Shown here: positions 1 through 64,000 of the stretch, one piece after another
Layout of the letters: each line of letters begins with the position of its first letter
How positions within the stretch are numbered: position 1 is the stretch's first letter
Assembly (NCBI RefSeq): GCF_900110865.1
Contig: NZ_FOFD01000002.1
Span: 678,835 to 742,834 of the forward strand
Reading direction: 5' to 3'
Source: Natrinema salaciae
GTDB taxonomy: Archaea; Halobacteriota; Halobacteria; Halobacteriales; Natrialbaceae
DNA length: 64,000 nucleotides
Program-made: the position numbers and the translations under genes
Notes under the pieces: generated by a model
Database searches by the model: none
What the model saw: only the letters and a program-made list of their open reading frames with translations
Told to the model about the DNA's origin: nothing

Positions 1-7773: not shown

Positions 7774-8709
7774 CTACGTGTGCCGCTCGAGGAGGTCGTA
7801 GCTGCGTTCCCACTCGGCGTCCTCGTCGAAGTACCGCTCGGCCAGCGGCTGGTCGGGCAGTTCGCCGACGGCGGATTTCTCCTCCTGGTAGGAGGGGCGA
7901 TCCTCGTCGACGTAGTACCGGCCGGTCAGGACGGTCCCCTCGTTGAGGACGTCTTCGGTCTCGTACATCATCTCGGCGGCCTCGCGCCGGTCCGTCACGT
8001 CGAAGTCGTAGTCGTCGGACTCCTGGACGTCGATGTAGGGGACGTACTGGCGCGCGTCCTTGTTCCAGGTCGGACACTGGGTCAGGAAGTCGACGTGGGC
8101 GAAGCCGTCGTGTTCGATGGCCTCCGCGATGATCTCCTTGGCCTGGTTCGGGTTGACGGCGGCGGTGCGGGCGATGTAGCTCGCGCCGGCGTTCAGCGAC
8201 AGCGACAACGGCCGCAGCGGCGTCTTCGCGCTGCCCGAGGGCTGCGTCTTGGACTTGTGGCCCTTCGGGCTCGTGGGCGAGGTCTGGCCCTTCGTCAGGC
8301 CGAAGATCTCGTTGTTGAACACGATGTAGGTCATGTCGTGGTTCTCCCGGGCCGTGTGGATGAAGTGGTTGCCGCCGATCCCGTAGCCGTCGCCGTCGCC
8401 GCCGGCGGCGATGACCTCGAGGTCGGTGTTGGCCAGCTTCGCGGCGCGGGCCACGGGCAGCGAGCGCCCGTGGATCGTGTGGAAGCCGTAGGTGTCGAGA
8501 TAGCTGTTCAGCTTGCCGGAACAGCCGATCCCGGTGACGGTCAGCACCTCTTCGGGCGTCTTGCCGACTTCCGGCAGCGCCTGTTTCAGCGATTTCAGGA
8601 CGCCGAAGTCGCCACAGCCCGGACACCAGGTCGGCTGCGGTTCGACGCCGGGCGTGAACTCGTCCCGGTCGATCTCCCGTTCCTCTCCGATCGCGTTGAA
8701 TGCACTCAT
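7774..8709 (-). CDS. porB: Pyruvate:ferredoxin oxidoreductase, beta subunit (PorB)
   Basis: A 311-residue TPP-binding subunit. CPGCG (Cys29, Cys32), Cys54 in GIGCSGK and a later QCPTWNKD cysteine give the ligands for one [4Fe-4S] cluster. GDGDGYGIGGNHF is the thiamine diphosphate/Mg motif, followed by NNEIFGLTKGQTSPTS. The enzyme decarboxylates pyruvate to acetyl-CoA and passes electrons to ferredoxin, replacing pyruvate dehydrogenase in haloarchaea. It begins 3 bp after the porA stop codon, so the two are co-transcribed. I prefer pyruvate over 2-oxoglutarate because the partner has the PorA-type N-terminus; substrate is still an inference. Confidence 0.9.
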   Translation of the reverse strand: MSAFNAIGEEREIDRDEFTPGVEPQPTWCPGCGDFGVLKSLKQALPEVGKTPEEVLTVTGIGCSGKLNSYLDTYGFHTIHGRSLPVARAAKLANTDLEVIAAGGDGDGYGIGGNHFIHTARENHDMTYIVFNNEIFGLTKGQTSPTSPKGHKSKTQPSGSAKTPLRPLSLSLNAGASYIARTAAVNPNQAKEIIAEAIEHDGFAHVDFLTQCPTWNKDARQYVPYIDVQESDDYDFDVTDRREAAEMMYETEDVLNEGTVLTGRYYVDEDRPSYQEEKSAVGELPDQPLAERYFDEDAEWERSYDLLERHT

Positions 8710-8712
8710 GGG

Positions 8713-10617
8713 TCAGTCACCTGCAGCGGGTTCGATTCGCACCTGTGCAGTCGGCTGGCGGTCCTCGTCGGCGAGGTTGACCTCGTAGCCCTCGACGATC
8801 TCGGCGGGCTCGAAGGGGTTGCCGTTGTACTTCAGCAGGCTGGTCATCTTCTCGCCGAAGCGGCCCAGTTCCTTCTGGATCAGGCCGCGGAACTGTGCGG
8901 TGGCGTTCATCTCGACGACCATCGCCTCGTCGACGCTCTCCAGGAACTCGGTTACCTCGGCCTCGGGGAACGGCATCATGTCGGAGACGCCGAGTCCCTT
9001 CACCGCGTGGCCGCTCTCGTTGAGCCGTTCGACGGCCTCCTCGACGGCGCCCTGACTCGAGCCCCAGGTGATGATCCCGTACTCGGCCGTCTCGTCGCCG
9101 AAGGTGGTCTGGTTCGACTCGTGTTCCTCGTCGAGTTCCTCGCGGATGGACTCGAGCTTCTCGATGCGCCGCGTCATCTGTGCGACGCGGTTGTCGGGGT
9201 CCTCGCTGATGTGGCCGACGGGCGAGTGCTCGTTCCCGGTCGCGAGGTAGCGACCACCCTTCTGGCCGGGTAGCGACCGCGGGGCGACGTTGTTCTTGGC
9301 GTCCGCGTAGTTGAACCGCTTGAACTTGCCGCTCGCGTCGTGGGCCGCTTCCGCGAGCTCGTCCTCGGTCAGCGTCGCTCCCAGATCGGGTTCCGGCTCG
9401 CGGTCGAAGAACTCGACGTCGACGTTCTTGTTCTCGCCGGAGAGCTTCTGGTCGTAGATGATGATCGACGGAATCTGGTAGTCCCAGGCGATCTCGAACG
9501 CGAGTCGGGTCTGTTCGTAGGCCTCCTCGATGTTGCCCGGAGCGAAGACGACCCGCGAGGAGTCGCCCTGGCTCGTGTAGAGGACGAACTCGAGGTCGCC
9601 CTGTTCGGGTTTCGTCGGCATCCCGGTCGAGGGGCCGGCCCGCATCGACTCGACGAGGACGAGCGGCGTCTCGGTCATCTCCGCCAGCCCGAGCGGTTCG
9701 CTCATGAGTGCGAACCCGCCGCCGGATGAACCGGACATCGCCTTCGCGCCCGCGTGGCTCGCGCCGAGCGCGAGCGCCGCGGCGGCGATCTCGTCTTCGA
9801 CCTGTTCGGAGACGCCGCCCATGTCGGGGAAGTTCTGGCTGAGGATGGTGAACACGTCGGTCCACGGCGTCATCGGGTAGCCGGCGATGAATCGGCAGCC
9901 GGCGTCGATCGCGCCGTAGGCGATCGCGTTCGAACCCGACAGCAGCGCCTGCTCGGTCTCGTGGGTGCCCTCGGGGGCTCGTAGCTCGTGTTCGAACTCG
10001 TACTCCTCGTTGACGGTGTCGTACGCCTCGTGGAGGATCTCGAGGTTCGCCTCGAGCACGTCGCCGCCCATGGCGTCGGACATCAGGTCCTCGATGTGCT
10101 CGAGGTCCATGTCGAGCAGCGCCGCCGTTACGCCGACGCCGGCGGTGTTGCGCATGACCTCGCGGCCGTGTTCTCGGGCGAGCCCGCGGAGGTCCATGGG
10201 GAAGACGTGCCAGTCGTTCTCCTCGGCGCGGGCCTCGAGATCGAGTGCCTCGACGTCGTCCTCGCCGATGAGTCCCTCGTCGTAGACGATGATCCCGCCC
10301 TCGCGGAGGTCGTCGAGGTTCTCCGAGAGGGGTTTGATCTCTTCGTTGCCGTAGTAGGCCTCTTCCTGAGGGTTGCGGGCGAAGGAGTCGCCCAGCGCGA
10401 GCAGGAAGTTGTAGCCGTCACCACGTGACTGTACCTCGTGGTCCGCGGCCCGGATCTCGACGTAGGTGTGGCCACCCCGGATCCGCGACGGATAGTGGCG
10501 GTGGGTGAATACGTCGAGCCCCGAGCGCATCAGCGCCTTGGCGAAATTCTGGCTCGTCGAGTCGATCCCGTCGCCGGAACCGCCCGCGATTCGCCAGATA
10601 AGTTCGTCGCTGCTCAT
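8713..10617 (-). CDS. porA: Pyruvate:ferredoxin oxidoreductase, fused gamma-alpha subunit (PorA)
   Basis: A 634-residue protein that joins the gamma domain (residues 1-200, GGSGDGIDSTSQNFAKALMR and SRIRGGHTYVE) with the alpha subunit pyrimidine and transketolase-C-like domains (residues 235-634, GYPMTPWTD and a SGSSGGGFALMSEPLG stretch). The gamma-alpha fusion and the IWRIAGGSGDGIDS start match the haloarchaeal pyruvate enzyme; the 2-oxoglutarate enzyme usually starts differently (WAIGGEAGDG-like). Together with PorB it forms the alpha2beta2 oxidoreductase feeding acetyl-CoA to the TCA cycle. It is the first gene of the por operon, with about 300 bp of upstream sequence before the divergent OsmC-type gene. 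Confidence 0.9.
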   Translation of the reverse strand: MSSDELIWRIAGGSGDGIDSTSQNFAKALMRSGLDVFTHRHYPSRIRGGHTYVEIRAADHEVQSRGDGYNFLLALGDSFARNPQEEAYYGNEEIKPLSENLDDLREGGIIVYDEGLIGEDDVEALDLEARAEENDWHVFPMDLRGLAREHGREVMRNTAGVGVTAALLDMDLEHIEDLMSDAMGGDVLEANLEILHEAYDTVNEEYEFEHELRAPEGTHETEQALLSGSNAIAYGAIDAGCRFIAGYPMTPWTDVFTILSQNFPDMGGVSEQVEDEIAAAALALGASHAGAKAMSGSSGGGFALMSEPLGLAEMTETPLVLVESMRAGPSTGMPTKPEQGDLEFVLYTSQGDSSRVVFAPGNIEEAYEQTRLAFEIAWDYQIPSIIIYDQKLSGENKNVDVEFFDREPEPDLGATLTEDELAEAAHDASGKFKRFNYADAKNNVAPRSLPGQKGGRYLATGNEHSPVGHISEDPDNRVAQMTRRIEKLESIREELDEEHESNQTTFGDETAEYGIITWGSSQGAVEEAVERLNESGHAVKGLGVSDMMPFPEAEVTEFLESVDEAMVVEMNATAQFRGLIQKELGRFGEKMTSLLKYNGNPFEPAEIVEGYEVNLADEDRQPTAQVRIEPAAGD

Positions 10618-10923
10618 AGTGGATCAGTGGCCGGTAGGCCAACCGTACTCGGAATTTGCCCCACGTGACCTAAAGACTTTGCTATAGATTACCAAGGATC
10701 TTTCGTGAAGAATGGACATCCATCGAATAAAATGTATGAATGATCATTACTTTTCGAGAGAAACGAGTTCATAATTGTCCACATTCGTTCAGCGGTACCG
10801 GTTCGCCGAGCGCGGACCGCCACGGCTGTCGTCTCGCGTCGTTCGACGGTGCGGCTCCGCCGACGCGGAACGGCGGTTTCGACGAGCGACACCTTTTCCA
10901 CTCGCGGGACGGTGCTCTGTCGC
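10618..10923. promoter_or_regulatory. Divergent promoter region between porA and the lipoyl/OsmC fusion gene
   Basis: About 300 bp without a gene. The 10665-10780 part is markedly AT-rich, including a CTATAG box on the minus strand near 10682-10687 and an ATAAAATGTATGAATGATCATTA run at 10726-10750, both suitable as core promoters. The remaining part (10790-10920) is GC-rich and shows nothing I recognise. The Lrp regulator encoded nearby could act here, but I see no clear symmetric site. Confidence 0.4.
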
Positions 10924-11661
10924 ATGGCCTCCATCGTTCGAATGCCGACGTTCGACCGCGAGACGGAACGCGGAACGCTCCTCGAGTGGGCCGTCGACGA
11001 GGGCGGGTCCGTTGCCGAGGGCGACCGACTCGCGGCTGTCGCGTCGGAACGGCGCGTCGCAGCGGTCGAGGCCGGCGAAGACGGCGTCCTCCGGCGGACG
11101 TATCTGGCGGTCGACGACGCCGCTCCGCCCGGAACGCCGATCGGGATCGTCGCGCCGGCGGACTGCGATATCACCGCCCTCGAAGCGGAGGCCGCGGCCG
11201 ACATCGGGTTCGAAAGCCGGATCGAACGCGGGCTGACCGACGGCGGCGAACGCGCAGGGATGCCCGGCCGCGCCGTCACGGCCGTAACCTCCAGCGGACG
11301 CCGAGGCCGTATCGAGGCCGGCCCGTTCGAGTGGTCGTTCGACGAACCGGAATCGAACGGCGGCACCGAGACCGGCCCGACTCCGGTCGACGTCTTCCTC
11401 GGCGGACTCGCGTCGTGTCTCTCGTTGAGTACCCGATACCAGGCGAACAAACGCGACGCGTCGGTCGACGCGATTCGGGTCGACGCAAACGCGAGGCCGG
11501 AACACGGCCCGGTCGAACGGATCGCGGCGACGATTCGACTCGCCACCGACGAGGACGACGAGACCGTCGCGCGGATCGTCGACCTCGCCGAGCGGGGATG
11601 TCACGTCTCGCAACTGCTTCGAGCGGATCTGCCGTTGGACCTTTCCTGGGAGCGACGCTGA
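10924..11661 (+). CDS. Fusion of a lipoyl/biotinyl-like domain (modified lysine missing) with an OsmC domain
   Basis: A 245-residue protein. Residues 1-75 follow the lipoyl/biotinyl-attachment fold (IVRMPTFDRETERGTLLEW, then a hairpin ASERRVAAVEAGEDGVL). At the hairpin position where lipoyl domains carry the modified Lys (usual ETDKA) there is Arg, so lipoylation is not expected. Residues 110-245 are OsmC-like, with both redox cysteines in context: LASCLSLS and GCHVSQLL. OsmC proteins reduce organic hydroperoxides with two Cys, in bacteria often with a lipoyl protein as reductant. Fusion to a lipoyl-like domain is therefore meaningful even if this copy is unmodified. ATG at 10924 is preferred over an upstream in-frame ATG because the fold begins there. 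Confidence 0.75.
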   Translation: MASIVRMPTFDRETERGTLLEWAVDEGGSVAEGDRLAAVASERRVAAVEAGEDGVLRRTYLAVDDAAPPGTPIGIVAPADCDITALEAEAAADIGFESRIERGLTDGGERAGMPGRAVTAVTSSGRRGRIEAGPFEWSFDEPESNGGTETGPTPVDVFLGGLASCLSLSTRYQANKRDASVDAIRVDANARPEHGPVERIAATIRLATDEDDETVARIVDLAERGCHVSQLLRADLPLDLSWERR

Positions 11662-11715
11662 CCCGGGGTCGCGGTCCGTCCCATGGGTCGGGCGGATCGC
11701 AATCGAGCGCCGCGA

Positions 11716-12495
11716 TTACCGCTCGAGCCCGTCGGGAACGACCGGCTCGAGGCCGGTCTCGTCGACGAAGCCCTCGAGGAAGTCGGCCCGATCGGGGATC
11801 TCGTCGGGACGGTGCGAGTCGGTGCCGACGGTGACGGAGACGTCGTGCTCGCGGAGGACGGTCAGGAACTGCTCAGAGGGGTGAACGATGTCGGCCTCGG
11901 TCAGGGCCCGACCGGCGTTGATCTCGGGGATCGTCCGCGAATCGGCGAACGCCTGCGCGACGCGCCGGTAGTGGTCCTCGGTCGCTCGACCGCGCAGCGG
12001 CGGTGTGCGCTCGACGAGGTCCGCGTGCGCCGCGATCTCGAACAGCTCGGACTCGACGAGCGCGACGAGTTGGTCGAAGTAGTCGTCGACGACCGCGTCG
12101 CGCTCGGCCTCGGTCAGGTCCGCGAAATGCGACGCGATCTGGACGTTGTCTCCACCGACCTCGTGGACGCTCCCGATCGCGTAATCGAACGCCGCCTCCG
12201 CGAGGAACGCGTCGATCGCGTCCTCGTCGCGCGGATCGTAATCCAGCTCGACCGCGTCGTAGACCGCGATTTCGGCGGACTCTCGAACCCGTTCGATCCC
12301 CTGCCGTCGGCGCTCGTACGTGAGGTCGAGGTTGAACCCGTAGAGCCCTCGCATCGCCTCGGGACTCTCGCGGCTCGCCACGTTACAGTGATCGGCGACG
12401 CCCACGCCCTCGAGGCCGGCTGCCTCCGCCGCCCGGACCATCGATCCGAGGAAATCGCCGTCCGAGTAGTTCGAGTGGACGTGAAAATCTCGCAT
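11716..12495 (-). CDS. PHP-domain metal-dependent phosphoesterase
   Basis: A 259-residue PHP protein. Metal ligands visible: HVHSNYSDG at residues 5-13 (HxH), ADHCN near 35, an IGSVHE histidine at mid-protein, AAHADLVER and GTDSHRP near the C-terminus. This is the complete set for a trinuclear PHP site, as in histidinol phosphatase HisK and in PHP nucleases and phosphatases. Length and order fit the histidinol-phosphatase-like branch (TIGR01856-type), but no his genes are adjacent, so the substrate is open. It is followed on the same strand by nothing and preceded by aroC. Confidence 0.85.
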   Translation of the reverse strand: MRDFHVHSNYSDGDFLGSMVRAAEAAGLEGVGVADHCNVASRESPEAMRGLYGFNLDLTYERRRQGIERVRESAEIAVYDAVELDYDPRDEDAIDAFLAEAAFDYAIGSVHEVGGDNVQIASHFADLTEAERDAVVDDYFDQLVALVESELFEIAAHADLVERTPPLRGRATEDHYRRVAQAFADSRTIPEINAGRALTEADIVHPSEQFLTVLREHDVSVTVGTDSHRPDEIPDRADFLEGFVDETGLEPVVPDGLER

Positions 12496-12563
12496 ACGCC
12501 GACGACCACGGTGGCCGAGTTAGTTGTTACGCTTACAGAACGATCAACTGGCTCCGCAACGGG

Positions 12564-13715
12564 TCACTCGTTGCGGGGATTGCTCGGATGGTAGTGGGTG
12601 TCGTACTCGCCGGGCCGATCGTCGACGCGGTCGGGGTTGATCCGGCCCGACAGCAGCATGAAGTCGACCAGCGTCAGGGCGAGCATGGCCTCGACGACGG
12701 GGACGCCCCGCGGCGGGAGCACGGGATCGTGGCGGCCGATGACTTGCTCCTCTTTGAGTTCGCCGGTCTCCCAGTCGGCCGTCTGCTGGGACTTGGGGAT
12801 CGAGGTCGGTGCGTGCAGCGTGACCTCGCCGTAGATCGGCTCGCCGGAGCTGATACCGCCCTGAATGCCCCCGTGGTCGTTCTCGACCGGCGTCGGATTG
12901 CCCTCGTCGTCGAACTCCCAGTCGTCGTTGCGTTCCTTGCCCGTCCACTCGCGGGCCTCGCGGCCGAGACCGAACTCGAAGGCGGTCGTCGCCGGCACCG
13001 CCATCATGGCCTGGCCGAGGCGCGCAGAGAGGGAGTCGAATCGGGGTGCGCCGAGGCCGACCGGGACGCCCTGAGCTTCGAAGTAGATGCTCCCGCCGAT
13101 GGAGTCGCCCGCCTCCTGGTACTCCGCGATCCGCTCTTGCATCCGCTCGGCCGTCTCGGGGTGGGCACAGCGGACGTCGTTCTCCTCGGAGTGCGCCGTG
13201 ATCTCTTCGAAGCTCACCTCGGGGGCCTCGATGTCGCCGATCTGGTTGACGTGGGCCTTGAGTTCGATCCCTTCGCGCTCGAGCAACTGCTTCGCGATCG
13301 CGCCGGCCGCGACCCAGTTGACCGTCTCGCGGGCCGAGGAGCGACCGCCGCCGCCCCAGTTTCGCGTGCCGAATTTGGCCGAGTACGTGAAGTCGCCGTG
13401 CGAGGGCCGTGGCGCGGTGATGAACGGCTCGTACTTGCCCGAGCGAGCGTCCTTGTTCTGGATGACGAGCCCGATCGGCGTCCCCGTGGTGTAGCCGTCC
13501 TGGATCCCCGACTTGATCGAGACGGCGTCGGGTTCGCCGCGGCTGGTCGTGATCATCGACTGGCCCGGCTTTCGCCGGTCGAGATCCTCCTGAATGTCCT
13601 CTGCAGAGAGTTCGAGGCCGGCGGGACAGCCCGAGACGGTACAGCCCATCGCCTCCCCGTGGCTCTCGCCGAACGTGGTCACCTGAAAGAGGCGACCGAA
13701 GCGGTTGCCGTTCAT
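12564..13715 (-). CDS. aroC: Chorismate synthase
   Basis: A 383-residue protein starting MNGNRFGRLFQVTTFGESHG, the chorismate synthase signature 1. GRSSARETVNWVAAGAIAK (signature 2 region) and a GRHDPVLPPRGVPVVEAML C-terminus (signature 3) are also present. The FMN-dependent enzyme converts EPSP to chorismate, the last common step of aromatic synthesis. aroA, the preceding step, is 7 kb further along in the window, so the pathway is loosely clustered. The ATG at 13715 is chosen over a GTG two codons upstream because family members begin at the conserved N-terminus. Confidence 0.97.
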   Translation of the reverse strand: MNGNRFGRLFQVTTFGESHGEAMGCTVSGCPAGLELSAEDIQEDLDRRKPGQSMITTSRGEPDAVSIKSGIQDGYTTGTPIGLVIQNKDARSGKYEPFITAPRPSHGDFTYSAKFGTRNWGGGGRSSARETVNWVAAGAIAKQLLEREGIELKAHVNQIGDIEAPEVSFEEITAHSEENDVRCAHPETAERMQERIAEYQEAGDSIGGSIYFEAQGVPVGLGAPRFDSLSARLGQAMMAVPATTAFEFGLGREAREWTGKERNDDWEFDDEGNPTPVENDHGGIQGGISSGEPIYGEVTLHAPTSIPKSQQTADWETGELKEEQVIGRHDPVLPPRGVPVVEAMLALTLVDFMLLSGRINPDRVDDRPGEYDTHYHPSNPRNE

Positions 13716-13842
13716 TACCACGTCTTCGGAGGCGAGGCCACTTAGCGGTGCAGGATTCGCGCACGAACTGCGGCCGTCCGTCCCACACGCGAGTGATCAC
13801 TTCGCCGTAGCATTGAGTACCGTCCGCGACCGTTCAGCGCCT

Positions 13843-14052
13843 ATGGGCGGACCTGACGGAGGGGCCTCGAGCGACGCGCCGCAGACGAAGTGGCTGCGGT
13901 TCGGTATCGGGATCGCGATTCTCCAGGCCGTCTTCCTGCTCCTCGTCGTCGCGCTCCTGCGGATCGATCGCGCCGTCGGGCTCGGAGTCGCCGTTTCCCT
14001 GAGCGTTCTCGGCGGCATCGTCGTCACGGTCGCCATCTTCTACTACTATTGA
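13843..14052 (+). CDS. Small two-helix membrane protein
   Basis: A 69-residue protein with a polar N-terminus and two hydrophobic helices (about 18-41 and 45-66), ending in aromatic residues (IFYYY). No family recognised. It starts at an internal ATG of a longer open frame whose upstream part overlaps the aroC start region and does not look coding. It is divergent from aroC. Likely a haloarchaeal membrane protein of unknown role. Confidence 0.65.
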   Translation: MGGPDGGASSDAPQTKWLRFGIGIAILQAVFLLLVVALLRIDRAVGLGVAVSLSVLGGIVVTVAIFYYY

Positions 14053-14156
14053 CAGCCGAGATTTCGAGAAACGCGTCGATTTCGGCGGGGAGGTACCGAT
14101 CGGTGGTCGCACTTCGTCGATAGTTTATTTGATCGCCGTCAGTGTACGGTATCGAA

Positions 14157-14207
14157 ATGAATCCGGTGGGAAACGACGCGGCCCCGTCTCGACGACTCGA
14201 GGGATGA
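14157..14207 (+). CDS. 16-codon upstream ORF before the ZIP transporter
   Basis: ATG at 14157, 16 codons (MNPVGNDAAPSRRLEG) and TGA at 14205-14207, four bases before the ZIP start. A TATA-like TTTATTT lies at 14124-14130, about 26 bp upstream, so this ATG would sit at or near the 5' end of a leaderless transcript. It could be a leader peptide affecting translation of the transporter, or simply chance. Confidence 0.25.
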   Translation: MNPVGNDAAPSRRLEG

Positions 14208-14211
14208 ACGG

Positions 14212-15045
14212 ATGGTCTCGATAGTCGAACTATTCGTTCGAGTCGCCGGCGAAGACCCGGTGGTTCAGGGGCTCCTCGGCGGAGTCGTTATCGCGATGTT
14301 GAACCTGTTCGGAGCGTCGCTGGTGCTCGTCTGGCGGAATCCATCGGAGCGCGCACTCGACGGCGCGCTCGGATTCGCGGCCGGCGTGATGCTCGCCGCG
14401 GCCTTCACGAGCCTCATCATCCCGGGAATCGAGCAGTATTCCGGCGGGAATCCGATTCCGACGCTCGTGGGCGTCGCGCTCGGGGCGGTCTTTCTCGACC
14501 GAGCCGACGGACTCGTTCCACACGCGCACTATCTGCTGACTGGTAGCGAACGAGCGGACGAGGCGAATCCGCGTACGTCCCTTCCGCTCGATAACGATCG
14601 GGTAGCGCCCGTCGTCCTGTTCGTCCTGGCGATCACGCTCCACAACATGCCCGAGGGACTGGCCGTGGGCGTCGGCTTCGGCTCCGGCAACGTCGAGAAC
14701 GCGATCCCGCTCATGCTCGCTATCGGCATCCAGAACGTTCCCGAAGGACTCGCCGTCTCGGTGGCCGCGATCAACGCCGGGCTGGACCGACGCTTCTACG
14801 CGGTCTTCGCCGGCGTGCGTTCGGGGCTCGTCGAAATTCCGCTCGCGGTGCTGGGTGCGCTCGCGGTGAGTGTCGTGGAACCGGTTCTCCCCTACGCGAT
14901 GGGGTTCGCTGCGGGGGCGATGCTCTTCGTCATCTCCGACGAAATCATTCCCGAAACCCACATCCGCGGATACGAGCGGATCGCGACGCTCGGGCTGATG
15001 GCTGGCGTGATCGTGATGCTCTACCTCGACGTCAGTTTAGGATAG
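14212..15045 (+). CDS. ZIP-family metal transporter
   Basis: A 277-residue polytopic membrane protein with about eight helices. The ZIP signature HNMPEG is at residues 144-149 in helix 4 and a second copy, QNVPEG, is at 174-179 in helix 5 with Gln replacing the usual His. This pattern matches the GufA/ZIP-like bacterial and archaeal subgroup. ZIP proteins import divalent cations such as zinc, iron or manganese into the cytoplasm. The central loop after helix 3 (about 110-130) is polar but short, without the long His-rich stretch of eukaryotic members. Substrate metal is unknown. A TATA-like box and a 16-codon ORF lie just upstream. Confidence 0.9.
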   Translation: MVSIVELFVRVAGEDPVVQGLLGGVVIAMLNLFGASLVLVWRNPSERALDGALGFAAGVMLAAAFTSLIIPGIEQYSGGNPIPTLVGVALGAVFLDRADGLVPHAHYLLTGSERADEANPRTSLPLDNDRVAPVVLFVLAITLHNMPEGLAVGVGFGSGNVENAIPLMLAIGIQNVPEGLAVSVAAINAGLDRRFYAVFAGVRSGLVEIPLAVLGALAVSVVEPVLPYAMGFAAGAMLFVISDEIIPETHIRGYERIATLGLMAGVIVMLYLDVSLG

Positions 15046-15171
15046 CGACCGACCGACTCGAGCGACCCGCTGCCGGGCGGACACGGCGAGTACCCCGCGG
15101 CGTACCGAACCGCCCTCCCGGCCGATCGGAACGAGCACGATCGGTTCCGCGGCGACCGCGCAGCGATCGAC

Positions 15172-16452
15172 TCACAGCGACTCGAGCGTAGCCGCCCCGA
15201 GGGGAACGAGCATCTCGTCGGGGTGGAGCCCGCCGTGCATCCCGATCAGCTCGAGCTTCGCGGGGTCGCTGCCGTACCAGACCGCCTGCTCGCGGTGGGA
15301 GACGACGAGATCGCCGAGTCGGCGACGGAAGGTGTCGCTCTCGTCGCAGTCTCCGAAGAGGCGGCGCTCCCGGACCTCGTCGGCGGTGAACACGCGGGCG
15401 TCGAGAGCGGCGGCGAGCTCCGAGCGGACCCTCTCGCGGATGTCGTCGCCGTCTCGCAGGTGCAGGTGCGCGTTGCGCGGGCTGCCGGCGTACCGGACCG
15501 GGTCCCCGTTCGCGTGGCGCTGCAGGTTCGCCGTTACCGCCTCGAACGACTCGAGGTCGACGGCCCGATCGGCGTCGGTGTCGACGTGGCCGTGATCGGC
15601 AGTCACGAGGACGAGTGTGTCGCCCGCACCTGCCTCGTCGGCGGCCGCGAGGGTCGAGAGCGAGCGGTCGACCGTCTCGAGGACGTCCGCGACGGTCGCC
15701 CGGTACTCGTCGCTCTCGGTGCCGGCGGCGTGTGCGGCGGCGTCGATCTGCGGGAGGTAGGCGTACAGATACGACGGATCGTCGGCGGTGACGAACGCGT
15801 CACGCAACGCCGATTCGAACCCCTCGAGGGGATACTCCGGCGGAGCAGCGCCGTTCCCGCCGTAGGTGTGGACGGCCGCACCGTCGTACGTCTCCGGGAA
15901 CGGAACGACGTGGCGGCAGTCGATTCCCGCCGCCGCGAGTACGGGATAGATGGGCTCGCCGTCGAAGACCGCCTGCAGGTCGCGATCGACCGACTCGTCA
16001 CCCGCTTTGACGTCGCCGGTGAAAGCCTCGTAGGAGGCGTCGGCCGCCGGATCGTAGACGTCCCACCCCAGCACACCGTGGGACGCGGGCAGCCGGCCGG
16101 TGTGGAACGTGGTCAGCGCCGCCGCGGTCTCGGACGGATAGGTCGTCGTCAGCGGCGAAACCGTTCCGTCGGCCTCGAGTCGCTCGAGCAGCGGGTGGTC
16201 GTGGCGCTTCCAGAACGCGAGTCCGAAGCCGTCGAGCAGCACGACGAGAACGCGGTCGTACTCCCGGCCGACGGCCTCGAGGACGTCGTCGGGGAGGCAG
16301 CGACGAGGGGACGGGAGCGACGGAACGTCGGCGTCGAGCACCGACAGGACCGTCCCCGGGACGTTGGCGAAACAGTACTCCGCGTAATCGGGGAAGAGGT
16401 ACCCGTCCTCGGACAGCCGCGTTCTGAGACGAGACTCGAGGTCCGTGCGCAT
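15172..16452 (-). CDS. Alkaline phosphatase-superfamily protein (type I phosphodiesterase/nucleotide pyrophosphatase)
   Basis: A 426-residue protein. The first metal Asp is in VVLLDGFG (Asp74). A TTTYPSETAAALTTFHTG segment near residue 105 holds the likely Thr nucleophile and the GRLPASHG motif. TADHGHVD holds the second metal Asp-His pair, and a final GGLHPDEM His is near residue 408. These are the conserved elements of the type I phosphodiesterase/NPP family. No signal peptide or membrane segment is seen, so it is probably cytoplasmic. Substrate unknown. The ATG at 16452 is chosen because the upstream extension of the frame is Arg/Pro-rich and non-coding in character. Confidence 0.85.
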   Translation of the reverse strand: MRTDLESRLRTRLSEDGYLFPDYAEYCFANVPGTVLSVLDADVPSLPSPRRCLPDDVLEAVGREYDRVLVVLLDGFGLAFWKRHDHPLLERLEADGTVSPLTTTYPSETAAALTTFHTGRLPASHGVLGWDVYDPAADASYEAFTGDVKAGDESVDRDLQAVFDGEPIYPVLAAAGIDCRHVVPFPETYDGAAVHTYGGNGAAPPEYPLEGFESALRDAFVTADDPSYLYAYLPQIDAAAHAAGTESDEYRATVADVLETVDRSLSTLAAADEAGAGDTLVLVTADHGHVDTDADRAVDLESFEAVTANLQRHANGDPVRYAGSPRNAHLHLRDGDDIRERVRSELAAALDARVFTADEVRERRLFGDCDESDTFRRRLGDLVVSHREQAVWYGSDPAKLELIGMHGGLHPDEMLVPLGAATLESL

Positions 16453-16788
16453 GCGTCGACCCACGGGCGCGACCGAAAAGTGATATCGGGGTATCGAGCC
16501 GACGGCTATCGAAGCGTCACGGGGGGCCCGACGACCCACACCCGGAACGAGACGACGGGACGCGCCGGCGAGGGCTCGGCGGTCGGCTGGCCGCGCTCGA
16601 GCGTCAGGACGACCGAGCGGGAGGGACGGCCGCTGGTACGGCCATTTCGGGCGACGGCGGCGATACGGCACGCCACGAACTGATGCGTTGAATCTGCATA
16701 ACTTACGAATATCCATGATACTGCATATCAAAATAAGATTATATACTATCCCGTCTTTCTAGGAAGGAGGAAGTTTTCTTCCGCTACC
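16453..16788. promoter_or_regulatory. Intergenic region with the DoxX promoter
   Basis: The left two thirds are GC-rich and show no gene. The right end is AT-rich, with a strong TATA box GATTATATACT at 16737-16747 about 45 bp before the DoxX start. The expected transcript would have a 5' UTR of about 20 nt that includes a GGAGG at 16766-16770 and a small hairpin GGAAG-TTTT-CTTCC at 16769-16782, between the purine run and the ATG. Confidence 0.5.
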
Positions 16789-17364
16789 ATGACTGCACCC
16801 ACTCTCGTCCCAGACACGCGCAACACGTTCGAAAGCACCATCGGCGGCTACACGGTCGGCGGCCGCGCCCACAGCCTCTCGGCCTGGTTCGTCCTCTCGC
16901 TCCGGCTCATGATGGGCTGGGCGTTCGCCTACTCCGGGTTCACGAAGCTCGTCGCAGCCGAACCGTTCAGCGCCGGCGGCTACCTGACCGCCGTCGCGGC
17001 GACCAACGGCAACCCGCTCGCTGACCTCTTCGCCTGGATGGGCTCGACGCCGTGGTTCGTCGAGTTCGCGAACGTCGCCGTCCCGTGGGGCGAGCTCCTG
17101 ATCGGCCTCGGGCTGCTCGTCGGCGCGCTCGTCCGGCTCGCGGCGTTCTTCGGCGCGCTCATGATGCTCATGTTCTACTTCGGGAACTGGGACGTCGCCC
17201 ACGGCGTCATCAACGGGGACTTCGCGTACATGCTCGTCTTCCTCGCCGTCGCCGCCTTCGGTGCCGGCCGGATCCTCGGCCTCGACGCCCGCATCGAGAG
17301 CTACGACCTCGGCGGCGAACCCCTCCTCGAGCGCTACCCCCGCCTCGAGTACATCCTCGGCTAA
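16789..17364 (+). CDS. DoxX/DoxD-family membrane protein
   Basis: A 191-residue membrane protein of the DoxX family: ARSL-type first helix WFVLSLRLMMGWAFAYSGFTKL, FVEFANVAVPWGELLIGLGLL and a final helix AYMLVFLAVAAFGAGRILGLD, four helices in all. The family includes thiosulfate:quinone oxidoreductase subunit DoxD, and related membrane components of stress-related redox complexes; many haloarchaea carry several solitary copies. No partner DoxA-type gene is near, so the role is undefined. It has a well-formed promoter of its own and is convergent with the thiolase. Confidence 0.85.
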   Translation: MTAPTLVPDTRNTFESTIGGYTVGGRAHSLSAWFVLSLRLMMGWAFAYSGFTKLVAAEPFSAGGYLTAVAATNGNPLADLFAWMGSTPWFVEFANVAVPWGELLIGLGLLVGALVRLAAFFGALMMLMFYFGNWDVAHGVINGDFAYMLVFLAVAAFGAGRILGLDARIESYDLGGEPLLERYPRLEYILG

Positions 17365-17612
17365 GGGGACTCTCGTTCCGGTCCTGTCGTCGTAATCACG
17401 TTTTCCGGTACCCGAACCGTCGTCCCGCCCTCCCGCACGCGACGCAAACCGACCCGCCCTTCGACCACCGTTCGTCTCGCTCGTCGCGGCCTGCTCACGG
17501 TTTGCCCGGCTCCCCGTTCGCATCGCCGCGATTCCCGCTGACTTCGTTCGCTCCGAACCGCGCGTCGCTCCTCGCTCGCAAAACCTGGACGAAAAGGCCT
17601 CGGACGGGCCTC

Positions 17613-18755
17613 TCAGGGACGTTCGAACTCGATCGCCGCACCTTGTCCGAAGCCGACACACTCGGTCGCGATGCCGCGATCGACGCCCCGGCGATTCATC
17701 TCGTGGACGAGCGTCACCGGCAGTCGCGCGCCGGAACAGCCCAGCGGGTGACCGATGGCGATCGCGCCGCCGTTGACGTTCAGCTGGTCGTCCGGAATGC
17801 CGAGTTCGCGCTGGGAGTACAGCGTCTGGCTGGCGAACGCCTCGTTGATCTCGACGAGGCCGTAGTCGTCGATCTCGCGGTCCGCGCGCTCGAGGAGCCC
17901 CTCGGTCGCGGGGACCGGGCCGACGCCCATGATCGTCGGGTCGACGCCGGCGACGTAGCTGGTGCCGACTTCCGCGAGGACCTCGAGGTCGTTCTCGTCG
18001 GCGAAGTCACGACTGGTGAGCATGACGCCGGCCGCGCCGTCGGCGATCTGCGAGGCGTTACCGGGCGTGACCGTGCCGTCCTCCTTGAACACGGTGGGCA
18101 GTTCGGCGAGCTTTTCGGTGGTCGTGCCGGGGCGGAGTCCCTCGTCCTCGTCGTGGACGCCGTCCTCGGTTTCCAGGGGCACGATCTCGTCGTCGAACCG
18201 GCCCGCTTCGGTGGCTTCGACCGCGCGCTGTTGACTCCGCGCGCCGTACTCGTCTTGCTCCTCCCGGCTGATGTCGTACTCCTCGGCGACCTTCTCGGCG
18301 GTCATCCCCATCTGGAGGTTCCGCATTCCGTATTTCTCGTCGAGCTTGGGGTACATGTCGCCGGCGTCGCCGCCCCCCATCTTGACGCGGCTCATGCTCT
18401 CGACGCCGCCGGCGATGACCGCGTCGTGGCGGCCCGCGGCGATCGAGTCCGCGGCGCTGATGATCGCTTGGGCGGAGGAGGCACACTGACGGTCGATGGT
18501 CGTCGCGGGAACCGACTCGCCCAGCTCCGAGAAGAGCGCGATCTGTCGCGCGATGTTCGTTCGCTGCTCCGAGCGCTGCTGTGCACAGCCCCACATCAGG
18601 TCGTCGACGGCCTCGCCCTCGACGCCCGTCTCGGCGAGCATCTCGTCGACCAGCGGAATCGAGAGGTCCTCGCTTCGGATATCTGCGAGCGCACCGTCCT
18701 CTCTTCCCTGTGCGGTTCTAACAGCGCTAACGATTACTGGCGTATTGGCTGACAT
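17613..18755 (-). CDS. Thiolase (acetyl-CoA C-acyltransferase)
   Basis: A 380-residue thiolase. The acyl-accepting Cys91 lies in [10 protein letters not shown], the His in [17 protein letters not shown] and the second catalytic Cys in [12 protein letters not shown] near residue 368, where most thiolases read CIGGGQG. Length and spacing are standard. The enzyme either cleaves 3-ketoacyl-CoA in beta-oxidation or condenses acetyl-CoA units; the sequence alone does not decide. It stands alone, with an AT-rich promoter at 18756-18790. The 248 bp between it and DoxX contains only GC-rich CGCTCG/GTTCGC-type filler. Confidence 0.92.
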
Positions 18756-18956
18756 TGTATACCATCATTTTTCGTGGACATAAATAGCTACCCTCTCCGG
18801 AAAGCGACGAGCGGACCCACCGAACAACTGTAGGCGTCACTCCCGAGCGATCGAGACGGCCGATACCCCGTCGGACCGCTCGAGAGCCGGACCCTGAGCC
18901 ATTTCCGACACGTGTTGTATCACAGAACTTATTAGGTGAATTGACAACTAGACGGT

Positions 18957-19964
18957 ATGGTCCACCGCCGCCAGATTCTGCTCACGACACTCGCCGCCGG
19001 AGCGACCGCGACTGCGGGTTGTGTGGGCGACGATCCCTCCGACGAAAACAGCGACGATCAGTCGGCGAACTCGAGCGACGAGAACGTTCCACCGGATCTA
19101 GAGCTCACGTCCGACGGCGTCTACCGGATCGACATCGACGCCGTCAGCGACCGATCGGCGTCGATCGGCGACTCTCAGGTCACGTACGACGGCGATCCCG
19201 AAGTCATCTGGGCGTACGAACGCGCTTTCGAGTTCGACCGTCCGTCCGAGTCGACTCCCGAGTTAGCCGTCGATCCAGTCATCGACACGACCGACGACGT
19301 CGGGGGCCTCTTTTTGGCCCCGGTGTACGACGCCGACGCCGAGGGCTGGCAAATCAACGCCTACGCCGACGAGACGTACTACGAAGCCAGGGACACTCAC
19401 CAGTTCTGGATCGGACAATTTCACGCGGAACCGTCCGAAGAACGGGCGGTCAGTGACCTGGATGCGACGTTTACCGAGCACCACGACGGTATCTACCGCG
19501 CGATCGTCGAGTACGGCGAGACGCCGCCAGCGGACAAACACTCCAACGAGTTGCAAAGCGTGGTCCTCGCGAACAGCACGTGGGACGAGACGGCGCTCGA
19601 GGAAACGGACCCGATACTCGGTGTCGCTGTGGGTCCCACCCGGGTCGGACCGACGAGTCCGGACTACAACGAGGCGGACGAGGATGACCCGGCCCCGGTC
19701 GTCGATTTCTCGTTCGAGTACGATCAGAACGGGAAGACGATTACGATCGTCCACGAGGACGGGCCCGCGTTCCAGGGCGAACACGTCCAGGTCGGGTTCG
19801 AAGGCGGCCTCACCGAGGCCCAGTTCTCCGGCGAGATCGCCGCTGACGACGAACTCACCGTCGAGGTTCCGAACGCTGACCCCGGCGAGTACCTCGCGAT
19901 CGCCTGGCGAGGGGCGGATCGAGAGTACTACATCGTTCTCGATCGATTCCAGATCCCCGAGTGA
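18957..19964 (+). CDS. Tat lipoprotein of unknown function, paralogue 1
   Basis: A 335-residue secreted lipoprotein. The signal is MVHRRQILLTTLAAGATATAG with lipobox Cys21, then an acidic Ser/Asp/Asn linker (22-45). The mature domain has strands typical of a beta-rich extracellular domain. A central block, LFLAPVYDADAEGWQINAY, is followed by ADETYYEAR. The gene directly downstream is a paralogue with the same layout, and the two share this block nearly base for base. No known family recognised. A TATA-like CTTATTAGG about 28 bp upstream suggests a leaderless transcript. Confidence 0.8.
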   Translation: MVHRRQILLTTLAAGATATAGCVGDDPSDENSDDQSANSSDENVPPDLELTSDGVYRIDIDAVSDRSASIGDSQVTYDGDPEVIWAYERAFEFDRPSESTPELAVDPVIDTTDDVGGLFLAPVYDADAEGWQINAYADETYYEARDTHQFWIGQFHAEPSEERAVSDLDATFTEHHDGIYRAIVEYGETPPADKHSNELQSVVLANSTWDETALEETDPILGVAVGPTRVGPTSPDYNEADEDDPAPVVDFSFEYDQNGKTITIVHEDGPAFQGEHVQVGFEGGLTEAQFSGEIAADDELTVEVPNADPGEYLAIAWRGADREYYIVLDRFQIPE

Positions 19965-20031
19965 TCCGTCGCCGGTTCTGGCACAATATTTCGATACCCA
20001 TATACATTGATGCAATTAATACAGAACTCGT

Positions 20032-20991
20032 ATGATTCGCCGACGTAGACTCTTGCGCACGACACTCGCCGCTGGTGCGGCCGGTGTGGCGGGCTGTATG
20101 AGCGCCGAACCTGCCGATGAGCAGGACGGCGAACCGCCCGACGACGACACCCCGGCGGATCTCGAACGACTGGGCGACGGTCGCTACGAGGTCGACATCG
20201 GTGCGATCAGCGACGGCCAGGTACAGGTCCTCGAGGCTGATGCCGCGATGGGGGCGATTCTGTACATTTCGCCGATCAGAATCGAGTGGACGTACGGGCA
20301 CCTTCAGGGCGACGAGACGCCGGAGTCGTTCGACATCGACCCGGTCCTCGACACGACTGACGACGAGGCCACACTCTTTTTGGCACCGGTGTACGACGCC
20401 GACGCCGAGAACTGGCAAATCAACGCCTACGCCGACGAGACCTACGACGAGGCCAGGGAGAATCATCGGATTCACCTCGGGAGGTTCATGGGCGTCGTCG
20501 ATGACCGGGAGATCGAGGAACACGACGCGGGGTTCACCGAACATCACGACGGCGTGTATCGAGCGACCGTCGATTTCGGCCCGACGCCGGCCGATTCCGA
20601 GGATCCTCGCGCCGTTCACGTCTCGAACATGACCGTCGAGGAGGCCGATAGCGACGACGCGGGTCCCGAGGTGGGCGGGTTCCTGCACCCGAACGTCATC
20701 GACCGCGACCCGCCCGCGGTTCCGACCGTCGAGTTCTCGTTCGCGTACGACGACACGGCCCGCCAAGTCACGATCACTCACGAGAGCGGTGATACGCTCC
20801 AGGGAGAGTCGACGTGGATCGGGTTCGGAGGCAATCGCACCGACGAACAGTTCTCCGGCGAAGTCACGCCAGGCGATCAGCTCACCGTCGCAGTGGCGGA
20901 TGCAAACCCGGACGACCCCCTCGTGATCGTCTGGGACAATTCGACCACGGACGAGGGCATCCCGCTCGGTACCTTCGAGATACCGGAGTGA
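20032..20991 (+). CDS. Tat lipoprotein of unknown function, paralogue 2
   Basis: A 319-residue secreted lipoprotein. Its twin-arginine signal starts MIRRRRLLRTTLAAGA and the lipobox cysteine is in VAGC near residue 22, followed by an acidic linker. Layout and several segments match the preceding gene: GDGRYEVDIGAISD against SDGVYRIDIDAVSD, the LFLAPVYDADAE block, FTEHHDGVYRATV and an EYDQ/AYDD-type strand near the end. It starts 67 bp after the upstream paralogue and has its own AT-rich upstream sequence. It is a tandem duplication that has diverged except for one block. Function unknown, probably cell surface. Confidence 0.8.
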   Translation: MIRRRRLLRTTLAAGAAGVAGCMSAEPADEQDGEPPDDDTPADLERLGDGRYEVDIGAISDGQVQVLEADAAMGAILYISPIRIEWTYGHLQGDETPESFDIDPVLDTTDDEATLFLAPVYDADAENWQINAYADETYDEARENHRIHLGRFMGVVDDREIEEHDAGFTEHHDGVYRATVDFGPTPADSEDPRAVHVSNMTVEEADSDDAGPEVGGFLHPNVIDRDPPAVPTVEFSFAYDDTARQVTITHESGDTLQGESTWIGFGGNRTDEQFSGEVTPGDQLTVAVADANPDDPLVIVWDNSTTDEGIPLGTFEIPE

Positions 20992-21052
20992 GCCAGTGCC
21001 GGCCCGGGCGGCGTCCCGTGAGAGTAGCCCCGCTGCCGCCGGCGCACCGTCG

Positions 21053-22357
21053 CTATTGCTCGTCGTCGCGCTCGAGCGAGACGCCCAGCTCCTCGAGCAG
21101 GCCGAAGAAGCCCGGGAACGAGACATCGACGTGGTCGGCACCCTCGATGGTGGTCTCGCCGTCGGCGACCAGCCCCGCGAGCGCGAGCGCCATGATGATT
21201 CGGTGATCGGCCCGGCCCCGAACGGTCGCCCCCTCGAGCGTCGATTGGCTGCCGTGGATCGTCAGCGAGTCGCGTTCTTCGGTCGTTTCGACCCCCATCT
21301 TTCCCAGTTCCTCGGCCATCGCGCTCACGCGGTCGGTCTCCTTGTACCGGACGTGTTCGGCGTTCGTGATCCGCGTGTCGCCGTCCGCGACCGCGCCGAG
21401 GGTCGCGATCGTCGGGAGGAGATCCGGCGTGTCCGCCACGTCGACCTCGACGCCTTCGAGCGGCGACTTCGAGACGTCGATCGTGCCCGCCTCTCGATCC
21501 CAGTCGACCGCGGCACCCATCCGCTCGACGATGTCGACGATGGCGCTGTCGCCCTGCGCGCTCGGGTGTGCGCCTTCGATCCGGACGCCATCGCCCTCGT
21601 CGCCGGCGATCGCACCGGCCGCCAGCGGGTAGGAGATCGAGGAGAAGTCGCCCGGAACCGCGTACTCGCCATCCGCGGGCGCGTAGGACTGTCCCCCGTC
21701 GACGGCGAACCCGCCCTCCGTCTTCCGGGCCTCGACGCCGAAATCCGCGAGGACCTCGAGCGTGATGTCGACGTACGGGGCGGACTTGAGATCCGTCTCG
21801 AGGTCGATCGCGATCCCCTCGTCGGTGACCGCACCGGCCATCAGCAGGGCGGTGATGTACTGCGAGGAGACGTCGCCCGGAATGGCCACCTCGCCGCCAG
21901 CGAGGGGACCGGTGACGACCAGCGGGGCCTGCCCGTTTCCGCGAGTGCTGTACGCCTCGGCCTCGAGATCGGACAGGGCCTCGAGCAGCGGGCCCTGCGG
22001 CCGCGACCGCAGCGACTCGTCCCCGGTCAGCACCACAGTGCCGTCGGCCAGCGCTGCCGCTGCGGTGACGAGGCGCATCGTCGTCCCGCTGTTCCCGCAG
22101 TCGATGACGTCCGCCGGAACGTCGGGCCGGCCGTCGAACCCGTCGATCTCGAGGGTACCGTCCTCGGCTCGGTCGACGTCGCCGCCGAACAGTTCGACCG
22201 CTCGCGCGGTCGCCTGCGTATCCGCGCTCCAGAGCGCGTCGCGAACGGTCGCCTCGTCGGCGTAGCCGGCCGCGAGGATCGCCCGATGCGTGTAACTCTT
22301 CGATGGCGGTGCTCGCGCCGTCCCCGCGACGCTCGAGGGCGTGATCGTGACGTTCAT
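21053..22357 (-). CDS. aroA: 3-phosphoshikimate 1-carboxyvinyltransferase (EPSP synthase)
   Basis: A 434-residue EPSP synthase. The start [18 protein letters not shown] contains the conserved PSKS substrate site. [11 protein letters not shown] matches the GNSGT motif, and a [18 protein letters not shown] motif lies near residue 340. Two inside-out alpha-beta domains are evident from the repeated strand pattern. It joins shikimate-3-phosphate with PEP, the step before chorismate synthase (aroC, 7 kb away). The ATG at 22357 starts at the usual family N-terminus. It is convergent with the upstream lipoprotein gene, with 61 bp between stops. Confidence 0.97.
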
Positions 22358-22545
22358 GCTCGACGTGTCGCACGGTCCGCCTATGACGGTACCGGTTGCC
22401 GACGTTTGCTGGAGCCAGTTCCGACTCGCGGAACCGATCGAGATCGGTACCGAATCGAGCGATAAAAGACGATGGAATCGACGGCTCTGCGGCGATCGGT
22501 GGTCCTCGTTAGGAACGAGGATGGTGTTTGGCTTTGCGGTGGCCG

Positions 22546-22908
22546 TCAGAAGATGCTCACATCGACGGCGTCGTCCGTATAACTCTCGTTGACCGACGCG
22601 CTAGTGTTCTCGTACGTCAGGTGAATGTCCGCATCGTGGCTGACGACGCCTTGCAGTTCGATGGTTTCGCCCTCGAAGTTCCAGTTAGACCATTCGAACT
22701 CTCCGCTCTCAGTATTGATCGTGACGTCGTCCTGATCTTCGAAATCGATCTGGACCTGGTAGTCGCCCTGATCCGCACCGGGCACGCTGATATAGATATC
22801 TCCGCTCGAGGCGGCGGCAGCGGAACCGACACTGCCGAGCGCGCCGATGGCAGCTGTCGCAGCGATACCTTTCTTTACGACTTCGCGTCGAGTATTCTTC
22901 GACGACAT
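22546..22908 (-). CDS. Small Tat-exported beta-rich protein
   Basis: A 120-residue protein. A twin-arginine signal ([20 protein letters not shown]) ends in an Ala-rich cleavage region SAAAAS. The mature part is about 85 residues, acidic, with alternating strand residues ([19 protein letters not shown], then [17 protein letters not shown]) and no cysteine. It resembles a single beta-sandwich or Ig-like secreted domain. No family recognised. The ATG at 22908 is chosen because the signal begins there; the frame is open 14 codons further upstream. Confidence 0.65.
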
Positions 22909-23259
22909 TGCAGTTTCTACGACTACGGGATAGACAATGAATGTTAGCAATGGTGATTTTGATGCTCGATTGCCAAAAGTAATTATATTCGGTTGGTGCC
23001 GTCCCCACTATCGTAGCCACTGAGAATCACTACACTCCGACTCGAACGGCGACGTCGCGATGAGCGTGCCAATCGTTTCAGTGGCCACGACAGCGTGTCG
23101 GCAGTGCGATCGCGGTCGAACGGACGGAGGCCTCGGTTTACCGGTCTCGACACCCGGAACCGTCGCTCGTCACTCGCCGTCGGCTGAAACGCCGAGTGAC
23201 TCGCAGAGAGACCCGTGGCTGTCTATCAGGACAGCAATGTCCGTCCGGTTGGGAAGCCG
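22909..23259. other. Intergenic region with a hairpin
   Basis: No convincing gene in 351 bp. The part next to the Tat-protein gene (22915-23000) is AT-rich and is its promoter. An inverted repeat GTCACTCG (23169-23176) and CGAGTGAC (23193-23200) frames a 16-nt interior and lies about 60 bp past the stop of the minus-strand lipoprotein gene, so it may mark the 3' end of that transcript. Confidence 0.3.
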
Positions 23260-24405
23260 TCAGCGACAATCGATCGACGAGGCGATCTCGAAGAGCGGCG
23301 TGTCTTCTCTCAGGCTCGAGACCTCGTAGGACAGGTCCGCACAGTTCCAGAAGATGGTCTGGACCCCTTCGTCCCGACGGTACGCGGTTCGTCCGTCGAG
23401 ATCGATTTGCTCGAGATCCGGTGACGTCGAGCTAAACCGCTGGGACTCCCGGACGGCCACGTAGAGTTCGCGTGCGATCACGTTCGGATCGTTGTACCAC
23501 AGTGTCGTGGTCGTCCCCCCGTACCGGTCGCCCCGCTCGACGACGGTGATCCGATCCAGTACGTACGCGTCCGCCACGTCCGGTGCCGGCAGTTCGTACG
23601 GGAGGTTCTCCTCGGCGGCCGATCGGGAGTCGAAGATGCCGTCGGGCTGGGGGCCATCGGTGACGACGGTCGCGTCCGCCGGCGGCAGGTAGGTAAACGT
23701 GTCCTCGGCGAGCCCCTCGTCGATCGAGAGGTCTGCGTACGTGACGGTCACCTCGTAGCGCGTCTCCCCGTCCTCGATGATCGCGTTTCGCTCCTTGATC
23801 GGATACCGATACTCGTCGTCGATCCAGACGGTTCGAGTCACCGACAGCGCCTCGCGGTCGTCGCTCGCCTCCAGCGGAATGACGAACTCCGTGTCCCCGA
23901 CGACGAGATCGAGCGATCGATCGACGTCCTCGACCGGCGGTCGCGTCTCGATGACGTGGGCCCTGCGACCGTCGACGGCCTCCGTTCCCTCGTAGCCGAG
24001 CCGAGACGCCGACTGCAGTTTCTCGAGCTCGCGTTTCGTTCCGTCGCTGTCGACCTTGTTCGGATGATACTTCCTGTCTGCAACCTCCGTCGCGGGGTTG
24101 TACTCCCAGGTCGTCGTCCGGTTCGTCACGATGACCGAGCCGGCTGGGACGTCCGGATCGGTCGACTCGACGACCTCGATACGCTGTTTGGCCGGCGGCT
24201 CTCGAGCGATCTCTGCGACACGCTCGAACGCGTCATCGGTGGTTTCGACTCGCATGGTTCGCTGCGCTTCGAGGTCGGTCATGTGCTGCCGTCTCTCGAT
24301 CGCGTCCTGGATGAGTGCTTCGCTCGAGGGGGTGTCGTCCGTGTAGCTCACGCAGCCAGCGAGTGCGACTGCGGCCCCCGTTGCCAGAACCCGGCGACGA
24401 TGCAT
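23260..24405 (-). CDS. Lipoprotein, LolA/outer-membrane-lipoprotein-sorting-like haloarchaeal family
   Basis: A 381-residue lipoprotein. The short signal MHRRRVLATGAAVALAG has lipobox Cys18. The domain that follows resembles LolA/LolB-like carriers: VIVTNRTTTWEYNP near 95, RTVWIDDEYRYPIKE near 205, and YEVTVTYADLSID. A C-terminal domain (about 270-381) recalls DUF4367 (TTTTLWYNDPNVIA, RTAYRRDEGVQTIFWNC). Haloarchaea have several such membrane-anchored proteins, often annotated as outer membrane lipoprotein-sorting protein though they have no outer membrane; the likely role is binding a lipid or peptide outside the cell. The ATG at 24405 is chosen because the signal starts there. Confidence 0.75.
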   Translation of the reverse strand: MHRRRVLATGAAVALAGCVSYTDDTPSSEALIQDAIERRQHMTDLEAQRTMRVETTDDAFERVAEIAREPPAKQRIEVVESTDPDVPAGSVIVTNRTTTWEYNPATEVADRKYHPNKVDSDGTKRELEKLQSASRLGYEGTEAVDGRRAHVIETRPPVEDVDRSLDLVVGDTEFVIPLEASDDREALSVTRTVWIDDEYRYPIKERNAIIEDGETRYEVTVTYADLSIDEGLAEDTFTYLPPADATVVTDGPQPDGIFDSRSAAEENLPYELPAPDVADAYVLDRITVVERGDRYGGTTTTLWYNDPNVIARELYVAVRESQRFSSTSPDLEQIDLDGRTAYRRDEGVQTIFWNCADLSYEVSSLREDTPLFEIASSIDCR

Positions 24406-24507
24406 ACGCGGGAGATATTCATACCCATTGATAAGTTTGTGGGTTCGAATCGAGCCGGAACGGACCGAATCCCCGGGATTATGTACGCCGATATCACACG
24501 TCCGTCT

Positions 24508-25704
24508 ATGAACGTCGACGTGGACCTCTCCCCGCTTCGCGAGTATCTCTCGGTCGAGAACGTAGACGGCTATCTGATCGATGACGACGCCGCGGATTCG
24601 GACCAGCGATACGTCTCCGGCTTCACCGCGCCCGACCCCTACCAGACGCTGGTGACCCGGGACGGCGTCCACCTGCTCGTCTCGGGCCTCGAGTACGGTC
24701 GCGCCAGTTCCGAGGCCACCGCGGATTCCGTCACCCGACGAGCCGCGTACGACTACCAGCGACTGGTGGCGGACCACGGCCAGTACGAGGGAACGATCCG
24801 CATGCTCGCGGCCTTCCTCGAGGACCACGACGTCGCGTCGGTCGCCGTTCCGCGGAACTTCCCGACAGGGACCGCAGACGGGCTCCGCGAGCACGGCCTC
24901 GCGGTGACGGTCGAACCCGACGGGATCGTGACGGACATCCGCGCGACGAAAACGGACTGGGAGATCGACCAGATTCGGGCGAGCCAGCGGGCCAACGAGG
25001 CCGCGATGGCCAGAGCGGAGGAGTTGATCGCAACCGCGGACGTCGAGGACGGAGTCCTCGTCCGCGACGGCGAGCCGCTCACCAGCGAGGACGTCACAGA
25101 GGAGATCGAGGTTACCTTGCTCCGCCACGGCTGTGCGCTCGACGAGACCATCGTCGCCTGCGGAGCCGACGGCGCTGACCCGCACGACCGCGGCAGCGGC
25201 CCGCTCGAGCCCGACGAGTTGATCGTGATCGACATCTTCCCCCGGGACAAGGAGACGGGCTACTTCGCGGACATGACCCGGACGTTCGCTCGCGGGGAGC
25301 CCGGCGACGAGGCCCGGCGGCGCTACGACGTCACGCGGGAGGCCTACGAAGCCGCCCTCGAGACGGTCGCGGCGGGCGTGACGGGAGCCGACGTTCACGA
25401 CGCGGCCTGCGACGTGATCGAAGACGCGGGCTACGAGACGCTCCGGAGCGATCCGAACGCCGAGACGGGATTCATCCACAGCACCGGTCACGGCGTCGGC
25501 CTCGACATCCACGAGGAGCCGAGCGTCTCGCCCGCCGGCGGCGAACTCCAGGCCGGCCACGTGATCTCGATCGAACCCGGCATCTACGACCCCGCGGTTG
25601 GCGGCGTCCGCATCGAGGACCTCGTGGCCGTCACCGAAGACGGCTACGAGAACCTGACGGCGTACCGGATCGGACTCGAGCCGACGGCCGGCGGTCGACA
25701 GTAA
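24508..25704 (+). CDS. Xaa-Pro peptidase (M24 family)
   Basis: A 398-residue creatinase/prolidase-type protein: N-terminal domain residues 1-150, then the pita-bread M24 catalytic domain. Metal ligands are visible in order: VIDIFPRD (Asp), YFADMTRTF (Asp), HSTGHGVGLDIHE (His), ISIEPGIYD (Glu) and VRIEDLVAV (Glu). The enzyme removes N-terminal residues before proline in the cytoplasm using two metal ions. I chose the ATG at 24508, where the family's N-terminus begins; an in-frame ATG at 24481 would add nine residues. It is divergent from the lipoprotein gene, 102 bp apart. Confidence 0.92.
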   Translation: MNVDVDLSPLREYLSVENVDGYLIDDDAADSDQRYVSGFTAPDPYQTLVTRDGVHLLVSGLEYGRASSEATADSVTRRAAYDYQRLVADHGQYEGTIRMLAAFLEDHDVASVAVPRNFPTGTADGLREHGLAVTVEPDGIVTDIRATKTDWEIDQIRASQRANEAAMARAEELIATADVEDGVLVRDGEPLTSEDVTEEIEVTLLRHGCALDETIVACGADGADPHDRGSGPLEPDELIVIDIFPRDKETGYFADMTRTFARGEPGDEARRRYDVTREAYEAALETVAAGVTGADVHDAACDVIEDAGYETLRSDPNAETGFIHSTGHGVGLDIHEEPSVSPAGGELQAGHVISIEPGIYDPAVGGVRIEDLVAVTEDGYENLTAYRIGLEPTAGGRQ

Positions 25705-25860
25705 CGTGGGAAGGACGGGTGAATCGGGTCCCGTCGGAGACAGGGAGACGACCTGCATCCGCGTGCGAAATCGTTCTCAGTACCCAGCGGTGGGTGGAGA
25801 AAAATACCAGCCGGTTGGCACAGCCCGGTGTCTCCCTGCACGACCGTTGTACTATCCCAA

Positions 25861-25905
25861 CCGCAGTCGGGATTCCTCCGCCTTCAGGCGGAGGAGACTG
25901 TCAAT
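25861..25905 (+). mobile_element. Orphan right-end hairpin of an IS200/IS605-type element
   Basis: A perfect 9-bp stem, TCCTCCGCC (25874-25882) and GGCGGAGGA (25887-25895), with loop TTCA. It sits in a context AGTCGGGAT-hairpin-GACTGTCAAT that resembles the 3' ends of haloarchaeal tnpB-only (IS1341-type) elements. No tnpB gene or transposase fragment is recognisable beside it, so this would be a solo end left after loss of the element. It could also be an ordinary terminator between two genes on opposite strands. Confidence 0.4.
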
Positions 25906-25928
25906 CGCCCGCGTCGTCGCCACTGCCG

Positions 25929-26393
25929 CTATTCGACTTGAATATCGGCGACCATCGTGTTCGGGTGGACCTCGCAGATGTAGGTGACCATCTCGCTGCT
26001 GGCCTCGAACTCGAGCCACTGGTCTTCGGGTTCGGTGACCCGCTCGGTCACGAGATCGTCGACGACCTCGTCGTTTTCGTCGTAGATCGCGATGTTGTGT
26101 TCGGCGCCGTCGCCGGTCGTCCAGCCCATCTCGTAGGTTGCTCCCTCCTGGAGGATGAGCGTCGGGTTCTCCTCGTCAGCGATCGCGTCGGGCGCGATAC
26201 CGAGCCAGCCGGCCGTCTGCCCGTCGAACTCGATCTGTGTGTCGGGCTCGATCTCGATACCGCCATCGCCACCGCCGTTCCCGCCGTCCCCACCGTTACC
26301 GTCGCCACTGCAGCCGGCGATGAACGCGATCGACGCCGCGGCACCTGTTAGCTCGAGCATCCGCCGTCGGGACACGCCCCTCTCTTGTGTCAT
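25929..26393 (-). CDS. Halocyanin-like blue copper lipoprotein
   Basis: A 154-residue lipoprotein: Tat signal with SRRRMLELTG and lipobox Cys (FIAGC), a Gly/Asp/Asn-rich linker, then a cupredoxin domain. Copper ligands: His in GAEHNIAIY, and Cys, His and the likely axial Met in TYICEVHPNTM, the canonical C-x2-H-x3-M spacing. Halocyanins carry electrons between membrane complexes on the cell surface. The ATG at 26393 follows a possible GTG one codon upstream. It stands alone next to an aldo/keto reductase, with the IS-like hairpin beyond its 3' end. Confidence 0.9.
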   Translation of the reverse strand: MTQERGVSRRRMLELTGAAASIAFIAGCSGDGNGGDGGNGGGDGGIEIEPDTQIEFDGQTAGWLGIAPDAIADEENPTLILQEGATYEMGWTTGDGAEHNIAIYDENDEVVDDLVTERVTEPEDQWLEFEASSEMVTYICEVHPNTMVADIQVE

Positions 26394-26477
26394 CACGTTC
26401 GCTTCGGGCCCAACAGCAATAAGCAGAGAGACAAATCCGACTGACTGGGAACGTCGCTCCAGCGACGAGCGACCGGC

Positions 26478-27494
26478 TCAGCGATAGCCGCCGTCGCCCG
26501 CGCCGCGAGCCGCGTCGATCCGCTCGAACTGCTCGGCGGAAAGCTCGAGGTCGACCGCGCCGACGTTCTCCTCGAGCTGAGCGGGCGTTCGCGCGCCGAC
26601 GATCGGCACGCAGGTGACCCGCTCGTGCTCCATCAGCCAGCGCAGCGAGACCTGTGCCGGCGTGGCGTCGACCTGATCGGCGACGGACTCGACGGCCTCG
26701 AGCACCTCCCAGGCGGTCTCGCTGGTGTAGCGGTCCGCGAACACGTCGGTGAGGCTGCCGCGAGCGCCGTCGGGCCCGACGACGGTGCCGTCGTCCGCTC
26801 GCTCGTACTTCCCGGTGAGGAAGCCGCCGGCCAACGGCGAGTACGGGCAGACGGCAATCTCCTGGTCCGCACAGACGTCGAGGTAGTCGCTCACGTCGTC
26901 CGTGTCGGCGGCGTTGAACATCGGCTGAGTGACGTCGAACCGCTCGAGCCCCTCGACGTCGCTGGTCCACAGTGCCTTGGTGAGCTTCCAGGCGGCCATG
27001 CTCGAGGCACCCAGGTAGTGGACTTTTCCCTCGCGGACGAGTTCCGTGAGCGTCCGCATCGTCTCCCGGATCGGCGTGTTCTCGTCCCAGCGGTGGATGT
27101 AGTAGAGGTCGAGATAGTCGGTGCCCAGCCGCTCGAGGGTGCCCTCGATCTGGGCCCGGATGTGCTTGCGCCCGAGTCCGGAGTCGTTCGGCCCGGGCTC
27201 GCCGCGGCCGTTGAACGGGAAGTAGACCTTCGAGGCGAGGACGAGATCCTCGCGGTGGTGGCCCCGGTCAGCGAGCCACTCGCCGATCCACCGTTCGCTC
27301 GTGCCGTTGGGATCGCCGTAGACGTTCGCGGTGTCGATGAAGTTGACGCCGTGATCCCAGCAGGCGTCGAGGAGGTCGTGGGCCTCCTCGCGGTCGGTCT
27401 CGACGGTCCCGTCGCTCTCCTTTCCGAAGCGCCAGGTGCCGAAACAGAGCTTCGATACTGCCGTGCCCGTATTACCGAGCGTCGTGTACTCCAT
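26478..27494 (-). CDS. Aldo/keto reductase
   Basis: A 338-residue TIM-barrel oxidoreductase. The catalytic tetrad is visible: Asp and Tyr in FIDTANVYGD, Lys in LASKVYFP, His in LDLYYIHRWD. GTWRFG at the N-terminus and a C-terminal TPAQVSLRWLMEH/VTCVPIVGARTPAQL segment bind NADP. Closest to the YajO/voltage-gated potassium channel beta-like branch. Substrate unknown. I chose ATG at 27494 (MEYTTLGNTG) over one 9 codons upstream because family members begin there. Confidence 0.92.
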   Translation of the reverse strand: MEYTTLGNTGTAVSKLCFGTWRFGKESDGTVETDREEAHDLLDACWDHGVNFIDTANVYGDPNGTSERWIGEWLADRGHHREDLVLASKVYFPFNGRGEPGPNDSGLGRKHIRAQIEGTLERLGTDYLDLYYIHRWDENTPIRETMRTLTELVREGKVHYLGASSMAAWKLTKALWTSDVEGLERFDVTQPMFNAADTDDVSDYLDVCADQEIAVCPYSPLAGGFLTGKYERADDGTVVGPDGARGSLTDVFADRYTSETAWEVLEAVESVADQVDATPAQVSLRWLMEHERVTCVPIVGARTPAQLEENVGAVDLELSAEQFERIDAARGAGDGGYR

Positions 27495-27634
27495 GGAAGC
27501 CGGTTCAGTGTCGAGGGTCAAAACGAGTCGGGAAGCGGCGATCGCCCGACGGTGGTCAGTCCGTGAGGCTCTCGAAGCCGTCTATTCGGTCGAAGTTCCG
27601 AAGCTACAAACCGTTCGATAGTCACGTACGGATA

Positions 27635-29263
27635 ATGAATCACTGGTGGCGGCGGATCGTCCGTTCGCTGGTCGCCGTTCTCGCCCTCGTACTCATCTAC
27701 GCGTGGCTCTATCAGCAGGGAATGGCCACGTTCGAAGGTGAGACGAGGACGTACGCGAAGGCGATCCAAGCCGTCATCGAGATACTGACGACGGCCGGCT
27801 TCGGCGGCGACGCGGACGACTGGCAGAGTACCCCCATGAACCTGATGGTCGTCGCGATGAACCTCACGGGCGTCCTGCTCGTCTTCCTCGCGCTGCCGCT
27901 GATCGTCGTCCCGCTCTTTCAGCAGGCCCTCGAGGATCGGCCCCCGGAGTCGACCGACCTCACCAACCACGTCGTCATCTGCTCGTACACGCCGCGATCC
28001 GACGTGCTTGCACAGGAACTCGAGGCCGCGGACGTGCCCTACGTCTTCCTCGACGACGACGCCGAACTCGTCGTCGATCTCAACAAGGAGGGGACCAACG
28101 CGATCTACGGCGAACTCGATCAGGAGGAGACGCTGCGCGCGGCGAACGCCGAGCACGCCAGTGCGCTCGTCACCGACATCGACGACGAGACGAACGCGAT
28201 GGTGATCCTGACAGCGCGCGAGCTCTCGAGCGACCTCGAAATCGTCAGCGTCGTCGAGGACGACGAGGTCGCGAGCTACCACCGCTACGCCGGGGCCGAC
28301 GAGATCGTCCGGCCGCGGCACGTACTCGGACGGAGCCTCGCGACGAAGGCGACGACGACCGTCTCGGCCGAGCTACGGGACACGATCGAGCTCAGCGAAG
28401 ACCTCACGGTGACCGAACTGCTCGTCCAGGAACACAGCGACCTCGTCGGGCAGACGATCCCGGAATCGGGCATCCGGGACCGGATGGGAATCACCGTCAT
28501 CGGCGCGTGGTTCAACGGCGAGTTCGTCCCCGTTCCCGGCACCGAAAACGTGATCGACGGCAACACGATCCTGCTCGTCGCGGGGCGTCGCGACGACCTC
28601 ACGGAGCTGAAATCGCGGACGGTATCGGCGCTGCGGCACAACCCGGACCGCGTCGTCGTCGGCGGCTACGGCGTCGTCGGACGAACTGCAGTCGAGACCC
28701 TGGCGTCCGGGGGCGTCTCGACCTGCGTCGTCGACCTCGCGGACGAACCGGGGGTCGACGTCGTCGGCGACGTCACCGACGAAGCGGTGCTCGAGACCGC
28801 CGACGTCGACGACTCCCGGGCGGTCATTCTCACCCTCGACGACGACGCGACGACGATCTACGCGACGCTGGTCCTCAAGCAGGTCGCGCCCGGCGTCGAA
28901 ATCATCGCGCGAGCGAACGAGACCGAGAACATTCCGAAGTTCTACCGGGCCGGAGCCGAGTACGTCCTGTCGTTGTCGACGGTGACGGGCCGGATGCTCG
29001 GCTCCATCCTGATCGAGGACGAAGAGATCCTCACGCCCGAGACCCAGTTCGAACTCGTCCGAACGACCGCCCCCCAGATCGCCGGCCGGAGCCTCGGCGA
29101 CGTGGATCTTCGAGCCCGGACGGGGTGTACCGTCGTCGCGGTCGAACGCGGCGGAGACCTGCTGACCGACCTCGGCCCGGAGTTCGTCGTCCGCGAGGAG
29201 GACATGCTGATCGTCGCGGGGAGCGACGAGGCGATCAACCAGTTCGTCACGCTCGCGTGCTAA
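27635..29263 (+). CDS. Potassium channel-like protein with two RCK domains and an unusual selectivity loop
   Basis: A 542-residue protein. Two N-terminal helices (about 9-27 and 70-94) flank a pore loop with TTAGFGGD at residues 52-59, where K+ channels have TVGYGD. Two RCK (TrkA_N/TrkA_C) units follow, about 110-315 and 333-542. The second has an intact dinucleotide motif (VVGGYGVVG); the first (VVICSYTPRSD) lacks the Gly pattern. This is an MthK-like ligand-gated channel layout with both RCKs in one chain, so a tetramer would have eight. Probable role in K+ homeostasis, important for a salt-in haloarchaeon. The ATG at 27635 precedes the first helix. Confidence 0.85.
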   Translation: MNHWWRRIVRSLVAVLALVLIYAWLYQQGMATFEGETRTYAKAIQAVIEILTTAGFGGDADDWQSTPMNLMVVAMNLTGVLLVFLALPLIVVPLFQQALEDRPPESTDLTNHVVICSYTPRSDVLAQELEAADVPYVFLDDDAELVVDLNKEGTNAIYGELDQEETLRAANAEHASALVTDIDDETNAMVILTARELSSDLEIVSVVEDDEVASYHRYAGADEIVRPRHVLGRSLATKATTTVSAELRDTIELSEDLTVTELLVQEHSDLVGQTIPESGIRDRMGITVIGAWFNGEFVPVPGTENVIDGNTILLVAGRRDDLTELKSRTVSALRHNPDRVVVGGYGVVGRTAVETLASGGVSTCVVDLADEPGVDVVGDVTDEAVLETADVDDSRAVILTLDDDATTIYATLVLKQVAPGVEIIARANETENIPKFYRAGAEYVLSLSTVTGRMLGSILIEDEEILTPETQFELVRTTAPQIAGRSLGDVDLRARTGCTVVAVERGGDLLTDLGPEFVVREEDMLIVAGSDEAINQFVTLAC

Positions 29264-29290
29264 GGCGGGCGGTTCGAGACCGTCGCGGGC

Positions 29291-30247
29291 TCACGCGAAC
29301 GACGGCAGCACGTCTTCCTCGTAGAACTCGATCGCCTTCTCCTGTTCCGGACCGATCTGGTGGAAATAGACGTGGTCGTAGCCGGCGTCGACCGCCCGCT
29401 CGATGCTGTCGATGTGGGCCTGTGGGTCCGGACTCGTCGTCGTCCCGGCCTCGGCGATGTCCGCTTCCTCGACCAGCTGTGCGGCCTGCTCGAAGTGGGC
29501 CGGCGTCGGGAGCTCCTGCCCGAGTTCGCCCGGAATCGAGCCGTTGGGCCACTGCTCGAGGATCGTCTCGATCGCCTCCTCCTCGCTGTCGGCGTAGCAG
29601 CCGTGGAGTTGGGTGTATTTGGGCCCCTCGCCGCCGGCGTCCTCGTAGGCCTCGACCGGCTTCGCTTTCGGCCCGGAACACCAGAGTCCGTCGGCGGTCC
29701 CGGCGACCCACTGCGCCGTCTGCGGGCCGAACGCGCTCCCGATCGTCGTCGGCTGCTCGTCGGGGACGGTGTAGAGCCGCGCGTTTTCGACGGTGTAGTA
29801 CTCGCCGTGGTGACTCGTCGTCTCGCCCGTCCAGAGGGAGCGCATCACGTCCATCGCCTCGTCCAACATCTCGAGGCGGACGTCGTGCTCGGGCCACCGT
29901 TCCCCGGTCACGTGTTCGTTCAGGTTCTCGCCCGTGCCGACGCCGAACGTGAACCGGTCGCCGACCATCTCGTCGACGGTGGCGACCGCGTGGGCGACGT
30001 TGACCGGATGGATCCGGATCGTCGGACAGGTAACGCCGATACCGACCTCGATCTCGTCGGTCACCGTCGCGATCCCGCCGAGCGTCGACCAGACGAACGG
30101 CGACTCCCCCTGCGCCGAGACCCACGGGTGGAAGTGATCGGAAATCGAGAGAAAGTCGAAGCCGGCGTCTTCGGCGCGGCGAGCGATGTCGACGAGTTCG
30201 TTCGGGCCGTGCTCCTCGCTCGAGAGGGTGTATCCGAGGTCCGTCAT
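29291..30247 (-). CDS. F420-dependent LLM-class oxidoreductase (TIGR03557-like)
   Basis: A 318-residue bacterial-luciferase-like TIM barrel. Family features: GYTLSSEEHGPNELVDIARR start, FDFLSISDHFHPW, a conserved VGIGVTCPTIRIHP strand and the FGVGTGENLNEHVTG segment, which is typical for the TIGR03557 subfamily (F420-dependent, glucose-6-phosphate dehydrogenase-related). GYDHVYFHQIGPEQ is the C-terminal signature. It probably binds coenzyme F420, abundant in haloarchaea, and reduces or oxidises an unknown substrate. It is convergent with the channel gene, with only 27 bp between stops. Confidence 0.88.
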   Translation of the reverse strand: MTDLGYTLSSEEHGPNELVDIARRAEDAGFDFLSISDHFHPWVSAQGESPFVWSTLGGIATVTDEIEVGIGVTCPTIRIHPVNVAHAVATVDEMVGDRFTFGVGTGENLNEHVTGERWPEHDVRLEMLDEAMDVMRSLWTGETTSHHGEYYTVENARLYTVPDEQPTTIGSAFGPQTAQWVAGTADGLWCSGPKAKPVEAYEDAGGEGPKYTQLHGCYADSEEEAIETILEQWPNGSIPGELGQELPTPAHFEQAAQLVEEADIAEAGTTTSPDPQAHIDSIERAVDAGYDHVYFHQIGPEQEKAIEFYEEDVLPSFA

Positions 30248-30492
30248 TCCCGCCTCGATACCACGAACCGGCGGGTAACGGTTGAGCCTGCGAAGGCAAC
30301 GCGATTCTCACCCGCTTCGTCCGCTCCGAATCGCGATGCGAATCGTGCGAGATCGATGGCTTCGCAACCCGCGCGAGCGGTGCTTCGCACCGTGAGCAGA
30401 CGGCGTGGTGCGTCGTGAGCACGCGACGCAAGCGAGCCCGCCCGGCTGCGAGAATCGAACCCCTTACCCGCGATGCGCGGAAACCGATCCGT

Positions 30493-31473
30493 ATGGAAGC
30501 CGTAGTCGAAGCGACGGATCTCGAGAAACGCTACGGCGAGACGACGGCGCTCTCGGGGGCGTCGGTATCCGTCGAGCCCGGCGAGGTCTTCTCGCTGATC
30601 GGTCCGAACGGGGCGGGAAAGACGACGCTCGTCCGTGCGTTGACCGGAACGACCGAACCCGACGGGGGCAGGGCGCGGATCCTCGGCGAGTCGCCGTCGG
30701 CCGTCGATCGCGGTCGCCTCGGCGTCCTCCCGCAGGAGTTCTCGCCGCCGGCCCGACTCAGTGCCCGCGAACTGCTGGTGTACTACGCCGGACTCTACGA
30801 CGACGCGCGCGATCCCGACGACGTCCTTGCAGACGTCGGCCTCGTCGACGCCGGCGACACCTGGTACGAGGACCTCTCGGGCGGCCAGCAGCGGCGCGTC
30901 TGTGTCGGCTCCGCGCTGGTCAACGACCCCGATCTCCTCTTTCTCGACGAGCCGACGACCGGCATCGACCCCGCCGGACGGCGCACCGTCTGGCGACTGA
31001 TCGAGGACCTCGCCGACGGCGGGACGACAGTCGTCCTCACGACCCACGACATGGCCGAAGCCGAACGGCTCGCCGACCGCGTCGGGCTGCTCGCCGACGG
31101 AACCATCGTCGCCCAGGGCACTCCCGAGGCGCTCGTCCGCGACCACGGCGGCTCGAGCCGCCTGACGGTCGAGACGGCGGCCGATCCCGACGTCTTCGCC
31201 GACCTCGAGTACGCCGTCGAACGCCCGGATCGCGGCCGCGGCCGAACGGTGGACGATGCGGTCGTCGTTCGGGACATCGACCCCGCCGCGATCGGCGCGG
31301 TGGTCGACTATCTCGAGGCACGTGACATCGGGTACACGGGGCTCTCGTGGGCCGAACCCGACCTCGAGGACGTCTATCTCACGCTGGCCGACGTGGCGGA
31401 ACGCGAGCGAACCGATCGCCTGGAGCGCGGAGCCGACGAGTCCGACCTCGCGCGGGCGGGTGAGACCGCATGA
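30493..31473 (+). CDS. ABC transporter ATP-binding protein (ABC-2 exporter type)
   Basis: A 326-residue ATPase: Walker A GPNGAGKTT near residue 38, the LSGGQQRRVC signature near 130, Walker B DLLFLDEPTTGIDP near 155, and H-loop TTHDMAEAE near 188. A C-terminal region of about 100 residues after the nucleotide domain recalls the C-terminal domain of CcmA/DrrA-type ATPases. Its stop overlaps the start of the permease gene (ATGA at 31470-31473), so translation is coupled. The pair probably exports a small molecule or drug, or acts in cell-surface assembly; substrate unknown. An ATG at 30415 would add an Arg-rich extension and was not chosen. Confidence 0.92.
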   Translation: MEAVVEATDLEKRYGETTALSGASVSVEPGEVFSLIGPNGAGKTTLVRALTGTTEPDGGRARILGESPSAVDRGRLGVLPQEFSPPARLSARELLVYYAGLYDDARDPDDVLADVGLVDAGDTWYEDLSGGQQRRVCVGSALVNDPDLLFLDEPTTGIDPAGRRTVWRLIEDLADGGTTVVLTTHDMAEAERLADRVGLLADGTIVAQGTPEALVRDHGGSSRLTVETAADPDVFADLEYAVERPDRGRGRTVDDAVVVRDIDPAAIGAVVDYLEARDIGYTGLSWAEPDLEDVYLTLADVAERERTDRLERGADESDLARAGETA

Positions 31474-32243
31474 GCCGGATGGGGCGCGTGCGAGCGGAAA
31501 CGAGCGCCGGCTGGCGGTCGTTCGTCCGTCGGCGGACGGCGGTCTTTTTCACGTTCTTCTTCCCTGTGATTCTGATCGTCATCTTCGGGGCGCTGATTCG
31601 GACGGATCCGACGGGGGAGGGATTGTTCACGGAGCCGGCCGCCTACTACGTGCCGGGCTATCTCGCCGTCGTCGTTCTCTTCACCCCGCTGTCGCGGATG
31701 GGGAGCGAGGTGGCGCGCCACCGGGAAGGGAGTCGCTTCGAGAAGCTCGCGACGACGCCCCTCACTCGGGCGGAGTGGTTGCTGGCCCAGACCGTCGTGA
31801 ACGCGGCGATCATCGGACTGGCGAGCCTGCTCATCCTCGGGCTGGTGGTCCTGCTGACGGGCGCCGAGATCGCGTTCTCGGCGCTGCTGGTGCCGTACGT
31901 CCTCGTCGGCGTCGTCTGCTTCTGCGGCGTCGGCGCGATGCTCGGCAGCTACACCGATTCCCAGGACGGCGCGGTCGCCGCCAGCAACGCGATCGGGCTG
32001 CCCCTGCTCTTCCTCTCGGAGACGTTCGTCTCGCTCTCGCAACTGCCGGGCTGGTTCGAACCGCTCGTGAACCTCTCGCCGCTGACCTACTTCGCACGCG
32101 GCGTGCGGGCCGCGACCTACTCGGGCGCGGAGACGCCCGCGATCGCCGGCGTCGAGCCCGCGATCGCGAACCTCGGGATCCTCGCCGCGCTCGCCGTCGT
32201 CGCGTTCGCGCTGGGCGCGCAGTCCATTCCGCGGACGGACTGA
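31470..32243 (+). CDS. ABC-2 type permease
   Basis: A 257-residue membrane protein with six hydrophobic helices, starting with a cytoplasmic arm (ETSAGWRSFVRRRTAVFFTF). A conserved LYFARGVRAATY-like segment near residue 210 (LTYFARGVRA), as in ABC-2/DrrB permeases, lies after the amphipathic loop. It overlaps the ATPase gene by 4 bp. A minimal two-gene exporter. truD follows on the same strand 75 bp later and is probably unrelated. Confidence 0.9.
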   Translation: MSRMGRVRAETSAGWRSFVRRRTAVFFTFFFPVILIVIFGALIRTDPTGEGLFTEPAAYYVPGYLAVVVLFTPLSRMGSEVARHREGSRFEKLATTPLTRAEWLLAQTVVNAAIIGLASLLILGLVVLLTGAEIAFSALLVPYVLVGVVCFCGVGAMLGSYTDSQDGAVAASNAIGLPLLFLSETFVSLSQLPGWFEPLVNLSPLTYFARGVRAATYSGAETPAIAGVEPAIANLGILAALAVVAFALGAQSIPRTD

Positions 32244-32318
32244 CGGCGGAGCGGCTCGAGCGATCGACCGCGAGAACGAACCGATTTACGCCCGGCACTC
32301 GAACCGTCGGCAACCAGC

Positions 32319-33665
32319 ATGCGCCCAGCCCACCCCACCGAGCAGGCCGTCGGTATGGAACACTACGTCAGCGAGACCGACGGCGTCGGCGGCCGCCTCC
32401 GCGAGGACGACGATCACTTCCGGGTGCGCGAACTCGAGCGCTTCGACACGGAGCCGATCGACGCGCCGACGGACGCCTACCCGCACCTCGTCGTCCGCGC
32501 GACGCTTCGAGGGTGGGACACGAACGATTTCGCCTCGCGACTCTCGGACGCGCTCGGGTGCTCCCGCGAACGGGTCAACTGGGCCGGAACGAAGGACAAG
32601 TACGCCGTGACGACCCAGCTGTTCTCCGTCTACGGGGCCGATCCCGCGGACCTGCCCGAGATCGACGGTGTCGAGATCGAGGTCGTCGGCCGCGCCGGTC
32701 GTTCGCTCGAGTTCGGGGATCTCGCGGGCAACGCGTTCGAACTCGTGGTCAGCGATCCCGAACGGCCCGAAAACGCCGTGGCGATCACCGACGAGCTGCG
32801 CGCGTTCGGCGGGCTCGAAGACGGCGAATCGACCGTCTCGATCGGCGTTCCCAACTTCTTCGGGCAGCAGCGCTTCGGGAGCCGTCGCCCGGTCACGCAC
32901 GAGGTCGGCCTCGCGATCGCCCGCGGTGACTGGGAGGGGGCGGTGATGGCCTACCTCGGGAATCCGACCGACGCGGAGCCCGAGTCGACGCAGGAAGCAC
33001 GCGCGTTCGTCGAGGAGACCCGCGACTGGCAGGCGGCCCTCGAGCGGGTCCCGAACCGTCTCCGCTACGAACGGTCGATGATCCACGCGCTCGCCGAACG
33101 CGACGGCGACCCCGGGCCCGAGGCGTTCCGCGCTGCGCTCGAGCGCGTGCCCTCGAACCTCCAGCGGCTGTTCGTCCACGCCGCCCAGTCGTACGCGTTC
33201 AACCTGATGCTCTCCGAACGGCTCGAGCGCGGACTGCCGTTCGACCGGCCCGTCGCGGGCGACGTGGTCTGTTTCTCGGATACCGACGCTCCCGCGGGCC
33301 TCGAACTCCCCGACACTGATCGGCTCCAGCGCGTCGACGAGCGCCGGCTCGATTCGGTGACCCGCCACTGCGAGCGGGGCCGAGCGTTCGTCACCGCCCC
33401 GCTGGTCGGCACCGAGACGGAATTGGCCGACGGCGAGCAGGGCGAGATCGAACGCGACGTCCTCGACGATCTCGGCCTGTCGCCCGCGGACTTCGACCTC
33501 CCCGGCGAGTTCGGGTCGACCGGTACTCGACGAGCGATGCTCCTCCGGACGGATCTGCGACTCGAGGCCGAGCCGCTGTCGCTCGCGTTCGCGCTGCCGA
33601 AGGGGTCGTACGCGACGGTGGTCTGTCGGGAGTACCTGAAGGTCGATCCGGTCGCCCTCGGCTGA
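32319..33665 (+). CDS. truD: tRNA pseudouridine synthase TruD
   Basis: A 448-residue TruD-family enzyme. The catalytic Asp is in [14 protein letters not shown] near residue 92, and [21 protein letters not shown] is the conserved C-terminal half motif. An insertion typical of the archaeal TruD subfamily lies between 220 and 330. The enzyme makes pseudouridine at tRNA position 13 (and in archaea possibly 35 or others). A TruD-specific insertion domain explains the length. ATG at 32319; a second in-frame ATG at 32355 ([10 protein letters not shown]) would fit the domain start as well. Confidence 0.93.
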
Positions 33666-33753
33666 ACGCGGTTCGTCTCGGCGATATCGAACCTGTGCCG
33701 TCCGCCAGCCGTCGAAATACGTATCCGCTCGTCCCGAATATCGGGGAACCGAG

Positions 33754-33804
33754 ATGAGCGACGCGACGCACTTCGACGCGACGGAATCGAGGGTTCGACG
33801 ATGA
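33754..33804 (+). CDS. 16-codon ORF overlapping the next gene by ATGA
   Basis: ATG at 33754, 16 codons (MSDATHFDATESRVRR), then TGA at 33802-33804, which overlaps the next ATG at 33801. Such an overlap would couple translation of the downstream gene. It may also be chance; no other evidence supports a peptide. Confidence 0.2.
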   Translation: MSDATHFDATESRVRR

Positions 33805-34097
33805 TCGGCACGGACGAGAACCGCGAGATAGTCGAGTGGCGGAAAACGACCGAGGACGGGCAGACGGTGTACGTAATCGAGTACAGCGAACCCGTTCCGG
33901 AGCCGGCGGGCCGATCGAAGACGCCGTTCGGTGCGAGCAGCGGCGGAACCGTTCCGGCCCGGACGCAGTACGTTCAGCTACCGGACGGGGAGCGGATTCC
34001 CGCGACGGAAGCGGCGTTCGACGCCGAGGGAACCACGCTTCGAGTCCGCCACCGGCCGTCGGTACTGGACCGCATCCGGCGATACCTCCCCTGGTGA
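33801..34097 (+). CDS. Small hypothetical protein, basic C-terminus
   Basis: A 98-residue protein with no recognised family. The first half (IVEWRKTTEDGQTVYVIEYSE) reads as two beta strands, the middle is Gly/Ser/Thr-rich, and the C-terminal tail is basic (RVRHRPSVLDRIRRYLPW), unusual in this acidic proteome. A short 16-codon ORF ends on its start codon. It lies at the boundary between the truD block and the accessory region. A membrane-attached or nucleic-acid-contacting tail is possible but unproven. Confidence 0.55.
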   Translation: MIGTDENREIVEWRKTTEDGQTVYVIEYSEPVPEPAGRSKTPFGASSGGTVPARTQYVQLPDGERIPATEAAFDAEGTTLRVRHRPSVLDRIRRYLPW

Positions 34098-34477
34098 CCG
34101 GCGTCCGCCGCCCGTTTGCGACGTCCCGTCGGTTCGAGAGCGGCCAGCCGCGACCGCGGCGAGCGACCGACGCGGCCGACGCGGCCGACGGTATTGGCTC
34201 ACGGATGCGAGGAAAAGTCAGAATTCGTGCCATTATTCAGAGCTGATAGTTATGTGCATTGGAAATGTCTTCGCGCGTCGAACCGGCCGTTCGTCGCTCG
34301 ACGGGTCGAGTCGGTGGTCTCCCTCAGACGCCACTCGAGTGGGTTTCGCGGCCGAAAACTGGTACAGACCTCGGACGCGTCGCGGGAGCGCAGACGAACT
34401 GGTCGAAGCGCAGAGTACTGGCCTGACGTACAATTTTCACAAAACTTACTTTATAGAAGAATATACTCACCTAATAC
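34098..34477 (+). promoter_or_regulatory. Intergenic region with the carbamoyltransferase promoter
   Basis: No gene seen in 380 bp. A small run of GCGGCCGAC units lies at 34169-34187. Base composition drops to AT-rich near the end; TTTATAG at 34450-34456 is a good TATA box about 25 bp before the next ATG, which predicts a leaderless transcript. Confidence 0.5.
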
Positions 34478-36229
34478 ATGGGCTATGTACTTTCATTTAA
34501 GCCGTCTATAGGGCTTTACGGACAACACGATCCGAGTGCTGCTCTCTTCGCCGACGGCGAGCTCCGCTTTGCGGTCGAAGAAGAACGACTGAGCCGTGAT
34601 AAACACGCCACGGATACCTTTCCGGAGCGAGCGATCCGTGCCTGTCTCGAGCACGAGGGGCTCGCACTCGCCGACCTCGAGAAGATCGTGTTGCCGTACG
34701 ATCCGCGACTCCGAACGAAGATCCGCGGTCACTATCTGCGGAAGACGCTCCAGCACGACGGCGTCCTCCAGACGCTCTCACACCTGCGAAACGTGGTCAG
34801 AGACGAAGTCGTCGCTCGGTACCTGCCGACACACGACGTCGAATCGCGACTCGAGCGGATCGGGACGCCACTCCCGCCGATCGAGTGTCGCTCGCACCAC
34901 GCCTGCCACGCGGTGAGCGCGTTTCACCCGTCGACGTTCGACGAGGCGCTGCTCCTCACCATCGACGCGAAAGGCGAGTACGATTCGACCGTCGTCTGGC
35001 ACGCGACTCCCGACGGACTCACTCGACTGCGAACCTACGAACACCCGAACAGCTGGGGGCTGTTCTACGCCGCGATCACGGAGTATCTCGGCTACCGAAT
35101 GTTCAACGGGGAAGGGAAAGTGATGGGGCTCGCTCCCTACGGCGAGGACGATCCGGAGATCGAACGCCGCCTCCGAAACGCTATCGACACCGGCGTCGAG
35201 TACGACGTCACGGCGCTCACCGGCCGATGGGGGACGGAGTACGGTGTGCGCACGCTCGAGGAGCTGTTCGATCGGCCGCGCTCGACCGCGACCGACGAGT
35301 TCGACCGGTTCGAGAAGAACCTCGCGCACACCGCACAGACGCTGCTCGAGGAGTCCGTCACGGCGATCGTCGACGAATACATCGATCGGGTCGGAACCGG
35401 TGCCGTCGGACTCGCGGGCGGCGTCGCGCTGAACTGCAAGCTGAACAAGACCGTGCGCGAACTGCCAGCCGTCGACGACGTCTTCGTCCAGCCGGTCGCT
35501 CACGACGCCGGCCTCGCGCTCGGGGGCGGCTGGATCGATCAGCGCCCGGATCGAGTCGAGCCGATGACGGACGTCTATCTGGGTCCCGAGTACGACACCG
35601 ACGCGATCCGGTCGCTCCTCGAGATGAACAAGATCGACTACGCCGAACCGGACGATCTGGAACGGTCCGTCGCCGAGTTACTCGCGAACGGGGCGCTGGT
35701 CGGCTGGTTCCAGGGTCGACTCGAACTGGGGCCGCGAGCGCTCGGCAATCGGAGCATCCTCGCGGATCCGCGAACCGACGCCTCCCGCGATCGGGTCAAC
35801 CGATTCGTCAAGCATCGCGAGGAGTGGCGTCCGTTCGCCCCGTCGATGCTCGAATCCGCCGCCGACGACTACCTGGAAGACGCGGCCGAGTCGCCGTACA
35901 TGATCGACACGTTCGACGTCGCTCCGGAACGCCGCGACGACGTGAGCGCCATCCTCCATCCAGCAGACGATACCACCCGACCCCAGACCGTTCGCGAGGA
36001 ACAGAACCCGCGGTACTACCGACTGCTCCGGGAGTTCGAGGAGATCACCGACGTCCCCGTCCTCCTCAACACGTCGTTCAACGACCACGGCGAACCGATC
36101 GTCAACACGCCGCTCGAGGCGCTCAAGGACTTCTACGGGATGGGCCTCGACGCGCTCGTCCTCGAGGATCTCGTGGTGACGAAAGACGAGTCTGCACTGA
36201 ACGGGACGGAGCCGACTCCGGTTCGCTGA
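34478..36229 (+). CDS. NodU/CmcH-type O-carbamoyltransferase
   Basis: A 583-residue protein. N-terminal NodU/CmcH domain: MGYVLSFKPSIGLYGQHDPS start, FAVEEERLSRDKH, and CRSHHACHAVSAFHPS with the metal-binding His near residue 145. The C-terminal domain (from about 400) has RLELGPRALGNRSILADPR and FAPSMLESA, the strongest family signatures. These enzymes transfer a carbamoyl group from carbamoyl phosphate through carbamoyl-AMP to a hydroxyl of a sugar or secondary metabolite, as in Nod factor and cephamycin synthesis. Here the acceptor is probably a surface or secreted glycan, given the glycan locus further right. It has a leaderless-type promoter. Confidence 0.92.
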   Translation: MGYVLSFKPSIGLYGQHDPSAALFADGELRFAVEEERLSRDKHATDTFPERAIRACLEHEGLALADLEKIVLPYDPRLRTKIRGHYLRKTLQHDGVLQTLSHLRNVVRDEVVARYLPTHDVESRLERIGTPLPPIECRSHHACHAVSAFHPSTFDEALLLTIDAKGEYDSTVVWHATPDGLTRLRTYEHPNSWGLFYAAITEYLGYRMFNGEGKVMGLAPYGEDDPEIERRLRNAIDTGVEYDVTALTGRWGTEYGVRTLEELFDRPRSTATDEFDRFEKNLAHTAQTLLEESVTAIVDEYIDRVGTGAVGLAGGVALNCKLNKTVRELPAVDDVFVQPVAHDAGLALGGGWIDQRPDRVEPMTDVYLGPEYDTDAIRSLLEMNKIDYAEPDDLERSVAELLANGALVGWFQGRLELGPRALGNRSILADPRTDASRDRVNRFVKHREEWRPFAPSMLESAADDYLEDAAESPYMIDTFDVAPERRDDVSAILHPADDTTRPQTVREEQNPRYYRLLREFEEITDVPVLLNTSFNDHGEPIVNTPLEALKDFYGMGLDALVLEDLVVTKDESALNGTEPTPVR

Positions 36230-36349
36230 CACGGTGCGAGCGGAATCACACCCCTGAAGCGGCGGGGAGACGAGTCCCGGAACCGGTTCCGGGCACAGCG
36301 TCGCGCGGTCTGGTGTCCCTCACGCGTTCGCGGAAGCGGGACGCCACAT

Positions 36350-36402
36350 CACCGTGATACAGGGAGAACGCCCACGGCTCCAGTCGTGAGACGAATCCCG
36401 TG
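36350..36402 (+). mobile_element. Possible decayed IS200/IS605-type right end
   Basis: AGAACGCCCACGGCTCCAG then TCGTGAGACGAATCCCG contains an imperfect hairpin: CCCACGGCT (36371-36379) against AGTCGTGAG (36382-36390), 7 of 9 pairs. The GAACGCCCACGG...GAATCC pattern resembles 3' ends of haloarchaeal tnpB-type elements, where the stem is normally perfect. No transposase remains are recognisable upstream. The assignment rests on this similarity and is weak. Confidence 0.3.
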
Positions 36403-36431
36403 AGCGTCATCCAGTGTAACACTGCGGTGAG

Positions 36432-36590
36432 CTATTCCGAGTTCCGAGCAAGGTCACCAACGTCGCGTTCGGCGAGCAGTTCACACCACGCGACGACGTC
36501 GTCGTCGGTCGGTGTGGCGGGATCGACCGTGTCTCGAAGGGACTCGACTCGTTGTTCTGGATCGTCGGGTTCGTCTGCGTGATCGGTCAC
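36432..36590 (-). CDS. Small acidic protein following the giant protein gene
   Basis: A GTG start at 36590 and TAG stop give 52 residues: VTDHADEPDDPEQRVESLR, then a second half with VVAWCELLAERDVGDLARN. It is strongly acidic with an amphipathic helical end, the composition of real haloarchaeal proteins, and it has no competing frame. It starts 93 bp after the stop of the 1426-residue gene on the same strand and may be co-transcribed. No family recognised. Confidence 0.5.
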   Translation of the reverse strand: MTDHADEPDDPEQRVESLRDTVDPATPTDDDVVAWCELLAERDVGDLARNSE

Positions 36591-36683
36591 GGTGTCTCGC
36601 GAACGCAGACGTGCGTCGGTTGCTATCGTTCGGTTCTGTCGGCCGCCGAGCGGTCGTTTACGCGATACGTCAACGCAGCACGT

Positions 36684-39600
36684 TCACCGATCCTCCCGTT
36701 CCGGTGGGTTACTGCCGCGTCCGCCGTCGGTGTTCGAGACCGGCTCACCGTCGGGGAAATCGGGTTCGTCGCTTCCCTCGACCTCGAACAAGTCGTTCGC
36801 GAGCGTCTCGTATCCTGTTCTCCGGAGACCGTGGTCGATGCGGATCACGTAGTCGCCCGGGTTTTTGACGTTGACCGACGACAACGTGTCGGCGGTTCGT
36901 GAAACCGTTCGTCCCAGAGCGCCATCAGCGCGGAGCAGCTCCGCGTCGCCCGCTGCCTGGAGCGACTCGCTCACGGCCTCGATGCACGCTTCGATCCGTC
37001 TCCTGGGACCGTGTCTCTTTGCACCCTCCACGACCACGTCGGCGTAGAGGCCTTCCAGGAACGCCGCCGGATCGTCGACGTACGGCCCCCTCGTGAACTC
37101 TCGGAGCTCCGCATCGAGTCGTCGACGCCACTCGTCGCCACCGTGTTGAGCCGCGTCGAAGATCGCCCGAACGTACACGGCGGCGACGAACTCGGCTGGC
37201 TGCTCCGGCGTTTCCTTCGTCGCCGTCGCTTCGATCCGGGTGCTGACGAGCTCGAACCACTCCGCCGTCTCGGAGACGTCGGTGTGCGTTCGACCGACCT
37301 GCGAGAGCGCCTCGGCGTAGACCCGCTTGAAGATGTCTGCCCGCTCGAGTTCGATCCACTCGAGCGAGAACGCTTCCTGGAGGACTGCCAGGACCTCGGT
37401 CACCCCGAACCGGACCTCCTCGGCCGGAGCGTCGGCGGCGAGTGCAAGTGCACCGCCAAACACCGAGGCCACGTACGTGACCGGATGCGGTGGATTGTCT
37501 GGAGCGGCCGCGGCTGCCTGAATCTGGGACAGCACTGCCTCGACCAACCGTTCGTGTGTCCGTTCGCCGACGTCCGTCCGGGTCAACACTGCCGCCAGAA
37601 TCTCGGCGTCGGTCGACGCGAACGCCTCGAACCAGTCCACCGTGTCGGGCCCGTCGATGGACTCGCGACTGGTCCGTAGCGACTGGACGAGCACCGTGAT
37701 CCACTCCTGGGCGCGACTCGAGTCCCCGTCAGTCGCCCAGTTGACGGCGGCTTCGCCGTACACGTCCGCGAGGAACTGAACCGGATCGTCGACCGAATCG
37801 GTCGTGGTCGCCCGTGCCTCGATGCGATCCGTGAGGCCGGCGTACCAGGTATGCTCCTCGCGTGGCGTCACTCCATCGTCCGAATCGGCGTCGAAGCCCT
37901 GAACGTGTGTCGAGAGCGTCTCACGGTAGATCTCGGTCAGATATTGCGTTCTCTCCGCAGTGGATGCGTCCACCGCGACCCCCCGCGTCACTGCGGCGTC
38001 GTATCGCTCCATCCAGTCCTCGAAGCCGAGGGAGTCATCGAACGGGATCGTGTCCCTCCCGTACGGGTAACTGCTGACCGCGTCGGGATCGTCCTGCTCG
38101 ACGTCGCCAAAGGAGGCGAGCGCGTTCGCATGCAGGGCTGCTCGGCGTTGCTGTTCTGTCTCGAACTGTCCCGACTCCGCGATCGTATCGACGAGCCGGT
38201 GACACGTCGAAAACAACAGTTCCGCTCGCTCGAGTTCGCCCAGTTGGACGATCGTCCGAACGGCGTGCCCGTACCCGTCGAGGACGAACGTTTCAGGATC
38301 GTGGTCGAGGTCGAACGCTGTCGCTGTGTGGCACATGCTCCGGCCGACGGCGTCGAAGAAGGAGCCGACGTCCTCGTCCGGACAGCCGTGCTCGAACAGC
38401 CACAGACCGATCCCTGCGACGTAGAACTCCGTGAGCGTCATCCGCTGAACCTCCCGATCGATGATGATCTGGACTGCCTCCCTGGCACGGGACTCGATAT
38501 CGGCTACCCAGGCCGACAGTTCCTCGGGAGAACACTCGATACCTGCGACTGCCCCGAGCATAGACGCGAAACTGCTCCCGAGGACGCCCATCGTGTAGCG
38601 ATCGTTGGGGCTCATTGCGTGCTGGCGAACGCGGGAGACGATGGTGGTGATGCCGCCGTTCGCCGCCGCCGGATCGTCAGCCCGTCGGACGATTCGGCCG
38701 ACCGCACCCCCGTAAACGAAGTGGAGCGGAAACTGCCACCCGTCATCCGAGACCATCTCGTGGAGTGCCTGGTCGACACACTCGATCGCACCGTGGTTCA
38801 CCCTCGAGCCGTCCGGCGGCTGTGCGAGCCGAGCCAGTGCGCCCGTGAAGGCGGTGGCAAACGGTTCCACGTCGCCACCGACCGACTCCCGTCCGTGCGG
38901 GGCGGCGGTTTCGTTCGTGACCTCGAGCACGCCGCGTGCGACCGCGTGGACCCACTCGTCGGTCCTCGGGTTCGCTCGTGCGACGGCTGCGATCGCAGTT
39001 CCGTAGACCTCGCCCCGATACAGGAGGGACTCGTCGGAGTCGGCGGTTCGATTTCGCCCGACGTCCGCTACGAGGTCGTCGATGAACGAGAGCCACTGCT
39101 CGGCCGCGGCTGGCCCGTGCGTCGTCGAGATGACGTCGACGGCCTCGGCGACGACGGTGCCGACGAACTCGCCGTCCAGGGCGTGATCCGGTACTCCCGC
39201 GATCGCTGCCAGCGTGCTCTGATCCGTCACCGACTCGACGTCGATCGACCGGCGAGACGGCGACTGGATCTCGTTCCAGCCGATCGCATCGAGCAGGTCG
39301 CGAGCGACGGTCGCCGGCTCTCGGTCGATATCGGCGATCGATTCGGCGACCGAGAACTCGACGCGGTCGGTCCAGGCCGCCAATTCGTCACAGCCCGCCC
39401 GTTCGGCGACGTCCTCGAGTCGTGCGCGATTGGTGTCGTCACAGATGAGCACCGCGCCCGCACAACTCCCGTCGTCGACCCACTCGGGAAGTGCTCGAAC
39501 GCCGTCGTCGCCGTTGATAGCCGCAGGCTCGGCACCGTACGTCGCGACGACGACCGCGTTCGGCGTTGCCTCGATCCCCGTCCGAACGTGATCGGGACGC

Positions 39601-40964
39601 GTGAGAACGGGAAGGGTAACGGTCGCTCCCCAGTCGGCGAGTTCCGAGGCGAGGGACGCGGCCAGTTGTCGTTTCCCGCTCGCTTTGGGACCGGAGAGAA
39701 CGACAAGCCCCCCGTCGAGTGCCTCGAGGAGTTCGTCTCCGTCGACGAGCGATCTCCAGTCCGGATCAGTCTCGTCGTCGGTGCCCTCGAGCTCCCGGAT
39801 CGGGGTCGGCAGTTCACGCTCGGCTGCGGCATCGTGCAACGCTTGCGGACCGTCCCAGTGCCAGGCACCGACGAGTGGGGAGGTGCCGTACTCCTCGGGT
39901 CCCATCGACATCGTTTCGAACGAGGGACCCGCCGAGTGGAGCGCGTCCACTGCCTGCCCGATCACGTCACGTGCTGCGTCGACCACCGACTCCTCGTCGG
40001 CGTCGTCAGCGAGCCGGTCGCGGATCAGTGCTCGCGCGGGATCGTCAGCGAACACGCGGAGGTGATCGACCGTTCCTGGCGGAAGATCGAGGGCGATTTC
40101 CAGTCCCTCGGCGGTTGTGGGGAGTACCCGATATCGAGCGAGGGGCTCGAGCCAGTCTGCATCGTCCGCCAGTCCAACGGTGACCAGCGCTACCGCAGCG
40201 AGGACCGCTGGCGAGCGTTCGTGAGGCCGTTGACTCGGGAGGCCACCGCTCGGGACGAGCCGCGAGACGGCGTCCGCAAACGCCTCGCTGAACGGTCCGA
40301 CCGAGACGTCACGGTCTCCGAACGCTCGCCCGACGTCGTCAGGGAAGAGCACCTCCGCAGTGTCGTATTTCGAGAGGGAGAGAAACGCTGCCGGCGTGAC
40401 TGTCGCATCGTACCATCCCAGGTGTTGCTGCAGCTCCGGGGTGTCGAAGTAGTATGGCGGATACCTGGCCTGCTCCAGCACGGCCGCTCGCTCGTCGTCT
40501 CGTAGTCCGGGCGGACTTCGCTTGTTGAGACGCTGTCGAACAGCGTCGACTGCGGCTGCGGCACCGGTCGGTGGTGTTCGGACCAGCAAAACGGTGTCGA
40601 CCGTCTCGATGAAACTCCCAGAGACGCCGTGGTCGCTCCGACAGAGCCAGTCGAAGCTCCGTGGACGGGTGACGAGCACCGCACCACCCGATCTGGAAAA
40701 CAGCGATTTCTCACCGTACTCGTACGTATAACTCGAGAGGGGTTCGTCCTCGAGGTCGAACACCGCGGAGACGAAGTCCTCGACGATCACGGGTTCCTGA
40801 TCGTCGACGGCGGTGGTCTCGGGCAACTGTTCGACGGACTGACACAGCGGTTGCAGGTGCCGTGACGTTCCGATACCGGGTGCACTGAGTACGAGGGTCA
40901 CCCCACCCGACTCGACAGCGTCTGCCAGTTCGTCAGGTATGACTTCCTGAATACGGGATGTCAT
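36684..40964 (-). CDS. Giant 1426-residue protein with two degenerate P-loops and helical repeats; unknown function
   Basis: I do not recognise the family. Residues 20-36 (VTLVLSAPGIGTS) look like a Walker A loop without its Lys. Residues 418-436 (GGLVVLSGPKASGKRQLA) form a better one, with GKR where GKS/T is normal; GAVLICDDTN at 503-512 fits Walker B. This layout (N-terminal domain, NTPase, helical C-terminus) recalls STAND NTPases or AAA-like proteins. From about 590 on, repeats of 60-75 residues recur with a motif like P.xF..xVY..A...A (DPVQFLADVYGEA, QPAEFVAAVYVRAI, DPAAFLEGLYADVV), probably TPR/HEAT-like. No signal peptide or membrane segment. It lies between a carbamoyltransferase and orphan small genes. 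The divergent upstream region (40965-41159) is AT-rich. Signalling or defence is possible; evidence is weak. Confidence 0.7.
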   Translation of the reverse strand: MTSRIQEVIPDELADAVESGGVTLVLSAPGIGTSRHLQPLCQSVEQLPETTAVDDQEPVIVEDFVSAVFDLEDEPLSSYTYEYGEKSLFSRSGGAVLVTRPRSFDWLCRSDHGVSGSFIETVDTVLLVRTPPTGAAAAVDAVRQRLNKRSPPGLRDDERAAVLEQARYPPYYFDTPELQQHLGWYDATVTPAAFLSLSKYDTAEVLFPDDVGRAFGDRDVSVGPFSEAFADAVSRLVPSGGLPSQRPHERSPAVLAAVALVTVGLADDADWLEPLARYRVLPTTAEGLEIALDLPPGTVDHLRVFADDPARALIRDRLADDADEESVVDAARDVIGQAVDALHSAGPSFETMSMGPEEYGTSPLVGAWHWDGPQALHDAAAERELPTPIRELEGTDDETDPDWRSLVDGDELLEALDGGLVVLSGPKASGKRQLAASLASELADWGATVTLPVLTRPDHVRTGIEATPNAVVVATYGAEPAAINGDDGVRALPEWVDDGSCAGAVLICDDTNRARLEDVAERAGCDELAAWTDRVEFSVAESIADIDREPATVARDLLDAIGWNEIQSPSRRSIDVESVTDQSTLAAIAGVPDHALDGEFVGTVVAEAVDVISTTHGPAAAEQWLSFIDDLVADVGRNRTADSDESLLYRGEVYGTAIAAVARANPRTDEWVHAVARGVLEVTNETAAPHGRESVGGDVEPFATAFTGALARLAQPPDGSRVNHGAIECVDQALHEMVSDDGWQFPLHFVYGGAVGRIVRRADDPAAANGGITTIVSRVRQHAMSPNDRYTMGVLGSSFASMLGAVAGIECSPEELSAWVADIESRAREAVQIIIDREVQRMTLTEFYVAGIGLWLFEHGCPDEDVGSFFDAVGRSMCHTATAFDLDHDPETFVLDGYGHAVRTIVQLGELERAELLFSTCHRLVDTIAESGQFETEQQRRAALHANALASFGDVEQDDPDAVSSYPYGRDTIPFDDSLGFEDWMERYDAAVTRGVAVDASTAERTQYLTEIYRETLSTHVQGFDADSDDGVTPREEHTWYAGLTDRIEARATTTDSVDDPVQFLADVYGEAAVNWATDGDSSRAQEWITVLVQSLRTSRESIDGPDTVDWFEAFASTDAEILAAVLTRTDVGERTHERLVEAVLSQIQAAAAAPDNPPHPVTYVASVFGGALALAADAPAEEVRFGVTEVLAVLQEAFSLEWIELERADIFKRVYAEALSQVGRTHTDVSETAEWFELVSTRIEATATKETPEQPAEFVAAVYVRAIFDAAQHGGDEWRRRLDAELREFTRGPYVDDPAAFLEGLYADVVVEGAKRHGPRRRIEACIEAVSESLQAAGDAELLRADGALGRTVSRTADTLSSVNVKNPGDYVIRIDHGLRRTGYETLANDLFEVEGSDEPDFPDGEPVSNTDGGRGSNPPEREDR

Positions 40965-41159
40965 GAGTTCACTTCAACCAACTCCGTCGGCGAACGAATA
41001 CGAGAGAACGACAACGGCGGTTGACTATGTTCGAATATATTCGCACTTAATATAATAGTTTCTACCGCGAGTGGTTCCCGTCACAGTCAGACGGACGCTC
41101 CCGTCCACTGCCGTCGGTGCGCATCGGTGGGCGGCGAAGATGTCCTCCGTGCGGATCAA

Positions 41160-41321
41160 TCAGGATTCGACGGTACAGCCCCTCTCGGCGTTGTCGTGAT
41201 ACTCGCTGTCCTCACAGACATCGTCGTTTACGACGGTGAGGCTCGGTGGATACCGCATCGTGGTCGGTGGTCCGCTCTCGAGCGGATTGACGGAGGCCGA
41301 CATTCCTGCGTCACTCGGCAT
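41160..41321 (-). CDS. Small acidic hypothetical protein
   Basis: A 53-residue open frame with ATG at 41321: MPSDAGMSASVNPLESGPP, later RYPPSLTVVNDDVCEDSEY, ending with a second Cys (RGCTVES). Acidic, two Cys, good codon composition, no competing gene on the other strand until 41379. The two Cys could bind metal or form a disulfide. No family recognised. It is upstream of the giant gene on the same strand, with 195 bp between, and divergent from the next small gene. Confidence 0.4.
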   Translation of the reverse strand: MPSDAGMSASVNPLESGPPTTMRYPPSLTVVNDDVCEDSEYHDNAERGCTVES

Positions 41322-41378
41322 CGTGTTTCACTGTCGTCATTCACAGCTGATTTCGTGGCTCGCTGCGTTTGGATACCA

Positions 41379-41648
41379 ATGAACGTCCTCGACAGCGAGT
41401 CCTACTCCTACGTGCTGGTTGACGACGATGGCGAGTGGATCCTCACCTTTCTGCTGGGTGGGCCAGTTGAACGTGACGTGTCTGTCGCGTTGACCGACGA
41501 CGAGGTGACAGCGATAGCGGAGGGAGACCGGTCAACTGGCGACATCGTGGAGCAGTTCCGCGACGATCCGGCGGCGTACGAGGGGCGACGAGTGCACCCG
41601 CCCGTCCGGCCTCGGCGTGATAGTGAAGCGCCCGACTCGGATTCCTGA
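41379..41648 (+). CDS. Small acidic hypothetical protein
   Basis: An 89-residue protein, MNVLDSESYSYVLVDDDGEW start, a TFLLGGPVERDVSVALTDDE core and a mixed-charge tail (PPVRPRRDSEAPDSDS). The core has an alternating strand pattern and an LTDDEVTAIAEGD helix. No family recognised. The frame is open upstream, but the ATG at 41379 starts the protein-like part. It is the first gene of the AT-richer patch and points away from the giant gene. Confidence 0.55.
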   Translation: MNVLDSESYSYVLVDDDGEWILTFLLGGPVERDVSVALTDDEVTAIAEGDRSTGDIVEQFRDDPAAYEGRRVHPPVRPRRDSEAPDSDS

Positions 41649-41959
41649 GCGGAGCGGGAGTCTCGAGACAGAGCGTCTGCAGCCTTCAGCGTCGTTCTGA
41701 TACTCAGCGCGGTCGTCATCGGGGACGAGCGCGCCGTCGGCCTGGAGAGACACGTACTCGCCACCCTCGAGGGCACGAAACGATTCACATACCGATCGCA
41801 CCGCTGTCGTGCGATCAGGTGTGTAATGACGTTCAGTTGTTACGATAGCTACAGAACGTCTGTCAGTTCCGCTGCGCTCGTATCGGGCCACTTCCGTACT
41901 CGATTCCAACGACCTTTCATAGCACCCGTACGGAAGGAAATCAAAATAAGACCGCTTGC
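41649..41959. other. Intergenic region with a possible HalOD1-like gene fragment
   Basis: No intact gene in 311 bp. On the minus strand, between about 41640 and 41860, one frame carries protein-like sequence (VTTERHYTPDRTTAVRSV, then LEGGEYVSLQADGALVPDD) without a plausible start codon, weakly recalling the N-terminus of HalOD1-type domains. It may be a gene remnant or chance. Confidence 0.25.
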
Positions 41960-42364
41960 TCAGAGGTTGCTTTCGAGCGACGAGACGATGGACTCCGTAC
42001 GTTTGTCGACTTTGTTCATATTGGTGCACGGTTCTTTGTCCACCGTGAGGACTCCGTCTTCGTAGCCGATGTCGCCGGTCATGCCCGTCTCGTTTTTGAA
42101 CACCACCGTTTCGAGGCTCTCCTGTAGCGCTTCACGCCCCAGTTCGTCGCTACAGATTGACTCGATTGCATCGATCGTCGGCTGGAAGTACACTTTGGAC
42201 CATCCTTCGAACCAGAGGTCTTCATTGACGTTCACGTCGGTCAGCGATTCCCAGTCAACGTCAAGGTCTACCTCGAAACCGGCTGCATCATCCATCGATT
42301 CTTTCAGTGGGGGCATTTCGTTCTCCTCGAACTCCTTTACTTTCCGGCGATCGCTTAGATCCAT
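41960..42364 (-). CDS. Orphan acidic protein
   Basis: A 134-residue protein, strongly acidic with low GC for this genome: DLSDRRKVKEFEENEMPPLK start, VDWESLTDVNVNEDLWFEGW, FQPTIDAIESICSDELGREA and a Lys/Ser-containing tail. It reads as an alpha-beta domain with two Cys (ICSD, EPCTN). No family recognised; the composition and size resemble immunity- or antitoxin-like orphans, but that is only an impression. AT-rich promoter on the upstream side (42370-42420). Confidence 0.6.
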   Translation of the reverse strand: MDLSDRRKVKEFEENEMPPLKESMDDAAGFEVDLDVDWESLTDVNVNEDLWFEGWSKVYFQPTIDAIESICSDELGREALQESLETVVFKNETGMTGDIGYEDGVLTVDKEPCTNMNKVDKRTESIVSSLESNL

Positions 42365-42440
42365 TAATTTTTCACCTACTAAGTAGCTAAACTATGGGTA
42401 CTTAATATTACGTATTCGTCTTCCGTATTCTCGGCCACCA

Positions 42441-42536
42441 ATGCTATCGATAGCCGAGGCGAACTCGACGCTCGAGGGCCAGTGGGTAACGGTCCATCCC
42501 AGTCGTGACCCCGACGACTCTGACTCGAATGCTTGA
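42441..42536 (+). CDS. Possible very short protein
   Basis: ATG at 42441, 31 codons (MLSIAEANSTLEGQWVTVH, then an acidic end) and TGA at 42534-42536, abutting the end of the convergent gene. Acidic and Ser/Asp-rich as haloarchaeal proteins are, but too short to judge. Could be the leftover of a longer gene. Confidence 0.2.
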   Translation: MLSIAEANSTLEGQWVTVHPSRDPDDSDSNA

Positions 42537-42881
42537 TCAGTGGTTCTCGGTGACGAGTGTGCCACGTTCGGTCACCGCTTCGAGAAACTCGGTCTCTGAA
42601 AGGTCGGCGAGCGATCCGCGTGGAGACAGTAATTCGACGAGCCATTCGGCGTCACAGTCGTGGAGAAACGCCTCCCACTCCGAGAGATCGAACTCGTCGA
42701 AGCCGTAGGACGCGCCACCGAGTCCGTGGCCCTTCCCTTGCCACAACCGTATCTCCCGGGCGTCGAAGGAAATTCTGAGTTCTTTCGGCCAATCAGTCCC
42801 GTGGGGCGTGTCGGGATCCGGGTCGCCACTCGAGAGAACGTAGTCGGTGTCCATCGTATCGGATTCGGGTTCGTCGTTCAT
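42537..42881 (-). CDS. Orphan acidic protein
   Basis: A 114-residue protein starting MNDEPESDTMDTDYVLSSGD. A central KELRISFDAREIRLWQGKGH segment and a helical C-terminal half (EWEAFLHDCDAEWLVELL) suggest a compact alpha-beta fold. Very acidic start. No family recognised. It begins 16 bp after the stop of the zinc-ribbon gene (42898-43254) on the same strand, so they form an operon. The frame is open 50 codons further upstream but that part overlaps the preceding gene and is not coding in character. Confidence 0.55.
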   Translation of the reverse strand: MNDEPESDTMDTDYVLSSGDPDPDTPHGTDWPKELRISFDAREIRLWQGKGHGLGGASYGFDEFDLSEWEAFLHDCDAEWLVELLSPRGSLADLSETEFLEAVTERGTLVTENH

Positions 42882-42897
42882 AGGAATTGATACGCTG

Positions 42898-43254
42898 TCA
42901 TACGTCGTCTCGGTGCAGTCGCCGAAATTCTTCGACTGATTCACAGTCGTGTTCGTCCAGCCGTGTGACCCAGCCACCGAATTTGTATCGGCGCCAGCAC
43001 TGCTGGCCGTCGATGAAGACGGGATTGTCACCGATGTCAGCTACCACCGCACTATCGATGGGGTCGTCGGACTCTCGTTGTAGATACGCCCGTCCAGTGG
43101 CTGGCTCTTCATCGGAACTGGTCACTGCCCCTGCGTCACAGGCTTGACAGACGAGGTTTGCATATGTGCTTGCAAACTCGACATCGTACACCTCGAAGTG
43201 ATTTTCACAGAGTGCACAGACCGTCTGGGGTTCACCCGGCGGAAATGCCACCAT
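42898..43254 (-). CDS. Zinc-ribbon protein of unknown function
   Basis: A 118-residue protein. An N-terminal zinc ribbon has Cys13-x2-Cys16 (CALC) and Cys36-x2-Cys39 (CQAC), with an acidic middle and a basic-aromatic C-terminal part (QQCWRRYKFGGWVTRLDEHD). The pattern suits a small DNA- or protein-binding protein. It is the first gene of a two-gene operon with the orphan downstream. Start chosen at ATG 43254; the longer frame upstream runs into what looks like a broken HEAT-repeat gene. Confidence 0.6.
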   Translation of the reverse strand: MVAFPPGEPQTVCALCENHFEVYDVEFASTYANLVCQACDAGAVTSSDEEPATGRAYLQRESDDPIDSAVVADIGDNPVFIDGQQCWRRYKFGGWVTRLDEHDCESVEEFRRLHRDDV

Positions 43255-43479
43255 CTCTATGATGTGTGCCGTCACCACTGAAATAAAGCCTCGCTTCTGC
43301 AGCGCAGGTACTGCAGCAGATCGCTCCGATCGGTCTCTACGATCGGTTCGACGATGAAAATTCGAATTCGACGTTCGGAGTCCGGTCGAGTTCGACAAGT
43401 GTGCTCGTCGCCAGCATCCGTGCGCGCGGTCCAGGCAGGCCTGACGGAGCATCAGTCCGAATACGTCTGCGTCCATACC

Positions 43480-43750
43480 GTCGTCATGCCGGCGTTCCAC
43501 GACCGCTTTGGCGGTGATACTTCGACTGTTCACTCCGACATCGAGGACGATGTCGGTGACCGGCCGAATCGCCTCGGGATGTGCTGTTGCAACGTGACAT
43601 AGTGTCCACCCGGTATTGCTCGAGACGGTCACGTCGGATTCTCGCTCAGCGATCTCGAGCACGACACCAAGTGGTCGCGAACACCGCTAGGATACGTGCT
43701 GGCCGCCGCAGAGAGGAAGCGAATCGACGATAGCAGTGAGTTGTCCAGTG
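43480..43750 (-). pseudogene. Frameshifted fragment of a HEAT-repeat protein
   Basis: Two overlapping reverse frames read as one HEAT-like repeat pair. LLSSIRFLSAAASTYPSGV in the first frame (about 43748-43670) is followed, after a shift near 43665, by VVLEIAERESDVTVSSNTG and TLCHVATAHPEAIRPVTDI in the second frame. The helix-turn-helix pattern with AxxHPExIRPV is what haloarchaeal HEAT-repeat proteins show. Neither frame continues as a proper protein on both sides, so this is a relic of a longer gene. Confidence 0.45.
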
Positions 43751-43854
43751 GTTCAGGGACCTGGTGAGAGCGTCCCGTCACGACAGCGTTTCCATGCGGA
43801 ACCCTTACTATACGTGGGCGAATCGCTCGATTCAATCGAGGAACGCCGAAACCG

Positions 43855-44160
43855 ATGTGGCTTGAATGGGCTGACTCCAGTATCGAGTACGTCGAAGACC
43901 CGGCACGAAGCCCCATTGAAGTCGAAATCGAGGGAACGAGACACTCGATCGAGCCGGGAGCCCGATGGCACTCGAGGAGGTGGACCACCATCCAGCTGAC
44001 GCCAGTCCGGGTGCGATTCCGTCGGCACTCGGGCTGCCCGTGGACGAGTTCGACGGGTCACCGGTGTATCGCGGTAGCGAGACCGGTCTGGAATTGTCCT
44101 CCGCGGACCTCGGTGCTGAACCCGAGAGGAGACTCGCCATCCGCTCCTCGGAGAAGTGCA
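43855..44160 (+). pseudogene. Possible frameshifted small gene
   Basis: ATG at 43855 opens MWLEWADSSIEYVEDPARSP and reads as an acidic protein until about residue 38 (IEPGARW), where the composition turns Arg/Ser-rich. A second frame from ATG at 43965 continues with acidic protein-like sequence (MALEEVDHHPADASPGAIPS and YRGSETGLELSSADLGAEP). The two together look like one protein with a frameshift near 43960. Alternatively these are two short unrelated ORFs. Confidence 0.3.
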
Positions 44161-44250
44161 ATACGGTCGGTACGCATACAAACTCGAGGCCGTGCTGTAT
44201 CTCGACCGGCCGTCGAGTGACTGAGATCGGAATCCGGGGCCACATATCGG

Positions 44251-45441
44251 CTACGATAGGTATCCGATCCAGGTCTGCCGGTGTTCGGGTAACTTCGAGC
44301 GGTCGTGTTCGTTGTACACGACGAAGAGTCCGTCCAGAACCGGAACGAGGACGTCCGCGTCGGCGTACCGACCGGCGACGGGGTGGCCATCGGGACTGGT
44401 GGGAACGCCAGATCCGTCGTCGTTCGGATGCGTGAGTTCGGGTTCGGGGGTTGCGCCCGGAGGGCGGACCACGAAACGAAAGTCCCGAAGCCCCCCGTCA
44501 CCGTCGAATCGGACGAGCCACGGGAGGGAACAGCCGTCGAACAGCGTCGTTCCGGAGAGCACGTAGCCGTCGTCGAGTGCGACGGCGTCCTGCCCGAAGT
44601 TACTCCTGTTTGGGAGGCCCAACGATCGGTCGAGCAGGATCTCGCCACGGGTATCGATCACGAGTATCCGTGCCTGATTCGCCGTCGATCCTTCCCACGC
44701 TTTGCCGGCGACGACGCTGTCTCCGTCTCGATGGCTGGGGGCGATGCTCTCGAGCGTATCGCTGCTGCCAGTCTCGGCGTAGTAGTACCGGCTCCGTTCC
44801 ACAGTTCCGTCGCCGGCGATCCAGACGACGCGTGAGCCGCCGACGAACCGGAGTGTCCCCGTCCTGCCCGCGACGAGCGACAGGCAGTCGTTGCCGTAGT
44901 AGCTCTCGCGCCAGCGTTCCGTCCCGTCATCGAGATCGGCGGCGAGCACCCAGTCTCTGGTCCCGTAGACCCGCTCCCAGGAATCGGGGGTTCGCCTGGT
45001 GTACTCGCCGGTGTGGCCACCCGCGACGACACCGCCCGGTATCGCGACCACTGTCTCGAATCCGTCACCGACGCCGTTCGGATAGTCCCGTTCCCAGCGA
45101 CGGTCGCCGCTGGCCGTGAACGACGCCAGCCAGGCCGGTGTCTCCTCGTCCGAGCGGTCCGTGTCGGAGCCGACTGTTACACCGGCGGCGACTGGTCCCG
45201 CCGGTGTCGCTGTGACGGCCGTCGGGCGTCGTTGATCGCTCCAGGAGTACTCCCAGCTGACGGCCCCAGTCGCGTCGATCCGCGTGAGGAAGCCACCCGT
45301 GCCATCGCCGCGTCTCGCTCCAGCTTCGTACCGGCCGACGACGTACAGACCGCCGTGGCCCGTCGATGCTGCGTCCGTGACGACGCGCTCGCGTTCGGCA
45401 CCGAGTCGCTGCCACCATCGCACCGTCACATCCCGTCTCAT
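44251..45441 (-). CDS. Beta-propeller protein, PQQ/WD40-like
   Basis: A 396-residue protein with about six to seven repeats of beta strands closing in W-containing or VVAG motifs (RRWERDYPNGVGDGFETVV, VVAIPGGVVAGGHTGE, FVGGSRVVWIAGDGT, VALDDGYVLSGTTLFDG). It looks like a beta-propeller of the PQQ/WD40-like group that reports on events, such as polymer or ligand sensing. No signal peptide, so cytoplasmic or exported by an unusual route. It overlaps the stop of the upstream small gene by ATGA at 45438-45441. It is the left end of the glycan locus on the minus strand. Confidence 0.7.
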   Translation of the reverse strand: MRRDVTVRWWQRLGAERERVVTDAASTGHGGLYVVGRYEAGARRGDGTGGFLTRIDATGAVSWEYSWSDQRRPTAVTATPAGPVAAGVTVGSDTDRSDEETPAWLASFTASGDRRWERDYPNGVGDGFETVVAIPGGVVAGGHTGEYTRRTPDSWERVYGTRDWVLAADLDDGTERWRESYYGNDCLSLVAGRTGTLRFVGGSRVVWIAGDGTVERSRYYYAETGSSDTLESIAPSHRDGDSVVAGKAWEGSTANQARILVIDTRGEILLDRSLGLPNRSNFGQDAVALDDGYVLSGTTLFDGCSLPWLVRFDGDGGLRDFRFVVRPPGATPEPELTHPNDDGSGVPTSPDGHPVAGRYADADVLVPVLDGLFVVYNEHDRSKLPEHRQTWIGYLS

Positions 45442-45677
45442 CGTTCTGCGCCCCCGGCCCTCCCGTTCCGGGCAGCAGTACGGAGCGACCGTCTCTCCTC
45501 GTTGTCGGGATAGTTGTCGGCCAGCGTCTCGAGACGGCCGAGATCGGGCTGTACCCTCTCGATATCGTCCGCGTTAGACGCCTCCTTGACGGCACTGCGG
45601 ACGTTCCTGGCGAGCGGAGACGGACTGTCGTCGGGTGCGGTATCCTCGAACGGCTGCCCCGAGTCGCCGTCGTTCAT
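45438..45677 (-). CDS. Small acidic helical protein, operon partner of the beta-propeller
   Basis: A 79-residue protein, MNDGDSGQPFEDTAPDDSPS start, acidic N-terminus, then helices rich in Ala/Asp/Glu (VRSAVKEASNADDIERV, DLGRLETLADNYPDNEERR) and a basic Arg tail. It overlaps the propeller start codon by 4 bp, so translation is coupled. No family recognised. TATA-like TTATTTATT on the minus strand near 45704-45714. Confidence 0.6.
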   Translation of the reverse strand: MNDGDSGQPFEDTAPDDSPSPLARNVRSAVKEASNADDIERVQPDLGRLETLADNYPDNEERRSLRTAARNGRAGGAER

Positions 45678-46031
45678 TACGAGTGATAACGCACGGAAGT
45701 TAATAAATAATACCAATCCGTCCACCTTGGAGAACGGTAGTTGGTGCGGACGGAGGGGCCGTCGGTACTCGTCGATCGGCGCAGAGACGTTTATTGTCCC
45801 GTTCAGCGAGGCTGGACTGTCGCCTTCCGCTGGGTGCTCGAGGTCGCCGACGCGGGCGCAGCCAGCGGATTCGGCGGTATCGTCGACACCCCATCGGAGG
45901 CCGGAGCCGGCCGACGCGCGGTGATTTCTTCGTTCGCCACGGTCCGCAGTTCCAGTCGTCTCTCCCGGCGGAGACAGCGGCATCAGGCGAAACGACGTGA
46001 AGGCACCGGGATCGCTAGTACAGGAAGGAGG
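45678..46031. other. Intergenic region, no gene seen
   Basis: 354 bp between the small helical gene and the epimerase gene, both on the minus strand. The part next to 45678 (45680-45720) is AT-rich with a TATA-like box. The rest is GC-rich and gives only Arg/Ser-rich open frames on both strands, which I regard as non-coding. Confidence 0.3.
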
Positions 46032-47219
46032 TCAGAGCTGCGTCGCCAGCCGTTCGACGCCGCTCTCCAGTTCGATCCCGGGTACGTATCCGAGACGATC
46101 GTTCAGCTTCGAAACGTCCGCGCAACGCCGGTCGACGGTGTACGGTCGCGGATGCTCCACGAACGCGACCTCGCCGCTCCCGACGGTGTCGACGACGGTT
46201 CGGGCGAGATCCGCGATGGACACTTCCGTTCCGGACCCGATATTGAACGTCTCGTTGGCACCCGCGGGGCCGAGCGTTCGGACGGTCGCTTCGATCGCGT
46301 CGTCGATGTACGTGAAGTCTCGCGTTTGCGATCCATCACCGTGGACCGGGACCGGCTCGTCGTTCTTCGCGTGTTCGATGAACCGCGGCACGACGTAGCC
46401 GTACTCCGAGGACTCCTGGCGCGGCCCGTAGACGTTGAAGTATCGGACGATCGAGTAGTCGATCCCGGATTTACTGCAAAACGCCTTCGTATAGCGCTCG
46501 TCCGCCAGCTTCGCGACGGCGTAGTTGGTCTTCGGTGACTTCTCGTCGTCCTCCTCGTAGGGCGGTTCGACGAGATCGCCGTACACTTCGGAGGTCGACG
46601 TGAACAGGACGCGGTCGATGTCGCGCTCCTCTGCCGCCTGGAGAACGGTCTTCGTCCCCTCCATATTCACCTCGAGTACCTCGAGCGGGTTCTCGAGCGT
46701 CCGTCGAACGCCCATCATGGCGGCCATATGAACCAGGATATCCGCGTCGTCGACGAGGTCGCACACGGTATCGCCGTCGGTGATATCGCCCTCGACGAGT
46801 TCGACACTCGAGTCGACGTTGTCCGCCGATCCGGTCGACAAATCGTCCAGTGCGACGACGTCGTTCGTCGACGCCAGCCGGTTCGCGAGGTGACTGCCAA
46901 TGAACCCCGCACCGCCGGTGATGAGGACTTTCTTGTCGACCAGCTCGTCCGCCCCAGCACCCGTCGACGAACGCGGTTTCGTGACGCTCGGGACCGACCC
47001 GTTGCGGGAGGCGTCTCCGGCCGCTTGCGTCGTGGCTCCTGAGTGCACCTCGTCGCTGGTCGCGACGGCGGCCGATTCGTCCTGCACGCTCGTTTCCGCC
47101 GGTGAGCCGTCAGCCGAACCGAAGAGACGTTCCCCGTCGACGGTCGCCGTGTCACGGCTCACGGCTCGTCGTCCACCAACAAGACCCAGATCGGTAGTCG
47201 AACCACCTTTAATTACCAT
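46032..47219 (-). CDS. NAD-dependent sugar-nucleotide epimerase/dehydratase with a long N-terminal extension
   Basis: A 395-residue protein. Residues 1-94 are a Ser/Thr/Gly/Asp-rich low-complexity extension. The extended SDR fold starts at VDKKVLITGGAGFIGSH (GGAGFIG at 102-108). The TSTSEVYG serine and NYAVAKL (YxxxK) catalytic residues are present, as is RYFNVYGPRQ. The core is closest to UDP-glucose 4-epimerases. It probably supplies an activated sugar for the glycan locus. The ATG at 47219 is the only Met before the core; GTG codons occur inside the extension and could start a shorter form. A shared upstream element lies 75 bp before the start codon. Confidence 0.9.
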   Translation of the reverse strand: MVIKGGSTTDLGLVGGRRAVSRDTATVDGERLFGSADGSPAETSVQDESAAVATSDEVHSGATTQAAGDASRNGSVPSVTKPRSSTGAGADELVDKKVLITGGAGFIGSHLANRLASTNDVVALDDLSTGSADNVDSSVELVEGDITDGDTVCDLVDDADILVHMAAMMGVRRTLENPLEVLEVNMEGTKTVLQAAEERDIDRVLFTSTSEVYGDLVEPPYEEDDEKSPKTNYAVAKLADERYTKAFCSKSGIDYSIVRYFNVYGPRQESSEYGYVVPRFIEHAKNDEPVPVHGDGSQTRDFTYIDDAIEATVRTLGPAGANETFNIGSGTEVSIADLARTVVDTVGSGEVAFVEHPRPYTVDRRCADVSKLNDRLGYVPGIELESGVERLATQL

Positions 47220-47567
47220 ATTTACGGAAGTAATTTACACACCTACCTTCTTTGTTATCTATTCTATATACTGTGAAAAATAAAGATGGGACGATTGCTG
47301 GCGCGTTATACATGCATTAAACCGCCTGTCGGCGGGGTTCGGATGGCGATGCGAGTTCACTTCAGCGGTGCCCTCGAGCCCCGGAATCCACTCGGTGATG
47401 CGCTGGCGATCGCAGTCCGCCGAGACGCGGATCTGCGGTACACGCGGATCGCCCCCACCGAACGCCGAAACGGAACGGGCGATGGAGTCGGGAAGAGACG
47501 GCAACGAGGAATCGAACGGAGCAGCGATACTAACGGGTCCAGTGGCGCGACCGAAGCCGCGTGAGCC
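47220..47567. promoter_or_regulatory. Intergenic region with epimerase promoter
   Basis: 348 bp without a gene. 47220-47290 is very AT-rich; on the minus strand it gives a TATA box AGTATATAG (about 47257-47265) for the epimerase. Beyond it is the repeat element at 47294. The rest, up to the glycosyltransferase stop at 47568, is GC-rich and shows no coding frame I would trust. Confidence 0.45.
47294..47356 (+). repeat. Upstream element shared by two glycan-locus genes, copy A
   Basis: ATTGCTGGCGCG (47294-47305), TGCAT (47313-47317), then a hairpin CCGCC-TGTC-GGCGG (47322-47335) and GGATGGCGATGCGA. Copy B at 52614 has ATTGCTGACGCG, TGCAT, a shorter GC hairpin (CGCC-GCTC-GGCG) and GATGCGGATCGCA. 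Copy A begins 75 bp upstream of the epimerase start codon, B 76 bp upstream of the PIG-L gene start. The equal spacing suggests a regulator site upstream of the TATA box. Confidence 0.4.
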
Positions 47568-49082
47568 TCACTTTCTCCAGTTTCGGTTGCCGGTTACGAT
47601 GTCCGTCGCGACCCGGAAATACGTATACGTCAGGACGGGCATCATCAGCATCCGGATCAGGACGAACGGGACGAAGTTACGAACGAAGTGGACCCGCTCG
47701 GAACGAGTTGCGATCGCGAGAACCGTGTACAACGTCAGTTCCCACAGCACCAGAAAGCCGACGATCTCGAGGCCGATTACCCCGAAAAACGAGAGCACGA
47801 GAAACAGGAGGACCGTCGTCGGGTAGAGCCCGTCGACGAGCCGCGCCGTGACGGCGCGACCCAGCGGCGGGAGAACGGTCGCCGATTCGTCGGTGGATCG
47901 ACTCGAGTCAGTCCGGTCCGTTGCGTTCTTCGTCCCTGACTCGTCTCCGTCGGGGTTCGATTCGTCGACCGATTGCTGGTCCGAACGCTGGCGTTCCGTG
48001 CCGGACGCCGGCTGGTTCGATTCGGCCGACGGCACTGGTTCCGACTCGGCCTGCTCGCCACCGGTGTCGGCCGTTTCCGCGTCCGCCTCGATCTCGCGTT
48101 TCCGGTAGCGCGTCGTGAGGTCCCCGAAGTAGTAGGCGCTTTGCAGGAAGCCCGATCCCCACGCGTAGTTCTGCTCGAACGTCCCTTTCAGTCCCGGAAC
48201 GTCCGATCGCATGAACGTGTCGTCGACTTGGACGTTCGCCCACCCGCGGTCGCAGAAGGCGAACCCGACGAAGATGTCCTCGCTGTTGGTCAGGTCGTTC
48301 CCGTGGGACTCCTCGTAGTCGTCGAACACGGAGACCAGTTTCGCGCGGTCGTACAACACGCCACAGCCCACGGGGAACAGCGCCGAATCGAACAGCCGAT
48401 AGAAGCCGTCGCCGAAGAACCGCTGTTCGACGTGATAACTCACGTTCCGATACTGGACGACCGGTGCCCCGCTCCGGAGATACTCGAGCGGGCCGGACCG
48501 GGACTCGGCCGCCGCGAGGTCGGCTTCGATATGGGACCGAGTGACGCTCTCGTCCGGGAGCAGATCCGCGCTGAACTCGTCGTGAAACGCCCGTTTCGAG
48601 GCTGTTTCCGTCGGATAGGCGATCCCGAACGAGCTGGCGACGTCCGACTCGATGTGCGGTGCGAGCAGCCGTTCGAGGTAGTCCTCGCTCTCGAGGAACG
48701 TATCGGCGTCGAGGACGAACAGGGTGTCCGTCTCGACCGAGCGAGCGACCTCTTTGACCCCTACAGTCTTGCCCATCGGTTCGTCGTGTTGCCACAGCTC
48801 GACCGACACCTCGAGTTCGTCGTTCAGTTCGCTCGTGATCGCCGCCGTGTCGTCGGTCGACCCGTCGTCGACGACGATGATGCGGTCGGGAGCGACGGTC
48901 TGCACCGCGAGCGACGTTAGCGCGTACGGGATCGTCCGCTCTTCGTTCAACGCAGGGATGATCGCCGTGATCGTCGGCCGATCACCCCCGTCCGTCACCG
49001 GAAACGGCCGGCGCGATTTGAACAACTTTCCGTACGACGCGAGTAGTGCGGAGAGACCGGGAAACGGAAGCGGCGTTGCCAC
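47568..49082 (-). CDS. Membrane-bound family 2 glycosyltransferase with a low-complexity insert
   Basis: A 504-residue protein. The GT2 domain starts near residue 37 (TITAIIPALNEERTI), with VVDDGSTDDT near 71 and a metal-binding FVLDADT near 123. A Ser/Thr/Asp/Gln-rich low-complexity stretch of about 70 residues (335-405) separates it from three C-terminal membrane helices (about 410-430, 435-455, 475-495). The layout suits a processive or lipid-linked glycan synthase acting at the cytoplasmic face. The insert is acidic and disordered. Donor sugar unknown. It is part of the minus-strand glycan locus. Confidence 0.9.
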   Translation of the reverse strand: MATPLPFPGLSALLASYGKLFKSRRPFPVTDGGDRPTITAIIPALNEERTIPYALTSLAVQTVAPDRIIVVDDGSTDDTAAITSELNDELEVSVELWQHDEPMGKTVGVKEVARSVETDTLFVLDADTFLESEDYLERLLAPHIESDVASSFGIAYPTETASKRAFHDEFSADLLPDESVTRSHIEADLAAAESRSGPLEYLRSGAPVVQYRNVSYHVEQRFFGDGFYRLFDSALFPVGCGVLYDRAKLVSVFDDYEESHGNDLTNSEDIFVGFAFCDRGWANVQVDDTFMRSDVPGLKGTFEQNYAWGSGFLQSAYYFGDLTTRYRKREIEADAETADTGGEQAESEPVPSAESNQPASGTERQRSDQQSVDESNPDGDESGTKNATDRTDSSRSTDESATVLPPLGRAVTARLVDGLYPTTVLLFLVLSFFGVIGLEIVGFLVLWELTLYTVLAIATRSERVHFVRNFVPFVLIRMLMMPVLTYTYFRVATDIVTGNRNWRK

Positions 49083-49189
49083 AGTTCGTTACTCCCCCCT
49101 TCGATGCATAGATTTCAATTCTTACCTGCCCACATTTAAATTTTTATCATTCTGAATATAAGTGTCGCTGCGATCGTATTTCGGCTCCA

Positions 49190-50650
49190 TCATTCCTCCT
49201 CGAGTGACAGTGTCACCGCTCGATCGGTCGGTTCCTCGAGTCGCAGCGTCGCGGTCGCCGTCGTCTCCCCCGCAGTTGCCGAAATCTCGTGTTCCCCGAG
49301 CACTGCCGTTGTTCGAAAAACGCCGTCGTCGTCCGTTCGGCCCGTCTCGTCCGTCCACCACTCGTCGAAGACGAGGTCCGTATAGATGTCGTACGCCGGT
49401 TTCTTGGACCAGTCCGATCGGAACAGCGGAGCGTTCTCGTGCCAGTGGATCGCGTCCCAGAACCCCCACATGATGAACCCCTCGACGGCTGGATGGCTGA
49501 ACACCGTTTTGAGGAACGTATAGAGGTACTCCGCCTCCATCGTTTCCGACCACTCCTCGCCCCACGTATCGTACTCGTGCACCTGAACCGACGACACCCG
49601 CTCGGCGAACCGGTCGAGCGTCTCGAGCAACTGCGTCGGCGTCCGACGCTGTGTCGGACTCCAGTGGTGACCCTGCAATCCGAGTCCGTCGAGCGGCGCA
49701 CCCCGATCGAGGAGCGCGTCGACCAGTTCTTCGAACGCGTCCTTGTGTGCCGTCTCGTCGCCGGCCAGAACGCTGTACTCGTTGAGATAGAGCCGAGCGT
49801 CGGGGTCGGCCGCCGCCGCGATTCGAAACCACTCCGCCGCCGTCGGGGAGTTCGTGGGACGGGAGTTCGAATCGATGATCGACGTCATCTCGTGTTCCTC
49901 GACCTGCTCGTTGAGGACGTCCCACTCGGTGACTCCGGCCACGTCGCTGTAGTAGCCGACGATATCCCGGATGTGGGATGCGGCTCGCGTCTCGATGTGA
50001 TCGCCGTCGCCGTCGTCCATCGCCTCGACGACGTCGTCCGGGATCGCTCCCTGATCGCGCTTCTGCCAGATACAGGCGTGCCCCCGCATCTCCAGCCCCT
50101 GCTCGAGCAGCCAGTCGGTGGCCGCTTCGGCCCGGTCACGTTCCGCCGGGACCTCCCAGAACCCCCACTTGTGGTGGTTTTCGAGGACGGCCTTGTTGAA
50201 CAGTTCCGGAATCAGCGTTCGGTACCGGTCGCCCTCGTCGGTTTCGTCGACGAGATACGCCGCGTTGACGGCCGTTCCGAAGCCGAACTCGTGTCGATTC
50301 ATCGTCACTTCCACGTCGGCGTCGGGAACCGGCTCTCCCTGCCCGTCGAGAACGGTGATCGACAGCCCCGCCGTTCGATTCGTCTCGATTCGATCGTCGA
50401 TTTCATCCTCGCGGGGCATCGAGCGGTCGACGTTCCGGAGGCGATCCTCGTCGTCGCTCGGTCCCGAGAGCGGTCCGAGCCATGGAGCGTCGTCCCAGTT
50501 TCGATAGGCCGCGTATCCGCCGACGCCACCGGCACTCACCGCGAGCGTCCCGAGGGCCGCTCGCCTGGAAACCAGCGGCCCATCGCCGTCGGACGGCGGC
50601 TCCGCGCCCTCAGCCGCGCGGTCGCCGGGGTTCGGTTGGTCGTCGCTCAT
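49190..50650 (-). CDS. Tat-exported GH10-like (xylanase-type) glycoside hydrolase
   Basis: A 486-residue protein. A Tat signal (SRRAALGTLAVSAGG, residues 28-42) follows a 27-residue polar start. An N-terminal Ig-like domain (90-130: LSITVLDGQGEPVPDADVEV) is of the type often fused to GH10. The GH10 barrel has catalytic acid/base Glu248 in EWDVLNEQ and nucleophile Glu359 in VQVHEYD. A C-terminal Ig-like domain follows (about 400-486). It would be secreted and cut beta-1,4-linked xylan-like or other polysaccharides; in a glycan locus it more likely trims or releases the cell's own polymer. It overlaps the WbqC gene stop by ATGA. Confidence 0.88.
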   Translation of the reverse strand: MSDDQPNPGDRAAEGAEPPSDGDGPLVSRRAALGTLAVSAGGVGGYAAYRNWDDAPWLGPLSGPSDDEDRLRNVDRSMPREDEIDDRIETNRTAGLSITVLDGQGEPVPDADVEVTMNRHEFGFGTAVNAAYLVDETDEGDRYRTLIPELFNKAVLENHHKWGFWEVPAERDRAEAATDWLLEQGLEMRGHACIWQKRDQGAIPDDVVEAMDDGDGDHIETRAASHIRDIVGYYSDVAGVTEWDVLNEQVEEHEMTSIIDSNSRPTNSPTAAEWFRIAAAADPDARLYLNEYSVLAGDETAHKDAFEELVDALLDRGAPLDGLGLQGHHWSPTQRRTPTQLLETLDRFAERVSSVQVHEYDTWGEEWSETMEAEYLYTFLKTVFSHPAVEGFIMWGFWDAIHWHENAPLFRSDWSKKPAYDIYTDLVFDEWWTDETGRTDDDGVFRTTAVLGEHEISATAGETTATATLRLEEPTDRAVTLSLEEE

Positions 50651-51726
50651 TCACCGCCCTCCGTCACGTACCGTCCCGGATCGTCGGCGTCGTACAGCAC
50701 GTCGAGGGCGCACACGTTACCGTCCTCCCACGACGGCGTCCAGTCCTGTACCAGAACGTCGAGACCGCGGTCGTCGAAGGGGTCCTCCTCGAGGTAGTTC
50801 TCGTAACCGACCGCACCGGAGAGATACGCGTCGCCGTCGAAGTGGTTGGTCAGCGCGGCCAGATACTCGGAGGCGTCGCCGGGATGCTCGAGTCCGACCT
50901 CGCTGGAGCGAACCACCGTCGACGTCACGTCGAACCGCTCGAGGAGTTCCTCGACGAGCGGGACCGTTACGTCGGCCAGGCTGACGTCGCTCGTCCAGCG
51001 CTCGGGGTCGACGCCGTCGAGGTTCCAGAGCTCGTACAGCGGCAATCGATCGACGTCCCGTTCGTGACCGAGCGACTTCGAGAGCGCCACCAGCGTTCTG
51101 TTGCGCCGCTCTTTGAGCTCTCGACAGGCGTCGGTCGCCGTCTCGAGTCGCTCGTCGATCGCGGCGGCGTCCGCGAGCAGGTCGTCGATATCGGCGGCGG
51201 GATCCGCCCGCTTCCGCTCACCGATCCGTTCGTCGAGCCGCTCTTTCTCCGCACGGAGTTCGGGGACCTCGTACTCCTCGAGTCGGTCCCGCCACCGCGT
51301 ATCGATACGGACCCAGTCGTCTAGCAGTGCTCCGATATCGGAGTCCGCCGTGAGCTCGCCCACCCGGTCGATATCGTCACGGAGCGTCTCCGGATCGACG
51401 AGGGAGACGCAGAGCCGTCGATAGAACGGCTCGAGGTCGGTCGCCTGACTCCCGTACTTCCCGACGAGCGTCTGCAGGTGTCTCGCCGGCCACGGGACCG
51501 ACATGTCGACCCGCGTCTCGGTGATCAGCGTCTCCTGGCCGGTGTGCGCGACCGGAACGGTGAGCCACTCCTTCTCGTAATAGTCGATGTGGGCTCGGTG
51601 GTGTCGCGACCGTCGCGAAAACTCGACGTCGTCGTAGATGACGAAGACGTCCGCCTGGTGGGCGCGTGCGAGATAATGGAGTCGCGGATAGTAGTGCGGC
51701 TGGTAGACGGCGACAGTTCCACTCAT
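50647..51726 (-). CDS. WbqC-like protein with a coiled-coil insertion
   Basis: A 359-residue protein. N-terminal TVAVYQPHYYPRLHYLARAH and FSRRSRHHRAHI resemble the WbqC family, found in O-antigen and polysaccharide gene clusters; IYDDVEFSRRSRHHR is the best match. Residues 165-225 are heptad-rich with Arg/Glu/Leu (RAEKERLDERIGERKRA), probably coiled coil, an insertion relative to the short bacterial WbqC. Family function is not established; the family occurs in cell-surface polysaccharide clusters. It is translationally coupled to the GH10-like gene. Confidence 0.8.
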   Translation of the reverse strand: MSGTVAVYQPHYYPRLHYLARAHQADVFVIYDDVEFSRRSRHHRAHIDYYEKEWLTVPVAHTGQETLITETRVDMSVPWPARHLQTLVGKYGSQATDLEPFYRRLCVSLVDPETLRDDIDRVGELTADSDIGALLDDWVRIDTRWRDRLEEYEVPELRAEKERLDERIGERKRADPAADIDDLLADAAAIDERLETATDACRELKERRNRTLVALSKSLGHERDVDRLPLYELWNLDGVDPERWTSDVSLADVTVPLVEELLERFDVTSTVVRSSEVGLEHPGDASEYLAALTNHFDGDAYLSGAVGYENYLEEDPFDDRGLDVLVQDWTPSWEDGNVCALDVLYDADDPGRYVTEGGE

Positions 51727-51854
51727 TACGCGGGAAGTGGGATCTATTCGACTTTACTATACCTTTGTTTTAGAAATTAAAAGGTGTATAATACGCCGTT
51801 CGCGGTATCGCACTCGAGCGAGTGTGCGCTCGCCGACCGGTATCGTCGCGACCG

Positions 51855-52538
51855 TTACCGTCGGCGCTCTACGAGCAACTCGAACGGCTCGGCCGCGAAC
51901 AGGCCCGACTTGTCTCCCCAGACCGTGGCGTTGTTCCGGATCGCCTCGGTGCTACGCGGATGCGGCCGCTCCCGCATCTCGCTTTCGTAGGCGTCGATCG
52001 CCGCCATCTTCCGCTCCAGGTATTCGTCGATATCGACGAACGTAGTGGGCTGGAACGCGTTGTCCGGCGACGGCATCCCCCACTCGGTCGCCGAGAGGGT
52101 CTCGAACGAGAGCACTCGGTCGACCGGCGAACCGACGGTCGGTCGAGCGGCGGTCCGGACGGCGCGCGCGACGAGTTCGTGGTCGACGTTGAGATCGCCG
52201 TAGTGGTGCGTGTAGATCACGTCCGGTCGGAACGCGTCGATTTTGGACTCCACGTCGCGAACGACGTCGATGAGCGGCACGTCGTCGAGTTGATTCCCCC
52301 AGTAGTCGAGGACGGTCACGTCCGACACGCCGAGGATGTCGCCCGCGGCCGCCGCTTCCGCTCGGCGTTCCGCTCGGCGCTCCGCGGCGGCTTCGGTCTC
52401 CGTTTCGAAGCGAGCCATTGCACCGTCGCTCAGCAGGAACACTTCCACCTCGTCGCCCTCCGCGACGTGTTTGGCGAGCGTCCCGCCCGCGCCGAGAACC
52501 TCGTCGTCGGGATGTGCGGCGACACAGAGTACCTTCAT
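51855..52538 (-). CDS. PIG-L family deacetylase
   Basis: A 227-residue PIG-L/LmbE protein. AHPDDE at residues 8-13 (metal ligands His, Asp, Asp-Glu), then YTHHYGDLNVDHELV near 115, the HxxDxxxDH zinc motif. Family members remove acetyl groups from N-acetylglucosamine-containing glycans (GlcNAc-PI, mycothiol precursors). Here it probably deacetylates an amino-sugar precursor in the glycan pathway. The ATG at 52538 is chosen because the hallmark N-terminal strand MKVLCVAAHPDDE starts there. Copy B of the shared element lies 76 bp upstream. Confidence 0.88.
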   Translation of the reverse strand: MKVLCVAAHPDDEVLGAGGTLAKHVAEGDEVEVFLLSDGAMARFETETEAAAERRAERRAEAAAAGDILGVSDVTVLDYWGNQLDDVPLIDVVRDVESKIDAFRPDVIYTHHYGDLNVDHELVARAVRTAARPTVGSPVDRVLSFETLSATEWGMPSPDNAFQPTTFVDIDEYLERKMAAIDAYESEMRERPHPRSTEAIRNNATVWGDKSGLFAAEPFELLVERRR

Positions 52539-52613
52539 TACGCCCCTCGATTCCACGCATACAGTATAAATTATATCGTCTTTATCTTATAAACAAAGGC
52601 GGTCGCATACGCC

Positions 52614-52676
52614 ATTGCTGACGCGCATTCGGTGTGTGCATAGCGCCGCTCGGCGGTGAGCGATGCGGATCGCATC
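52614..52676 (+). repeat. Upstream element shared by two glycan-locus genes, copy B
   Basis: ATTGCTGACGCG (52614-52625), TGCAT (52637-52641), hairpin CGCC-GCTC-GGCG (52644-52655) and GATGCGGATCGCA after it. Compared with copy A: 11 of 12 identical in the first block, identical TGCAT, related GC-hairpin and closing GATG blocks. It lies 76 bp upstream of the PIG-L gene start codon, on the far side of its AT-rich core promoter. Confidence 0.4.
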
Positions 52677-52690
52677 CGGAATCCGCGTCC

Positions 52691-53665
52691 CTAATTGGTA
52701 TCGTAGACCGGCTGATCGTCCGCAGGTGTGTACGACCAGCCGTTACCCGCCTCCGTTAGCCGCCCGTCCCGCGATGCATCGCCGAACTCCTCGAGCGTCA
52801 GGAACAGGACGTCGTCGTGCCGTTTGACGTAGCGAATGAACGACTCGAGCTGTTCGAATCGGCGGTCGCTGTCGAACGTCCAGTAGTGAAGTCCTTGCAC
52901 GTAGATCTCACCGCTGGTGTAGGCGTCTTCGAACTGGTTGCGAAGCGTTTGCGGCTCGTGGAACGCGTTCGTTTCCCAGTTCTTGACGAAGCCCTGATCC
53001 TCCGGGAGGTGGACGACCGAGTCCGTCTCGAACGGCTCCGTCCGCCCGTAATACGACTCGGTGAACCACCCACCGCCGGCGACGGTCGTGAAATTCTCCG
53101 CGGCGAGCGCCGACACCGTCGCATTGTCGTAGGTCGCATACGGTGGGACGAACGACCGTGGGGTGGTCTCGAGACAGTCGGCCATGATTCGGGTACCGTT
53201 GCGGAGCCGGTCGCGCTGTTCGGCCGCCGGCAGGCCACCGAACTCGCTTCTGACGGTCGAATTTCCGCCGTTCGTTCGCGGAGCGCCGTCGGCGTTCGGC
53301 TCGTGGCGGTAGCCGTGCAGCGAGTACTCGATCAGTCCCGGGTTCGCCCGCCGTTGTGCGGTGAGTTCTCGACAGAACGACTCCTCGGTCGCGATCGACT
53401 CCCCGTCTGTCGTCGGAATGACGGCGTTCGTCACCGGCACCTCCTCGTCGATAAATAGCTGATCCACCGACCGACGGAGCTCGTCGCTGTGTCCCGGTTC
53501 GATGTCGTCGTTTCGAAAGATGACGACCGATCGATAGTCGGCGTCTCCCGTGAGTTCGTACGAGTGATTGTGTGGAATAAGGGACATCGGAATCGTGGAT
53601 AGAACGAGCAAGAGCGTCAGGAGGCTAACGCCGATAACGAACACTGCCGATCGTCGTTCATCCAT
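52691..53665 (-). CDS. Membrane-anchored polysaccharide deacetylase-like protein (DUF2334 type)
   Basis: A 324-residue protein. An N-terminal helix (residues 7-28, AVFVIGVSLLTLLLVLSTI) acts as anchor; the rest is outside. The catalytic domain has FRNDDIEPG with two metal Asp near residue 50 and SLHGYRHEPN near 115, the His motif of NodB/DUF2334 carbohydrate esterases; VPPYATYDN and a YVKRHDDVLFLTLEEFG C-terminus complete it. It probably removes acetyl groups from the secreted polysaccharide. Right end of the minus-strand glycan locus. AT-rich region upstream. Confidence 0.85.
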   Translation of the reverse strand: MDERRSAVFVIGVSLLTLLLVLSTIPMSLIPHNHSYELTGDADYRSVVIFRNDDIEPGHSDELRRSVDQLFIDEEVPVTNAVIPTTDGESIATEESFCRELTAQRRANPGLIEYSLHGYRHEPNADGAPRTNGGNSTVRSEFGGLPAAEQRDRLRNGTRIMADCLETTPRSFVPPYATYDNATVSALAAENFTTVAGGGWFTESYYGRTEPFETDSVVHLPEDQGFVKNWETNAFHEPQTLRNQFEDAYTSGEIYVQGLHYWTFDSDRRFEQLESFIRYVKRHDDVLFLTLEEFGDASRDGRLTEAGNGWSYTPADDQPVYDTN

Positions 53666-53838
53666 CGAACAGTCCTACCGACTCTCCACTGTTATTTATC
53701 GGGCAGTTAGCGACTGCGGACGGACCGATATTATGGTGTATGTAGCTATTAAATCATCATAAAATATCTCGGAATGAGGGGGCGGACTGGGCCGCCCGCC
53801 CGCAATCCGCTCGATCTCCGCCGGCGGTAGCTGCCGTG

Positions 53839-53858
53839 GTAACGGCTTCGACCGTTAC
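53839..53858. other. Hairpin in the intergenic region before the next membrane protein
   Basis: GTAACGG (53839-53845) and CCGTTAC (53852-53858) form a perfect 7-bp stem with a CTTCGA loop. It lies about 30 bp upstream of the 53890 start codon on the plus strand, in the position expected for a regulatory or transcript-5' structure, or a terminator for transcripts from the right. Confidence 0.3.
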
Positions 53859-53889
53859 AGTTACATCGTTGTCAAATCTTCCGTGACCT

Positions 53890-54216
53890 ATGTTCGAGTT
53901 GTTCTCGATATTCATGTCGGCACTGTACATTGTTCAGGGGCTCCTGGGCCTCTCCGAACAGCACCTCTATACGAGCGCGCAGCGATCGCGCGCACCGCTG
54001 GTCTCGAGGGTCCACCTCCTCGTTTCGATAGCGTTCACCGTTGTCGGCGTCGCCAGCGCGTTGTGGGTCCACCGGAACGGCATCCCGACGACGTGGTATC
54101 CAACGATTCTCGCGTGCGGGATGTTCGTCTCGATCCTCGTTCAAGGGCGGATGTACCGAGCGATGAACGTCTCGCACAGTCCGATGCTCGATCGCGTGTT
54201 GGTGCGCCTCGACTGA
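53890..54216 (+). CDS. Small membrane protein with three helices
   Basis: A 108-residue protein. Hydrophobic helices at about 4-22, 42-60 and 72-88, separated by polar loops with Ser/Arg. C-terminal Arg-containing tail. No family recognised. It is the first plus-strand gene after the glycan locus and may be unrelated to it. Confidence 0.65.
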   Translation: MFELFSIFMSALYIVQGLLGLSEQHLYTSAQRSRAPLVSRVHLLVSIAFTVVGVASALWVHRNGIPTTWYPTILACGMFVSILVQGRMYRAMNVSHSPMLDRVLVRLD

Positions 54217-54231
54217 CCTCCGTGCCCGCTG

Positions 54232-54453
54232 TTAGCCGAGGTAGCTTCGGAGTACCGAACCGAAGCCGGCGGCACCGATACAGAGTCCGAGCAGGCCACC
54301 GATACCGGTCAGCGCGAGCGCTCCGCTGATCCCCGCAGCGACCAGGAGCGGTTTCAGCCAGCCGTCGTCGCGATCGACCAGCCGATCGGCGATTCGTTCC
54401 CCCGACCGTCCACACCAGATACGCGAACGGGTCAGTCGCCGACCAGTCGCAAT
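54232..54453 (-). pseudogene. Small membrane protein remnant or gene with a non-canonical start
   Basis: A reverse frame ends at TAA 54232-54234 and reads as a good membrane protein: VDRDDGWLKPLLVAAGISGA, then LTGIGGLLGLCIGAAGFGS and SVLRSYLG. No ATG, GTG or TTG occurs in frame before the frame meets the opposite-strand gene; an ATT at 54453 is the only possible start that gives about 73 residues. So it is either a gene with a rare start codon or one whose 5' part was lost. Confidence 0.35.
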
Positions 54454-54494
54454 CCCACTGACAGGCTTTTGACCGCTCGAGTCTTCCCTCAGGT

Positions 54495-54926
54495 ATGCAC
54501 AGCAAACGCCTGCAGGCGGAGATCGACGACCTGGTCGCGCGGGGGTGGCGGATCGAAGAGGAGACGCCGGACCGCGTCGTGATGGTCGACCGGGAGTTCG
54601 GGTCGGTGATCACTCACGTGCTGGTCGCGCTCCTGACGTTCTGGTTCTCGATGGGTCTGGGAAACGTCGTCTGGGGCGCGTACAATTACGTCTCGAAGTC
54701 CCAGCGGCGCGTTCTGTGGGAGGACACAGCCGATTGTCCGTCGTGTGGGGCGGACGTCCCGACGTCGGCCGACTACTGCCCGTCCTGCGGCGAGGACCTG
54801 GCGGCTGCCACCGAGCCGAGCGGCGGGATCACCTGTCCCGACTGCGACGCGGTGGTCACGAACGGCTCGCGGTACTGCCCGGCGTGTGGAACGAGGCTCA
54901 CGGACGCGGTCGATACGTCGTCGTAG
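54495..54926 (+). CDS. Membrane-anchored double zinc-ribbon protein
   Basis: A 143-residue protein. N-terminal soluble part (RLQAEIDDLVARGWRIEEET), one helix near residues 41-62 (VLVALLTFWFSMGLGNVVWG), then two zinc ribbons: CPSCG at 81-85 and CPSCG at 95-99, then CPDC at 113-116 and CPACG at 127-131. The two ribbons lie on the cytoplasmic or outer side depending on orientation. Family: double zinc ribbon (DZR), found in many archaeal membrane proteins. Role unknown. ATG at 54495. The sequence upstream is shared with a reverse-strand remnant. Confidence 0.8.
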   Translation: MHSKRLQAEIDDLVARGWRIEEETPDRVVMVDREFGSVITHVLVALLTFWFSMGLGNVVWGAYNYVSKSQRRVLWEDTADCPSCGADVPTSADYCPSCGEDLAAATEPSGGITCPDCDAVVTNGSRYCPACGTRLTDAVDTSS

Positions 54927-55018
54927 CGGACCCTGCGGTAGCGAGCGCCGCCGGCGCGACTGTCGATGCCGGGGAACCGAACTGATACGTAGCTCGCCCG
55001 CCATCGACCGAACGGGCA

Positions 55019-55858
55019 ATGGAACTGGACTCGAACCCCAACATTCTCCTGACGAACGACGACGGCATCGACGCGCCCGGTCTTCGGGCGCTGTACGACG
55101 CGCTCTCGAGCGTCGCGACTGTCACCGTCGTCGCACCCGACCGGAACCGGAGCGCCGTCGGCCGATCGCTCTCCTACGGCCGGACGCGGTCGTCGCCCGA
55201 CGACGATCACTCGCTGGACCTGGAAGCGGATGCGTTTACCTCGCCGGTCCCGCACACCGACCACGAACTCGGCTACGCCGTCGACGGCACCCCCTGCGAC
55301 TGCGCCATCGTCGGCGTCAACGCCCTCGAGCCGGCCCCGGATCTCGTCGTCTCCGGCTGTAACTCGGGTGCGAACCTCGGTGCGTACGTCTTCTCCCGAT
55401 CGGGGACCGTCAGCGCCGCCATGGAAGCGGCCTTTCTCGGGGCCCCGTCGATCGCCGTCTCGATGGACACGCTCGGCCTCGACGGGGAGCTCGAGCCGGC
55501 GGACTTCGAACGGGCGGGCGAGGTCGCCGCGAAACTCGTCAGCGAAGCGCCCGGCACCGGGCTGTTCGACCGTGTGGACTACCTGAACGTCAACGTGCCG
55601 CGGCCGGACTGCGAGCCCAACGGGTTCGCGATCACGCGCCCGACTGAGGTCTACGAGATGGACGCCACCCTCGAGAACGGCGGGTTCCAGTTGACGAACC
55701 GCCTCTGGCAGCAGATGGCCAACCGGGACATTCCGGACGCCGAGGACACCGATCGGCACGCCCTGCTCGAGGAGCGGGTGTCGATCTCCCCGTTGCGGGT
55801 CCCCTACGACATCGTCGACACGGAGCCGGTTCGGAACGTCTTCGACCGGATTCTGTGA
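55019..55858 (+). CDS. surE: 5'/3'-nucleotidase SurE
   Basis: A 279-residue SurE. The metal site NDDGIDAPG near residue 12 (ILLTNDDGIDAPGLRALY) is the family hallmark, with PDRNRSAVGRSLSYG near 40 and the second metal Asn in VSGCNSGANLGAYV near 118. SurE removes phosphate from 5' and 3' nucleoside monophosphates and from exopolyphosphate. A hairpin follows its stop, probably a terminator. It starts 92 bp after the zinc-ribbon gene on the same strand. Confidence 0.95.
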   Translation: MELDSNPNILLTNDDGIDAPGLRALYDALSSVATVTVVAPDRNRSAVGRSLSYGRTRSSPDDDHSLDLEADAFTSPVPHTDHELGYAVDGTPCDCAIVGVNALEPAPDLVVSGCNSGANLGAYVFSRSGTVSAAMEAAFLGAPSIAVSMDTLGLDGELEPADFERAGEVAAKLVSEAPGTGLFDRVDYLNVNVPRPDCEPNGFAITRPTEVYEMDATLENGGFQLTNRLWQQMANRDIPDAEDTDRHALLEERVSISPLRVPYDIVDTEPVRNVFDRIL

Positions 55859-55875
55859 GCCGTCGGTCGCGGACG

Positions 55876-55894
55876 CCCGTCCCTGGCGGACGGG
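55876..55894 (+). terminator. Terminator-like hairpin after surE
   Basis: CCCGTCC (55876-55882) and GGACGGG (55888-55894), a perfect 7-bp stem with a CTGGC loop, 18 nt after the surE stop. No T-tract follows, so it is only suggestive in an archaeon. Confidence 0.3.
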
Positions 55895-56004
55895 GCGGGA
55901 GGTCGACCCGCGACCGGCAGCCGCTCGAACGGCACCGGGCCGCAGCGATCGCGTGACCGGTTGGAAAACACGCCTGTTTTACACGCGTCCCGTCAACGGT
56001 CGCT

Positions 56005-56763
56005 ATGGAGTGTCGCCACTGCGCATCGCCGCTCGAGAAACCCGGGGACTTCTGTCTGGTCTGTCGAGAGGCCAACACGGCGGCGATCGTCCTCGAGGCG
56101 GCGCGCGACAGGGCGACCATTACGATGCTCGCGGGTGCGGACGAGGCCCGCGAGGGGGAGACGCCGGCGGACCCGGACGAACAGGTTCTCGGGGAGACGA
56201 CGATCACGACGACGCCGGAGGACGGCGAGAACGAGCCCGTCGAACTCCGGAACTTCGCGGGGCTGATCGGCGACGAGATTCGGCGGAAACGTCCCGAGGA
56301 GGTCTACGCCGGCGGCGTTCGGACGGTCATTCGCGCCGTTCGCCAGGACGTTCACTATCCGTTCTATCGCGTCGACGACGACGACCCCGTTCGAGCGGTC
56401 CTCGAGCGACGCGGGAACCGCGCGCTCGACGTCGTCGAGACGCCGCCGGCCGAGAAGATCGGCGGGAGTCACTCGACCCTCATCGGCGGACGAACGGGAA
56501 TGCGGGCCATCCAGACCGTCGCTGGCCATCCCCACGTGAAGAAGGTGATTCCGGGCCCGATCGACGCCGGCGGCAAGGGGTCCCAGTCCGGCATGCGCGC
56601 GAAGGTGACCCGCGCCGACGACGGCGGCAACGTCCGGATGCTGCTTCGAGACGGCTCGAGCGTGCAGGAAAACCGGGTCGTGACGACCGCCCGCGACCGG
56701 GAGATGGGCGAGCGGATCCGCGAGGACCTGAACGACGTGCTCGCGGATGCGGAGTTCCAGTAG
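56005..56763 (+). CDS. DUF2103 protein, predicted metal-binding
   Basis: A 252-residue protein with an N-terminal zinc finger (MECRHCASPLEKPGDFCLVC; two CxxC pairs at Cys3-Cys6 and Cys17-Cys20) and a C-terminal domain with the DUF2103 hallmark KIGGSHSTLIGGRTGMRA near residue 152 and GPIDAGGKGSQSGMRAKV. DUF2103 is conserved in archaea and thought to bind metal; its role is not settled. The long middle part (60-130) is acidic with a helical stretch. Stands between surE and a small membrane protein. Confidence 0.85.
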   Translation: MECRHCASPLEKPGDFCLVCREANTAAIVLEAARDRATITMLAGADEAREGETPADPDEQVLGETTITTTPEDGENEPVELRNFAGLIGDEIRRKRPEEVYAGGVRTVIRAVRQDVHYPFYRVDDDDPVRAVLERRGNRALDVVETPPAEKIGGSHSTLIGGRTGMRAIQTVAGHPHVKKVIPGPIDAGGKGSQSGMRAKVTRADDGGNVRMLLRDGSSVQENRVVTTARDREMGERIREDLNDVLADAEFQ

Positions 56764-56930
56764 GCACGGCAACGGCTGGCCGATCTCCCGGAACCGGATT
56801 CTCATCCGTCGGCGTCGGTTCCCCGATCGGGAGACTCTCGAGGCAAGTATTGTGGCGGCCCGATGGAAGTGTCAGTTCCTGCTGGTTGTCCGAGGCTTAA
56901 CGGGACGGGTGTAATTAGATATAATTAGCC

Positions 56931-57137
56931 ATGCTCGAGCGACCGGATGCCGTCCTGACCTTGATCCCGCTGCTGGCGGTGAGCGGGCTCGCGACCCGGA
57001 CGCTGATCGCGGCGACGGGTATCGGAACGTGGCTGCTCGGTGCACCGCTCGCGCCGGTCGGCTATCTCGCTGCCCTCGCGCTCGTCGTCGGGGAACTGCT
57101 CGCGTGGCCGGTCGCCGATCGGATCGGCGGTTCGTGA
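56931..57137 (+). CDS. Small membrane protein
   Basis: A 68-residue protein, hydrophobic over almost its whole length, with two or three helices separated by Gly/Pro turns ([39 protein letters not shown]). No family recognised. The ATG at 56931 follows an AT-rich region (56915-56930). Conserved-looking position directly before the L37Ae cluster in this genome; no function known. Confidence 0.6.
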
Positions 57138-57220
57138 TCCGACGGGGCGGACCGGCGCTCCCACGACGTCCAACGCGACTCAACAGGTTTAAGAATCCGC
57201 TGGCGATAGACAGCACTACT

Positions 57221-57484
57221 ATGGCCAAGAAAGGACAGGTCGGTAGCGCTGGTCGCTTCGGTGCCCGCTACGGCCGCGTCGCACGACGTCGCGTCAGCGA
57301 GATCGAAGACGACATGGAACGCGCCGAAGTCGACGGCGACGACGTCACCCGTGTCGGCACCGGCATCTGGAAGAACGAGGAGACCGGCGAGATCTTCACC
57401 GGCGGCGCGTACCGCCCGGAGACCCCCGCCGGCCGCACCGTCCAGCGCTCCATCCGCGCTGCCCTCGCAGAGGACGACGAATAA
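57221..57484 (+). CDS. rpl37ae: 50S ribosomal protein L37Ae, cysteine-free variant
   Basis: An 87-residue L37Ae. [17 protein letters not shown] at the N-terminus and GTGIW with [16 protein letters not shown] are the family landmarks. The zinc ribbon that follows the first helix in archaeal and eukaryotic L37Ae is absent here: no Cys occurs in the whole protein, and the segment where CxxC pairs normally sit reads [20 protein letters not shown]. Ribosomal proteins that lost their zinc ribbon (C- forms) are known in bacteria. First gene of the L37Ae-rpoP-pcc1 cluster. TTTAAG at about 57188-57193 is the likely TATA box. Confidence 0.9.
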
Positions 57485-57502
57485 CGCCCCTCTCAGTCCA
57501 GT

Positions 57503-57637
57503 ATGAGTTACAAATGCTCTCGCTGTAAACGCGACGTCCAGCTCGACGAGTACGGCGGCGTCCGCTGTCCCTACTGCGGCCACCGCGTGCTCCTGAAAGA
57601 ACGCAGCCGCGACGTCAAGGAAGTCGACGTCCAGTAG
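57503..57637 (+). CDS. rpoP: DNA-directed RNA polymerase subunit P
   Basis: A 44-residue protein, [19 protein letters not shown] then [16 protein letters not shown], with a full zinc ribbon (KCSRC and RCPYC). RpoP is the smallest archaeal polymerase subunit (eukaryotic Rpb12) and lies near L37Ae in many archaea. It starts 18 bp after the L37Ae stop and ends 5 bp before pcc1, so the three form an operon. Too short for routine ORF calling, but the match is complete. Confidence 0.95.
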
Positions 57638-57642
57638 CCAGC

Positions 57643-57909
57643 GTGTCTTCTCACGACGCGACCCTCGAGTTCGACTACGAGACCGCGTCGCGCGCCGAAC
57701 TCGTCGCCGAGAGCGTCGCCCGAGAAATCGGCGAGATCGACGACGAGCGCTCGCACACCACCCTCGAGCGGGACGGTTCGCGCGTTCGAATCGGGATCGA
57801 CGCCGACGACGTCGTCGCCCTGCGAGCCGCACTGAACACCTGGTTCACGCTGGTCGACGTCGCGGAACGGACCGCCGACGCGGGCGCGGGAGCGCTCGAA
57901 CCCCGATAG
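57643..57909 (+). CDS. pcc1: KEOPS complex subunit Pcc1
   Basis: An 88-residue protein starting at GTG 57643, five bases after the rpoP stop. Family features: TLEFDYETASRAELVAESVA and RIGIDADDVVALRAALNTWF, the dimer-forming helix of Pcc1/LAGE3 proteins. Pcc1 dimerises the KEOPS complex that makes the t6A modification of tRNA with Kae1 and Bud32. The rest of KEOPS is not in the window. ATG-less start is normal in this genome. Confidence 0.9.
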   Translation: MSSHDATLEFDYETASRAELVAESVAREIGEIDDERSHTTLERDGSRVRIGIDADDVVALRAALNTWFTLVDVAERTADAGAGALEPR

Positions 57910-57978
57910 CGCCTCGAGCCGACGATCTCTGCGACGGTTTTCTGCGAGCGTCACACACGTCGGTCTCCGTCAGGTAGG

Positions 57979-57999
57979 GCCCGCGGCGATACCGCGGGC
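57979..57999. terminator. Bidirectional terminator hairpin between pcc1 and the modular protein gene
   Basis: GCCCGCGG (57979-57986) and CCGCGGGC (57992-57999), a perfect 8-bp GC stem with a CGATA loop, lies between two convergent genes (pcc1 on plus, the 884-residue gene on minus). Position and symmetry suit a shared terminator. No T-tract. Confidence 0.4.
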
Positions 58000-58018
58000 T
58001 CCGATAGCCGCCCGCGGC

Positions 58019-60673
58019 CTACAGCTCCGGCACGTTCATGTGGAATCCTTCGGAGCGGGACTCGACCAGACAGAGGTGATAACCCTCTTTCCGCGAGAGG
58101 TTGACGTAACTGAGTTTCGACCCGCGGCTGAGGAAGCCGCCGCTGGTCGCCTGTTCGGCGACCTCGAGCGCACCGGGTTCGAAGTAACTCGAGGTGACGG
58201 CGATCGCCGCCGCGAGATCGGGATAGTTGGCCTTCACTGCGGAGGCGGCCTCCTCGAGTTCCGCGAGGAGTTCCTTCGACGCCGGCTCCCGGGAGTCGCT
58301 GAGCGTGACCAGCAGCAACGGATTGCCCATCTTGTCGAAGGCGACGATATCGAAGGTCACCTGATCGGGGACGTCCTCGGTGTCGTCGTCCGCGAGCGAG
58401 ATGGTCGCGCCGAGCTCGGCCCGATCGATCCGCGGAATCGCGTCGTAGAGGTCCGCCAGCGCGTCCGCGTTGCCGGTGTCGCGGATCTCGTAGAGGACCA
58501 TTTCGGTGAGCCAGTTGACGAACCGGTACTCCATGGTCGACGTGAGGAACTCCTCGTAGGGCTCCCCGTCGACCGCGGTGTCGGCCGAGTCGAACTGGGT
58601 GTGGTGTTCGAGCCGGATGTTCGACGCCACTTCGCTGCGGTTGGCGGCACCGTCGTGGGCCGTCTCGAGCGTCGGCTTGCTCTTCGAAGCGTATCGAACG
58701 AAGAGGTTCGTCCCCGAGAGGGCCTGTTCCGGCGCGAGCTGGGTGCCGGCACGAACCTCGGGTTCCGCACCGCCGGCGGCGTCGCGTTCGCGAGCCCGTT
58801 CCCGCTTCAGTTCCGTTTCGAGCTCCTCGATCCGGGACTGGAGGCGCTCGACCGTCGAGGACAGTTCGTCGTTCTCCGACCGCAGCCGGTCGCGCTCGCT
58901 CTCGAGTTCCTTGGTCTTCGCCGCGAGGGCCTCCCGTTGTTCCTGCAGCGTCTCGACCTTCTCGGTGAGCGCCGCGACGCGGTTCTCCGCCGATCCGGAG
59001 CCGCGGTCGCCGCTCGAGGCCCCCGTCCGGGTTCGGTCCGACTCCTGTCGACGGGGCTGCGTCTCGGATCGCTCCGATCGAGATCCGGACGAGGTGGCCG
59101 TCGACCCCGTCGTCTGCGCTGCGGAGCGCGAGTCGGCTCCTGTGCTGGTCGACGTGGAAGCGGACTCCGACCCCACGCTTGCGGATCGGCTCGCGTTCGC
59201 GTCGCGACCGCCCGCGCTCGAGTCCGACGACGCCGTCGGCTCGCTGTTGTCCGGATCGATCGAGGGAATGCGCCGCGTCTCTCGCCACGCTTCCTCGCGT
59301 TCGAACTGTTCTTCGAGATCGCCGTCCTCCGCGTCCGGGTCCGGGTCCGCGTTCTCGGGCTCGGTATCGGTGTCGGCATCGGTCGCAGGTTCGTCGGTCG
59401 ATCCCTCCGCGTTTTCGTCCTCGTCGTCGTCATCGACCCAGGTGATATCGTTTTCGGCCAACTCCTCGGCCGCCGCTTCGATCTCCTCGAGGTCGGGGCT
59501 CGAACTCGCGGTCGTCTCGGTGTCGGTTCCGGCGGCCGTCTCGTCCGGATCGGTCACGTCGGAATCCGCTTCGGCGGAGGCCGCAGCGGTCGAGGTCGAC
59601 GAGTCGTTCCGATCGTCAGTCGCCGGCGTCGTATCGGTCGCGACGGCGGGGTCGTCGGACGACGACTCGGACGCCTCTTCGATGACGGATGCGCCCGCGA
59701 TGTCGTCCCCTTGTTCGGCCTGATCGATCACGTCCTGCGCTCGAGCGTCGGACCCGGCGTCCGTCCCGATCGAGTCGGACGTCGGATCGACGGACGGTTC
59801 TGCCTCGGTGATGCCGTCCGATACCGACTCGGTGTCCGTCTCGGTCTCGTCGGTCGTCGTAATCCCCGTTGGATCGTCCGTGAGGTCGATATCGGACATC
59901 AGTGACGACTCGTCGTCCGCGGTGACGTCCTCGATCGCCTCTCCGCCGGCTACCTCGCCGGTGCCGACTGGATCGGTGCTCGAGACGTCGATCGGCTCGA
60001 TCGACGACGCCGTCGGATCGGCACTCGCGTCGGCGTCGGTCGTGGACTCGGACGTGGTTGTCCCAGCCCCGGCCGATCCGGCCGCCGAACTCGCGTCGCG
60101 GTCGTCGGTGGCGTCGGACGTCGATGTCGCCTCGGTTCCCGGGACGTCGGTGACCTCGATCTCGACATCTCTGACCTCGTAGATGCCAACCTCGTCGGCC
60201 GCTCGATCGAAGGCCTCGTCGCCGGTGAGCAGTCGTTCGGCGTTGCCGATGTAGGCGGCGGCCATGCGACGGCCGCCGTAGTAGACGGCGTAGTAGTCGC
60301 CGCTGAGAACGTTCTCGCTCAGTTCGATGTAGCCGGTAAACGAACCGCTCTGGAGCGTGCCGTCGACCTCCCGGAGCGGCGTCTCGTTGGTGTAGTATTT
60401 CGCCCGTGTCTCGCCGCCGCGTTCCTCCATCGTACAGAGCAACGGCAGCGACGGATCGGGGGCCTCGTACCGCGTGCCCGAGGCGGTTTCGAAGTCCTCG
60501 ATATCGCCGTCGATGACGCCGATGATTCGGCCGTTGAGCATAAAGAGCCACGTGCCAACTGCCGAGACGGCACCCGAAAAATTGGCATCAGCGAGATCGG
60601 AGAGACCGTCGAAACCGCCGCTGAACTGGCGGGAGTCCCACTCCTCGACGCGCTCTTGCGTGCGCGGGTCCAT
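58019..60673 (-). CDS. Modular protein with acidic linker, coiled coil and conserved C-terminal domain (DUF7527-like)
   Basis: An 884-residue protein. Domain 1 (residues 1-178) starts MDPRTQERVEEWDSRQFSGG and reads as alpha-beta. Residues 179-560 are a Ser/Thr/Asp/Glu-rich low-complexity linker. A coiled coil spans about 562-632 (VAALTEKVETLQEQREALAA). The C-terminal domain (640-884) has VTFDIVAFDKMGNPLLLVTL (residues 772-791), which resembles the strand-Asp-strand core of PD-(D/E)xK nuclease-like folds, without a clear catalytic Lys. Conserved in haloarchaea (DUF7527-type name from memory), sometimes called transcriptional regulator. Next to pcc1 and UPF0058 in many haloarchaea. Function unknown. 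Confidence 0.75.
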   Translation of the reverse strand: MDPRTQERVEEWDSRQFSGGFDGLSDLADANFSGAVSAVGTWLFMLNGRIIGVIDGDIEDFETASGTRYEAPDPSLPLLCTMEERGGETRAKYYTNETPLREVDGTLQSGSFTGYIELSENVLSGDYYAVYYGGRRMAAAYIGNAERLLTGDEAFDRAADEVGIYEVRDVEIEVTDVPGTEATSTSDATDDRDASSAAGSAGAGTTTSESTTDADASADPTASSIEPIDVSSTDPVGTGEVAGGEAIEDVTADDESSLMSDIDLTDDPTGITTTDETETDTESVSDGITEAEPSVDPTSDSIGTDAGSDARAQDVIDQAEQGDDIAGASVIEEASESSSDDPAVATDTTPATDDRNDSSTSTAAASAEADSDVTDPDETAAGTDTETTASSSPDLEEIEAAAEELAENDITWVDDDDEDENAEGSTDEPATDADTDTEPENADPDPDAEDGDLEEQFEREEAWRETRRIPSIDPDNSEPTASSDSSAGGRDANASRSASVGSESASTSTSTGADSRSAAQTTGSTATSSGSRSERSETQPRRQESDRTRTGASSGDRGSGSAENRVAALTEKVETLQEQREALAAKTKELESERDRLRSENDELSSTVERLQSRIEELETELKRERARERDAAGGAEPEVRAGTQLAPEQALSGTNLFVRYASKSKPTLETAHDGAANRSEVASNIRLEHHTQFDSADTAVDGEPYEEFLTSTMEYRFVNWLTEMVLYEIRDTGNADALADLYDAIPRIDRAELGATISLADDDTEDVPDQVTFDIVAFDKMGNPLLLVTLSDSREPASKELLAELEEAASAVKANYPDLAAAIAVTSSYFEPGALEVAEQATSGGFLSRGSKLSYVNLSRKEGYHLCLVESRSEGFHMNVPEL

Positions 60674-60721
60674 ACGTCAACAAGCGGGAACCACACCAAA
60701 TACGTTTCGCCTAGAAATGAG

Positions 60722-61000
60722 CTATATTTTCGACTCCGCGTCCTCGGCGAGTTCCTTCATCCGCTTGCCGATTCGACCGGCGCTCGAGAACTCGTCCTCG
60801 CTCATCGCGCTCGCAAGGGCGTTTCCGAGGACGAAGACGGCGTGTTTGTGCTCGCTCTTCGACTTGTGGACGTGCGAGGGATCGACATCGAGCTGGCGGT
60901 AGGGATCGAACAGCGTTTCGTCGACCTCCTCGCGCTCCGAAAAGTATTCCATGATAACGACGAGTTCTTCGTGGAGCTCGAGGAGTTCGTCTTTATGCAT
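60722..61000 (-). CDS. UPF0058 family protein
   Basis: A 92-residue protein. MHKDELLELHEELVVIMEYF is a hallmark start, with DVDPSHVHKSKSEHKHAVFV and a C-terminal helix of Glu/Lys (GRIGKRMKELAEDAESK). UPF0058 is found in haloarchaea and methanogens without known function; the ferritin-like helices and conserved His/Asp suggest a metal site. ATG at 61000 is chosen because the family begins there; eight in-frame residues lie upstream. It is close to the modular protein gene on the same strand (48 bp). Confidence 0.9.
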   Translation of the reverse strand: MHKDELLELHEELVVIMEYFSEREEVDETLFDPYRQLDVDPSHVHKSKSEHKHAVFVLGNALASAMSEDEFSSAGRIGKRMKELAEDAESKI

Positions 61001-61069
61001 ACTCGCCATTAGGAACGGTTTCAATTTAAGCGTTGTGTGGCCGTGCGTCGCAACACCCGTCTGGAGCAG

Positions 61070-61741
61070 TCAGCGGCTCGGTACATCCAGTTCGTTGTCG
61101 TTGCGGGCACCGGCCGGTTCGCCGTCGGGACGACGGCGAACGGCGACCGCGAGCGAGAGGATCCACCCGCCGAAGGCGACGGCGGCGACGAACTCGGGGA
61201 CGGCGAACCACGTCCCGGTATCGAGGGCCCCGCCGATCGCGAACAGCCATCCCAACCAGACGACCGGGTGAACGTTTCCGAACCAGAACGACGCGACCGC
61301 GAGCCGGCCGTCGCCGGCCAGCGCGGCCCCGGTCCCGTAGACCCAGCTCGCGAACGGCGCGATGCCGAACACGGTCAGCGCCGCGACTCCGTGCAGACTC
61401 GTCTCGAGGTAGACGGCCGTGTGCTCGAGGAAGAAGATCCCGACGCCGATCTGTCCGGCGATGGCGATCGCGAGCAGGGCGATACCGGCGCGCTCGAGGA
61501 CGTTGCGGCTCGCGATCCACAGCCGCCAGGCGAACGGAAGCCCGACGAGGCCGCCCAGAATCAGACCGCCGTTGAACACCGGGAACGTCGGGGCTCCGTA
61601 GCGACCCATATCCGAGAGCGCCCGTCCCTGCCAGGTGAACGTCTCGGGCGGTGCGAGGACCGTCGCGAGGAGGATCGCTCCGAGCGAGACGAGCGCACCG
61701 GCGATCCCGCAGTTCGTCGCGATCCGTTTCCTGTCAGCCAT
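61070..61741 (-). CDS. DUF998 membrane protein
   Basis: A 223-residue membrane protein with six helices, starting MADRKRIATNCGIAGALVSL. Conserved ALSDMGRYGAPTFPVFNGG in the first loop and SFWFGNVHPVVWLGWLF in the fifth helix fit the DUF998 family, which is common in haloarchaea with unknown function. Between UPF0058 and the ABC ATPase gene, all on the minus strand. An ATG at 61753 would add four residues; the shorter start is preferred. Confidence 0.85.
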   Translation of the reverse strand: MADRKRIATNCGIAGALVSLGAILLATVLAPPETFTWQGRALSDMGRYGAPTFPVFNGGLILGGLVGLPFAWRLWIASRNVLERAGIALLAIAIAGQIGVGIFFLEHTAVYLETSLHGVAALTVFGIAPFASWVYGTGAALAGDGRLAVASFWFGNVHPVVWLGWLFAIGGALDTGTWFAVPEFVAAVAFGGWILSLAVAVRRRPDGEPAGARNDNELDVPSR

Positions 61742-61849
61742 ACCGTATCTCACGCGTGGCTGTGTATCAACGTGACTGTTTGGAAATACGATCGACGTGG
61801 CATCCGAGGACGAGCGACGAGTCTCGAGGGGGTCGGCGGCGCGGGTCGA

Positions 61850-63028
61850 TCAGTCGGCGCCGGCGGAGACCGCATCGGCGTCGGCGTCGGCCTCGGCGTC
61901 CTCACGGTGGTCCACGGGGAACCACGCGAGTTCGTGATCGGCCGTGACGCGGACGTCGACACGCTCGTCGAGGTCGATCCGATCGGAGTGGTTGTGCATA
62001 CACTCGATCGTCTCGCCGCCGTCGAGTTCGACGCGGTAGAGGACCGTGGGGCCGAGATACCGCCGGTAGACGACGCGACCGTCGGCCTCCGGTCCCTCGG
62101 CGGGAGCAGCCGTCACGTCGTCCGGGCGCACGAGCAGATCGACGGCGGTGCCGTCGTACTGGTGTGCGAGCCCGTGGACGTCCTCGCGGAGCACGCGGCC
62201 GAGCGCGGTGTCGACGTGGTCGCCGTGGACGTCGCCCGAGAGGAAACTGGCGTGGCCGAGAAAGCCGGCGACGAAACGGGATTCGGGCTGCTGGAAGACC
62301 TGCTGCGGGGTGTCGATCTGCTCGATGTCGCCGTCGTTCATCACGGCAACCCGATCGGAGATCGACAGCGCCTCCTCCTGATCGTGCGTGACGGAAATGG
62401 CGGTGACGCCCGTCTCCTTGATGATCCGGCGGACCTCCTCGCGCATCTCGACGCGCAGGTCCACGTCCAAATTCGAGAACGGCTCGTCGAGCAACAGCAT
62501 CTCCGGTTCGGGGGCCAGCGAGCGCGCGAGCGCGATCCGCTGTTGCTGGCCGCCGGAGAGTTCGTTCGGGTAGTCCTCGTCGTGATCCGCGAGGCCGACG
62601 AGCTCGAGGAGGTCGTCGACGCGGGCGGCGCGATCGGGTTCGCTCCAGTCCTGCAGGCCGAACGCGACGTTTTCGCGGGCGGTGAGATGCGGAAAGAGCG
62701 CGAAATCCTGGAAGACGACGCCGACGCCGCGTTCCTCCGGCGGCACGAAGCGGCCGTCGCCCGCGACGGTCTCGTCCTGGAGTCGAACCCGGCCGGCGTC
62801 GGGTTTCTCGAGGCCGGCGATCAGTCGGAGCGTCGTGGTCTTTCCGCAGCCGGACGGCCCGAGCATCGTCAGAATCTCGCCGTCGCGGACGGTCAGCGAG
62901 AGGTCGCCGATGACGTCCTCGCTCCCGAACCGTTTCGCGATGCCGTCGAGCTCGAGAACCGTCGGTGCGGTCGTCGGGTCTCGGCCCCGTTCCGTGACCG
63001 TCGTCGTGAGTAGTTGTCCGTTCGCCAT
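61850..63028 (-). CDS. ABC transporter ATP-binding protein, iron-type (FbpC-like)
   Basis: A 392-residue ATPase. The nucleotide domain has Walker A GPSGCGKTT (near 57), LSGGQQQRIALARSLAPEP (near 155), Walker B LLLDEPFSNLD and VTHDQEEAL. The TOBE/OB region follows (from about 255), as in MalK/PotA/FbpC importers. The FbpC-like start and the iron box upstream point to iron(III) or siderophore uptake; the permease and binding protein are not in the window. An acidic C-terminal tail (AEADADADA) is typical of haloarchaea. Regulation by a DtxR-type repressor is inferred from the promoter. Confidence 0.9.
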   Translation of the reverse strand: MANGQLLTTTVTERGRDPTTAPTVLELDGIAKRFGSEDVIGDLSLTVRDGEILTMLGPSGCGKTTTLRLIAGLEKPDAGRVRLQDETVAGDGRFVPPEERGVGVVFQDFALFPHLTARENVAFGLQDWSEPDRAARVDDLLELVGLADHDEDYPNELSGGQQQRIALARSLAPEPEMLLLDEPFSNLDVDLRVEMREEVRRIIKETGVTAISVTHDQEEALSISDRVAVMNDGDIEQIDTPQQVFQQPESRFVAGFLGHASFLSGDVHGDHVDTALGRVLREDVHGLAHQYDGTAVDLLVRPDDVTAAPAEGPEADGRVVYRRYLGPTVLYRVELDGGETIECMHNHSDRIDLDERVDVRVTADHELAWFPVDHREDAEADADADAVSAGAD

Positions 63029-63064
63029 GAATCGACCCTCCGGCGTCTGCCGGCGTACATTCCC

Positions 63065-63080
63065 TTTAGGCGAGCCTAAA
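63065..63080 (-). promoter_or_regulatory. DtxR-type iron box in the ABC ATPase promoter
   Basis: TTTAGGC-GA-GCCTAAA (63065-63080), a perfect 7-bp inverted repeat with 2-nt spacing, matching the TTAGGC-type sites bound by DtxR-family iron repressors. It lies between the TATA box on the minus strand (CAATTATAAG near 63084-63093) and the start codon, so a bound repressor would block transcription of the ATPase gene when iron is sufficient. Confidence 0.65.
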
Positions 63081-63131
63081 ACACTTATAATTGCCGGTCC
63101 GGTCCCAGTCGATAGGAGCGACGAATCGGTT

Positions 63132-63602
63132 CTAGAGTTCGACGCCGCTCGGGATCAGACTGTGTTGGCGAAGCAAGCTCCCCTCGTCGTCGTAGACGAG
63201 AAAGGTCCGCTTGTCGTAGCTGACGAACGGGTCGCCGTCGAGCGTGATCTCGACTTCGTACCGGCCCTCGTCGTCGGCGGCATCCTCGCCGTAGCCCCGC
63301 GCCGCTCGAATGAACTGGAGGACGTCGTCCGCGTCTTCGTTGAGTTCGAGAATGAACTCGCCGGTGACGCGGTTGGTCACACTCACTACTCCCGTGGTGT
63401 CGTCCCCGAGCGGTCCCTGCAGGCGAAGGGCTGTGTCCGTTTCGCTCGCCTCGAGAACGTCTCCGTCGGGACCAGTGAGGCGCTCGCGAAGCATCGTCGC
63501 CGGGCCGGTGAAATCGATCGATACCGCGGGCTTCGCCGGCTCGCCGCCCGTTTCGACCCAGTCGATGTTGTTGACGTCTAACGTGAAGTGCTCGCGCCTC
63601 AT
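63132..63602 (-). CDS. DUF5793-like haloarchaeal protein
   Basis: A 156-residue protein, MRREHFTLDVNNIDWVETGG start, ASIDFTGPATMLRERLTG, VVSVTNRVTGEFILELNED and a DDEGSLLRQHSLIPSGVEL end. The pattern matches a widespread haloarchaeal family (DUF5793 from memory) of unknown function, probably two small alpha-beta domains. Conserved synteny is not visible here. An ATG at 63629 would add nine residues; the MRREHFTL start is the usual family one. Divergent from the truncated gene at the window edge. Confidence 0.8.
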   Translation of the reverse strand: MRREHFTLDVNNIDWVETGGEPAKPAVSIDFTGPATMLRERLTGPDGDVLEASETDTALRLQGPLGDDTTGVVSVTNRVTGEFILELNEDADDVLQFIRAARGYGEDAADDEGRYEVEITLDGDPFVSYDKRTFLVYDDEGSLLRQHSLIPSGVEL

Positions 63603-63772
63603 TCCGTGCCCCTGACTTCGTTCTCCCATGGTATGAACGTAACGCACGAAAAATACAGCCGATAGAACAGTTCACTGTGTGGCAGGTACACGAACGGCCA
63701 GCCGGATCGGAGCCGAATCGGCCGTCTCATTTATCACGGTTCCGTCCAGACGTGTCACGAACCCCGCGTTCA

Positions 63773-64000
63773 ATGGCACCCCCAGCACACAGCGATCGGC
63801 CCGAAGACGCTCCCCCGACCGGCGACCGCGAGCCCACTGCGGATCGCGGAGCGGAACCGGACCCGCCGTCCGGCGACGATCGCCGCGAATCGACGATCGA
63901 CGCCGCTCGCCGCACGCTCCGGCGCGTCGCCGAGACCCTTCGGGGATCGACCCTCGACATCGCGGACTACGATCCGGACGCCCACGGACCGCTGGTCGCG
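63773..64000 (+). CDS. Unidentified gene start, cut by the window edge
   Basis: ATG at 63773 opens a frame that stays open to the window end, 76 codons. The N-terminus is Pro/Ala/Asp-rich and acidic (MAPPAHSDRPEDAPPTGDRE, then PPSGDDRRESTIDAARRTL), followed by a helix and DIADYDPDAHGPLV at the edge. Many haloarchaeal membrane and DNA-associated proteins begin with such a disordered acidic stretch before their domain. Family cannot be told from this part. It is divergent from the DUF5793-like gene with a 170-bp gap. Confidence 0.6.
   Translation, partial: MAPPAHSDRPEDAPPTGDREPTADRGAEPDPPSGDDRRESTIDAARRTLRRVAETLRGSTLDIADYDPDAHGPLVA

What the first reader, a model, noticed from the sequence alone, without database searches (positions are those of the whole stretch)
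36432..40964. Giant 1426-residue protein with two degenerate P-loops, helical repeats and a coupled small gene
I could not place this protein in a known family. It has an N-terminal P-loop-like motif without Lys (SAPGIGTS, residues 27-34), a second one (GPKASGK, 425-431) followed by a Walker B-like strand (GAVLICDD), and then about 800 residues of helices with a recurring P..F...VY..A motif. This resembles the layout of STAND NTPases: sensing or effector part, nucleotide switch, repeat region. A 52-codon acidic gene starts 93 bp downstream on the same strand and could be a partner or effector. Position at the edge of an orphan-rich patch supports an accessory role, possibly defence. None of this proves function.
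Basis: partly seen in the sequence, partly recalled or inferred. Interest (0 to 1): 0.65.

Follow-up and report, generated by a model that had tools for sequence, protein, structure and literature searches.

The report
Degenerate STAND-like giant on archaeal island
A salt-loving archaeon carries, on a gene island absent from a close relative, a very large protein descended from immune-receptor-like switch ATPases that has lost parts of its switch, next to the broken stump of the gene that normally accompanies it.

Summary
In detail: one intact 1426-aa minus-strand gene (36684-40964), two off-consensus P-loops, helical repeats. It is a degenerate member of a family of 1057-1898-aa STAND-type proteins found here only in haloarchaea. 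Distant relatives mostly have both P-loops, a Walker B, the GNP motif and a winged-helix-like region; two pass Pfam's nSTAND3 cut-off. Profiles tie the window protein to them in both P-loop domains. In its branch the first P-loop lost its lysine, the second has Arg instead of Ser/Thr, and the GNP/winged-helix region is undetectable in all 20 members (41-100 bits in relatives). It is STAND-derived, not a complete STAND switch. The 52-codon gene is not a partner: it is the 5' stump of a ~650-aa HEAT-repeat gene that follows the giant gene in seven relatives. Region 36193-46022 is absent from a congener with matching flanks, and copies moved recently between families. dN/dS is about 0.3, so the protein is still constrained. 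Most likely role: accessory conflict (antiviral) sensor or adaptor working without a normal NTPase cycle, here without its HEAT partner. The defence role is only inferred; structure prediction was inconclusive for the NTPase part.

The parts
36684..40964 (-). giant gene, 1426 aa, intact and under purifying selection
40230..40964 (-). D1 (residues 1-245): P-loop domain; P-loop SAPGIGTS at 40863-40886 without the lysine
40035..40205 (-). hydrophobic stretch and LPP motif between the P-loop domains (residues 254-310)
39345..39737 (-). D2 (residues 410-540): degenerate STAND NTPase core; Walker A GPKASGKR 39669-39692, Walker B GAVLICDD 39435-39458
36825..39284 (-). helical repeat region (residues 561-1380)
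36432..36590 (-). 52-codon ORF = 5' stump of a ~650-aa HEAT-repeat gene
41379..41648 (+). c3, 89-aa orphan that adjoins the subtype II giant gene in relatives
41960..42364 (-). c7, 134-aa orphan shared with related loci
42537..42881 (-). c4, 114-aa orphan; in relatives directly downstream of the subtype II giant gene
42898..43266 (-). c16, ~122-aa cysteine-containing orphan
44251..45441 (-). c6, 396-aa repetitive orphan (propeller-like by eye only)
45489..45716 (-). c5 stump: first ~76 codons of a gene that is about 930-1375 aa long in relatives
36193..46022 (.). island absent from the matching site in congener G003 (L112)

Best explanation
The gene encodes a STAND-derived giant protein that keeps the ancestral repeat region and two P-loop domains but whose nucleotide switch is degraded. 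Shown: common descent with haloarchaeal STAND-type proteins, loss of key residues, no detectable GNP/winged-helix region, purifying selection, a variable island, and a HEAT-repeat neighbour that is only a stump here. Inferred: the helical repeats bind a target (a viral or other foreign protein); the remaining P-loop (K431) at most binds nucleotide without a normal hydrolysis cycle; the signal is passed to a separate protein, in relatives the HEAT-repeat protein (subtype I) or the 105-aa c4 protein (subtype II). It would thus be an accessory conflict sensor or adaptor. In this genome the HEAT partner is missing, so the system is probably impaired or acts through something else.
For: Profile-profile matches of D1 (E 2.3e-27) and D2 (E 5.5e-18) to relatives with full motifs. 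The NTPase-half HMM hits all 20 family members at 38-58 bits while the GNP/winged-helix half hits none (at most 5 bits; leave-one-out control 41-100 bits). nSTAND3 above Pfam's cut-off in L042 and L104. Residues at positions 33, 62, 431 and 432. Repeat homology. dN/dS about 0.3. Patchy distribution, 24 of 392. Empty site. 95% nt identity between copies in different families. HEAT gene downstream in 7 relatives, remnants in 2 loci. A distant relative is followed by a PD-Lambda-4_A homologue; another lies 4.3 kb from a gene with a Cas3-like helicase domain.
Against: No relative has a known function. PADLOC has no model that fits the protein. No viral or phage copy was found. One distant relative (L104) sits among housekeeping genes. 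The AlphaFold models do not resolve either P-loop domain (pLDDT about 30-45), so the fold rests on sequence profiles. 'Lost' GNP/winged-helix could mean diverged beyond recognition. Six subtype I copies (G004, G018, G378, G153, G186, G007) show no HEAT gene nearby.
Confidence: 0.5

Rival explanations
1. It is a working STAND defence receptor of the ordinary kind: NTP-driven switch, effector or small partner, sensor repeats.
For: Descent and layout; K431 invariant in 20 of 20; island.
Against: Walker A Ser/Thr replaced by Arg in 19 of 20 and Tyr in one, first P-loop lysine lost in the window branch, GNP/winged-helix region not detected; the supposed small partner is a stump.
Confidence: 0.12
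2. It is a gene in decay: the remains of a once complete system on an old island, with the giant gene the last part still open and no longer useful.
For: Stumps of the HEAT and c5 genes beside it; broken or partly deleted copies of the giant gene in G378, G001 and G013.
Against: 1426 codons without a stop; dN/dS about 0.3 between this copy and five relatives, although recent decay would not yet show.
Confidence: 0.18
3. It is an accessory scaffold with a non-defence role on plasmids and islands (for example a stress, surface or replicon-maintenance function).
For: Large HEAT-like solenoid; occurrence on big plasmids; island flanked by a carbamoyltransferase gene and by epimerase and glycosyltransferase genes.
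Against: Descent from STAND proteins, a class typical of conflict systems; flanking genes are contiguous in G003 without the island, so they do not belong to it.
Confidence: 0.2

Closest known systems
Unnamed haloarchaeal STAND-type giants (L098, L099, L101-L104, L043, L042; the Halorussus aquaticus plasmid copy is annotated 'MSCRAMM family adhesin SdrC')
   Same: Order of parts: P-loop domain D1, hydrophobic segment and LPP motif, P-loop domain D2, then a long C-terminal region, with the same repeat motif in L099, L102, L104 and L100
   Different: Nearly all keep GxxGxGK[T/S] in D2, and they have the GNP-type motif and the region after it; most keep the D1 lysine
nSTAND3 NTPases, e.g. Avs5 (PMC12931631)
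   Same: D2 of distant relatives hits nSTAND3 above the cut-off and has a Walker A like GPAGSGKT and a Walker B with one acidic residue and a nearby Arg; helical repeats at the C-terminus
   Different: No Sir2 effector recognised; second P-loop domain at the N-terminus; the window protein itself is below the nSTAND3 cut-off (12.7 against 27.2 bits)
iSTAND, inactive STAND proteins of vWA-MoxR ternary systems (PMC7159879)
   Same: A STAND core with lost catalytic residues in a probable conflict system
   Different: No vWA-MoxR pair noticed beside it; homology to iSTAND proteins was not tested
HEAT-repeat proteins (Pfam HEAT_2, HEAT_EZ)
   Same: The stump at 36432-36590 belongs to a ~650-aa HEAT protein
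   Different: Only the first ~43 residues remain here, before the recognisable repeats

Membership tests
STAND NTPase | Walker A Gx4GK[S/T] | tested here: not met
   GPKASGKR: K kept in 20/20, S/T replaced by R (19/20) or Y (1/20)
STAND NTPase | Walker B strand ending in acidic residue(s) | tested here: inconclusive
   GAVLICDD present, but the alignment places the relatives' glutamate one or more positions earlier
STAND NTPase | GNP motif, helical ARC region and winged helix after the core | tested here: not met
   profile of that half scores at most 5 bits in all 20; control 41-100 bits. A strongly diverged form is not excluded
STAND NTPase | homology of the NTPase core to STAND proteins | tested here: met
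   hhalign E 5.5e-18; HMM 40 bits, E 3e-13
STAND NTPase | C-terminal sensor repeats | tested here: met
   repeat HMM 27 bits against at most 6.3 in shuffles; helical solenoid model. That they sense anything is not shown
STAND NTPase | N-terminal effector | tested here: inconclusive
   the N-terminal part is a second P-loop domain; no known effector family found
haloarchaeal two-P-loop giant family | D1 homology | tested here: met
   hhalign E 2.3e-27; profile search
nSTAND3 (PF20720) | score above Pfam's gathering cut-off | tested here: not met
   12.7 bits against 27.2; met by L042 and L104
listed anti-phage system | match to a PADLOC model | tested here: not met
iSTAND (vWA-MoxR) systems | adjacent MoxR and vWA genes | not tested
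   none noticed close by in the annotated neighbourhoods, apart from a DUF58 gene about 13.5 kb away in L041; no systematic search made

The most novel reading that the evidence does not exclude
Haloarchaea have their own class of two-P-loop STAND receptors with a hydrophobic, possibly membrane-inserting segment between the P-loop domains. One branch became a pseudo-STAND that senses with its repeats and signals through an exchangeable separate protein (HEAT-repeat or 105-aa) without NTP hydrolysis.
Probability: 0.25. Interest if true: 0.75.

Novelty: new variant of a known kind. Interest (0 to 1): 0.5.

Why it matters
Immune-type STAND proteins in archaea appear little studied (my papers search found no account of this family). 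This family gives active-looking and degenerate forms side by side, with exchangeable neighbour genes, in haloarchaea that include the cultured strain Haloferax mediterranei ATCC 33500, so the question whether a STAND-derived sensor can work without its switch becomes testable. It also corrects a tempting but wrong reading: the 'small partner gene' is debris of a larger one.

Tried and rejected
AlphaFold of residues 1-345 with five rows: mean pLDDT 31.6, unusable. AlphaFold of 360-1426: mean 57.7, NTPase part unresolved. Only the window and L035-L038 were admissible for folding, so the deep alignment could not be used. Foldseek and VIA-align on that model return importin/HEAT-like and designed helical repeats; the best Z, 18.3, is to a designed protein over model residues 189-588 (protein residues about 548-947) and the rest are middling, so no family was inferred. 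PDB profile searches hit generic P-loops only (D1 weakly resembles small GTPases, E about 0.01, not used). Rejected: the 52-codon gene as a small partner. Rejected: an intact HEAT or c5 partner elsewhere in the genome (stumps and generic HEAT hits at 30-37% identity). Looked for mobile-element ends around the island: no convincing terminal repeats among those listed. Viral copies: none (reaches close relatives only). Outside Halobacteriales: one marginal hit with stop codons, taken as chance; bacteria were not searched by profile.

Full report
What is there. The gene is real: 36684-40964, minus strand, 1426 codons, with the motifs at the stated residues. dN/dS against five relatives is 0.30-0.33 over the gene, and 0.22-0.49 by domain. 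The window comes from a haloarchaeon, probably Natrinema: the nearest named relatives of the protein are in N. ejinorense (84%), N. mahii (83%) and N. salsiterrestre (80%).

Relatives. A six-frame search finds it in 24 of 392 Halobacteriales genomes, patchily, and on plasmids of Haloferax mediterranei, Natrinema pallidum and N. thermotolerans. A profile of the N-terminal domain reaches 34 of 384 genomes at E 0.01 or better, five of them marginal (E 0.0036-0.0079), and brings in more diverged proteins with open frames of 1113-1898 aa. A phylum-wide sample gave nothing solid outside the order.

Anatomy. The family has one order of parts: D1 with a P-loop and a 'TRPR.(L/F)DWL'-type strand; a hydrophobic stretch, which ranks among the most hydrophobic segments of most members, and an 'LPP' motif; D2 with the second P-loop; then a long helical part. 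D1 and D2 of the window branch match the distant relatives with hhalign E 2.3e-27 and 5.5e-18. In L098, for example, D2 reads GPHGTGKTT ... VIVECRE ... GNPEIAKIA, and two relatives (L042, L104) pass Pfam's nSTAND3 cut-off. This is close to what is described for Avs5: Walker A GPAGSGKT, Walker B IIFIE followed by Arg (PMC12931631).

What the window branch lost. Position 33 (first Walker A lysine) is K in 8 of 20 members and T, Q, M or G in the other 12, which include the window protein; position 62 is D in the first group and E or A in the second, a paired change. In D2, K431 is kept in 20 of 20, but the next residue is R (19) or Y (1) instead of Ser/Thr. After Walker B, an HMM of the GNP/winged-helix half gives at most 5 bits in any of the 20, while each relative left out of the model scores 41-100 bits; the NTPase half gives 38-58 bits in the 20. 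So the core descends from a STAND NTPase, but two defining features are not met, and I do not file it as a complete STAND NTPase. Whether the missing region is deleted or diverged beyond recognition is open. The D1 lysine is also absent in L100 and L104.

Repeats. Some relatives carry very similar 44-52-aa repeats with a core like FLENVYAMALxxLAD; two related copies differ in number (L099 and L102). An HMM of these finds the window protein's C-terminus at 27 bits against at most 6.3 for shuffles. AlphaFold gives an all-helical solenoid, with ten-residue means mostly 70-88 from about residue 1040 to 1380 and dips between; the P-loop part is not resolved, nor is D1.

The small gene. The 52 codons align over their first 43 residues with the start of a 651-aa HEAT-repeat protein at 84% identity, E 2e-22. 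That gene lies downstream of the giant gene on the same strand, within about 90-220 bp, in G270, G010, G060, G231, G331, G237 and G013 (my ORF caller splits it in G010), and a 3' remnant is left in G351. Here it is a stump, and no intact copy was found elsewhere in the genome. The same holds for c5 at 45489-45716.

Island. In G003 the sequences matching window 33001-36192 and 46023-48500 are about 100 bp apart, so 36193-46022 is absent there. Insertion in one or deletion in the other is not decided by this alone. The island also carries c3, c4, c7, c16 and c6; in relatives c4 sits directly downstream of the subtype II giant gene in seven loci, with c3 next to it. The window locus thus looks like a composite of subtype I and II loci. 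The subtype I copies of G013 (same genus as the window) and of G231 and G331 (another family) are 95% identical in DNA, which points to recent transfer.

Function. STAND proteins with repeat sensors are typical of conflict systems, and inactive versions (iSTAND) are described (PMC7159879). Here the evidence for defence is circumstantial: mobility, gene turnover, one distant relative followed by a PD-Lambda-4_A homologue, one 4.3 kb from a gene with a Cas3-like helicase domain. Against: one relative among housekeeping genes, no matching defence model, no phenotype. I give about 0.9 to the descent, 0.85 to the HEAT stump being non-functional debris, and about 0.5 to the sensor/adaptor reading as a whole.

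Noticed in passing
L103:11580-15323: A 1247-aa gene directly downstream of a distant relative matches PADLOC PD-Lambda-4_A (E 2.6e-26, over part of the profile).
   Followed up: partly
L099:10645-11360 and L102: Closely similar 156-bp (52-aa) tandem repeats inside the giant gene, with different copy number in two related genomes: possible rapid variation of a sensor.
   Followed up: partly
NZ_CP100402.1 362111-367231: A relative is annotated 'MSCRAMM family adhesin SdrC'; this looks like a misannotation.
   Followed up: no
L112 about 6527-6544; window about 36372-36390: An 18-bp palindrome at the empty site and a weaker, imperfect one at the island's left end; may be IS remnants (fold z-scores -1.7 and -0.5, not significant).
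   Followed up: partly
G000:C2:786000-788045: Another very large open frame (1426 aa) with HEAT-like similarity elsewhere on the same contig.
   Followed up: no
L039:19280-23407: In H. mediterranei a 1375-aa protein with DUF6584 and TPR-like hits lies convergent to the giant gene; a full-length form of the c5 stump family.
   Followed up: partly
window 37851-40505 (+): 884-aa open frame antisense to the giant gene; best taken as a GC-rich artefact.
   Followed up: no
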